A DNA stretch of 35,292 nt. Origin: a virus. Positions within the stretch are counted from its first letter, which is position 1; each line of letters opens with the position of its first letter. The stretch is taken from IMG/VR virus record IMGVR_UViG_3300044718_000029, positions 1-35,292 of that record; one strand, given 5' to 3'. The position numbers were made by a program, and so were the translations under genes. The notes beneath the pieces were generated by a model. It saw only the letters and a program-made list of their open reading frames with translations, was not told the origin of the DNA and did not search any database. Positions 1 to 35,292 of this stretch are shown here, in pieces.

Positions 1-116
1 TGCGGGCGAACACTTCCGCCGGTCGGGTATTGCTTACCGGGGACGTCGAGCTCGATGCTCAGGCAGATCTGCTGGTCACCCGGACAGATTTACGGGCTGA
101 TGTGCTGAAGGTTCCG

Positions 117-149
117 CATCACGGCTCTCGTTATACTCAGAGAGTACCG
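117..149 (+). other. attL, left attachment site in comEC
   Basis: The 5-bp core GGCTC (123-127) is shared with 35167-35171. Bases to its left are comEC coding sequence and bases to its right are element DNA. The element-derived arm ends with AGTACCG (143-149), the exact reverse complement of CGGTACT (35148-35154) at the other end. A circularised element would therefore have an attP of about 46 bp with inverted 7-bp ends around the core. Such a short, partly symmetrical attP beside the integrase gene is typical of large serine integrases. The exact crossover bases are inferred. Confidence 0.85.
132..137 (+). promoter_or_regulatory. -10-like hexamer inside attL, upstream of the integrase
   Basis: TATACT lies about 20 nt before the integrase start and is on the element side of the core, so it stays with the integrase in both attL and attP. 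No convincing -35 is visible. The sequence 17-18 bp upstream changes between the integrated and circular forms, so any promoter built on this hexamer would differ in strength between states. This is inference from a six-base match. Confidence 0.3.
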
Positions 150-157
150 TATTACCG

Positions 158-1612
158 GTGACGACACGAGCAGCTCTCTACTTGCGGATCTCCGAAGACC
201 GCACGGGCGCCGGACTGGGCGTAGCCCGGCAGCGCGAGGCATGCGAGCAGCTATGCGCAGCCCGTGGCTGGGACATCGTCGAGGTGCTGGAAGAGAACGA
301 CACCAGCGCGTCAGGCAGCAAACCCCGCCCGCTGTTCGCCCGGCTACTCGCCCTGATCGAGGCCGGAGACATCGACGCCGTCGTCGTCTGGCACACCGAC
401 CGTCTCACCCGCAGCCTGACCGAGCTAGAGCACGTCATCGACGTCTGCCTACGCGACCACGTGAAGCTCGCCACGGCCTCCGGTGACCTCGACCTCTCCA
501 CCGACGCCGGCCGTCTCAACGCGCGGATCCTCGCCTCAGTGGCCCGAGCGGAGATCGAGCGCAAGTCCGCTCGACAACGCGCCGCGTTTGAGCAAGCCGC
601 CCGGGCGGGCAAGCCCACCGGAGGTCGCCGAGCGTTCGGCTACACCGCCGACCACCTGCACCTAGAGCCGACCAAGGCACCGATCGTCGCCGGCATGTTC
701 CAACGGTTCGCCGCCGGCGACTCCCTCGGCGAGATCATGCGCGACCTGAACAAACGCGAGATCCTCACGCCCCGCGGCAACACGTGGACGACCGGCTCCG
801 TCAAGACCGTGCTCCGAAACCCCCGCTACGCCGGGCTGCGTGGTGTGCGGCGCCTACGCCTCGACGCGCGAGGGCACACCACGAACACCGAAGCCGGCTA
901 CCTGCGCCGCGATCACTGGTACGACGTAGCGGGCCCGGCAGTGTGGCCCGGGATCGTCGAAGAGTCCATGTGGCGGGCCTGCGAACGCCGCCTACGCGAC
1001 CCCGCCCGCGCGGTCCACTACACCGGCAGCGTGCAGGTCTACCTGCTGTCTGGGCTCGCGGTGTGCGGGATCTGCGGGCAGAGACTCAAGAGCGGTACCC
1101 AAACCCACGGCCGGACCCTGAAATGCACAACGGGACCGGGACGTCACGTCAACCGTCGCGCCGAGCGCGTCGAGCAGTTCGTCGTCGAGGTGATCCTGGC
1201 TCGCCTCCGACGCCCGGACGCCATCCACCTAGTGCAACCACGCCGCAAAGGACCCGATCTCCACGGGCTGCGGGAGGAAGCGCAACGGCTCCGCACGAAC
1301 CTAGAGGGATACGCCGAGGACGCCGGAGCCGGCCGGCTGAGCCGCCACGAGTTCTACGCAATGCGGGAGTCCGCGGACCGTCGGCTAGGAGAGATTAACC
1401 GCGACCTCGCCGAGGCCGGACGGTCGGACGTAATGGCGCAATTTACCGGGATCACCAGAGACCCCGCCGAAGTGTGGGAGACGCTGTCCCTATCGGGCAA
1501 ACGAGCAGCCATTGACGCGCTAGCCGTCGTGCGGGTCTTCCCCGGCAAGAAAGGACGGCCGGCGGGTGGCCTCTTTGACTCCGACAGTGTGCTCATCGAC
1601 TGGCGGAGCTAG
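158..1612 (+). CDS. int: Large serine recombinase (phage integrase)
   Basis: A 484-residue site-specific recombinase that would integrate and excise the element by recombining attP with attB in comEC. The N-terminal resolvase domain carries the catalytic Ser12 in YLRISEDRTG, followed by conserved RQREACEQ and VVVWHTDRLTR segments. A recombinase domain follows (about 155-260), then a zinc-binding stretch (CGICG near residue 308, KC near 325) and a helical C-terminal part, as in large serine integrases. The GTG start overlaps the stop codon of the interrupted comEC frame (GTGA, 158-161), and no good ribosome binding site precedes it. Translation may therefore be leaderless, weak, or coupled to comEC in the lysogen. 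No excisionase (recombination directionality factor) is recognisable beside it. Confidence 0.95.
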   Translation: MTTRAALYLRISEDRTGAGLGVARQREACEQLCAARGWDIVEVLEENDTSASGSKPRPLFARLLALIEAGDIDAVVVWHTDRLTRSLTELEHVIDVCLRDHVKLATASGDLDLSTDAGRLNARILASVARAEIERKSARQRAAFEQAARAGKPTGGRRAFGYTADHLHLEPTKAPIVAGMFQRFAAGDSLGEIMRDLNKREILTPRGNTWTTGSVKTVLRNPRYAGLRGVRRLRLDARGHTTNTEAGYLRRDHWYDVAGPAVWPGIVEESMWRACERRLRDPARAVHYTGSVQVYLLSGLAVCGICGQRLKSGTQTHGRTLKCTTGPGRHVNRRAERVEQFVVEVILARLRRPDAIHLVQPRRKGPDLHGLREEAQRLRTNLEGYAEDAGAGRLSRHEFYAMRESADRRLGEINRDLAEAGRSDVMAQFTGITRDPAEVWETLSLSGKRAAIDALAVVRVFPGKKGRPAGGLFDSDSVLIDWRS

Positions 1613-1831
1613 CGCAGTGAGAGACCCGCCTGACCAGCGACTATGCCGCCGTGTATGACCCGAATACGCTTCGTGTCGCTAACGGAGCAACGAGCGTACG
1701 CCGCGTGCTAGTTTGATTAAACAACAACAGATCCGCCTTACGGAAAACGGGAACTCGCCGCGGGACGCCGCACGGAGTTCTTGAGCACGGAGGGAGGCGC
1801 CCTACCTAAAAAGAGGTTCCCCACCGTGCCC

Positions 1832-2038
1832 ATGAATACCCGTGAACGAGCAGCTATCGGCGGACGCGCCCGCGCTGCGAAACTCACCGCCGAGCAACGC
1901 AAGGAATCGTCGAGTCGCGCGCACCTGGCCTCATGCGTCGCACGAGTCGTCGCCAGCGCCCCCGAGCTCAACGCTGACCAGACCGCGCAGCTTCGCGCCA
2001 TCTTCGCGCCAGCCTCCCAGGAGGCGACGCTGCGATGA
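1832..2038 (+). CDS. Small basic helical protein, function unknown
   Basis: About 68 residues from ATG 1832 (GTG 1826 is an alternative closer to the AAGAGG purine run at 1810-1815). The protein begins NTRERAAIGGRARAAKLTAEQRKES, a basic Ala-rich helix of a type I associate with small proteins of actinobacterial phages and integrative elements. I cannot name a Pfam family. It opens a run of genes joined by 4-nt overlaps, ending in ATGA with the HNH gene. That suggests a role tied to establishment or replication, such as DNA binding, but the residues alone do not show it. The preceding 1613-1831 holds no gene; an A-rich stretch around 1712-1730 may include its promoter. Confidence 0.6.
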   Translation: MNTRERAAIGGRARAAKLTAEQRKESSSRAHLASCVARVVASAPELNADQTAQLRAIFAPASQEATLR

Positions 2039-2793
2039 CCACAAAAAAGAGCGGCGGCCCTCCCGTCAGAGGAACCGCCGCCACCAGCAAGACCTACCCC
2101 CATCAAGAAGTGGGTCGCCGTCGTGAGGGTAGCGCGGCACGTCGACAGTCGGTAGACGGAACGGACCCCGCATACGCTGCGGAGGAGTGGCGCCCCGTTG
2201 TTGGCTTCGAGGACAGCTACGCCGTCAGTGACCGGGGCCGGGTGCGATCTGTCGACCGCCTCGTCGAAGTCCTTAGCGGTCCCCGTGCTGGTGAGGTGCG
2301 GCTCCAGCGGGGCAGGCTCCTGCGGCAGTTCCCAGCTAAGGGCCGTCATCAGGTGACGCTGTGCCTGGCCGGTGTCCGGTCCCTCGTGGGGGTACATCAG
2401 CTCGTTGCCGCGGCATTCCTCGGCCCACGGCCACCTGGGCAGGTTGTTCGGCACCTCGACGACGTCCACGCGCACAACTGGGTCGGCAACCTCGCGTACG
2501 GCACCCATGCTGACAACAGTCAGGACGCTCTACGCAACGGCAGGCACCCGAAGGCAGCGTCGATGTGCTGCAAGCGCCAGCACGTCCTAGGAGGTCGCAA
2601 CCTCCGCCGGCCCCGGAAGTCCCCGCAGCAGAGGTACTGCGTCGCGTGCGGGAGAGCGTCCGCGTCCGTCTACCGGACCGGTGGCACCGAAGCGGACCTC
2701 CGACACCTCGCTGATCGCAAGTACCTCGACCTTATGGCCGGGGACTGGCCTGGCGCCGAGTACACCGACGCCCTGATCGAGGTGGCCTCGTGA
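2035..2793 (+). CDS. NUMOD4/HNH endonuclease
   Basis: A 252-residue protein with a NUMOD4-type segment (EEWRPVVGFEDSYAVSDRGRVRS, about residues 50-75) followed by an HNH core. The core has VGVHQLVAAAFLG, HLDDVHAHNWVGNL and a DNSQDALRNGRH tail (about 115-170), supplying the His, Asp/His and Asn residues of the fold. A C-terminal pair of CxxC-like groups (CCKRQH, YCVACGRA) could bind zinc. In phages such proteins are either homing endonucleases or nucleases that help packaging. This one lies far from the terminase and within the early operon, so the homing or early role is more likely. It overlaps its upstream neighbour by ATGA and its downstream neighbour by GTGA. The first 45 residues are low-complexity. 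Confidence 0.85.
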   Translation: MTTKKSGGPPVRGTAATSKTYPHQEVGRRREGSAARRQSVDGTDPAYAAEEWRPVVGFEDSYAVSDRGRVRSVDRLVEVLSGPRAGEVRLQRGRLLRQFPAKGRHQVTLCLAGVRSLVGVHQLVAAAFLGPRPPGQVVRHLDDVHAHNWVGNLAYGTHADNSQDALRNGRHPKAASMCCKRQHVLGGRNLRRPRKSPQQRYCVACGRASASVYRTGGTEADLRHLADRKYLDLMAGDWPGAEYTDALIEVAS

Positions 2794-3188
2794 GCATCGA
2801 GGTGATGACCCTCGTCTGGAAATCCGACGTCCAGCCCGTGAACGCCCGGATGACGCTCCTCGCGCTAGCCGACAACGCCAACGACCGCGGCTTGTGTTGG
2901 CCGTCCACCGCGCATCTCGCCGGTAAAACCGGATTGTCCCGCCGGACCGTGTTCCGTGTCCTCGCCCAGCTATCCGAGGAAGGTCTGATCGAGCGACTCG
3001 CTCGCACTCACCCCAGCGGTGCCCAAGCTGCCAGCGCCTACCGGATCGACGTCGAGGCGTTGCGGGCTCGCCGGCACGAGCTACCCGACCACGACGAGGA
3101 GACAGCTGACCTCGAACGCCGCTTCGCCGCGGCAGCAGGGGTGCCCGCTGGTCACCCCCCTATGACAGCAGTGTCACCCCCCCTATGA
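2790..3188 (+). CDS. Replication initiator, N-terminal half (helix-turn-helix)
   Basis: A 132-residue protein starting SIEVMTLVWKSDVQPVNARMTLLALADNANDRG, with a winged helix-turn-helix (LAGKTGLSRRTVFRVLAQLSEEGLI, about 45-70). This is the HTH_36-type N-terminal domain of phage O-like replication proteins. In most relatives the same chain continues through a Pro/Thr-rich linker into a C-terminal YPRK domain. Here the frame ends at TGA 3186-3188, straight after a run of seven C. The missing half is encoded in the next frame starting at 3185. An earlier copy of the same linker repeat has six C and stays open. This is either a split gene working by ATGA coupling or a one-base slip. Confidence 0.8.
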   Translation: MSIEVMTLVWKSDVQPVNARMTLLALADNANDRGLCWPSTAHLAGKTGLSRRTVFRVLAQLSEEGLIERLARTHPSGAQAASAYRIDVEALRARRHELPDHDEETADLERRFAAAAGVPAGHPPMTAVSPPL

Positions 3189-3706
3189 CACACAGACATA
3201 GCCCCCATGACACTGCTGGCACACAAGAACCGTCATTAGAACCATCAGTAGAACCATCACTAGAACCATCAGAAGCAACCCCTTTGATCACCGCTGTCGC
3301 GGCGACCGATGCGGATCTGCAGCCCGACGAGCCCACACTGCCAGGCATGCCCGCTACCGCTTCTAAGGCGAAGTCAAAACCCGGCCACGACGAGGCAGGG
3401 CAGGCCTTTGAGCAGTGGTGGCGGGTCTACCCCCGGAAAACCGGGAAGATCGCCGCACGGAAGCAGTGGGACACCGTGCTACGTAAGAGCCTGACCGACG
3501 TCGAAACCCTGATCCTCGGAGCGAAGCGGTACGCGGCCGCTGTCGAGGGCTCCCAGTTCGTCAAGTACCCGAAGACCTGGCTCAGTGACGGGTGCTGGGA
3601 CGACGAGGTCGTGCCGCCCTCCGACATCCGGCCCGCTGCCAGTAACCGCTACCAGCCTTACCGCGACGACCCCGACGAAGACGCCTACACGGGACCGATC
3701 GAGTGA
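3185..3706 (+). CDS. Replication initiator, C-terminal half
   Basis: A 173-residue frame with an unstructured N-terminal linker containing EPSLEPSVEPSLEPSE, then the conserved FEQWWRVYPRKTGKIAARKQW...ILGAKRYAA...FVKYPKTWLSDGCWDDE block (about residues 75-140) found at the C terminus of phage replication initiators with an HTH_36 domain. ATG 3185 overlaps the upstream stop (ATGA), and no purine-rich ribosome binding site precedes it. Translation must then come by re-initiation or by a -1 shift on the C7 tract, which would give a single protein of about 305 residues. Iteron-like repeats lie inside this gene and a long inverted repeat begins at its stop codon, so the replication origin may be here. 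Confidence 0.75.
   Translation: MTHRHSPHDTAGTQEPSLEPSVEPSLEPSEATPLITAVAATDADLQPDEPTLPGMPATASKAKSKPGHDEAGQAFEQWWRVYPRKTGKIAARKQWDTVLRKSLTDVETLILGAKRYAAAVEGSQFVKYPKTWLSDGCWDDEVVPPSDIRPAASNRYQPYRDDPDEDAYTGPIE
3227..3274 (+). repeat. Four tandem 12-bp iteron-like repeats
   Basis: Four head-to-tail copies at 3227, 3239, 3251 and 3263 follow the consensus GAACCATCANTA, the first with one change (GAACCGTC) and the last ending GAA. They encode the EPSx tetrapeptide repeats of the linker. They are more A+T-rich than the flanking sequence and sit inside the initiator gene, the arrangement seen for the initiator-binding iterons in phage lambda O. Whether they bind this initiator is inference; a simple coding repeat is the alternative. 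Confidence 0.6.
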
Positions 3707-3781
3707 CGGGTGTGACGGGTTTCCCAGGAGTTCCCCGCGTGTACGTACGGGAAAGTTCGGCAGACCCGTCACACCCGTCAC
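3703..3781 (+). repeat. 18-bp perfect inverted repeat after the replication initiator
   Basis: 3703-3720 is exactly complementary to 3764-3781, separated by 43 nt. Each arm is itself a direct repeat of TGACGGGTG/TGACGGGT, so the site holds four copies of ACGGGT in two orientations. The left arm includes the initiator's stop codon. The loop contains the palindrome GTACGTAC. It could be a strong terminator stem, although there is no T-run, or a protein-binding part of the replication origin. The rest of 3707-3880 holds no gene. Confidence 0.7.
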
Positions 3782-3867
3782 CTTTCACATAACCCCAGGT
3801 CAAAGACTCGCTACCCGAACCGCTCGACAGCCCCGGTACCCGCGTGGGCACTCGTGCAATACCTATG

Positions 3868-3873
3868 TATGCT
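3868..3873 (+). promoter_or_regulatory. -10-like element for a leaderless padR transcript
   Basis: TATGCT ends seven bases before the ATG at 3881, which is where transcription would be expected to begin. No ribosome binding site precedes that ATG. Leaderless transcripts are common in actinobacteria. No convincing -35 is visible, so this is tentative. Confidence 0.3.
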
Positions 3874-3880
3874 AAGACTC

Positions 3881-4186
3881 ATGCGAAAGACGCACGCTCA
3901 AGTCCAGGTGGCCATGGCCCTCTTGGAGAACCCCACGGACCGACACTGGGGTTATGAGCTGTCCCGGAAGGCCGGCGTCCGATCCGGGGTGCTCTACCCG
4001 ATGTTGACGCGGTTCCTCGATGAGGGCTTGGTCGAGGATGGCTGGGAGGATCCGGCCACGATTAGCGGTCGCCCACCTCGGCGGTACTACGAGCTGACCG
4101 ACAAAGGCCGGATGGTGCTCGGCGGAGTGCTCGAAGAGGCCCGCAGCGACGCGCGGTTCACCAGCCTCGGCTGGCGGTTCGCGTGA
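3881..4186 (+). CDS. PadR-family transcriptional regulator
   Basis: About 101 residues, MRKTHAQVQVAMALLENPTDRHWGYELSRKAG onward, with a winged helix-turn-helix (GVRSGVLYPMLTRFLDEGLVEDGW) and a wing ending RPPRRYYELTDKGR, the PadR hallmark. The short form lacks the long C-terminal helical domain. In-frame GTG 3854 and ATG 3869 are possible earlier starts, but homology begins at about 3881. The gene ends in a GTGA/TGATG overlap with a membrane protein. This padR plus small membrane protein pairing recurs in actinobacterial plasmids and integrative elements as I know them. Its target here may be its own operon or the transfer module. Confidence 0.88.
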   Translation: MRKTHAQVQVAMALLENPTDRHWGYELSRKAGVRSGVLYPMLTRFLDEGLVEDGWEDPATISGRPPRRYYELTDKGRMVLGGVLEEARSDARFTSLGWRFA

Positions 4187-4695
4187 TGACCGAGCTGCTG
4201 AAAGCGCTCACATCGCCGTGGAATTTTCTCTTGGTAGTCCTCGTATTCGGGCTCGCCCCCGGACTCTGCCTCCGAGTGATCGTTCTCGCCTACCCCCGCG
4301 ACGATCCCCGCCGTGAGGAGCTGATCGCGGAGCTGTACGGCGTGCCTCGGATCACGCGGCCACTGTGGGTCGCGGAGCAGCTAGAGGTTGCGCTGTTCGA
4401 GGGACTGGCACACCGCGTATCGGCAGCCATCCGGCGGCGCACTGTCCGACGACGGGCACCAGCAAATACCAACCGGCTTGGCCCAGGGTGGATCACGGTC
4501 ATAATGTCGTGCAATGTAATGGCGGCCAGTTTCACATTCTTGCTGACCAGAGAGGGGTTCGTGGGCGAAACCTTTAGCATGAGACTGGCGGTCATCCTTT
4601 TGACGGCGTTCGCGAGTGCAATATTGTTACTGACATTGTGGCGGGGGTTCGCCTGGCTTCGCGGTCTATGGAGCAGGCGCGATCGAACCGGGTGA
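4186..4695 (+). CDS. Small membrane protein paired with PadR
   Basis: About 169 residues from ATG 4186 (GTG 4183 also in frame). One N-terminal membrane segment (FLLVVLVFGLAPGLCLRVIVL) precedes a cytoplasmic region with DDPRREELIAELYGVPRITRPLWVAEQLEVALFEG. Two more membrane segments follow (about 103-122 and 130-155), and the protein ends in a basic tail. The ELYxVPRxxRPLWVAEQLE block is one I recognise from uncharacterised proteins beside PadR genes in actinobacterial mobile DNA. The start overlaps the padR stop, so the two are made together. No catalytic motif is visible. A membrane sensor or partner for PadR is only a guess. Confidence 0.7.
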   Translation: MTELLKALTSPWNFLLVVLVFGLAPGLCLRVIVLAYPRDDPRREELIAELYGVPRITRPLWVAEQLEVALFEGLAHRVSAAIRRRTVRRRAPANTNRLGPGWITVIMSCNVMAASFTFLLTREGFVGETFSMRLAVILLTAFASAILLLTLWRGFAWLRGLWSRRDRTG

Positions 4696-4854
4696 TGCGG
4701 ACCGTGTGGGACTCCATGCGGTGGGGCGGCGCTCGCGGTCGTAACTGACGCTGACACGCTGATCGCTGGTGTTTGAACGTCGCCTCGCGCGAGGCATGAT
4801 GCGCAGCACGGTCGCTTTCCACGTCCCTGCCGGGCTGTTGTTGGCGACTGCGGA

Positions 4855-4898
4855 CCCTCCCCGGGTGTGCTCCGTGCCGGTGCTGCGCCCGGGGAGGG
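4855..4898. terminator. GC-rich hairpin downstream of the padR operon
   Basis: CCCTCCCCGGG (4855-4865) is perfectly complementary to CCCGGGGAGGG (4888-4898), an 11-bp stem with a 22-nt loop and no T-run. It lies between the + strand membrane protein gene and the - strand zinc-ribbon gene, where a bidirectional terminator is expected. The remainder of 4696-4918 shows no credible gene on either strand. Confidence 0.5.
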
Positions 4899-4918
4899 CA
4901 CCTGACGGACCTTCTGAC

Positions 4919-4951
4919 GACTGCAGACAACCTCAGAAGTTGTCTGCAGTC
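4919..4951. terminator. 13-bp hairpin at the end of the zinc-ribbon gene
   Basis: 4919-4931 pairs perfectly with 4939-4951 (core CTGCAGACAAC / GTTGTCTGCAG) around a 7-nt loop. On the - strand the stem begins in the stop codon of the 58-residue zinc-ribbon gene, the usual place for a terminator. No T-tract follows. An alternative is an operator. Confidence 0.55.
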
Positions 4952-5126
4952 AGGTACCGACCGTGATCGTCCACTCGTAGGTGCAGGCGAAGCAGTCCCA
5001 GTAGTCGACGTTGATCCGGGTACCCACCCAGTGCGCCGCGTCCGGCTCCCCGCAGCGGGGGCATAGCTCGGCGTCCACGGTCGCGATAAGTGGGGCGATG
5101 GACACGGTAGGTGCGGTGCTGGTCAT
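4950..5126 (-). CDS. 58-residue zinc-ribbon protein
   Basis: A short gene starting at ATG 5126 after a very good ribosome binding site (GAGGAGG, seven bases upstream on the - strand). The product has a Cys pair in ELCPRCGEPDAAHW and a second pair-like site in YWDCFACTYEWTI, a compact zinc ribbon (CPxCG ... CxxC). The tail end is Trp/Tyr-rich. Small zinc ribbons of this kind are common in actinobacterial mobile elements and usually unassigned. It is divergent from the gene at 5387 and ends in a strong hairpin. Confidence 0.75.
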   Translation of the reverse strand: MTSTAPTVSIAPLIATVDAELCPRCGEPDAAHWVGTRINVDYWDCFACTYEWTITVGT

Positions 5127-5189
5127 GGTTGGCCTCCTCGCCGGTCCTCCCCCTCACCCGATACAGGCGGCAATTAGCACCGCCCGGAG

Positions 5190-5267
5190 CCCGTCAAGAG
5201 CCGCGCAGCGGTCCGAAGGACGGTTCCGTGCGGGGGAGGGGCCCCGTGCGGGTTCGCTCTTGACGGG
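5190..5267. repeat. 11-bp inverted repeat in a divergent intergenic region
   Basis: CCCGTCAAGAG (5190-5200) and CTCTTGACGGG (5257-5267) are perfect inverted copies 56 nt apart. Between them lie a small GTCC-gaa-GGAC hairpin and two CCGTGCGGG direct copies. The region separates two divergent genes and is about 4.5 kb from the relaxase start. It may be a regulator binding site, a looped promoter, or a relaxase recognition site. Confidence 0.45.
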
Positions 5268-5386
5268 TGAGGACGGTGTTAAACGATCCCCGCCAGGGTG
5301 AGAGGGGTAGAAGAGCAGCACGCCGGAGGCGTTCCACGCGGGTTACCTCCCGGCTGCTGTCCTACCGGCGTGTCACACTCGAACAC

Positions 5387-5764
5387 GTGGACGTGTCGCA
5401 GGCCCTCCCGCGAGTCCCAGCGCAAACCCTCGGACGCGCATCCCGCGCTGACTTCGGTCGCGTTTGGGAAGCCGCCGAGGCACTCAACGTCGCCCCCGGG
5501 CCCGAGGACTACTACCTCGCCGGCGTCGTCCGCACCCTGCGTTGGCTCGCCCGGCAAGGGCACCGCACACCCGTCACCCGCGCTGTGCGCTCCGCCATGC
5601 CAGAGGTGAACGAGGCCGAATACATGGCCGCTCTCGCCGCTTCCCGCTCGACGAAGCTCCACCCCATGCGCGTCGGTATCGCCCGGGGCACCGTGGCGGT
5701 ACTCGGGTGGCTCTACCACGGCCAACCCGAGCCCGCCCTCCCCGCGCTGAGCGACGCAGGCTGA
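5387..5764 (+). CDS. Hypothetical protein convergent with the relaxase
   Basis: About 125 residues if GTG 5387 is the start. An in-frame open stretch runs back to 5267, but its Arg-rich translation looks non-coding. The product begins DVSQALPRVPAQTLGRASRADFGRVWEAAEALNVAP, then YYLAGVVRTLRWLA and MPEVNEAEYMAALAA. It is soluble and helical, with no catalytic motif I can name. The stop lies one base from the end of the relaxase gene on the opposite strand, a tight convergent pairing that suggests the two belong to one module. No clear ribosome binding site supports the chosen start. Confidence 0.6.
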   Translation: MDVSQALPRVPAQTLGRASRADFGRVWEAAEALNVAPGPEDYYLAGVVRTLRWLARQGHRTPVTRAVRSAMPEVNEAEYMAALAASRSTKLHPMRVGIARGTVAVLGWLYHGQPEPALPALSDAG

Positions 5765-5765
5765 G

Positions 5766-8700
5766 CTACCACTCCCAGGACGCGACGGGGTGATCCTCGG
5801 TCGCTTCTGCGTCCGCGAGGGCCTGATCCGCCGCATGCCACTGCCCGAGCCGACCGGCGTGCTCCTCGGCTTCGCGCGCTGCCTCCCACGCCACCCGCTG
5901 CGCCATCTCCTCCAACGCCCGGTGAGCCTCCTCGACGGCCTGCCGGGTCGTGTCCACGTCCGGCACCCGCGTCCAGCCCTCGGAGTTCTCGTCGAAGGCA
6001 GGATCGCCGGCGGCCGCGCCGCGAATGTCGGGGACCGGGATCTCCGCGACCATCACGGGACGCTCCTCGACCGGCGTCTCCCGCTCGACCGCGAGCTCGT
6101 CGACGTCCGCGTCGGTGACCACCTGCAGCGGCTCCTCAACCGCACGCTCCTCGCGGTGCGCAGTAAGCCACTCCTCCGCCGTGACCCGCTCGTCGGCTGA
6201 GTCCGGGTCGATACCCCGCGACGCCAACTCAAGCCGCGCCCGGTCCGCGTGGTACCTCGTCACCGCGGTGTGCACGAACCACTCCGCGCGCACGTTATCC
6301 GCTGCGAGCAACGCCGCGGCCTGCTCCTGCAGCACCACAGCACGCGCATCCGCGGCCGCTGCCTCCCCTGCCAGCCGGGTCCGCTCCGTCTGGTCGTCGC
6401 TGACCTCCGCGCGGACCCCGAGCAGAGTCGCGTCCGCTTGAGCGTCTTCCGCCGCGCGTGCCGTCCCGCCCGCGTCCTTCGCCACGTACGGCGGAGCCCA
6501 CGCGAGCTCCCGCTCGTAGGCCCGCACCTGCACCCGGAGGGCACCGTCGGACAGCTCCCACTCCTCGCGGGTGTCTTCCGGGCAGCCCAGAGCCCGATAC
6601 GACGCGCGCCAGGAGGCGTACTCCTCGACCCGTTGACGTGGCGGGGCACCTGGCAGGGCGACCGCGTCGTCGGTGTGCGCGGCGTGCTCCCGATGCGCAG
6701 CGACAACGCCGGCGCGCTCCACCCACTCCGCGCGCTCGTCACGACCGTCTGGGACGAGCCCGAACGCTTCGACCGCCCACTGCGGGCCCTCCTGCGCTGC
6801 CTGCTCCCCGAGCTCGTCGCGCCGGTGGTGCGCGGCTTGCGCAAGGTCGTCGAGGTGCTGCTGGTACGCCGGGTCCGCGACCTTCGGCACCCAGTCAGCG
6901 GGACTGTCACCCGCCGGGTCGAGGTCGACTCGGTCGGTGATCCGGTGGTGCAGGACGCTCGCAATGCTCCGGGCGTTGCCGAGTTCCCGCTCCACCACCG
7001 CGCCCGTGAGGACGTCCAGCGGGTCATGCCCGGCGACCTCGGCTTGCCGGAGCACCCGGGAGAGCGTCGCGGTGTTCTCGTCGAGGGTCAGTGCCATGCG
7101 CTGCGACTCGGAGATCACGTCTCGGTCGAGGAGGTGGTCGAGCAGGGCCTCAGTCCGACCCACGGCTTGCCGCTCGGCGACCTCGGCCAGCCGCTCCATA
7201 GCGGTCCGCACGGACCTCATTTCTCGAGAAGACTCCTCCGCCTCGACCAGCGCAGCGCGGTCACCACTGCCGTCCTCATGGGAGCGGTCGAGCACGGCCA
7301 GCGGGTCGACTCGCTCGATCGTCTGCCCCGGCCGCACATCGGTCGCGTCGGCGATGGTCTGCACGTACGCGGTGTTCGAGTCCCGCCCGCGGGTCATCTC
7401 GACGTACTGCGCGGATCGGCCGGTGTTCGAGGTGGCTACGGAGTGGCTGGTGTCGACGGTGGTGCCCTCGACGGAGTGCACGGTGCTCGCGTAGCCGAGC
7501 GCGAGATCCTTCGCGACGTACTCCGCGGGCAGGACGAGACGGTCGCCGAGCTGCTCACCGTCCGCGCCATGGCCGGCCACGTGGGCGACGTCGAGCCCGC
7601 CGTCGGCCCGCACGCCGAGGACGCGGTACTGCTCCCGGGTGACCGGGCCTCGCCGGTTCCCCTCGTGCCCGGCCAGCTCCCACGCCAGCCGCCGTGCCTC
7701 GACGAGATCCCCGACGCCGGCCGTGGTGCCCTGCCGACCGAGCGTCACCCCGTGCTCCGTGACCTTCCCGAGCTCGACGAGCTCCGCGCGAACCCGAGCG
7801 GACACCTCCGCTGCCTGATCGTTGGTGTCGACCAGCAGCCGCGTGTCCCGACCGGTGAGGTAGTCCGCGAGGTACCCCTTCACTGCCGCACCTGCAGCGT
7901 CCGCGTACGTGCCCCCGTCGACGATCCGCCCGTGCTTGCGGTACTCCACCAACGCCGACACATCGCCCTCGCGGAGCCGCAACCCCGCCGCTGCCTCCCA
8001 CTCGTGCGTGAACCGACGAGGCTCCGTCAACCGGTAGGAGATCCCGGTCGCCTCGACCATGCTCATCGCCCCACCTGCACCGACCGCGGCCAACTGCCGG
8101 TGGTCACCCGCGAGGAGCAGCTTCGCCCCGGCCGCGTGCACGTGCTCCCGGATCGCTGCGACGGCCGGTGTGTTCGCCATCGACGACTCGTCCAGCACAA
8201 CCAAATCACCGGCCCGTAGCGCGAGACCCTGATCGGCGGGGTTGGTGCCGCCGCCGGCGAGACGTTCCTGCGCGTTGAGCCACGCGGTCACATTGCGCGC
8301 GGTGAGACCCACCTCCGCGAGCTCCTCCGTGGCGATCTGAGCGGTGGCCAGCCCGAAACACCGCTGCCGCGCACCACCCCATAGGCCGGGGTCCGTCCAC
8401 GCCCGGGCCACCGCACCCACCACCCGGGTCTTACCGGTCCCGGCGGGCCCGACGAGCGACTCGACGTACGCACCGGAGGTCAGGATCCCCTCGATCGCCG
8501 CTGCCTGATCTTTCGCGAGCACGAAGCCCGTCTCCGTGAGGGACGCGGTGAAGAACGCCGCCAGCTCCGCGTTAGTCGCCGTGGCGCCGCGCTCAACGCT
8601 CGCAGCGCGGATAGCCCGCTCGGACCGTAGGTGGTCATTCGAGGCGTACAGCTCCGTACCGGGCCGCTGATGACTCGACAACCCGTTCGCTAACCGCTCC

Positions 8701-10112
8701 GCGTCCGGCAACGTCGCCGCACCGGGCGCCTCAGCGGTCAGCTTCGAGCAGTGCTCCCCGATGCCCTCACCGGCCAGCCCGGACACGAGCTCCTCGACCT
8801 CCGCGGCAGTGAGCCCACCCAGGTAGTCAGGCAACGCGGAGTCAACGGCCCGGATCACGTCGGCCTCATGGAACCGTGACTGCACCGCTTGTGCCTTCGC
8901 GACCGCCATCTCCCGGACCGCTTTCGGGTCGAACTCGCCGGCGACCTGCTCACGGTCAGCCGCCCGCAACGCAGCCCACGCGACACCCGCGAGCCCACTG
9001 TCGACGTCCGCGAGGAGACCATCGGAGGTCTCCCGGACCATCCGATCCCACCGGGCGAGCCGCTCGTCGACCGTCTCCCCGGCGTGCTCTTTACCCGGCC
9101 GCGTCGCGAGGGTCGCGACCTTCGACAGCCGGTACAGCTCCAAGGCGTTCGGGGCCCGCCCGCGCTGCGCCTCGAACCGCTCGACGAGCTGCGCCGTCTT
9201 CGGTGTGATCGCCCGGGTACGAGACGAGAACAGGTCGATCACCCGCTGATCGACACCCACGATCTCCCGGGCCTGCCCGTCTGGCCGCTCCGCGACGGTC
9301 ACGCCGAGCGTGCTCACCAACCGCTCGAACATGACCCGGTCACCGATCGCCCCTGCAGCGCCCTTGTGCAGCTTGACGGCGTCCCAGTCGATCGCCCGCC
9401 ACTTCCCGTCCGGGCCCTGCACCTTGTTCAGGATCGCGTTGTGGATGTGGAGCTGCGGGTCGTGGTTGCGGGAGTCGTGCTGAAAGAACGACGCGACGGT
9501 CCATGCGTGGGCGTCTTGCCAGGTGCCGCTGGCTGGCCCGTGGTGCCCGGTGCGGGTGTACCCCCCGTGGCGCGCGAGGTAGTCGACCGACGCCGCGCTG
9601 CCCACCCGGACGGCGTCCTCGACGGCCCGCCGGTGTGCCGCCCATTGCAGGGCAGCGTCGAGGTCACCTCTGGCCCGGGCTTGCATCTCCTGCGCCTCGA
9701 ACGCGAAGAACAGCACCGTGACCGACTTCGGTGGCGAGAACGTCGCGTCGTAGAACGCCACGGTCTCCCGCGCTTCCTTCCCCGCCGAGACGCGCATGAG
9801 TTCCCGCTCCTCCGCCGAGGCGTGCGGGTTGGCCTCCAACTTCCGCGCGTACAGCTCCTCGGCCTTCGAGTAGTTCCGCCGCGCGTTACCGAGCACGGTC
9901 TCCCCGTCCCGTGGGTCGAGGAACTGCCCGTAGAGGCCTGCGATCACCTCGGCGTTGACCTCACCGGCCAGCCCGAGCGCCGTCGCACCCAGCCCGGACC
10001 ACACACCGGGAGGCTCACCGGCGGCTACGGCGTCGCTGTAATAGGCCTCGCGACCAGCGGCAACCGACTCCGTGAGGTAGTCGATGGAGTGCCCGATAGA
10101 GAAGCTCAACAC
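5766..10112 (-). CDS. MobF-type relaxase with SF1 helicase domain (TrwC/TraA-like)
   Basis: A 1448-residue conjugative relaxase. The N-terminal TrwC domain has tandem tyrosines Y24-Y25 (AYYSD), candidates for the nicking residue, a FYDATFSPPKSVTVL motif (about 120-134), and the three-histidine metal site FQHDSRNHDPQLHIHN (H212, H222, H224). The RecD/TraI-type helicase has Walker A GPAGTGKT (555-562), Walker B VVLDESSM (about 637-644) and a C-terminal HSVEGTTVDTSHSVA...YVEMTRGR block. A long charged helical tail follows. The protein would nick at an oriT and unwind the strand for transfer. The GTG start overlaps the end of an upstream frame. No secretion, coupling-protein or TraB/FtsK gene is in the element, so it could at most be mobilised, or it may have been adapted for replication. 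All catalytic residues appear intact. Confidence 0.93.
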   Translation of the reverse strand: MLSFSIGHSIDYLTESVAAGREAYYSDAVAAGEPPGVWSGLGATALGLAGEVNAEVIAGLYGQFLDPRDGETVLGNARRNYSKAEELYARKLEANPHASAEERELMRVSAGKEARETVAFYDATFSPPKSVTVLFFAFEAQEMQARARGDLDAALQWAAHRRAVEDAVRVGSAASVDYLARHGGYTRTGHHGPASGTWQDAHAWTVASFFQHDSRNHDPQLHIHNAILNKVQGPDGKWRAIDWDAVKLHKGAAGAIGDRVMFERLVSTLGVTVAERPDGQAREIVGVDQRVIDLFSSRTRAITPKTAQLVERFEAQRGRAPNALELYRLSKVATLATRPGKEHAGETVDERLARWDRMVRETSDGLLADVDSGLAGVAWAALRAADREQVAGEFDPKAVREMAVAKAQAVQSRFHEADVIRAVDSALPDYLGGLTAAEVEELVSGLAGEGIGEHCSKLTAEAPGAATLPDAERLANGLSSHQRPGTELYASNDHLRSERAIRAASVERGATATNAELAAFFTASLTETGFVLAKDQAAAIEGILTSGAYVESLVGPAGTGKTRVVGAVARAWTDPGLWGGARQRCFGLATAQIATEELAEVGLTARNVTAWLNAQERLAGGGTNPADQGLALRAGDLVVLDESSMANTPAVAAIREHVHAAGAKLLLAGDHRQLAAVGAGGAMSMVEATGISYRLTEPRRFTHEWEAAAGLRLREGDVSALVEYRKHGRIVDGGTYADAAGAAVKGYLADYLTGRDTRLLVDTNDQAAEVSARVRAELVELGKVTEHGVTLGRQGTTAGVGDLVEARRLAWELAGHEGNRRGPVTREQYRVLGVRADGGLDVAHVAGHGADGEQLGDRLVLPAEYVAKDLALGYASTVHSVEGTTVDTSHSVATSNTGRSAQYVEMTRGRDSNTAYVQTIADATDVRPGQTIERVDPLAVLDRSHEDGSGDRAALVEAEESSREMRSVRTAMERLAEVAERQAVGRTEALLDHLLDRDVISESQRMALTLDENTATLSRVLRQAEVAGHDPLDVLTGAVVERELGNARSIASVLHHRITDRVDLDPAGDSPADWVPKVADPAYQQHLDDLAQAAHHRRDELGEQAAQEGPQWAVEAFGLVPDGRDERAEWVERAGVVAAHREHAAHTDDAVALPGAPPRQRVEEYASWRASYRALGCPEDTREEWELSDGALRVQVRAYERELAWAPPYVAKDAGGTARAAEDAQADATLLGVRAEVSDDQTERTRLAGEAAAADARAVVLQEQAAALLAADNVRAEWFVHTAVTRYHADRARLELASRGIDPDSADERVTAEEWLTAHREERAVEEPLQVVTDADVDELAVERETPVEERPVMVAEIPVPDIRGAAAGDPAFDENSEGWTRVPDVDTTRQAVEEAHRALEEMAQRVAWEAAREAEEHAGRLGQWHAADQALADAEATEDHPVASWEW

Positions 10113-10495
10113 GGAGCGTCACCGCCTTTGATCTGCCCGCAAGCGCAGCGCCGCGGGGGGTTCGGTTGGCCGACGGATCGGTGATGCATGGGTCTGTGCT
10201 CTGTTCTGGCGATCTTGGTGTGTGTCTTGGTGGTGTTCTCTGTGCTCTCTGGTCTTGGTGTCGTGTTGCGCTCTGTAACTAGTTCGTGGTGTCTGGTCTT
10301 GCGCTGCTGATGACTGTGAGTTGTGTCTGCTGGTGGTGTGCTGGTGATGCTGGTGTCCTCGTCGTGGTGGTCGGCTCGGTCGTTGGAGTGCTGGTCTGGT
10401 CTTGTGCCGCTGAGTTGCCGAGGTGTTCTGGTGTCGAGCTGGTGGCCGTGCGTGAGGTGGTGGCTACAGCGGGCCTCTGGTGGATGGGACGGCAC
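10106..10495 (-). CDS. Possible 129-residue leader ORF before the relaxase
   Basis: An open frame, His/Thr/Arg/Gln-rich and mostly low-complexity, ends PRRCACGQIKGGDAPC, and its stop overlaps the relaxase start (GTGTTGA). That overlap and the tidy Cys-containing end argue for translation of at least the 3' part; an internal ATG gives a 27-residue peptide MHHRSVGQPNPPRR... The biased composition comes from the C/A-rich strand and could equally be chance in a non-coding leader. No ribosome binding site is clear. Confidence 0.3.
   Translation of the reverse strand: MPSHPPEARCSHHLTHGHQLDTRTPRQLSGTRPDQHSNDRADHHDEDTSITSTPPADTTHSHQQRKTRHHELVTERNTTPRPESTENTTKTHTKIARTEHRPMHHRSVGQPNPPRRCACGQIKGGDAPC
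10190..10480. other. G/T-rich low-complexity strip upstream of the relaxase
   Basis: About 290 bases of the + strand are almost free of A and dominated by TGGTG, GTCTG and CTCTG words; the - strand (relaxase sense) is correspondingly C/A-rich and G-poor. RNA made towards the relaxase would be unstructured and C-rich, the character of a Rho utilisation site. Single-strand-like skew is also seen near transfer and replication origins. The neighbouring genes show no such bias. Confidence 0.5.
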
Positions 10496-10687
10496 CCGGG
10501 AGCAGGTCTGCTGGGCTCAGACGGGCTCTCAGGGCCTCATCGCGTCCAGCGCGGCGGAGTGTGATCACTGGCCCTCCTCGACGTCCGGGTCTGAGTAAGC
10601 CGAAGGGCCGACCCCCGGGAGGTCTGGCTGCGCACCCCGTGGGACCGGCCCTGCGTCGCTCTGGTCGTTCGCCCGCTCCCCGGCTAG

Positions 10688-11240
10688 TCGACCGGTCGCG
10701 GGTGGGTGGGCAGCGGGTGGCGCGGGTGAATCGCCCGCCTCATCGCCCGCCCGGTCGCCCGGGCACCCAGCGGGAGAGGAGCGGCGTCACCCACCGCCCA
10801 CCCGGTAGGTCACCCACAACCGCACAAGCACCCGGCCGCGTCCAGTCGACCGACCGCCGCCCGGTTCGCCCGGTCGATTACGCGGAGGGACTCACCCGGG
10901 AACCCACACCCGCAGGTGTCAGGGTCGTCCCAGTCGCCCCACCCGCAGCCGCACCCAGCGGTCGGGCGGGTGACGGCGGGTGACGCGGTGAGCTGCGGGG
11001 ATGCGCCGGTCCGTACGTCGGTCGCGTTCATGGTTGGCACCTTTCTCGATTGACGGGGGATAGCGGTAGATCGACCGCCCGGAGTGGGCGATCTATGACC
11101 CGCCCACCTACTGCCCGGGCGAAACGGGCGGTCGAGGGTGGAGTCGGTCGATGGGTGACCCGGCGGGTGATGGTCGACCGACCGGTCGATGGTCGAGCGG
11201 GAGACCCGGGCGGGCGATGGGAGACCGAGCGGGCGGTCGA
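10688..11240. repeat. Cluster of TCGACCG / CGGTCGA repeats
   Basis: At least nine copies of the heptamer in both orientations occur at about 10688, 10846, 10871, 11071, 11129, 11145, 11174 (a compound copy to 11196) and 11234. The 10-bp palindrome CGACCGGTCG occurs twice, at 10689-10698 and 11178-11187, on either side of the 73-residue Cys-rich gene. Interleaved CGGGCG and CCCGCC words add to the repetitiveness. It resembles a multi-site binding region (oriT, partition site or operator). The stretch 10496-10809 otherwise contains no gene I can support. Confidence 0.5.
10810..11031 (-). CDS. 73-residue Cys/Gly-rich protein
   Basis: Starts at ATG 11031 behind GAAAGGT; the upstream in-frame extension falls in the repeat field and is unlikely to be coding. 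The product has three Cys clusters, GCGCGWGDWDDPDTCGCGF and AGCLCGCG at the very end, around a helix RVIDRANRAAVGRLDAAG. Seven cysteines in 73 residues suggest a zinc-binding or redox-sensitive fold. I do not recognise a named family. It lies upstream of the relaxase on the same strand and inside the repeat cluster, so a DNA-binding accessory of the transfer module is possible but unproven. Confidence 0.6.
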   Translation of the reverse strand: MNATDVRTGASPQLTASPAVTRPTAGCGCGWGDWDDPDTCGCGFPGESLRVIDRANRAAVGRLDAAGCLCGCG

Positions 11241-11261
11241 TCTCCCGCTGACGTCGCCCGC

Positions 11262-11477
11262 TCATCCCAACCACTCCCCGAGAAGGTCGAATAGTGCGGT
11301 CGCGGCGGTCTCATCGAGGACGACCACGCACCCGCCAGTGACGTGCGGGTCGAGGACGATCTCGCCATCCGGGGTCTTGGCGACCCCGAGGTTGCAGAAT
11401 CCTCGGCACCCGCCGTGCGTCTGGCACGTGCTGGGAATCGTCCGGCGGTTGCGGTCTCGTGGGGGTAGCTCACCCAT
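11262..11477 (-). CDS. 71-residue small Cys-containing protein
   Basis: ATG 11477 follows a good ribosome binding site (GAGAGGTGG, five bases away); an earlier in-frame start at 11534 lacks one. The product has TCQTHGGCRGFCNLGVAKTPDGEIVLDPHV, then GGCVVVLDETAATALFDLLGEWLG. Four cysteines and two histidines could bind a metal. The C-terminal helix resembles the last helix of small DUF397-like or regulator-associated proteins, but I cannot assign it. It is divergent from the DUF6879/XRE operon and shares an intergenic region of about 170 bp with it, so the XRE protein may control both. Confidence 0.65.
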   Translation of the reverse strand: MGELPPRDRNRRTIPSTCQTHGGCRGFCNLGVAKTPDGEIVLDPHVTGGCVVVLDETAATALFDLLGEWLG

Positions 11478-11546
11478 CACTGCCACCTCTCGCCGTTGTT
11501 CGTATCGACCACGAATCAACCTTAATTTACCCATGACACTAGCAGG

Positions 11547-11571
11547 TTGAACTGGGATAAAATTGGTTCAA
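11547..11571. promoter_or_regulatory. Candidate operator in the divergent promoter region
   Basis: TTGAAC (11547-11552) and GTTCAA (11566-11571) form an inverted pair with a 13-bp A+T-rich spacer containing TAAAAT. A second -10-like hexamer, TATAGA, follows at about 11579. The interval 11478-11650 separates the 71-residue gene from the 68-residue gene and is the lowest-G+C part of the area, so it probably holds promoters for both. Control by the XRE regulator is inference. Confidence 0.45.
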
Positions 11572-11650
11572 ACGTGGTATAGATGACAGCGGAGCGGGAG
11601 GTCAGCCACGATGGCGACGGTTCGGCCAACATTCGACCGAGAGGACCTCG

Positions 11651-11857
11651 ATGAAGCTCACACTGCTGGCAAAGGACAACTCCTCAGGCCGGGAGGGCTG
11701 CCCGTCGGTCTACTGCGCCGAGGATGGCTCGCTGGTCGTACAGGGAGACCTGCTGGACTCGACGACCGAGGCGAACCTGCTCAACGTGCTGCCCGGCGAA
11801 GGCGCGGTACGCATCAAGCCGGAGATCGTGCGCGAAGCACTCGCTCGCTTGACGTGA
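11651..11857 (+). CDS. 68-residue protein, first gene of the DUF6879/XRE operon
   Basis: Begins MKLTLLAKDNSSGREGCPSVY after the ribosome binding site GAGAGGA. The rest, EDGSLVVQGDLLDSTTEANLLNVLPGEGAVRIKPEIVREAL, is a small folded protein without membrane segments. I know this arrangement, short protein then DUF6879 then XRE/DUF5753, as a recurrent actinobacterial cassette of unknown role. The stop overlaps the next start (TGATG). A longer frame from 11611 passes through this stretch in another phase and is not a gene. Confidence 0.75.
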   Translation: MKLTLLAKDNSSGREGCPSVYCAEDGSLVVQGDLLDSTTEANLLNVLPGEGAVRIKPEIVREALARLT

Positions 11858-12426
11858 TGCTGCCGGGTGTTGCGGAGCTGCGTGAGCAATTCCGCACCTT
11901 CCGGTACTCAGCGTTCCGCCTAGAAACCTTGCAGGCCTACGCCGGCTCCGACGAGGACCCCGCGCGGCTCGCCTTCCAGCGGGGCGACCTAACACCGCCC
12001 CCAGACCCACACCAGGAACAGTGGCTCGCCATGCTCCGCGGACACCGCGACGCCGGCCGTACCCAACAGCGGGTGCACATCGTGCGCGAGCCACTGTCCG
12101 ATTACCTGGCATTCGAGCTCACCTGGGAATACGGCCCCCATGTGGCCGCGGGAGAGGACATCCGCATCATCCCGGTCACCGACACATGGCCCGTCGACGT
12201 GCCCGGCAGGGACTTCTGGCTGTTCGACTCCCAGCAATTGTTCGATCTGAACTACGACGTGGCCGGCAACTGGCTCGGCGTCCAACACAACACAGACCCG
12301 GTAGCGGTAGCGCGTGCGGGTTTCGTCCGTGATGCCGCGCTTCACCAGTCCACGCCCTGGGCTGACTACATGGCGACTAAACCTGCGTTGCTGCAACGGC
12401 TGCCGAGGGGTGATGACGATGCCTAA
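11857..12426 (+). CDS. DUF6879 family protein
   Basis: 189 residues from ATG 11857 (GTG 11854 is also in frame). Conserved features include RYSAFRLETLQAY near the start, GRTQQRVHIVREPLSDYLAFELTW in the middle, and a C-terminal DFWLFDSQQLFDLNYDVAGNWLG block. This matches the DUF6879 family found next to XRE/DUF5753 regulators throughout actinobacteria. No biochemical function is established as far as I know. It overlaps its upstream partner by one base and the downstream regulator by about eight bases, so all three are co-translated. Confidence 0.8.
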   Translation: MLPGVAELREQFRTFRYSAFRLETLQAYAGSDEDPARLAFQRGDLTPPPDPHQEQWLAMLRGHRDAGRTQQRVHIVREPLSDYLAFELTWEYGPHVAAGEDIRIIPVTDTWPVDVPGRDFWLFDSQQLFDLNYDVAGNWLGVQHNTDPVAVARAGFVRDAALHQSTPWADYMATKPALLQRLPRGDDDA

Positions 12427-13282
12427 GGTCAGCCCGCCACGTGCCGCGCTCGGCGCGCGACTGCAAGAACTCCGCGCGAGCAAGTTCCGCTCCGGTGCCG
12501 CACTGGCCCGTCAGCTCGGTTGGGTGCAGACCCGCGTCAACAAGCTGGAGCACGGCTACCAGCTCCCCAGCCCCGCAGACCTAGACGCTTGGGTAGCGGC
12601 CACCGGATCCGGTCCCGACGTTCGTGCCGAGCTGGGAAACCTGCTCACACAAGCGCGGGTCTCGTACACCTCATGGACCGAGGTTTATCGGTCAGGTGGC
12701 ATCGCCGACTGGCAAGCCGACATCGCAACGTCAGAAGCGCAAGCGGGGACGCTCTGCGGGTACCAGCCGTCAATGATCCCGGGCCTACTGCAAACCGTGG
12801 CCTACGCCAGAGAGCTGCTCACGATCCCCGGCGGACCTGTGCTCACAGGCGCGTCGGCTGAGCAGATCGACGCCCTGATCGCCGAGCGGATCAAACGTCA
12901 AGGGCTGCTGTACGAGCCCGGTCGACGAGTGCAGGTGGTGCTTGGTCAGGCCGCGCTCACCGTGCATTTCGGATCCGTCGAGACTCTGCACGCACAGCTG
13001 GACCGTTTAATAGCCCTGTCCGATCTCCCGTCTGTCGACCTGCGGGTGCTGCCCGCCGCAGTGGCGTCACCGGTCATGCCCCTGTCTGGCTTCTGGCTTG
13101 ACGAGGCGGGGGTCTACATCGAGACGTTGAAGGGGGAGCAGACCTTGACTGGCCAGGACGATCTCGCCATGTTCCGCAAGGCCTTCGATCTGCTCCACGC
13201 CGCGTCCGCCGGCGGCCGGGACGCAGTGGCCCTGATCCAGCGTGTCGCCGCTGAGTCACGAGGGCTAAACGCTCTCTCCTAG
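12419..13282 (+). CDS. XRE-family regulator with DUF5753 domain
   Basis: About 287 residues from ATG 12419 (ATG 12413 is an alternative); GAGGGG precedes it. An N-terminal XRE helix-turn-helix (LGARLQELRASKFRSGAALARQLGWVQTRVNKLEHG, about 10-45) is joined to a DUF5753 domain (YQPSMIPGLLQTVAYARELL through to AVALIQRVAAE). DUF5753 proteins in actinobacteria usually work with a small DUF397 or DUF6879-like partner. In this prophage it is the only repressor-like protein, so it is the best candidate for a lysogeny regulator, though such cassettes are also chromosomal developmental regulators. Confidence 0.88.
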   Translation: MPKVSPPRAALGARLQELRASKFRSGAALARQLGWVQTRVNKLEHGYQLPSPADLDAWVAATGSGPDVRAELGNLLTQARVSYTSWTEVYRSGGIADWQADIATSEAQAGTLCGYQPSMIPGLLQTVAYARELLTIPGGPVLTGASAEQIDALIAERIKRQGLLYEPGRRVQVVLGQAALTVHFGSVETLHAQLDRLIALSDLPSVDLRVLPAAVASPVMPLSGFWLDEAGVYIETLKGEQTLTGQDDLAMFRKAFDLLHAASAGGRDAVALIQRVAAESRGLNALS

Positions 13283-13356
13283 CGCCGTCGCGCCGCTCGG
13301 CGTCCGCATGGCCGGCTAGGGGACGGAGGGGCAGGTCGGGCCCAACCCCCCATACG

Positions 13357-13396
13357 AGGTGATCTTTCACCTGCGTGACGGATCGACGCCTCGATC
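13357..13396. promoter_or_regulatory. Two 6-4-6 palindromes before the secreted-protein gene
   Basis: AGGTGA-tctt-TCACCT (13357-13372) and GATCGA-cgcc-TCGATC (13381-13396) have the same 6-4-6 geometry with centres 24 bp apart. They lie in the gap between the XRE gene and the gene at 13517. They may be operators or small stem-loops. Nothing else is evident in 13283-13516. Confidence 0.35.
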
Positions 13397-13516
13397 ACAC
13401 GCCCGCACGATTAGTTCAGTTCTACGACGGTTCCCTCCATGATCCCCGCTGGCCCGGAATCTCGCGAAACGTGGACACCGTGCGCGGTGGCTCCTGGGAG
13501 AGGGAGGAACGCGGTA

Positions 13517-14188
13517 ATGGCGGGCTTCAATCCTGGTCAGTCCAGAGGTCCCGGGGGTCAATGGAACGGTAATAATACCGTGGCCAAGGGAGTGGCTGGG
13601 ACCCTTGTGGCATTGACGCTCGCTGGTGGCGACGCGGGCGCCGCTACCTCGGCGGGCGCATCACTTGAGTCCGGCATTCCCAGGGCCTCCAGAGGCCAGG
13701 CTCAAGCACGCACCAGCATCACCGACATCACCAGGGATACCATCCGCGTGACTGGCCGCCTGGAAAAAATGGGCCGATATCGCGCTACGTATGAGACGTC
13801 GGTCGACGACAGCCAATGCGCCTCTCATTCCTACGGTGCAATCCACCAGTTCTTCACCACACACCAGTGTCGCTCTCTCACCCGCGGGTTTGTCGAACTC
13901 CGGGATAAGAAGTACGTGATCCTGATCGTGATCGCAACGGTCGACATGCCCGATTACGCCACCGCGACGGAACTCCACACGCTGCTCTTTGACACAGAGA
14001 ATGGGGGCATCACCCAGCTATCCCAGGAACGGGGACGATACCGCTGGGTTACCTTCACCCACGCACCTAGATGGTGGAGCCGGGAAGAGACCACCCTGAC
14101 CATCGTCCAGGGGCAACCGGTCGGTAGCACACCCGGTGCTGCCGTCATCGAAGCCCTCATCACCTACTACGTGGCCAGCTTGGGCTAG
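13517..14188 (+). CDS. Predicted membrane-anchored or secreted protein (cargo)
   Basis: About 223 residues from ATG 13517, which has AGGGAGGA upstream; the in-frame ATG 13439 lacks one. After GFNPGQSRGPGGQWNGN comes a hydrophobic segment (VAGTLVALTLAGGDAGAA, about residues 25-45), a possible signal or anchor. The mature part has a Cys pair in DDSQCASHSYGAIHQFFTTHQCRSLTRGFVELRDKKYVILIVIATVDMPDY, a block I associate with uncharacterised actinobacterial surface proteins. It sits alone between the regulator and terminase, as morons and lysogenic-conversion genes often do. Its function is unknown. Confidence 0.65.
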   Translation: MAGFNPGQSRGPGGQWNGNNTVAKGVAGTLVALTLAGGDAGAATSAGASLESGIPRASRGQAQARTSITDITRDTIRVTGRLEKMGRYRATYETSVDDSQCASHSYGAIHQFFTTHQCRSLTRGFVELRDKKYVILIVIATVDMPDYATATELHTLLFDTENGGITQLSQERGRYRWVTFTHAPRWWSREETTLTIVQGQPVGSTPGAAVIEALITYYVASLG

Positions 14189-14304
14189 TCGGAACGCTGA
14201 GCGAGGTGACCGCGCGTCGATCTACACCCTCCGTATAGGGAACGCGACGTAGCGTATGTTTCCAACAACCGGTGAAAACCCGGCATGCACCCGGTGAGGT
14301 GACA

Positions 14305-14772
14305 ATGCCCCCCAGACGTCGCGGCGGTGAAGCGAAGCGGGTCAAGTCCGAAGCGCAGATCGCCGAGGAACAGGTCCGCTGCTACGAGCTCAAACTCTCC
14401 GGGCTGAGCTACCTACGGATCTCCGGGGAGACCGGACTGTCCGTCGGGACGGTGCACAACCGGATACAGGCCCGCAGCGCGCAGCGCGTCGACCCCCTCG
14501 CCGAGGAACACCGCGCGATCGAGCTCGACCGGCTCGACCGGTGGTTAGAGAAGCTCGACGCGCAGATCCAAGCCGGTGAAGCCGTCGCCCGAAACGTCGA
14601 GGTCGCCGTCAAGGTCTCCGAGCGTCGCTCGAAGCTCCTCGGCATGGACTCTGCAGACAAGCTCGAAGTGACCACCACCGAAGTCACTCAAGCCGATTTG
14701 GAGCTCGCCGAGCTCCTACGGGAAGCGAAAGCCCGCAACGCGGCGCAAGAGTCAGCACTCGGCAGCGGATAG
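14305..14772 (+). CDS. Terminase small subunit
   Basis: 155 residues from ATG 14305 behind GAGGTGA. A helix-turn-helix (YELKLSGLSYLRISGETGLSVGTVHNRIQ) is followed by a long charged helical oligomerisation region (DRLDRWLEKLDAQIQAGEAVARNVEVAVKVSERRSKLLGM), as expected for a DNA-recognising small terminase. It is immediately upstream of the large subunit. The 116 bp before it contain ACGC-gacgta-GCGT and are a plausible place for the packaging site (cos or pac), but nothing in the sequence proves that. Confidence 0.85.
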   Translation: MPPRRRGGEAKRVKSEAQIAEEQVRCYELKLSGLSYLRISGETGLSVGTVHNRIQARSAQRVDPLAEEHRAIELDRLDRWLEKLDAQIQAGEAVARNVEVAVKVSERRSKLLGMDSADKLEVTTTEVTQADLELAELLREAKARNAAQESALGSG

Positions 14773-14778
14773 CCCCGC

Positions 14779-16329
14779 GTGACCACGGCCGTTGCCCTCG
14801 ACCACATCGCACCCGCCCCGCCAGTAGAGCCCGGGTTCGACTGGCTCACCTACCTGTGCAGCTTCGACGAGCGGCTCCTCACCAGTCCCGAAGGTCGGCG
14901 CACCCTCACTCGGCATGACCCGCTGCTCTGGGCGTTGTTGTACTTCCGGCACCACCTCCGGTCATCCGAGACCGGGGACCGGATCAGTTTTTCCCAGTTC
15001 CACCTTGACCTATGCGAACGGGCGAAGCGATGGGCGAGGAAAGACCTCGCACCGGGGGAGATCCGGGAAGCGTGGGTCGCGCCCCGCGGGTCAGGTAAGA
15101 GCTCCTGGCTCTTCCTCATCCTGCCGCTCTGGGCCCTCGCCCACGGCCACCGCTCCTACGTCATGGCCTTCACCGACTCCGGTGGGCAGGGGGAGCAGCA
15201 CCTCACGAGCGTCAAGGGGGAGCTCGACGGCAACACCCTCCTCCGCCGCGACTTCCCCAACTTGTGCCGCGCGGCCGCCCGCCAGCGCGGCACCGCAGTC
15301 GCCGACAACCGCTCCCTATTCATCGCCCGATCCGGCGCGGTGTTCTCCGCGAAGGGCATCGACTCGTCATCGCTCGGAGCGAAGGTCGGCAACAAACGCC
15401 CCGACTTGCTCCTCTTCGACGACGTCGAGCCCGACGCCTCGAACTACTCCGCGTACCAGAAAGAGAAGCGGCTCGCGACGATCCTTAACGCCGTCTTCCC
15501 CATGAACGACCGGGCAGTCGTGCAGATCGTCGGCACGACCACGATGACCGGCAGCATCATCCACGACCTCGTAAAGACTGTGACCCTGCCCGGTGAGCCG
15601 CCGGCGGAGTGGATCCTCGACGAGCGCGTCGTGACCTACCTCTACCCGGCGATTCAGGTACTCGACGACGGCAGCGAGCGGTCGATGTGGCCTCAGCGGT
15701 GGCCTCTAGCGTTCCTCCTGTCGATCCGGCACACCCGCGCGTACCGCCTGAACTACGCGAACGACCCCATGGCCGCCGACGGCGACTATTGGGGCCCCGA
15801 AGACTTCGCCTACCGCACACCCGTCCCGCTCACCCACCAGATGTTGAGCATCGACCCCGCGGTGACGAGCAAAAAGAAGAGCGACTACACCGCCCTCGCA
15901 GTGATCGGCTACAGCAAACCCCGCCGGGAATGCGTGGTCCGCTACGGCCGCGCGTTCCGCATCTCACCCGGCGAGGAGCTCCGGCTGCTCGTTCTCCGCA
16001 CCCTCGAAGCGTTCCCCGATGTCTCCGGTGTGGTCGTCGAAACCAATCAGGGGGGCGACGCCTGGCGCGCGATCCTCCATGGCCTCCCGGTGCCGATTAA
16101 GACGGTTCACCAGAGCGAACCGAAGGAAGTCCGGGCCGCTCGGCTGCTCAACCACTACCAGCGTCGGCGCGTCGTCCACGAACAACGCCTACACGCGGTC
16201 GAAGAGCAGATGATCGGATTCCCGAAAGCACCAAACGACGACCTCGTCGACGCCGTCGGCACCGGCGTGACCGTGTTCCTCGGCAGGAAACGCACCGCCG
16301 GGATCACCACTAGCAGCTACGTCGCATAG
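14779..16329 (+). CDS. Terminase large subunit
   Basis: 516 residues. The packaging ATPase has Walker A APRGSGKSS (101-109), Walker B LLLFDDVE (210-217) and a coupling motif VGTTTM (251-256). The RNase H-like nuclease begins at SIDPAVTSKKKSDYTALAVIG (metal-binding D359) and ends with APNDDLVDAVGTG near residue 490. The motor pumps DNA into the prohead and cuts it. All catalytic motifs are intact. The GTG start follows the small-subunit stop by six bases. Confidence 0.95.
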   Translation: MTTAVALDHIAPAPPVEPGFDWLTYLCSFDERLLTSPEGRRTLTRHDPLLWALLYFRHHLRSSETGDRISFSQFHLDLCERAKRWARKDLAPGEIREAWVAPRGSGKSSWLFLILPLWALAHGHRSYVMAFTDSGGQGEQHLTSVKGELDGNTLLRRDFPNLCRAAARQRGTAVADNRSLFIARSGAVFSAKGIDSSSLGAKVGNKRPDLLLFDDVEPDASNYSAYQKEKRLATILNAVFPMNDRAVVQIVGTTTMTGSIIHDLVKTVTLPGEPPAEWILDERVVTYLYPAIQVLDDGSERSMWPQRWPLAFLLSIRHTRAYRLNYANDPMAADGDYWGPEDFAYRTPVPLTHQMLSIDPAVTSKKKSDYTALAVIGYSKPRRECVVRYGRAFRISPGEELRLLVLRTLEAFPDVSGVVVETNQGGDAWRAILHGLPVPIKTVHQSEPKEVRAARLLNHYQRRRVVHEQRLHAVEEQMIGFPKAPNDDLVDAVGTGVTVFLGRKRTAGITTSSYVA

Positions 16330-16338
16330 GAGAACGTG

Positions 16339-17781
16339 ATGACGATCGCCGTGGACGGCCCCCTCGCCGTAGCTGGTGCTGAGATCGCCGAAGACCGGGT
16401 CGGGGACCTCATGGCCGGCCTCGACGAGCTCGACGACGCCACCCCCGGATACGTGCGGGCCGCGGCCTACTACGCCGGCGACGTCCCCGAGTTCTTCGCG
16501 TCCGCGCGTCTCCGCCGGGCCATGGCCGCTACCGGCGCGGCGTTCCATTTCAACTTCGCGAAGATCCCCGTCGACGCCGTCGTCGAACGGCTCCGCCTCG
16601 CCGCGGTCACCTGCACCGACGCGACCGCCGATAAGGCACTGCGGGACATCTGGCTCCGAAACAAGATCGCTCTACAGTCCCGGCAGGTCATACGCCGGGC
16701 CTGCGAGTTCGGCGACGCTTACGTGATCGTCTGGCCAAACCCCGACGACGACGGTATCGACATCCTCTACAACTCCCCGCGCTGCATGCGGGTGATCTAC
16801 GACGAGGAAAACCCGCTCCGAAAGTCCTACGCGGTCAAACGGTGGACCGACGGAGACCGGATCCGCGTCGATCTGTATTACCCGGACCGGATCGAGAAGT
16901 GGGTCACGAAGCCCAAAGCGAAGGGCGACAAACCCGGCGATTGGATCGAGCACGTCGACGAGCTCGGCGACTCCTGGCCGTACGACAACCCGTTCGGCGA
17001 GATCCCCGTCTTTCACTTCCGCACCGACCAGCCCTACGGCGTCCCCGAACATCACGGGTTCTACGGCCCGCAGGACGCGATCCACAAACTGATCCTGTCC
17101 CACATGGCCGGAGTCGACTACCAGGCGTTCCCGCAGCGGTACGCCCTGCTCCACCCCGACACCGACAGTTCCGAAGCCGCCGCGGAAGACGAGGATCTGT
17201 TCGCCTTCGCCGATGAGGGCACCGGCGCGACCGTTCCGCCAGCCGGTGAGGCCCGCTCGCAGTACACCGCTGACCCCGGGTCGCTTTGGACCATGAGGGG
17301 CACAGCAAGCGTCGGCCAGTTCCAAACCGCTGATCATGCGAACTTCACGGAGCCGATGCTCACCTACCTCCGCATGGGCTCCGAGGTCACGAACACGCCC
17401 CTGCACCGGGTCGACCCCACCGGGGACCACCCGTCCGGCGAGTCCCTCCGCACCGCGGAGGCACCGTTCGTCCACAAGGTCGAAGACCGGCAGCTCTCAT
17501 TCGGCGATACATGGCGGGAGCTGTTCGGGTGCGCGCTGCGGATGGCCGGCTACGGCTCCGCCGAGGTCACCGTCCGGTGGACACCAGCGCAGACCGTGAA
17601 CGACCTCGAAGGCTGGCAGACCGTGGCCTCGAAGCTCGACGCCGGTGTCCCACCCGCGCAGGCGTTCCTCGAAGCCGGCTACTCCGACGAGCAGGTCGAC
17701 GCATGGTTCGGGGCAGACGGTTGGAAACCCCGGCCCCGACTGGCGCCTGCACCGCCACCCCCGCCCGGTAACGCACCGTAG
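16339..17781 (+). CDS. Portal protein
   Basis: 480 residues from ATG 16339 after AGGAGA (GTG 16336 is also in frame). It resembles SPP1 gp6-type portals: an N-terminal helical region, the DAVVERLRLAAV segment, a central beta-rich wing (FGDAYVIVWPN...RCMRVIYDEENP...AVKRWTDGDRIRVDLYYPDRIEKW), then GEIPVFHFRTDQPYG and a late stem/crown with PLHRVDPTGDHPSGESLRTAEAPFVHKVEDRQ. The dodecameric portal would sit at one capsid vertex as the DNA gate. It ends in a Pro-rich tail. No MuF-type head morphogenesis gene follows. Confidence 0.92.
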   Translation: MTIAVDGPLAVAGAEIAEDRVGDLMAGLDELDDATPGYVRAAAYYAGDVPEFFASARLRRAMAATGAAFHFNFAKIPVDAVVERLRLAAVTCTDATADKALRDIWLRNKIALQSRQVIRRACEFGDAYVIVWPNPDDDGIDILYNSPRCMRVIYDEENPLRKSYAVKRWTDGDRIRVDLYYPDRIEKWVTKPKAKGDKPGDWIEHVDELGDSWPYDNPFGEIPVFHFRTDQPYGVPEHHGFYGPQDAIHKLILSHMAGVDYQAFPQRYALLHPDTDSSEAAAEDEDLFAFADEGTGATVPPAGEARSQYTADPGSLWTMRGTASVGQFQTADHANFTEPMLTYLRMGSEVTNTPLHRVDPTGDHPSGESLRTAEAPFVHKVEDRQLSFGDTWRELFGCALRMAGYGSAEVTVRWTPAQTVNDLEGWQTVASKLDAGVPPAQAFLEAGYSDEQVDAWFGADGWKPRPRLAPAPPPPPGNAP

Positions 17782-17810
17782 CCTCACATCACGGAAGGAA
17801 TGGAGAGCAC

Positions 17811-18377
17811 ATGGCCGCCGACACCGACACCGACGACGACACGATCGACACCGGAGGCGACGACACCGGAGCCGACAACAGCACCGACTCCGCCAGCGGC
17901 ACCGACTGGAAACCACCGTCGAAAGACGAATGGGACCGGCAACAGCGGGCCCTGACGAAGGCCAACGCCGAAGCAAAGACCCGGCGCGAGGCCCTCCAAG
18001 CCCTGCAACGCAAGACGGAAGACGAGACGGGCAAAGCCGCCCGGGAGCAAGCCGAGGCAGCCGAGAAGCGATACAAGCCCGTAGCCGTCCGCTCGGCCGC
18101 TAAGGCAGCGTTCCTCGAAGCCGGCCTGCAGGGTGGGACACCGGAGCGCATCGCGAAGCTCGTCCGCATGCTCGACCTCGACGCTATCGACGTCGACGCG
18201 GACGGTGACGTCACTGGCCTCGACGCGCAAGTCGCCGCGGTGAAAGCCGAAATCCCGGAGCTGTTCACCGTTCAGGATAAGAAACCGCCGAAGGTGACCG
18301 TCGGCGATAAGTCGGGCACGAACGGGAAACCGAAGCGGTCGAGCGATCTGCTCGCCGCACGAGTTCTAGGAGGGTGA
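17811..18377 (+). CDS. Capsid scaffolding protein
   Basis: 188 residues after GGAGAG. It has a strongly acidic Asp/Thr-rich N terminus, a long charged helix (about 40-90: KDEWDRQQRALTKANAEAKTRREALQALQRKTEDETGKAAREQ) and a basic C terminus with GKPKRSSDLLAARVLGG. This composition and its place between portal and capsid are typical of phage scaffolds, whose C terminus binds the capsid protein. Sequence alone gives no catalytic site; a protease fusion is not apparent. Confidence 0.8.
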   Translation: MAADTDTDDDTIDTGGDDTGADNSTDSASGTDWKPPSKDEWDRQQRALTKANAEAKTRREALQALQRKTEDETGKAAREQAEAAEKRYKPVAVRSAAKAAFLEAGLQGGTPERIAKLVRMLDLDAIDVDADGDVTGLDAQVAAVKAEIPELFTVQDKKPPKVTVGDKSGTNGKPKRSSDLLAARVLGG

Positions 18378-18379
18378 CT

Positions 18380-18820
18380 ATGGCCATTACCGGACGGAAT
18401 TGGTACGAGGTATTCCTCCTCGTGCTCACTGCGCTATGGGCCATCGCGGGGTGGGTGACCGGCTCCGAGGGGCAGGAGATCGCCCTCACGTTCCCCGCGT
18501 GGGCCCGAGACCTCTGGTACGGCGGGCTCCTCGTCTGCTCCCTCGTCGCACTGGCTGGGATCGTCGCCGGCACGGTGACCGGGCTCCTCATCGAACGGGC
18601 CGCCCTGTTCTTCCTCGCCGGGCTGTGCGGTGGCTACGGGCTCGTGTTCTTCGCGAAGGCCGGAGTCGCTGACCCGGTGCATGCCGCTTATGTCGTGGTC
18701 CTCGTGCTGGCCTACGCCGGCGTGAACCTGACCCGCGCGCTCCAAGTCCGTCGGGACCTCGACCTCCTACGCCGTGGGCTGTGCCACCTGGCAGGCCCGG
18801 AGGGAGCCCCCGCGTGTTAG
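18380..18820 (+). CDS. Four-helix membrane protein in the head gene cluster
   Basis: 146 residues from ATG 18380, seven bases after AGGAGG. Four hydrophobic segments are visible (about 8-26, 46-70, 72-92 and 98-118), ending with a charged C-terminal tail RALQVRRDLDLLRRGL. It is not a familiar virion protein. Small polytopic proteins with charged tails can be holins, but the location between scaffold and capsid is unusual for lysis genes. It overlaps the next gene, which also has a membrane segment, so the pair may act together. Confidence 0.65.
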   Translation: MAITGRNWYEVFLLVLTALWAIAGWVTGSEGQEIALTFPAWARDLWYGGLLVCSLVALAGIVAGTVTGLLIERAALFFLAGLCGGYGLVFFAKAGVADPVHAAYVVVLVLAYAGVNLTRALQVRRDLDLLRRGLCHLAGPEGAPAC

Positions 18821-19122
18821 TGACACTCCTGCAGGCCCTAGCTGGCCTCGTCGCGCTCGTCGGCGGGGCAGCCGGGCTGACAGCGTTCGCGAAGGTCGGC
18901 CCCGAACGCCGGAAGATCACAGCGGAGGCGTACCGGGCCGGGGTCGACTCCGCGCAAGTGCTGGCCACGACCTCGGTTTCCCTGCTCGACCCGTACCTCG
19001 ATCAGATCAAGTTCCTCCGCTCGGAGCTCGCCGGCGCCCGCAGGGAGATCACCTCACTGCGGACGCAACTGACGACCGTAGAAGCGCAGGTTGCTCGGCT
19101 GACCACCGGCCTAGCAACGTAA
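18814..19122 (+). CDS. Small protein with N-terminal membrane segment and coiled coil
   Basis: 102 residues from GTG 18814, eight bases after GGAGGGAG. A hydrophobic N terminus (LVTLLQALAGLVALVGGAAGLTAF) is followed by a long helix, with heptads clearest in DQIKFLRSELAGARREITSLRTQLTTVEAQVARL. The gene overlaps the previous one by seven bases. An anchor plus a coiled coil resembles i-spanins or holin-associated proteins, but such genes also occur without known role near actinophage capsid genes. Which side of the membrane the coiled coil faces is not clear. Confidence 0.65.
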   Translation: MLVTLLQALAGLVALVGGAAGLTAFAKVGPERRKITAEAYRAGVDSAQVLATTSVSLLDPYLDQIKFLRSELAGARREITSLRTQLTTVEAQVARLTTGLAT

Positions 19123-19153
19123 TCACGTAATTGGATCTATGCTCCGCGGCGTG

Positions 19154-19171
19154 GGCGTCAAGTGTGACGCC
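19154..19171 (+). promoter_or_regulatory. Hairpin in the capsid gene leader
   Basis: GGCGTCA-agtg-TGACGCC is a perfect 7-bp stem with a tetraloop about 100 bases before the major capsid gene. A second, weaker stem (GCAGC...GCTGC) follows. The 147-bp gap 19123-19269 has no gene. The hairpin may terminate the upstream messages, stabilise the capsid mRNA 5' end, or both. The highest-expressed virion gene commonly has such a leader. Confidence 0.5.
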
Positions 19172-19269
19172 ACAGGTGAGGCAGCCGGAGTGCTGCGGCA
19201 GCCATAGGCGACCCGGATGGGCGCGGAGGCATCCCCCATCCATTCACCGGTCCCGAAGGGCTGTAGGTC

Positions 19270-20214
19270 ATGGCTCGTAACACGATGGAAGCGTGGATTC
19301 CCGAGGAGTACGACTCGGCGGTTATCCAGCGCGTCACCCAGGTCTCCGCCGTCGAGGCGTTCGGCCAGCCGGTCCCGATGGGAACGCAGACAAAGTCGGT
19401 CCCCCGGTCTGCTGGTGTGGGTGTTGGCATGGTCAGCAAGGGCAGCGCCTACTCCGAGGACGTCAGCTCAAACGACGAGGTCGTCCTGCGTGTCCAGAAG
19501 TTCGGTAAGGCCATCCGCATCGCCGAGGAAGACATCGACGATTCCCTCGCCGACGTGATCAACACGAAGCAGTCCGACTGGGCTACCGCGTACGCGAAGA
19601 CCTTCGACAACGCCTGCCTCGCAGTGACCGCGGCGAAGGCCACCTCCGGGTGTGCCTTCGACTCCCTGTACTACCTGCTCACGCAGACCGACTCGGCGAC
19701 CAGCTACACCGCGAACGCCAACATCACCCAGACCGCGACCGGCGCGCCGGCGATCACCTACGCGAACCTGTCCGTCGCGGCCGGGATCTACGAAGAGGGC
19801 GACTACTTCGACGAGTCCATGTCGCTGGTCATTGCCCACCCGGCCTACAAGAGGCTCCTCCGGGGTGTGCTGGACACCCAGAACCGCCCGATCTTCCAAG
19901 AGGGCAGCACCGGTGTCCCCGGTGGTGGTCAGGGCCGCACCGCCGACACGATCTTCGGCTACCCGGCGAAGTGGTCGATCGGTGCGAAGACCGCACCGGC
20001 CCCGACGTCGAGCCCGACCGGTAACCCGCTGCTGATCTTCTGCAACCCGATGTACCTCCTACGCGGCATCCGCTCCGGCCCCGAGTCGGTGTTCATCGAC
20101 GGCCGCAACGGGCTCGCCGCGCTGACCGACGAGTCGATCCTCAAGATGCGGGCACGCCGGGCGTTCGCCCCCGGGGTCGAGCAGGCGTTCTCGATCCTTG
20201 AGCAGAGGGCCTGA
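19270..20214 (+). CDS. Major capsid protein (HK97 fold)
   Basis: 314 residues. The order is that of HK97-fold capsids without a cleaved delta domain: an N-arm (ARNTMEAWIPEEYDSAVIQRV), an E-loop region (PVPMGTQTKSVPRSAGVGVGMVSKGSAYSEDVSSNDEVVLRVQKFGKAIRIAEEDIDDS), a spine helix (VINTKQSDWATAYAKTFDNACLA), and P- and A-domains ending FIDGRNGLAALTDESILKMRARRAFAPGVEQAFSILE. It builds the icosahedral shell. Scaffold is separate and upstream, and no protease gene is visible. Confidence 0.93.
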   Translation: MARNTMEAWIPEEYDSAVIQRVTQVSAVEAFGQPVPMGTQTKSVPRSAGVGVGMVSKGSAYSEDVSSNDEVVLRVQKFGKAIRIAEEDIDDSLADVINTKQSDWATAYAKTFDNACLAVTAAKATSGCAFDSLYYLLTQTDSATSYTANANITQTATGAPAITYANLSVAAGIYEEGDYFDESMSLVIAHPAYKRLLRGVLDTQNRPIFQEGSTGVPGGGQGRTADTIFGYPAKWSIGAKTAPAPTSSPTGNPLLIFCNPMYLLRGIRSGPESVFIDGRNGLAALTDESILKMRARRAFAPGVEQAFSILEQRA

Positions 20215-20219
20215 CGGCG

Positions 20220-20675
20220 ATGGCAGACACCAGACCGTCACCGCATAAGCGGGCAGAGACCCGCCCGGAGGTCGACGAGGAGACCGAGACCAGCCCCCGC
20301 GAAGAGCAGCACCCCGCGCTCGCCGGCGACGTCGCTGTCGAGGTCGAGGAGCGGTCAGCGGACGGCTCGAAGGGCCGCGGCTACCGGAAGACGTTCGTCG
20401 TCGCCGGCCCCGACGAGATCCCTCACGACCACCCCTGCCACGAGGACAACCGGGTCCGCACCTTAGAGGAGGCCGTGCAGCGCGGTCTCCACCCGAAGGG
20501 CGAGGCCCGCCTCGTGAGCCGGGAAGTCGTCGAGCGACCACGCCGGGGCATGGTCTCCACCGCGTGCACCTACGAGGTCGACGTGCTCCCCGCAGTGATC
20601 GACACAGAGGCGCACACCACCGTTACCCCCTCGTCCGCGGTCACTGAGAAGACCCGCGAGCTCGTCGAGGGCTGA
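20220..20675 (+). CDS. Hypothetical protein after the capsid gene
   Basis: 151 residues with a highly charged, probably disordered N terminus (about 1-55, Glu/Arg-rich). A short folded part follows, YRKTFVVAGPDEIPHDHPCHEDNRVRTLEEAVQRGLHPKGEARLVSREVVERP, then TACTYEVDVLPAVID. No family is recognised. The place directly after the capsid gene is where decoration or head-completion proteins usually lie. It begins five bases after the capsid stop and is followed by a strong hairpin. Confidence 0.7.
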   Translation: MADTRPSPHKRAETRPEVDEETETSPREEQHPALAGDVAVEVEERSADGSKGRGYRKTFVVAGPDEIPHDHPCHEDNRVRTLEEAVQRGLHPKGEARLVSREVVERPRRGMVSTACTYEVDVLPAVIDTEAHTTVTPSSAVTEKTRELVEG

Positions 20676-20685
20676 GTCATGGGTC

Positions 20686-20720
20686 GGGGTGCCCTACCAA
20701 TACGGCGGCCGGGGCACCCC
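20686..20720 (+). terminator. Hairpin separating head and connector genes
   Basis: GGGGTGCCC (20686-20694) pairs perfectly with GGGCACCCC (20712-20720), a 9-bp G+C stem with a 17-nt loop, eleven bases after the preceding stop. No T-run. It is likely a partial terminator that lowers expression of downstream genes relative to capsid. Confidence 0.55.
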
Positions 20721-20749
20721 ACCCGCCCAGATAGCGAAGGGAGACACCG

Positions 20750-21193
20750 GTGACACAAACAACGTGGGCCACCACCGCTGACGTGCTCTCCCTGGCCGGG
20801 GCCACGGTCACCGACACCCAGCTCACCCAGGCCAACGGTGTCCTCGAACTACACGCCGGCCGCCTCTACGTCGACGCGATCGCCCGGACTGGCACGAGGG
20901 ACGCGGAGTGGCTCCGTCGAGCGTGCGCCTATCAAGCGGCGTGGATGCTCTCGCAACCCGATATGTACCAGCGGCTCGACATCACCTCGACCGGCAACGG
21001 CGCCGGCAGCGTCGCTCTGAAAGACCACGCACTCACCCTCGCTCCGCTAGCGAAGCGGGCCCTCGCCCGGGTGTCGTGGCTTCGCTCCCGCAGCCTGCAC
21101 GTCCGCTCCGCGTTCGAGGACGGCCTAGGGCCGCTCTCGCCGGACCCCCTGGCCGAAGTCAACGACGGCTACGAGGCGTGGGAGCCGATCTGA
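20750..21193 (+). CDS. Head-tail connector (adaptor) protein
   Basis: 147 residues from GTG 20750 after AAGGGAG. Helical: TTADVLSLAGATVTDTQLTQANGVLELHAGRLYVDAIARTG, then RRACAYQAAWMLSQPDMYQRLDI, a layout matching the gp15/gp6-type adaptors that dock below the portal. The position after capsid and before the stopper-like gene supports this. The stop overlaps the next start by one base. Confidence 0.78.
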   Translation: MTQTTWATTADVLSLAGATVTDTQLTQANGVLELHAGRLYVDAIARTGTRDAEWLRRACAYQAAWMLSQPDMYQRLDITSTGNGAGSVALKDHALTLAPLAKRALARVSWLRSRSLHVRSAFEDGLGPLSPDPLAEVNDGYEAWEPI

Positions 21194-21522
21194 TGTACGC
21201 CGTAGCGAACTGCCTCATCTCCGTGCTCCGGGGCACCAGCACCGACACGTGGGGCGATCAGGTCGACAACGGCACCGTCGCCGCGTCCGGGATCCCCGCC
21301 CGCATCCTCGTCCGCTCCCGGACCGTGTTCGACGAGGCCACCCAGGAGCCCCGCGTCGTGCAGATCGTCTCCGGTGCCGTCGCCTCAACCGCCGACGTCC
21401 GGGACGGCGACCAGATCCGCGACGACACCCACGCCGTCACCTACACCGTCCAGTCAGCGACACAACCGAACGGGGTCGGGCTCATCCCCGACCTTGAGCT
21501 CGACCTGCAGCGGGTCAAGTAG
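21193..21522 (+). CDS. Head closure (stopper-like) protein
   Basis: 109 residues from ATG 21193. A small beta-barrel pattern, IPARILVRSRTVFDEATQEPRVVQIVSGAVASTADVRDGDQIRDDTHAVTYTVQSA, fits gp16-type stopper proteins that close the DNA channel. Assignment rests on gene order and length. Downstream, 21518-21560 contains two short stem-loops (CCCGT-aa-ACGGG and GCGGT-agggca-ACCGC) that may tune expression. Confidence 0.72.
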   Translation: MYAVANCLISVLRGTSTDTWGDQVDNGTVAASGIPARILVRSRTVFDEATQEPRVVQIVSGAVASTADVRDGDQIRDDTHAVTYTVQSATQPNGVGLIPDLELDLQRVK

Positions 21523-21587
21523 CCCCGTAAACGGGCTGACCAGCGGTAGGGCAACCGCGCCGTAGAGGCGAGGAGAGGTGGTGCAGG

Positions 21588-21860
21588 GTGAAGGTCGACT
21601 TCGACCCCGGGTGGCGCCGCAACATCGCGCCCGAGCAGGCCGCCCTCCTCGACCACCTCGGCGGGGAGATTACCCAGGACGCCCAAGCCAACGCGCCCGT
21701 CCGCACCGGTGCGCTCCGCGACTCCCTGCATCACACCGTCGACGGGGACACCGTCCACGTCGGCTCCGACCTCGACTACGCCGGGTTCGTCGAGGAAGGC
21801 ACCCGCTACATGGGTGCCGAGCCTTACCTCCGGCCCGCGCTCTACCGGGAGCGCACCTGA
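21588..21860 (+). CDS. HK97 gp10-like neck/tail-completion protein
   Basis: 90 residues from GTG 21588 preceded by GAGGAGAGG. The motif ITQDAQANAPVRTGALRDSLHHTVDGDTVHVGSDLDYAGFVEEGTRYMGAEPYLRPAL is a good match to the HK97 gp10 family (APVxTGxLRxS ... YxxxxExGT). It joins the neck to the tail. The stop overlaps the next start (TGATG). Confidence 0.88.
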   Translation: MKVDFDPGWRRNIAPEQAALLDHLGGEITQDAQANAPVRTGALRDSLHHTVDGDTVHVGSDLDYAGFVEEGTRYMGAEPYLRPALYRERT

Positions 21861-22300
21861 TGGCTCTCCGCGCGAATACCGAGCTCGTCACTATCGCGTG
21901 GCTGGCCGGGATCACTGGGCTCACCTCGTCGATGGTCGCCGCGCAGCTCCCCACCGATAACACGACGTGGGCCGCGTCCGGGTTCGTCACCGCCCGCGCC
22001 ACCGGCGGCACCCCGGGTCTCTACGTGCCGCTCCGCTCCCCGGTGGTGACTCTCGACTTCTGGGCGGTCAAGCCCGGCTCCCGACCCCCGTGGTACCAGG
22101 CCAACGCCCTCGCCGAGCTCGTCGACGCCGGGTGCCGCGCCAGCACCGCCCACCGCGCCGTGACACTGCCCACCGGCTACCCAGGGGCCCGCGTGCTGTC
22201 CGCGTACCTCCTCAGCGAACCCAGACGCGCGTACGGCGATCAGGGCGACTACGCCCGCTACACCGCCGATATGGCCGTGAATTGGGTGGATCTGTCGTGA
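21860..22300 (+). CDS. Tail terminator (tail completion) protein
   Basis: 146 residues from ATG 21860. The pattern LRANTELVTIAWLAGITG...LYVPLRSPVVTLDFWAVKPGSRPPWYQANALAELVDAGCRA...ARYTADMAVNWVDLS fits the tail-terminator family that caps the tail tube, given its place between gp10-like and tail-tube genes. One-base overlap upstream and GTGA overlap downstream. Confidence 0.72.
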   Translation: MALRANTELVTIAWLAGITGLTSSMVAAQLPTDNTTWAASGFVTARATGGTPGLYVPLRSPVVTLDFWAVKPGSRPPWYQANALAELVDAGCRASTAHRAVTLPTGYPGARVLSAYLLSEPRRAYGDQGDYARYTADMAVNWVDLS

Positions 22301-22518
22301 CCCGCTACGGGCTGTTCGGGGCCCACTCCCGTGACTTCCTGACCTACGGCGGGCGGGTGCTCGTGCACGACAACGCCGACGAACTGGAGTTCCTAGTCGC
22401 CGGCGCCGCAGTCCGACCGGTCCCCCCGAGCATCCCGGACGACCAGACACTGCCGATCACAGCTCACCCGGAACTGGCCGGGGTGCGCTTCCCGCTGAGT
22501 AGGAGGGATTTTCGATGA
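22297..22518 (+). CDS. 73-residue hypothetical protein in the tail cluster
   Basis: Starts at GTG 22297 (TRYGLFGAHSRDFLTYGGRVLVHDNADELEFLVAGAAVRPVPPSIPDDQT) and ends ATGA with the next gene. No named family. It joins two tail genes by 4-nt overlaps on both sides, which strongly supports translation. Small proteins at this place are common in actinophages and usually unassigned. Confidence 0.7.
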   Translation: MTRYGLFGAHSRDFLTYGGRVLVHDNADELEFLVAGAAVRPVPPSIPDDQTLPITAHPELAGVRFPLSRRDFR

Positions 22519-22682
22519 AGGTACGGACCACGATGCAGCCTGACGTCGAGCTGGACGTCGAGCCATCCGAGTACATCGATCTGTCGCGCCAGGGGCTCCT
22601 GGTGGACACCGGCCCACCGAGGCGGCTACCGGAGGGTGTTTCCCTCCCGGCCGACGTCACCGACACCACGAAAGCGAGCTAG
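22515..22682 (+). CDS. 55-residue hypothetical protein before the tail tube gene
   Basis: ATG 22515 overlaps the previous stop and follows an excellent AGGAGGG. Product: acidic beta-rich start (KVRTTMQPDVELDVEPSEYIDLSRQGLLVDT) and a short tail. It resembles the tiny proteins that precede tail-tube genes in Gram-positive siphophages. Role unknown. Confidence 0.7.
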   Translation: MKVRTTMQPDVELDVEPSEYIDLSRQGLLVDTGPPRRLPEGVSLPADVTDTTKAS

Positions 22683-22685
22683 GCC

Positions 22686-23246
22686 ATGACCGTCACCGCC
22701 ACGAACCTGATCCTGGGACCGGGCACCCTCTACACCGGCGCGTTTGGTGCGGCTGAGCCCGCCGACACTGCCGTCAACACCACCCCGGCGGCGTCCGCAT
22801 GGACTGACCTAGGTGGCACCGACGGGGGAGCGAAACTCACCATCGACCAGAAGTTCACCGAACTGACCGTCGACCAGATCGTCGACTCCCTGGGTCGTCG
22901 CCTCACCCAACGCGAAATCATGGTCGACACCAACCTCGCCGAGCCCACGCTCGCGAACATGTCGCTCGCGATGAACGGCGGCACGGCAGCCACCGGGGCC
23001 GGCTACTCAAGCCTTGACCCGCTCAACGTCACCAGCGCCACCCAACCCACCTACACCGCGTTCATCCTCGACGGCTACGCCCCGGCAGGTTTCCGGCGAC
23101 GGGTCATCCTTCGCAAGGCACTGAACACCTCTAGCATCCAATCGGCGTACGCGAAGGACAAGGAAACGTTTATCCCGGTCACATTCAACGGGCATTACGT
23201 GTCAGCCTCGATCACCCCATTCCACATTGTGGATCAAACGAGCTAG
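22686..23246 (+). CDS. Major tail (tube) protein
   Basis: 186 residues. It begins TVTATNLILGPGTLYTGAFGAAEPADT, continues AWTDLGGTDGGAKLTIDQKFTELTVDQIVDSLGRRLTQREIMVDTNLAE, and ends in a beta-rich VTFNGHYVSASITPFHIVD. The WxDLGxTDGG...LTxDQ pattern is characteristic of siphovirus tube proteins. Position directly before the frameshifted chaperones confirms it. Confidence 0.9.
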   Translation: MTVTATNLILGPGTLYTGAFGAAEPADTAVNTTPAASAWTDLGGTDGGAKLTIDQKFTELTVDQIVDSLGRRLTQREIMVDTNLAEPTLANMSLAMNGGTAATGAGYSSLDPLNVTSATQPTYTAFILDGYAPAGFRRRVILRKALNTSSIQSAYAKDKETFIPVTFNGHYVSASITPFHIVDQTS

Positions 23247-23258
23247 GAAAGGGGCGAC

Positions 23259-23579
23259 ATGGAACCGTTGAGACTGAAAACGGGGGAACGCGCACCGGAG
23301 GAACGGGTGCCGCTGTTCTACATCGACGAACTGGAAGTGACCATCCCTCCACGTTTCAGCGCGTCGTTCGGATTGCGGTACATCGACATAGTCACCGAAC
23401 GCGGACTCGACGCCGGCGTGGTGTGGCTATTAAAGAATGCGTTGAGCCCCGGCGGGTACGAAGCACTACTGGGTTACGACGACCTAGAGCCGGAACAATT
23501 CAGTGCCATTGTTGAGAGCCTCCAAGCGATGGTCGTAGGTGCATTGGAGAAGTCCAAGGGAAAATTGAGAAGCGCCTAA
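23259..23579 (+). CDS. Tail assembly chaperone, unshifted product (G-like)
   Basis: 106 residues after AAAGGGGCGAC. It contains TIPPRFSASFGLRYIDIVTERGLDAGVVWLLKNALSPGGYEALLGYDDLEPEQFSAIVESLQAMVVG, a typical actinophage chaperone. It keeps the tape measure soluble during tail assembly and is not part of the virion. The last codons span the slippery sequence at 23558. Confidence 0.88.
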   Translation: MEPLRLKTGERAPEERVPLFYIDELEVTIPPRFSASFGLRYIDIVTERGLDAGVVWLLKNALSPGGYEALLGYDDLEPEQFSAIVESLQAMVVGALEKSKGKLRSA

Positions 23580-23875
23580 GTGAGGTGGTATGGGTCGCGG
23601 ACTACGAACAGGATCTCTTAGCTGACATTCTGCGGTTCTTCCCGCAATTCGGTACCGACCCGCTTGAGGCGATGACAGGGCCGACGTTCTTCGCGTTGGC
23701 CACCCGGATACCCGTGTTCGGAGGTGTGATGGCGTACCGGCTCCAGCAACACCCGGCTCCTGAACCTGCCCATGCGCCTAACACCGCTGGTCAGGAGGCC
23801 ACGCAGGTGGTCAGTCTGGACACATTCCGGTCGATGCACCCCGATCTCGTTGAGGTGGTGAGCGTGGGTGGCTGA
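23259..23875 (+). CDS. Tail assembly chaperone, -1 frameshift product (GT-like)
   Basis: Shifting back one base on G_GGA_AAA (23558-23564) fuses the first 102 codons to the frame that reads IEKRLSEVVWVADYEQDLLADILRFFPQFGTDPLEAMTGPTFFALATRIPVFGGVMAYRLQ and stops at 23875, about 205 residues. The second frame is open from the slip site onward, and its only independent start (GTG 23585) lies inside the fused segment. This matches the conserved G/GT architecture of siphoviruses. The last eight bases overlap the tape measure gene. Confidence 0.87.
23558..23564 (+). promoter_or_regulatory. Programmed -1 frameshift slippery heptamer
   Basis: GGGAAAA is read in the zero frame as G GGA AAA, the canonical X XXY YYZ form in which both tRNAs re-pair after a one-base backward slip. 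It lies 13 bases before the zero-frame stop (TAA). No strong downstream pseudoknot is obvious by eye. Confidence 0.88.
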
Positions 23876-26624
23876 GAAGGGCTTCCGCATCGCCGGGGCG
23901 TTCGTTGACGTCAAACTCGACGACCAGACCGGGGAAGGCGAAGCGAAGCTCCGCGAGAAGTTCGCGCGGGCAAAACCAATCCAGATCAACGCGAAAGTCG
24001 ACGTCGACACCAAACGGGCCGAGGCTGACCTCAACCGTGTCAGCCTCACCGGTGGGCGAGTGTTCTCACCACTAGTGGCCGCCGGGATAGCCGCAGGGTC
24101 GATCCTCGGAGGCCCTCTCGCGTTAGGTGCTGTCCCTATCCTGTTCGGCGGTATCGCCGCCGCCGTCCTAGCGAAAAACAGGGAGATCAAAGAAGACTTC
24201 ACCCGACTGGGCGAGGGAATCGTCACCGACCTACAGGCCGACACGCGACCCCTAGTGCCCTACTTCCGGGGCATCGCTAGTGACATCTCCACCCAATTCC
24301 AGGGGATCCGCCCACAACTACGAGCCATCTTCGGTGACTTAGGTCCCGAAGTCCAGACCGTGACCAGTGGCGTCCTCGACCTCGCCCACAACGCCATGCC
24401 CGGGTTCACCAACGCTGTGCACAACGCGCAACCCGTCATGCAAGGCATCTCCGACCTCCTCGCGAAGACCGGGACCGGTCTCACCGGGTTCCTCAACGAA
24501 ATCTCGGACGGGATGCCAGGAGCCGCCACGGTCCTCAACCGGGTCGGGGACGTCATCGAACAGATCCTCCCCATAGCCGGGCACCTGCTGTCGTTCCTAT
24601 CCCAAACCGCTAGCGGTGCCCTGCCGGTGTTCAGTAGCTCACTCGGGATCGCCCTGACCCTGCTGGACAAGCTCCTGACCGTCTTGGGGCCGATCGCACC
24701 GGAACTCGGGACGATCGTCGGTGTCGCCCTCTCCGCCGCGGGTGCTTTCAAGCTGATGGGTGTCCTAGCCGGGCCGCTGGACAAGCTCGGCACGTCCCTC
24801 GCCGGCGTCGCCGCGAACGGTGGCGTGATGGCCGGTGCAGCGGGTAAAGCCGAAAGCGCGGCGAGCTCGATGGGCAAGGCCCTCCCGATCCTGGGCGTGG
24901 CCGTGGTCGCCGTAGACCTGATCTGGCAGAAGTACGTCACCAGCCTCGACGACGGCACCACAGCAATGCTCGCCGGTGGCAGAGCGGCCGCTGACATGAA
25001 AGCCAAAGTCGACGACCAGCTCACCGGGTTCGGGAAGTGGCTCAACGGCATGTTGCATGTTGTCGCCACGTCCGACGACATGACCGCGTCGATGAACAAG
25101 CAGCTCGCCGCGATGGATCCGCTGACCCGGGCGCAGACGCTGGCGAAGCAGGCGCAGGCCGACTACAGCTCAGCGGTCGAACGGTTCGGGCCGCTGTCGA
25201 CGCAGGCCACCAGCGCGACGGCCCGGTTCGCCACCCAAACCGCGGAAGTCACCAAACAGCAGAACCTCCTCAAGACCGGGCTGGAGAGCACCACAGACGC
25301 TCTCAAGCGGCAAGAGGATCAGGTGATGGGCGCGGTCGAGGCCGACATCAAGTACGGCAACTCGCTCAAGGCCGCCACCGACGCCGCGAAAGCCAACGGT
25401 CGCACCATTGACCTCAACACCGAATCCGGGCGGAAGAATCAGCAGGCTTTGATCGATCTGGCTAGGGCGGCTAGGGACGACACCGACGCGATGACCGCGA
25501 ACGGCGCGACCACCAATCAGGTCTCAGCCTCGGAGGCGCAGCACCGGCAGCAACTCATCCAAGTGGCTCAACAGATGGGGTTCACCAGAGACCAAGCGCA
25601 ACGGCTCACCGACAAGTACCTCGCCGTCCCTACCCGCATCGATACCAACTTCGCGGCGACCACGATCCCCGCGGTCGGGGCAGTGCAGCGGATGGCCAGC
25701 GACATCTCCCACATCCTCGCGACCATCGGTGACGAGCAGGTGTTGGTGAGGTTCGCTGGTGACACTGGGAACATCCTCAACCGCGCCACGGGTGGACCGG
25801 TGCAGGGCCCGGGCAGTGAGTCCAGTGACAGCATTCCCGCCCGGCTGTCCCATAACGAGCACGTGTGGACCGCTGCCGAGGTCCGGGGTGCTGGTGGTCA
25901 CGCGGGTGTGGGGATGCTGCGGAAGATGGCGGCGTCCGGTCGGTTGCCGGGGTTCGCCGCCGGCGGGCCGGTCCTGGCGAACTTCGCGTCGACCGGCACT
26001 GATCAGGTCGAGGCAGCCAACGCGGCATACATTCGTAACGCCCTGCAGGGCATGGTCGGCTACGGCCGGTATATGGGCGGAGGGAGCCTCGAAGGGTGGA
26101 TCCAAGCCGCTCTCGGGCTGACTCACACCCCGCAGTCGTGGGATGGGCCGCTGCACGTCCTGATCTCCCGGGAGTCCGGGGGCAACCCGAACGCGATCAA
26201 CCTCACGGACTCCAACGCCCGGGCGGGGCACCCCTCCCAAGGCCTCATGCAGACCATCCCCGGGACGTTCCGCGCTTACCACCAGGCGGGCACGTCGTGG
26301 TCGATCACCGACCCGGTCGCGAACATCTCCGCCGGGATTAACTACATCAAGGCCCGCTACGGGTCCATTTTCAACGTGCAGCAGGCCAACCCCAACGCTG
26401 CACCGCGCGGGTACGACGCCGGCGGTCTCCTCCCACCGGGCGCGACTACCGCGGTCAACCGCACCGGGCGCCCCGAGCGGGTCCTCAACGCCACGCAGAC
26501 AGCGAAGCTCGACCGGCTCCTCTCCGGCGCGGGTAGTGGCTTGACGGTGAACGTCACCCAGGTCTCAGGGTCACCGGCTGAGACTGGCCGGTTCGTGGCC
26601 CTCGCACTACGGACGGTGGGCTGA
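23868..26624 (+). CDS. Tape measure protein with lytic transglycosylase domain
   Basis: 918 residues. The N-terminal half has several hydrophobic stretches (e.g. PLVAAGIAAGSILGGPLALGAVPILFGGIAAAVLA) and long helices, as in tape measures. Near residue 764 a soluble lytic transglycosylase domain appears: LISRESGGNPNAINLTDSNARAGHPSQGLMQTIPGTFRAY, with the catalytic Glu in RESGG and the GLMQ motif intact. The domain would open peptidoglycan locally during DNA entry. If the tape measure rule of about 0.15 nm per residue applies, the tail would be roughly 135-140 nm. It is the only peptidoglycan-cleaving domain I recognise in the element. Confidence 0.93.
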   Translation: MAEKGFRIAGAFVDVKLDDQTGEGEAKLREKFARAKPIQINAKVDVDTKRAEADLNRVSLTGGRVFSPLVAAGIAAGSILGGPLALGAVPILFGGIAAAVLAKNREIKEDFTRLGEGIVTDLQADTRPLVPYFRGIASDISTQFQGIRPQLRAIFGDLGPEVQTVTSGVLDLAHNAMPGFTNAVHNAQPVMQGISDLLAKTGTGLTGFLNEISDGMPGAATVLNRVGDVIEQILPIAGHLLSFLSQTASGALPVFSSSLGIALTLLDKLLTVLGPIAPELGTIVGVALSAAGAFKLMGVLAGPLDKLGTSLAGVAANGGVMAGAAGKAESAASSMGKALPILGVAVVAVDLIWQKYVTSLDDGTTAMLAGGRAAADMKAKVDDQLTGFGKWLNGMLHVVATSDDMTASMNKQLAAMDPLTRAQTLAKQAQADYSSAVERFGPLSTQATSATARFATQTAEVTKQQNLLKTGLESTTDALKRQEDQVMGAVEADIKYGNSLKAATDAAKANGRTIDLNTESGRKNQQALIDLARAARDDTDAMTANGATTNQVSASEAQHRQQLIQVAQQMGFTRDQAQRLTDKYLAVPTRIDTNFAATTIPAVGAVQRMASDISHILATIGDEQVLVRFAGDTGNILNRATGGPVQGPGSESSDSIPARLSHNEHVWTAAEVRGAGGHAGVGMLRKMAASGRLPGFAAGGPVLANFASTGTDQVEAANAAYIRNALQGMVGYGRYMGGGSLEGWIQAALGLTHTPQSWDGPLHVLISRESGGNPNAINLTDSNARAGHPSQGLMQTIPGTFRAYHQAGTSWSITDPVANISAGINYIKARYGSIFNVQQANPNAAPRGYDAGGLLPPGATTAVNRTGRPERVLNATQTAKLDRLLSGAGSGLTVNVTQVSGSPAETGRFVALALRTVG

Positions 26625-27517
26625 TGGCTGCACTCGGGCTGGCCGACTACACCTTCAACTACAACGGCCTCACCTTCGGAGACGGCACCGGCTACTACGT
26701 CGACCACCACGAAGGCCTCGAAGGGTTCGAGACCCGAGTGTCCGACTCCGACCAGCCCCGTGGGGACGGCGCGATCCGCGGCTTGGACTACGTAGCGCCC
26801 CGTACGGTCGCGTTCACCCTCGCCCTAGGCGAGACCGCGGACACCGACTACGAGACCCGCTGGGCTGCGCTGCGGGCCGCATTCCTCCCCTCCCGCAGCG
26901 TTGACCAGGCGCTGACGTTCAAACGGCCGGGGATGGTCGAGCGGTTCGTGAACTGCCGCCCAGTGCAACTCGCCCGCGTCGAGGAGTACCTGTCTTTCGA
27001 TCAGGTCGGGCACCCGCCGGTCGTGCTCCGCGCGGTCGACCCCCGCATCTACTCCTCCGCGCAGTACTCCGCGAACGCCACAGTGTTCGCCACGACCGGT
27101 GGCGGCATGGACTGGCCGGTCGCGAACTGGCCCGTGGACCTCACCGGTGGGCTGCAGAACTTCCTCTCGGCCACCAACAACGGGACCGCCGACGCCTACC
27201 CGCTGATCCGGTTCTACGGCCCCACCGTAGGCACCTGCACCGGCGTGACTCTGACCAACCTCACCAACGGGTCCGTCCTGGCCATTGCCACCACGATCAC
27301 TAGCGGGCAGATCCTCACCGCAGACATGGCCGCAGCGGTCACCGGTACCAACACGCTGGTCGTAGACCTCGGCGGGTCGTCCCGCTACGGAAGCTGGACC
27401 GTGCCACGGACCCCGTTCAGCCTCTCGCCCGGCAACAACACCCTGAAATTCCAGGTCACCGGCACCTCGACGGACTGCATTTGCAACCTGACGTGGCGCG
27501 ATACGTGGATGGACTGA
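26624..27517 (+). CDS. Distal tail (Dit-like) protein
   Basis: 297 residues, start overlapping the tape measure stop. The N-terminal half (YTFNYNGLTFGDGTGYYVDHHEGLEGFETRV...RTVAFTLALGETADTDYETRWAALRAAFLPS) matches the distal tail family. The second half is a beta-sandwich with Thr/Asn-rich strands. It connects tube to baseplate. Confidence 0.85.
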   Translation: MAALGLADYTFNYNGLTFGDGTGYYVDHHEGLEGFETRVSDSDQPRGDGAIRGLDYVAPRTVAFTLALGETADTDYETRWAALRAAFLPSRSVDQALTFKRPGMVERFVNCRPVQLARVEEYLSFDQVGHPPVVLRAVDPRIYSSAQYSANATVFATTGGGMDWPVANWPVDLTGGLQNFLSATNNGTADAYPLIRFYGPTVGTCTGVTLTNLTNGSVLAIATTITSGQILTADMAAAVTGTNTLVVDLGGSSRYGSWTVPRTPFSLSPGNNTLKFQVTGTSTDCICNLTWRDTWMD

Positions 27518-27526
27518 GAGGAAACC

Positions 27527-28768
27527 ATGGCACCTGTAACTACTCTGGTCGATTCCACATTCTCGGCCAGCGTCATCGGAGCCCGAACCGACAACGCCGG
27601 CGCAGCGGTCACCGACACCACCGCTGAGGAAATGCGGGTGCTGGCCTCGCTGCTCAACCCCGGGTACATCACACCGGTCGCCGCGTTCCAAGTCACCGCG
27701 CAAACCGTCCCGAATATGACGGTGCGGGTCGGGTCGCTGACCACGAAGACCGACTACTACGTCCTCTCGGGCACCGTGGCCGGTCAGGGGAACTACACCG
27801 TCCGCCTCGACGTGGCCTCCCAGAACGTCACTATCTCCGCGGCCGACGCCTCCCAGACCCGCACCGACGAGATCTACCTGCTGGTGCAGGACAACGCCTA
27901 CGACAGCTCAGGACGGGCGCTGCCCCGTATCGGGTACCGCAAAGGGGACCTAGGTGGCGCGAACCCAGGCCCGGACGCGGCGTGGACGGCGTACGCCCTG
28001 CTCGCCCGGATCACCGTAGGGGCCACGGTCACCACGATCACCAACGCCAACATTTCCGACCAGCGGGCCGCGTCCTCGGTCATCACGAGCCTCGGTCTGG
28101 GCAGCGCCATCGCCAAATCCCTACTCACCACCAAAGGTGACCTGATCGCCGCGTCCGGCGTGGCCACCCCGGTCCGGGTGGGAGTGGGTGCGGACAACCG
28201 GATGTTGGTCGCCGACTCCTCCCAGTCCGCGGGCGTGCGATGGGGTGTCCCGGGTGCCGTGCTGATCGCTCAATCAGCGTTGGTGAGCGCGGCGGCATCG
28301 GTCACATTCTCCGCCATCCCGGCCACCTACAAGCACCTGATTGTCATCATGCGAGCGGTCCAAGACACCGGGGGTGTCCACTCGACCATCACGTCAGTCC
28401 GAGCCCAGCTCAACGGGGACGCGGGCGCCTCAAACTACGACGTGCAGTACCTGCAAGCCGATGGCACAACGGTCAGCGCGGGCAACTTCGTTGGCACCAA
28501 CGGCTTAGAGGTCGGTGTTGTCGGGCCTAACGACTTCGGGAGCAGCTCGTCCTCTAACGAGTGTGTGATCCCCGACTATCTGTCGTCCCTCTATTACAAG
28601 TTGTCGACCGCACGGTCCAGCTTCATGGTCAGCGCGGGCCTTATGCGGATTTGGACCGCCGCGGGACGGTGGTCCAACGCCAACGCCATCACGTCGATCA
28701 CGTTCTTCCTCGCCAATGGGGTCAGCTTCGACGCTTCCACGAAAATCAGTCTCTACGGATGGGGATAA
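27527..28768 (+). CDS. Minor tail / receptor-binding protein
   Basis: 413 residues after GAGAGGAAACC. The N-terminal domain (about 1-180) has TVRVGSLTTKTDYYVLSGTVAGQGNYTVRLDVASQNVTISAADASQTRTDEIYLLVQDNAYD, recurring in actinophage minor tail proteins. The rest is beta-rich, Ser/Thr/Asn-rich and compositionally distinct, ending SFDASTKISLYGWG, probably a fibre tip. A host-binding role is inferred. Confidence 0.78.
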   Translation: MAPVTTLVDSTFSASVIGARTDNAGAAVTDTTAEEMRVLASLLNPGYITPVAAFQVTAQTVPNMTVRVGSLTTKTDYYVLSGTVAGQGNYTVRLDVASQNVTISAADASQTRTDEIYLLVQDNAYDSSGRALPRIGYRKGDLGGANPGPDAAWTAYALLARITVGATVTTITNANISDQRAASSVITSLGLGSAIAKSLLTTKGDLIAASGVATPVRVGVGADNRMLVADSSQSAGVRWGVPGAVLIAQSALVSAAASVTFSAIPATYKHLIVIMRAVQDTGGVHSTITSVRAQLNGDAGASNYDVQYLQADGTTVSAGNFVGTNGLEVGVVGPNDFGSSSSSNECVIPDYLSSLYYKLSTARSSFMVSAGLMRIWTAAGRWSNANAITSITFFLANGVSFDASTKISLYGWG

Positions 28769-28773
28769 GGGCC

Positions 28774-29001
28774 ATGGATCAGAAAGTCGTCATCGACTGC
28801 TCCACGGGCGGGCACACCTGGCACGAACTCACCCCGGAAGACGTGACCCGCCGTGACGCGCTCAAGAAAGAACACGCGGACCGAGAGACTCAAACCAAAG
28901 CGAAGCAGGCCGCTCGCCACACGGTGCTAACCCGGGTGGCAGCCGCTGCCGGCGTGCCGGTGGATGACCTAGAGGCCGCTTTAGGACAGGGGAGCCGCTA
29001 G
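28774..29001 (+). CDS. 75-residue hypothetical protein between tail genes
   Basis: Starts at ATG 28774 (DQKVVIDCSTGGHTWHELTPEDVTRRDALKKEHADRETQTKAKQAARHTVLTRVAAAAGVPVDDLEAAL). A charged helical protein. Short Asp/Lys-rich proteins of this form follow tail fibre genes in many phages, some linked to fibre assembly. No firm family. The gene ends three bases before the next start. Confidence 0.65.
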   Translation: MDQKVVIDCSTGGHTWHELTPEDVTRRDALKKEHADRETQTKAKQAARHTVLTRVAAAAGVPVDDLEAALGQGSR

Positions 29002-29004
29002 CCC

Positions 29005-30072
29005 GTGGCCGTGTTCGAGGTGGTGCTGGTGTCCCGGGCCCCGGTGATCTCCAGCTCACCCACGCTGACCGTGATCAACCGGCTCGTGGTGGACACGATC
29101 AGCTACACCGAGGAGCTGAATCGCCCCGGCGTGGCGACGCTGGGATGCCCCGTGCGCTCCCTCACCAGCGACGTGCAAGCCCGGCTGATCGACATGGCCG
29201 CGCTGCCCTCCGAAGTGTGGATTTACGCGGGGTCGGCGCTCGTGTGGGCCGGGGAAGCGCAAACCCTTAACATCCAAGGTCAGACAGTGGAACTCGGGTG
29301 CGTTGGCCTCCTCGGCTACACCTTTCGGATGGGCGTTACCGCGGACACCACATTCACGGCAGTAGATCAGTTCACGATCGCGAAAACTCTGGTCGACAAC
29401 TGGCAAGCCCAGAACTACGGCAACTACGGCATCGACACCTCAACCGTCGGCACCTCCGGTGTCACCCGGGACCGCGCCTACCTCCGCAATGAGCTCCACA
29501 ACGTCGGCCAGCGAATCACCGAGCTCGGCGCTGTCCTAGACGGCTTCGACCTCAAAGTGGACCCCTCCACCCGCAAACTCGTGCTGACCAGCCCCACCCA
29601 GGGCACCGACCTGTCCGCGTCGGTGTTCGTGGACCGACGGAACATCGACTCCGCGTCGATCGCCATGTCGATCGCACCCGATGACCTAGTGTCAGATGTG
29701 TCCGCGGCCGGCTCCTCAGTCGCCGCGGACGGCGGGAACACCACCCTCTACAGCGCCCGCTCCACGTCGGCCGTACAAACCTCATACGGCCGGTCCTGGG
29801 CCGGGCAGAGTTTCAGCGGGATTAGCGTGCTCGCCACCCTCGACGGCGCGGGCGACGCCTACTTGGGGTCGCGGAACACTCAGCTATTCCAGCCGGGCGT
29901 CACGATCGTCCCGCTGGTGGGCTGCGATATAGGCGACTTCCACGCCGGGGACACGATCAACTACTCCTACGACGCTGGACTTGGGCTCCAAACCTCAAAC
30001 CGGCGCGTGTCGAAGCTGACCGTCTCCGTCGATCCGAGCGGCAAACAGCGCCTACTCGTGGAGTTCATCTGA
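29005..30072 (+). CDS. Tail base protein, Gp37-like
   Basis: 355 residues from GTG 29005. Features: RLVVDTISYTEELNRPGVATLGCPV, PSEVWIYAGSALVWAGEAQTLNIQGQTVELGCVGLLGYTFRM, and later RRNIDSASIAMSIAPDDLVSDV and GLQTSNRRVSKLTVSV. The pattern fits the siphovirus ReqiPepy6 Gp37-like family of tail-base proteins. It overlaps the next start by one base. Confidence 0.78.
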   Translation: MAVFEVVLVSRAPVISSSPTLTVINRLVVDTISYTEELNRPGVATLGCPVRSLTSDVQARLIDMAALPSEVWIYAGSALVWAGEAQTLNIQGQTVELGCVGLLGYTFRMGVTADTTFTAVDQFTIAKTLVDNWQAQNYGNYGIDTSTVGTSGVTRDRAYLRNELHNVGQRITELGAVLDGFDLKVDPSTRKLVLTSPTQGTDLSASVFVDRRNIDSASIAMSIAPDDLVSDVSAAGSSVAADGGNTTLYSARSTSAVQTSYGRSWAGQSFSGISVLATLDGAGDAYLGSRNTQLFQPGVTIVPLVGCDIGDFHAGDTINYSYDAGLGLQTSNRRVSKLTVSVDPSGKQRLLVEFI

Positions 30073-30773
30073 TGGCCGTCGACCCCCGCCGCTTCGACGA
30101 CCTCGCGAAGGTCGTCGCCGACGAGCGCCGCCACCTCAACGACGTCGAGGGCACCGTCCTGTCGAGGTTGTCGTCGCATACCCACAAGACCCCGCTGGTG
30201 GTGTCCTCCACGGCGTCGGTAACCAACCCCTACACCGGGCAGATCATTTTCAACACCACGGATAACATGCTTTACCGGTACGACGGCAGTAGTTGGGTAG
30301 CTTTCCTGGCGACTGGCGGGGGCACCTCGGCCACCACGCACGAGGCGCGGTATGAGCAGACGACATTTCAGACGATCGCAAACGCCACAGACACCAAGCT
30401 AGCATTCAACAATCCGGTGACCACCTGCAGCGACGTGACGGCCAGCGGCACCAACAATACGGATTTCTTGCTAAATCGCGGGGGATGGTGGCGAGCCTCG
30501 GCGTCCCTGCGCATGGTCACGGGCTCGACGGGTGAGCGGGATTTATTCATGGCCACGGGGACCACAGTGGGAACGCTGGCCAACAGATTTGTCGGGGCGT
30601 CAGATGGTGCGGTAGGTGGCGCGGCGGGCACCCTGAGCGTGTCCACAGACATCCGGCTGGCCGCGGCCACGTCAGTGTTCGCGGGTACTTTCCAGAATAA
30701 CGGTGGGTCGTTGGCCACCGAGGTGGGGTTTGGACACACGGTGCATATCGCGCTGACCTGGCTTAGACCGTGA
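30072..30773 (+). CDS. Tail fibre or spike protein with C1q-like jelly-roll fold
   Basis: 233 residues. The N-terminal part has a coiled segment (FDDLAKVVADERRHLNDVEGTVLSRL) and a short repeat TGQIIFNTTDNMLYRYDGSSWV found in phage fibre tips. The C-terminal 140 residues are beta-rich (GGWWRASASLRMVTGSTGERDLFMATGTTVG...VHIALTWLRP), like the complement C1q or TNF-type jelly rolls of receptor-binding proteins. Base composition is lower in G+C than the upstream tail genes, as is common for host-range proteins. Confidence 0.75.
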   Translation: MAVDPRRFDDLAKVVADERRHLNDVEGTVLSRLSSHTHKTPLVVSSTASVTNPYTGQIIFNTTDNMLYRYDGSSWVAFLATGGGTSATTHEARYEQTTFQTIANATDTKLAFNNPVTTCSDVTASGTNNTDFLLNRGGWWRASASLRMVTGSTGERDLFMATGTTVGTLANRFVGASDGAVGGAAGTLSVSTDIRLAAATSVFAGTFQNNGGSLATEVGFGHTVHIALTWLRP

Positions 30774-30783
30774 GGAGAGGCCA

Positions 30784-31068
30784 GTGACCCGCTCGGAACG
30801 AGAGACGCCCATCGACTACGCGGTGATCTGCCGGACCTGCCTCGTAGTGGTGTGGCAAGGCAACGTCGCCCCCGACGACGGCCAGCCGCTCCTGACGGCC
30901 CATGCGGAGTCCGTCCCGGGCCCGGCGTGCCCCTCCAAGGTGGCCACCTGCCCCCACAAGACCGCCGCGCGGGCCGAAGCGGCGAAGAGGAAACCGGCCA
31001 CCCTGAAAGACATCAGCGACCTACAGACGCGGGTCGCCCAGCTCGAAACGAAACCCGTCAAACCCTGA
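30784..31068 (+). CDS. 94-residue Cys-containing hypothetical protein, last gene of the virion module
   Basis: Starts at GTG 30784 after GAGGAGAGG. A CRTCLVVVW site, a PACPSKVATCPHK group, and a final helix (TLKDISDLQTRVAQLETK) suggest a zinc ribbon with a short coiled coil. It is co-oriented with the tail genes and ends at a convergent boundary. Function unknown. Confidence 0.65.
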   Translation: MTRSERETPIDYAVICRTCLVVVWQGNVAPDDGQPLLTAHAESVPGPACPSKVATCPHKTAARAEAAKRKPATLKDISDLQTRVAQLETKPVKP

Positions 31069-31091
31069 CCGGCCCTGCCCCTCCACACCAG

Positions 31092-31131
31092 CGCGCCCCG
31101 TTCAGACCGGGTTACGACCGTACAGGGCGCG
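31092..31131. terminator. Hairpin between convergent virion and right-arm genes
   Basis: CGCGCCC (31092-31098) pairs with GGGCGCG (31125-31131), a 7-bp stem with a 26-nt loop. It lies in the 90-bp gap between the + and - strand modules, the expected position for a bidirectional terminator. No T-run. Confidence 0.45.
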
Positions 31132-31158
31132 ACGAGAGCGGATCTGCAGGCGGCGCGG

Positions 31159-31572
31159 CTAGCTTTCGGTGAGCTGGAGCGGACCCTGGTCGAGGAGCTT
31201 TGCAGCGACCCGCTTGATGATCGCCGTGCGGACCTGTGCCAAGTAGTCGAAGAACATGTCGACGTGGCAGTCCTCGTGCACCGGCGTCACGGTGTCGTCT
31301 TCCTCGGCGACAGCGATGCGAGCGGGAGAAGCTGGCAGCAGCGCCGCGATTTGGAGCTTTTCCTCCATCACCAGTACGAGCACAGCCTTGCCGCCGGCTT
31401 CTCGAAGACGATCGAGCACGTAGCCCACAGTGTCATCCGGGAGCGCGGGGATGATCGTCTGATGGTGTGGCTCATCAGCAACTTCCGCGAAGGCACACCG
31501 GAAGTCGCGGGAGAGCGTTAGACGGGCGATGGCCGGTGCGGCTCGCAAACGTAGCTGCTCTCTACTCACCAC
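31159..31572 (-). CDS. Unknown 137-residue protein, second gene of a two-gene cassette
   Basis: GTG 31572 is favoured because GGAGG lies seven bases before it; an ATG at 31590 is in frame but has no such site. Product: RLRAAPAIARLTLSRDFRCAFAEVADEPHHQTIIPALPDDTVGYVLDRLREAGGKAVLVLVMEE, then PARIAVAEEDDTVTPVHEDCHVDMFFDYLAQVRTAIIKRVAAKLL. Soluble alpha/beta, with scattered His and Asp, and no family I recognise. The start overlaps the end of the upstream gene (GTGAGTAG region), so the two are translationally linked. It faces the virion genes. Confidence 0.6.
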   Translation of the reverse strand: MVSREQLRLRAAPAIARLTLSRDFRCAFAEVADEPHHQTIIPALPDDTVGYVLDRLREAGGKAVLVLVMEEKLQIAALLPASPARIAVAEEDDTVTPVHEDCHVDMFFDYLAQVRTAIIKRVAAKLLDQGPLQLTES

Positions 31573-31987
31573 AGTCCGACCTCCGTTCATTCTCGTGCCA
31601 CCAAACGTCGATCAAATGCCCCATCACATAGTCGAGACCGTCTAGAACATCCTTATAGGAGGTCACCGGCCTCAGACTCACTTGAGTAAACTCCTCTTGT
31701 TGTCGGTCGTACAGATGAAGGTGCACTCCCTTGCCGTGGCAGACGTCGTAGAGCGCCACTCGCTGCCACTTGCCGTCCCGTAAGCGTGACTGGACCACCG
31801 CCCACTCGACCAGTCGGCCTCGCTCGTCGCACTCCAGTCGCTGTGTGTAACGACCGTCTTCACCGACCGGACACGTGTACCGGTACGTGTGTTCCGGCGG
31901 TACGTCTGGAGTCCAAGGCTGCTCCGGCTCGGTGGCTGCGCTCATATCCACCAGACGCCGATCGCTGGCCTTGCGGTTGAACGGCAT
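31562..31987 (-). CDS. Unknown 141-residue protein with a CHGxxxHLH motif
   Basis: Product from ATG 31987 (ATG 31945 is possible). The core reads CPVGEDGRYTQRLECDERGRLVEWAVVQSRLRDGKWQRVALYDVCHGKGVHLHLYDRQQEEF, then TSYKDVLDGLDYVMGHLIDVWW. The order, beta strands with W/R-rich segments then CHG...HLH, loosely resembles TumE-like toxin folds and other small uncharacterised actinobacterial proteins. I cannot claim either. No ribosome binding site precedes 31987, so it may be leaderless. It forms a tight pair with the next gene. The 150 bp before it (31988-32138) contain no gene. Confidence 0.6.
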   Translation of the reverse strand: MPFNRKASDRRLVDMSAATEPEQPWTPDVPPEHTYRYTCPVGEDGRYTQRLECDERGRLVEWAVVQSRLRDGKWQRVALYDVCHGKGVHLHLYDRQQEEFTQVSLRPVTSYKDVLDGLDYVMGHLIDVWWHENERRSDCGE

Positions 31988-32138
31988 GGGCGGAGGGTAG
32001 TGCAGCCGTCTCGGGTGGCCATGGCAGGCTGGGCACGCTCGAACGGCCGTCCACGGTCATCCCAGCACCCCCAACCGGATGGGCGTATCGGACGGTGGTT
32101 GTTGTGTCACCTGAGTTATCGGGTCGGCGGCCGAGTCG

Positions 32139-32726
32139 TTACCAGCGGTCCGGGCGCCCCGACGTGTTCCGCCCGTGGTGCTCCCAAATGAAAGTCTGTT
32201 CGGGCAGATGTTGGAATGTCGCTCCAGCGTCCAGCAAGGCCAGCCAGGCGCCCCAGTCGTCGTAGTCGCTGGCGGTGTGCCTCGGGAGTTGAAACCCGCC
32301 AGCGGCCTGCATCAGCTTCGTGCGTGCCAGGCTGGTGGTTTGGATGTAGGACCGGCGCCGCAGCTCGTCGGGGTCGAACGGTGCGCCCCGCATCCCAGAC
32401 GGGTCTATCCCGCCCTGCGCGGCTAGTTGCGGGATGAATGGCATGCTGTAAACCACGTCCGCGCCGGAGTCCACCTGAGCCTCCCGCAGCTTCTCCAAGT
32501 GCTCCGGCATAAACTGGTCGTCATCATCAAGGAACGCTACCCACTCCGTGGTGACCCTCGCCAGGCCCCGGTTCTTAGTCGCCGCCGCGCCGGTGTGCTC
32601 GTGGTCGTACTCGACAACGATGGCCGCCGGTTGGAACGTCTGGAGGACCACCGATGCCAGCGCCTTCCGCAGCATCTTCGCCCTGATAGGGATGGTCGCG
32701 ATGACCACCGTGATGTCGCTGCTCAT
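32139..32726 (-). CDS. Family 2-type glycosyltransferase
   Basis: 195 residues from ATG 32726, which overlaps the previous stop (ATGA). GT-A fold: SSDITVVIATIPIRAKMLRKALASVVLQT, the donor-site WVAFLDDDDQFMPEHLEKL (the DDDD includes the metal-binding DxD), and ASDYDDWGAWLALLDAG later. It would transfer an activated sugar to an acceptor. It is the last gene of the five-gene operon. Confidence 0.85.
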   Translation of the reverse strand: MSSDITVVIATIPIRAKMLRKALASVVLQTFQPAAIVVEYDHEHTGAAATKNRGLARVTTEWVAFLDDDDQFMPEHLEKLREAQVDSGADVVYSMPFIPQLAAQGGIDPSGMRGAPFDPDELRRRSYIQTTSLARTKLMQAAGGFQLPRHTASDYDDWGAWLALLDAGATFQHLPEQTFIWEHHGRNTSGRPDRW

Positions 32727-33388
32727 CGGATGTTCGAGCTCCCCCACTTGGCCACGAACCGGTGGTAGTCGGTTCGCGCGTAGTCGGCTAGGTCACCGGT
32801 CAACACATGACCGGGTCCATGTTCCATCGACGTTCCCCCGACCAGCCCGGTTCCCCCGACTTTCCGGTGCTGCCACTCGAAGTCGTCGTCGGCGTACCAC
32901 CACCGGAACTGCTCATCGAACCGGAGCTGCAGCTCCCCAGCGACGAGCATGCACACCCCAGGGACGCGGTGCTCGATGGTGCCCAGGTCGAGGTCTCGGC
33001 GGATCTCCACCGCGCCGGGGGTCACGTTGAACCAGTCCGCTCCCACCATCGCGAGCCGGTGACCCCGAAGGTTGCTGACCAGCTGTTGGAGTGTCCGCCC
33101 ATTGATGCGGGTGTCGGACTCCGCGCACAACACCTCATACGGGCCGGGTTCGGCGTGTTCCGCGATCCAATTCAGTCCGAGGTTCCACCACCGGCCGATG
33201 TTGATACCGGGTTCGGGGTCGGCCAGGACCGTCACCCCGGGCCGGATCGAGTCCGGGTGGATCGGGTGGGGTCGTGTGGTCACGACCACGGTCCGGTCCG
33301 GGGGGTGGTTCAGGTGAGTCAGGAACTCCCGCAAGTCCGCGAGCCGTGGTTGGTGGCACGGTGTGAGTACCCACGTGCTGGTCGTCAT
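32723..33388 (-). CDS. Glycosyltransferase-like protein (GT-A fold)
   Basis: 221 residues from ATG 33388, overlapping the upstream stop by ATGA; an in-frame extension to 33481 lies inside the neighbouring gene and is not needed. Features: STWVLTPCHQPRLADLREFLTHL, NIGRWWNLGLNWIAEHA, YEVLCAESDTRING (a DxD-like pair), and RWWYADDDFEWQHRKVGGTGLV near the end. Resembles phage-borne GT2-like proteins with a degenerate donor motif. Both overlaps are 4 nt. Confidence 0.75.
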   Translation of the reverse strand: MTTSTWVLTPCHQPRLADLREFLTHLNHPPDRTVVVTTRPHPIHPDSIRPGVTVLADPEPGINIGRWWNLGLNWIAEHAEPGPYEVLCAESDTRINGRTLQQLVSNLRGHRLAMVGADWFNVTPGAVEIRRDLDLGTIEHRVPGVCMLVAGELQLRFDEQFRWWYADDDFEWQHRKVGGTGLVGGTSMEHGPGHVLTGDLADYARTDYHRFVAKWGSSNIR

Positions 33389-33816
33389 CCGGTCTCCAGG
33401 AGGCGTTCCTTGATGGCGGTCGTGGACAGCATCCGAGGGTGGGGGACGTACACGAGGCTGATGTCCCGTTCGTTGAGCCACTTCTGCGTGAGGCTCATCT
33501 GGGCGTAGTAATCCCGGGCTGCCCAGTCGATACCGATGACCATCAGATCGGGGTTTACGGCCTCGATGGTCGGCTTGGAGTCGGCGCCGTAGGCGTTGCG
33601 CAGGACCTCGTCGACGTGCCGGCAGGACCGGAGGACAGATTCACGGTCCTCGTAGAGCCCGACAGGTGGTTTCCCTTTGTAGGCGGCCACGAACGCATCG
33701 GTGTTCAGGGCCACCACGACCTTGCCGTTCGGGCCAGCGAGTTTCCGGCACTGGGACAATAGGAAGGCGTGCCCGGCGTGGAACAGGTCGAACGTGCCCC
33801 CGGTGTAGACGATCAT
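33385..33816 (-). CDS. Cytidylyltransferase-like nucleotidyltransferase (TagD/RfaE type)
   Basis: 143 residues, start ATG 33816. The hallmark is YTGGTFDLFHAGHAFLLSQCRKL with the HxGH nucleotide-binding motif. VVVALNTDAFVAAYKGKPP and RMLSTTAIKERL (the STT motif) complete the family signature. Relatives make CDP-glycerol or nucleotide-activated heptose. In this operon it probably supplies an activated donor or acceptor precursor to the adjacent transferases. Which substrate is not visible. Confidence 0.88.
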   Translation of the reverse strand: MIVYTGGTFDLFHAGHAFLLSQCRKLAGPNGKVVVALNTDAFVAAYKGKPPVGLYEDRESVLRSCRHVDEVLRNAYGADSKPTIEAVNPDLMVIGIDWAARDYYAQMSLTQKWLNERDISLVYVPHPRMLSTTAIKERLLETG

Positions 33817-34796
33817 CCGGTCAGTGCCTCCTCCCACAGGTGGGCGTTCCGTTCGATGGTGTGCTCGGCAGCCAGCGCCCGAGCTGCTCTGCCCATGGCC
33901 GTGCGGAGGTCGACGTCGTCGGTGAGGACACGGAGGTGCTGGGCCCACTCGTGCGGCCGCTTGACCAGGAATCCCGTCTCGCCGTGCCGGACGAACACCG
34001 AGTACGGACCGACGTCGAACGCCACGCACGGGATCCCCAGTGCCGCCAGCTCTAGGGCCTTAATCGGGGACTTCGACCGGTTAAAGACGGTCGCGCGCAG
34101 CGGGGCCAGCCCGGCATGGAAGTCGATCGCTAGGTAGAGGTCGGGCACGGACTGAATCCACGGTGTGAACCTGCGCTGCCTCATGGGCAACCGGCGCCAC
34201 AACTCCGGCGGGCAGTAACCCATCATGTGCAGCTCGACGCGGTGATCCCGGCCGATGAACCGCGTGACCTCCGAGAGGGCCTCCGCCCAGTCGAGCTCAT
34301 GCGTCGGACCGCCGGCCCATCCGATGGTTACCGGCCCCATGTAGGGCACCGTGGGCACGTTGAGCACCCACGCCGGGACGCTGTTGGGGATCACTGCGAC
34401 GTTCGGGTTGTAGGCCCGCATCACCTCGGCCAGCGCCTCCGTAGACACCGTCACGAGGTCAGCCACGGCCATGTTCGCGCGGATGTTGTCCCGGATGTCG
34501 GGCCGGGTGAAGAACCCATGCACGTCGGCGCTGGTCTGGTCGGTGCTGAACAGGTCGTCGTCGACCTCGTAGACCAGCTTGGAATGTCCCAGCTTCGCGA
34601 GCTGCTGCCACCGCATCGACGGCCCGGGGTTGCTGACCCGCTGGCCAACGATGACGTCAGCATCGGCCCACTCGTCGGGCATCATCGTTGAGGCATGGGT
34701 CTCGTGCCCGAGCTCGGCCAGCGCGCCGGCCGGCATGTGGCACCGATACCACGCGCACCCACCCGAGTCAGCAGGCCAGAAGAAAACCCGGGTCAC
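33813..34796 (-). CDS. GT4-like (GT-B fold) glycosyltransferase
   Basis: 327 residues from GTG 34796 (GTGA overlap with the upstream gene). Motifs: FFWPADSGGCAWYRCHMPAGALAELG at the N terminus, KLVYEVDDDLF, TVSTEALAEVMRAYNPNVAVIPNSV (linker), GPVTIGWAGGPTHELDWAEAL, and the sugar-nucleotide site SKSPIKALELAALGIPCVAFDVGPYSVFVRHGETGFLV. This is a group 1-type transferase often found in actinophages. Confidence 0.87.
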   Translation of the reverse strand: MTRVFFWPADSGGCAWYRCHMPAGALAELGHETHASTMMPDEWADADVIVGQRVSNPGPSMRWQQLAKLGHSKLVYEVDDDLFSTDQTSADVHGFFTRPDIRDNIRANMAVADLVTVSTEALAEVMRAYNPNVAVIPNSVPAWVLNVPTVPYMGPVTIGWAGGPTHELDWAEALSEVTRFIGRDHRVELHMMGYCPPELWRRLPMRQRRFTPWIQSVPDLYLAIDFHAGLAPLRATVFNRSKSPIKALELAALGIPCVAFDVGPYSVFVRHGETGFLVKRPHEWAQHLRVLTDDVDLRTAMGRAARALAAEHTIERNAHLWEEALTG

Positions 34797-35101
34797 CGGC
34801 GGGACAACCCACGGTCGAGTGCAGCCTGCAACTGGGCCCGGAACTCGGCCTGCAACTCGTCCCGGAACTCAACCATCCGGCGAGCCTGCGCAATAGCGGC
34901 CGCGTGCACCATCCAGAACACGAGCATCGAGGCCAAGACAGCCACGGTGAGAGCCGCGACCTGCCGGTCGAGCAGCAGGAGCGCGACAGTGAGCCCACCA
35001 CCGCCGGCCACCGCAGCCACGAGGGACGAGGGCTCCTGCGACCAGACGCGGAACCGACGGTCGAACTTACGAACGGGGGAGTGGTAGGGATTGCTGTTCA
35101 T
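34793..35101 (-). CDS. Small two-helix membrane protein, first gene of the glycosyltransferase operon
   Basis: 102 residues. Two adjacent membrane segments (SLVAAVAGGGGLTVALLLL and VAALTVAVLASMLVFWMVHAAAI), then an amphipathic charged helix ARRMVEFRDELQAEFRAQLQAALDRG. GGAGAGG stands seven bases before ATG 35101 and lies inside a hairpin. The size and charge could suit a holin, but its operon with glycosyltransferases points to a membrane anchor or partner for them. It ends in GTGA. Confidence 0.65.
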   Translation of the reverse strand: MNSNPYHSPVRKFDRRFRVWSQEPSSLVAAVAGGGGLTVALLLLDRQVAALTVAVLASMLVFWMVHAAAIAQARRMVEFRDELQAEFRAQLQAALDRGLSRR

Positions 35102-35109
35102 GAGGCGAC

Positions 35110-35138
35110 CTCTCCGAGTGGGGGACTGTCTCGGAGAG
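35110..35138 (-). promoter_or_regulatory. Hairpin covering the ribosome binding site of the right-arm operon
   Basis: CTCTCCGAG (35110-35118) and CTCGGAGAG (35130-35138) form a perfect 9-bp stem with an 11-nt loop. Read on the - strand, one arm contains the GGAGAG of the 102-residue membrane protein. A transcript that starts upstream of the stem would fold and hide the site; a transcript starting within it would not. It lies ten bases from attR. Confidence 0.6.
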
Positions 35139-35147
35139 CCACAACAC

Positions 35148-35171
35148 CGGTACTAACTCAGCGCATGGCTC
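35148..35171 (+). other. attR, right attachment site
   Basis: CGGTACT (35148-35154) is the element's right terminal arm, inversely matching AGTACCG at 143-149. The core GGCTC (35167-35171) is followed by comEC sequence in frame. Between 35155 and 35166 the sequence (AACTCAGCGCAT) belongs to the element. Joined to the left end this gives a 46-bp attP whose midpoint falls between the T and C of the core, so TC is the likely central dinucleotide. Confidence 0.85.
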
Positions 35172-35292
35172 GCGCTTCAACGCCGAAGAGTTCCTTGCCA
35201 CGGTTCGACCGCGAGTGGCAATTGTCAGTGTCGGGGCACACAACAGTTATGGTCATCCCAGCCAGCACGTGCTGGACACACTGGCGGCGAAA
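35167..35292 (+). pseudogene. comEC: comEC, downstream part
   Basis: Reads GSRFNAEEFLATVRPRVAIVSVGAHNSYGHPSQHVLDTLAAK in the frame that joins exactly to the left fragment at GGCTC. This is the last conserved part of the ComEC metallo-beta-lactamase-like domain (VAIVSVGAHNxYGHP). It has lost its start and is unlikely to be expressed as a useful product. The gene runs beyond the window. Confidence 0.9.

Follow-up and report, generated by a model that had tools for sequence, protein, structure and literature searches.

Phages and conjugative elements are usually handled as separate routes of gene transfer. The window analyzed here, which is the whole 35,292-nucleotide IMG/VR record IMGVR_UViG_3300044718_000029, holds a MobF relaxase gene together with the genes of a siphovirus. 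Does this relaxase serve a second, conjugative route of spread for the phage, does it serve phage replication, or is it a passenger or an artefact?

A complete prophage in comEC

The window is a complete siphovirus prophage of about 35.0 kb, running from att to att within comEC (Table 1). When joined, its flanks were matched in 318 of 395 actinobacterial genomes, the best-matching ORF having Competence and Lactamase_B domains. The comEC flanks matched best (67% and 64%) to genomes G064 and G076, which entered the genome set through the Pseudonocardiaceae draw. Terminase, portal, capsid and tail genes and an integrase lie between the att sites, as in other tailed temperate phages, and profile matches showed that the virion genes are real (large terminase subunit, portal, scaffold, major capsid protein [MCP], major tail, tape measure and minor tail proteins). 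The small terminase subunit was assigned by position; its match, phrog_645, carries the label RNase E. No endolysin was recognized among the window ORFs scanned, the SLT domain being found in the tape measure only. Integration in comEC, the serine integrase and the absence of par genes among the ORFs scanned do not fit a phage-plasmid.

Table 1. Features of the window
Feature	Coordinates	Strand	Evidence or remarks
Host comEC 5′ part, with attL core GGCTC within ~117–130	1..122	+	frame 3 reads ...VLLTGDVELDAQADLLVTRTDLRADVLKVPHHGS
Large serine integrase adjoining attL	158..1612	+	Resolvase 1.6e-30, Recombinase 2.1e-18, phrog_95 4.6e-96
O-like replication initiation genes (overlapping ORFs 2790–3188 and 3185–3706)	2790..3706	+	phrog_391/1032/270
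Small gene convergent with relaxase	5267..5764	+	ORFs 34–40% identical in integrated elements
MobF relaxase-helicase, 1448 aa	5766..10112	-	domains, motif alignment, structure matches, tree
A/C-rich non-coding leader holding putative oriT, upstream of relaxase	10113..10480	-	sequence
nic-like motif CAGACCCATGCATCA (consensus CACACCNNNGCATYA)	10182..10196	-	~70 bp upstream of relaxase
DUF6879 protein and XRE/DUF5753 regulator pair	11611..13282	+	PF21806 9e-49, DUF5753 1.8e-34
Terminase, probable small (14272–14772) and large (14779–16329) subunits	14272..16329	+	TerL: phrog_38 4.3e-67
Portal, scaffold, major capsid protein	16336..20214	+	phrog_104 5.7e-73, phrog_194, phrog_10 1.2e-20
Tail: major tail protein, tape measure with SLT domain, minor tail proteins	22686..30773	+	
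Glycosyltransferase genes, reversed orientation, right end	32139..34796	-	phrog_7162 5e-58; GT2 2.9e-12, GT4-type 2.3e-12
attR core GGCTC at ~35167–35171, with host comEC 3′ part	35164..35292	+	frame reads HGSRFNAEEFLATVRPRVAIVSVGAHNSYGHPSQHVLDTLAAK

Because both ends are halves of comEC and the serine integrase lies beside attL, the relaxase gene is internal to the prophage and not part of a neighboring element. The relaxase region has a GC content of 70–73%, above the rest of the window. We dropped this step as a sign of recent import, since it is accounted for by amino acid composition (GC1); GC3 is 0.866 in the relaxase region vs. 0.847 in the virion genes. The step, in a record that is an IMG/VR contig, could also suggest a chimeric assembly, or an integrated plasmid beside a prophage that was trimmed as a single virus. 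We find such an artefact scarcely credible, given the comEC halves at the two ends with the integrase at one of them, the similar codon usage of relaxase and virion genes (RSCU r 0.91), and comparable arrangements in independent contigs.

The relaxase and its putative oriT

The relaxase gene is a single ORF without internal stops. Pfam profile search found TrwC (6.5e-51) and AAA_30 (1.5e-41) domains in its product, and phmmer matched it to the structures of TrwC (1OMH/2CDM) and TraI (3L57). Alignment with 13 relatives showed that Y24/Y25, D122 and H212/H222/H224 are present, as are Walker A (GPAGTGKT, 555–562) and Walker B (DE, 641–642) of the helicase part. The protein thus combines the TrwC domain, tandem Tyr and His triad of a MobF N-terminus with an intact RecD-like SF1 helicase at its C-terminus. 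By these sequence features it is confirmed as an intact MobF relaxase-helicase, full-length as initially annotated.

A comparable A/C-rich tract to that upstream of the gene precedes the motif in five integrated elements (L066–L070). We weighed a 129-aa ORF there (10106–10495, minus strand) as a possible accessory gene but rejected it, because the tract is A/C-rich and the coding-bias scan did not call the ORF. The motif in the leader differs from the consensus by one substitution (CAGACC for CACACC) and by an additional base on the 3′ side of the core; the CAGACC variant is also found in a Pseudonocardia plasmid. In a scan with the fixed pattern CACACCNNNGCATYA, which was picked after sequences had been looked at, it is the only match in the window at ≤1 mismatch, with 0.07 expected. 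Exact or near-exact copies lie upstream of relaxases in actinobacterial plasmids, in phage contigs G673, G675, G676 and G678, and in integrated elements of the G268 genome, seven of which have the motif once each. By eye, a form with the spacer longer by one was spotted in contig G674. A PWM scan also ranked the window motif as the best site, but at 11.1 bits vs. a mean maximum of 11.5 in whole-window shuffles; the motif claim therefore rests on the fixed-pattern test, position and recurrence. Folding of the nic region gave no unusual structure (z -0.75).

The opposite strand of the motif resembles MobF nic sites, and from this we infer that the site is probably the cognate oriT of the relaxase. 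With the established nic sites of F and R388 as a guide, the putative nic is placed at 10195/10196. The transferred strand would be the plus strand, GATGCATGGGTCT^GTG, with the leading region rightward.

Might the relaxase instead nick this motif for the phage itself, having been taken over so that rolling-circle replication feeds packaging? Relaxases and rolling-circle initiators have common chemistry, the gene is near replication genes, and its helicase domain is intact. We consider this role improbable, however. Proposed in the initial annotation, it is weakened by the presence in the phage of O-like initiator genes and, in their region, of an iteron-like array of 12-bp repeats (3226–3273). 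The site is moreover of a kind seen beside conjugative relatives, and in other phages the relaxase is retained along with a coupling protein. Nor is a relaxase needed in the phage family, since relatives whose head genes resemble those of the window have none.

Relatives and origin of the module

In the tree, the window relaxase is sister to those of five Pseudonocardiaceae elements (100/99), and even its closest relatives known differ from it by ~50%. The small convergent gene gave no match when used as query against plasmids; it did match chromosomal elements, its counterparts lying directly 3′ of the relaxase gene and convergent with it in four elements (L066, L067, L069, and L070) carried by a single Pseudonocardiaceae genome. 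This shared partner gene suggests that the mobilization module was imported. With four actinobacterial T4CPs as tblastn queries the best E-value in the window was 0.018, in keeping with the initial finding of no coupling protein. No FtsK domain was found among the window ORFs scanned, unlike what defines an AICE (FtsK/TraB). Other phages and elements keep both a coupling protein and upstream genes, neither of which is in the window.

We found relaxase relatives in seven more IMG/VR contigs (G672–G678). The relaxase alone as query returned nothing from viral contigs; the relaxase alignment was needed. A VirD4-type coupling protein accompanies the relaxase in four of these phage contigs (G674, G675, G676, and G678). 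In G676 and G678 the module is clearly inside the phage genome, between the late genes and the integrase, with phage replication/recombination genes beyond. Between these two relaxases dN is 0.07 and dS 0.55, values that indicate purifying selection on this lineage; for the window relaxase vs. others, dS is about 0.9–1.1, near saturation. A single clade of all phage relaxases was rejected (p-AU 1.3e-12); on the tree, phages must have captured the relaxase independently at least twice. A relaxase is indeed unusual for a tailed phage, as first noted, yet not unique, with these seven contigs and Mycobacterium phage Adler.

The closest phage relatives, 77–84% identical in portal and MCP (MCP up to 84% in phage contigs), have no relaxase, which is thus an accessory gene. 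The initial annotation had raised the prospect of a recent separate insertion, absent from otherwise identical prophages. Relatives without the relaxase do exist; no recent clean insertion is visible, because they differ from the window across the whole early region, the relaxase is so diverged, and its codon usage is phage-like.

These relatives, together with the missing coupling protein and upstream genes, would also suit a module caught by illegitimate recombination and carried unused, with its decay still to come, and no close relative is available for measuring selection on the window branch. Such a passenger is unlikely all the same: the 1448-aa frame and all its motifs are intact at that divergence, the nic-like motif and partner gene are retained, and other phages show independent captures with, in G676/G678, purifying selection.

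Among host genomes, G268 has both relaxase and MCP, but megabases apart. The relaxase alignment found nothing in G505, G351 and G260, and G260 had no TrwC match. G268 carries seven MobF elements with near-identical nic motifs. Where some genomes of the host group are so rich in these elements, the phage relaxase might act on them, nicking or titrating their oriT or mobilizing them rather than the phage. We regard this as very improbable, since a cis site beside the gene would be superfluous for such a role.

Known systems and two possible routes of spread

The Pseudonocardiaceae MobF elements (L066–L073 in G268, and L039 of Pseudonocardia ammonioxydans) have full-length relaxases ~45–51% identical to that of the window, with a nic-like motif upstream and, in four, the convergent small gene. 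Their loci include a coupling protein, with no virion genes seen nearby, whereas the window, a complete phage, lacks a coupling protein. Such elements belong to the type that was searched for under the name of T4SS-based ICEs of Actinobacteria (PMC3218068). IMEs (PMC5704250) resemble the window in having their own integrase, relaxase and oriT, the last predicted from the motif in the window, where no mating pore was found (T4CP was sought and not matched); unlike them, the window also encodes siphovirus head, tail and terminase. Like the window, the other seven phage contigs combine tailed-phage genes with a MobF relaxase and, wherever it could be seen, the motif, yet they are of other virion lineages (phrog_9 terminase; phrog_283 MCP in G678), on a separate branch of the relaxase tree, and four have the VirD4-type coupling protein.

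P1-like phage-plasmids and their derived plasmids are also phage-related elements with mob or oriT (PMC10879196). All but two of the P1-like phage-plasmids lack these, and for the most part mob or oriT occurs where phage functions have been lost; the window, in contrast, is integrative and retains its virion genes. The conjugative prophage Phi1207.3 (PMC4260502) shares the comEC site, and its intercellular transfer fits conjugation. Its transfer mechanism was given as unknown with no mention of a relaxase, whereas the window has a relaxase and a putative site, from which transfer is predicted. Mycobacterium phage Adler (KF981876/KC960489) likewise has a MobF-like relaxase in an annotated phage record. 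It differs in its 95.7-kb circular record, a relaxase only 24% identical, and VirD4-like and EccD genes nearby; no nic-like motif was found in the stretch of Adler examined. In a limited search of the open-access literature we came across no account of an integrative siphovirus that carries a MobF relaxase and oriT.

We propose that a temperate siphovirus in comEC of a Pseudonocardiaceae-like actinobacterium gained a module, made up of MobF relaxase, oriT and the small partner gene, from the family of integrative MobF elements often present in such hosts. Once the integrase had excised the prophage as a circular phage genome, the relaxase would nick the plus strand at ~10195/10196 and its helicase domain would unwind the circle. 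Covalently bound to the strand, the relaxase would then be taken to the coupling protein and mating pore of a co-resident conjugative element, and the transferred strand would recircularize and integrate in the recipient. For the window phage, nicking, transfer and the need for a helper are predictions. The initial proposal of two routes is thereby partly supported, strengthened by the likely cognate oriT and by other phage contigs in which relaxase and oriT-like site are retained, in four of them along with a coupling protein. We think it reasonably probable that this phage is a hitch-hiking mobilizable element besides being a virus, with an imported module, nicked at oriT and exported by a helper.

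There is perhaps an even chance that temperate phages of actinobacteria acquire MobF relaxase-oriT modules repeatedly, often with the coupling protein, and use them for conjugative spread as a dual-route class. If so, a prophage could leave a living cell by mating, without lysis or a receptor for the particle. Relaxase, motif and terminase within one att-bounded element would then provide a sequence-based test for an old puzzle, that of prophages with apparent conjugative transfer.

Prophage and relaxase

The window is a whole prophage of about 35.04 kb from att core to att core. Its first ~122 and last ~125 bases encode, in the same reading direction, two halves of the ComEC C-terminal region, so the relaxase is internal to the prophage; an integrated plasmid adjoining a phage is ruled out by these same halves. 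The joined 82-aa ComEC fragment has matches in 318 of 395 actinobacterial genomes, and the gene that gives the best of these (67%) encodes Competence and Lactamase_B domains. The two best genomes for this fragment (G064 and G076) come from the set representing the P. ammonioxydans family, so the host probably belongs to the Pseudonocardiaceae.

The siphovirus gene set around the relaxase looks intact (TerL, portal, scaffold, MCP, major tail, tape measure and minor tail), which with the comEC ends bears out the initial annotation of a relaxase within a siphovirus prophage. O-like replication genes and a serine integrase are also encoded; the replication initiator is divided between two ORFs that overlap. 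The glycosyltransferase cluster is kept in relatives, but lies upstream of terminase in G001. A close relative (G009, an IMG/VR contig of 36389 bp with MCP at 84%) is circular, with a 127-bp end repeat. Its serine integrase adjoins a gene for a 699-aa FtsK/SpoIIIE-domain protein (3.4e-6) preceded by one for a small membrane protein, a layout reminiscent of AICE transfer genes.

Features of the window and their positions
Feature	Position	Strand	Remark
comEC insertion	1-130, 35164-35292
att core GGCTC	about 123-127 and 35167-35171		common to both window ends
Iteron-like repeats	3226-3273		four of 12 bp (AGAACCATCA..), inside second replication ORF
Convergent gene	5267-5764
MobF relaxase	5766-10112	-	1448 aa
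Candidate oriT motif CAGACCCATGCATCA	10182-10196	-	70-84 bases upstream of relaxase start codon
Putative nick	10195/10196
CGGTCGATGGGTGACCCGG-type repeats	10700-11260		between relaxase leader and DUF6879 gene
20-bp inverted repeat	11062-11081 / 11230-11249		among the CGGTCGATGGGTGACCCGG-type repeats
Glycosyltransferase cluster	32139-34796		opposite to tail genes

The relaxase protein has a TrwC relaxase domain (residues 9-360, E 6.5e-51) and an AAA_30 helicase domain (E 1.5e-41), and the structures matched by its sequence are TrwC and TraI. Alignment with 13 relatives found the tandem tyrosines Y24/Y25, D122, H212/H222/H224 and both Walker motifs conserved; the tyrosines, three histidines and intact helicase of the initial annotation are thus all present.

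Candidate oriT

CACACCNNNGCATYA, a pattern derived from the very comparison in which it was then counted, recurs ahead of the relaxase genes of phages, plasmids and integrated elements, and with both strands scanned the window motif is the window's only match to it at ≤1 mismatch (0.07 expected). Taken alone, a weight-matrix scan for nic motifs gave the site no significance across the whole window, and folding of the candidate nic region turned up nothing special. The CAGACC variant seen in the window is shared with the Pseudonocardia plasmid pBCI2-1. On the complementary strand the window motif is GATGCATGGGTCT^GTG, and most other elements have GGTGT^G. The nic sites of F and R388 are GGTGT^GG and GTCT^ATA, and the putative nick is placed by analogy with these. 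From such comparison, the window motif is likely an oriT site.

Relatives in integrated elements and phages

The best full-length plasmid matches to the window relaxase reach about 31-37% identity. Chromosomal elements of Pseudonocardiaceae are closer, at 45% in P. ammonioxydans and 45-50% for the seven MobF loci of one complete genome (G268), and the window relaxase is sister to five such elements in the tree (support 100/99). Each G268 element has one copy of the nic-like motif CACACCNNNGCATYA, that of locus L067 with one mismatch; four loci have a homologue (34-40%) of the window's convergent gene, directly 3′ of the relaxase and convergent with it. These elements carry a VirD4-type coupling protein upstream of the relaxase (tested for L070 of G268 and L039 of P. 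ammonioxydans); none was found in the window, as initially noted.

An alignment-based scan found relatives over most of the relaxase in seven further IMG/VR phage contigs (40-44% in best segments; cut by the contig end in G677). In the 72-kb G678, TerL, portal, MCP and tape measure are followed by the relaxase module (which includes a coupling protein), then a serine integrase, then exonuclease and primase genes. The 69-kb G676 has the same order, but with a tyrosine integrase and then Erf and replication-initiation genes; the two relaxases differ by dN 0.07 and dS 0.55. Coupling proteins also occur in G674 and G675. In G673, G675, G676 and G678 the motif precedes the relaxase gene, and G674 shows a version of it with an additional spacer base; the contig end is too near the gene to judge in G672. 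Six of the seven contigs were checked for end repeats, and none of the six had any. In the tree these seven relaxases group apart from that of the window, with integrated-element relaxases in between, and a single group of all eight phage relaxases was rejected (p-AU 1.3e-12); the module was therefore probably taken up by phages at least twice.

Role of the relaxase and known systems

With relaxase and cis site kept intact at large divergence, the simplest reading is that together they would allow the excised phage circle to be mobilised by a helper. VirB4-like ATPase matches were found in 4 of 4 host-group genomes checked, which says no more than that part of a pore might be on hand there. 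Two observations speak against a role in phage replication: the phage encodes an initiator of its own, with an array of 12-bp repeats, and 30 contigs related by portal or terminase, many of which are fragments, lack the relaxase. Judged by this absence the gene is accessory, and the same absence leaves a smaller chance that it is a passenger in the window prophage.

The present case differs from the known systems in two ways: the carrier is an integrative siphovirus with a relaxase and likely oriT, and the kit recurs across lineages. In P1-like phage-plasmids the gain of mob or oriT has mostly accompanied their conversion to plasmids (PMC10879196), and Mycobacterium phage Adler (annotated record) has a distant relaxase with VirD4-like and EccD genes within 15 kb. 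The main text of a survey of actinobacterial prophages mentions neither relaxases nor conjugation (PMC10023795). Phi1207.3, a Streptococcus pyogenes prophage inserted in comEC, shows conjugation-like transfer by a mechanism given as unknown (PMC4260502). The window prophage uses the same gene, and its insertion would split the competence gene of the lysogen.
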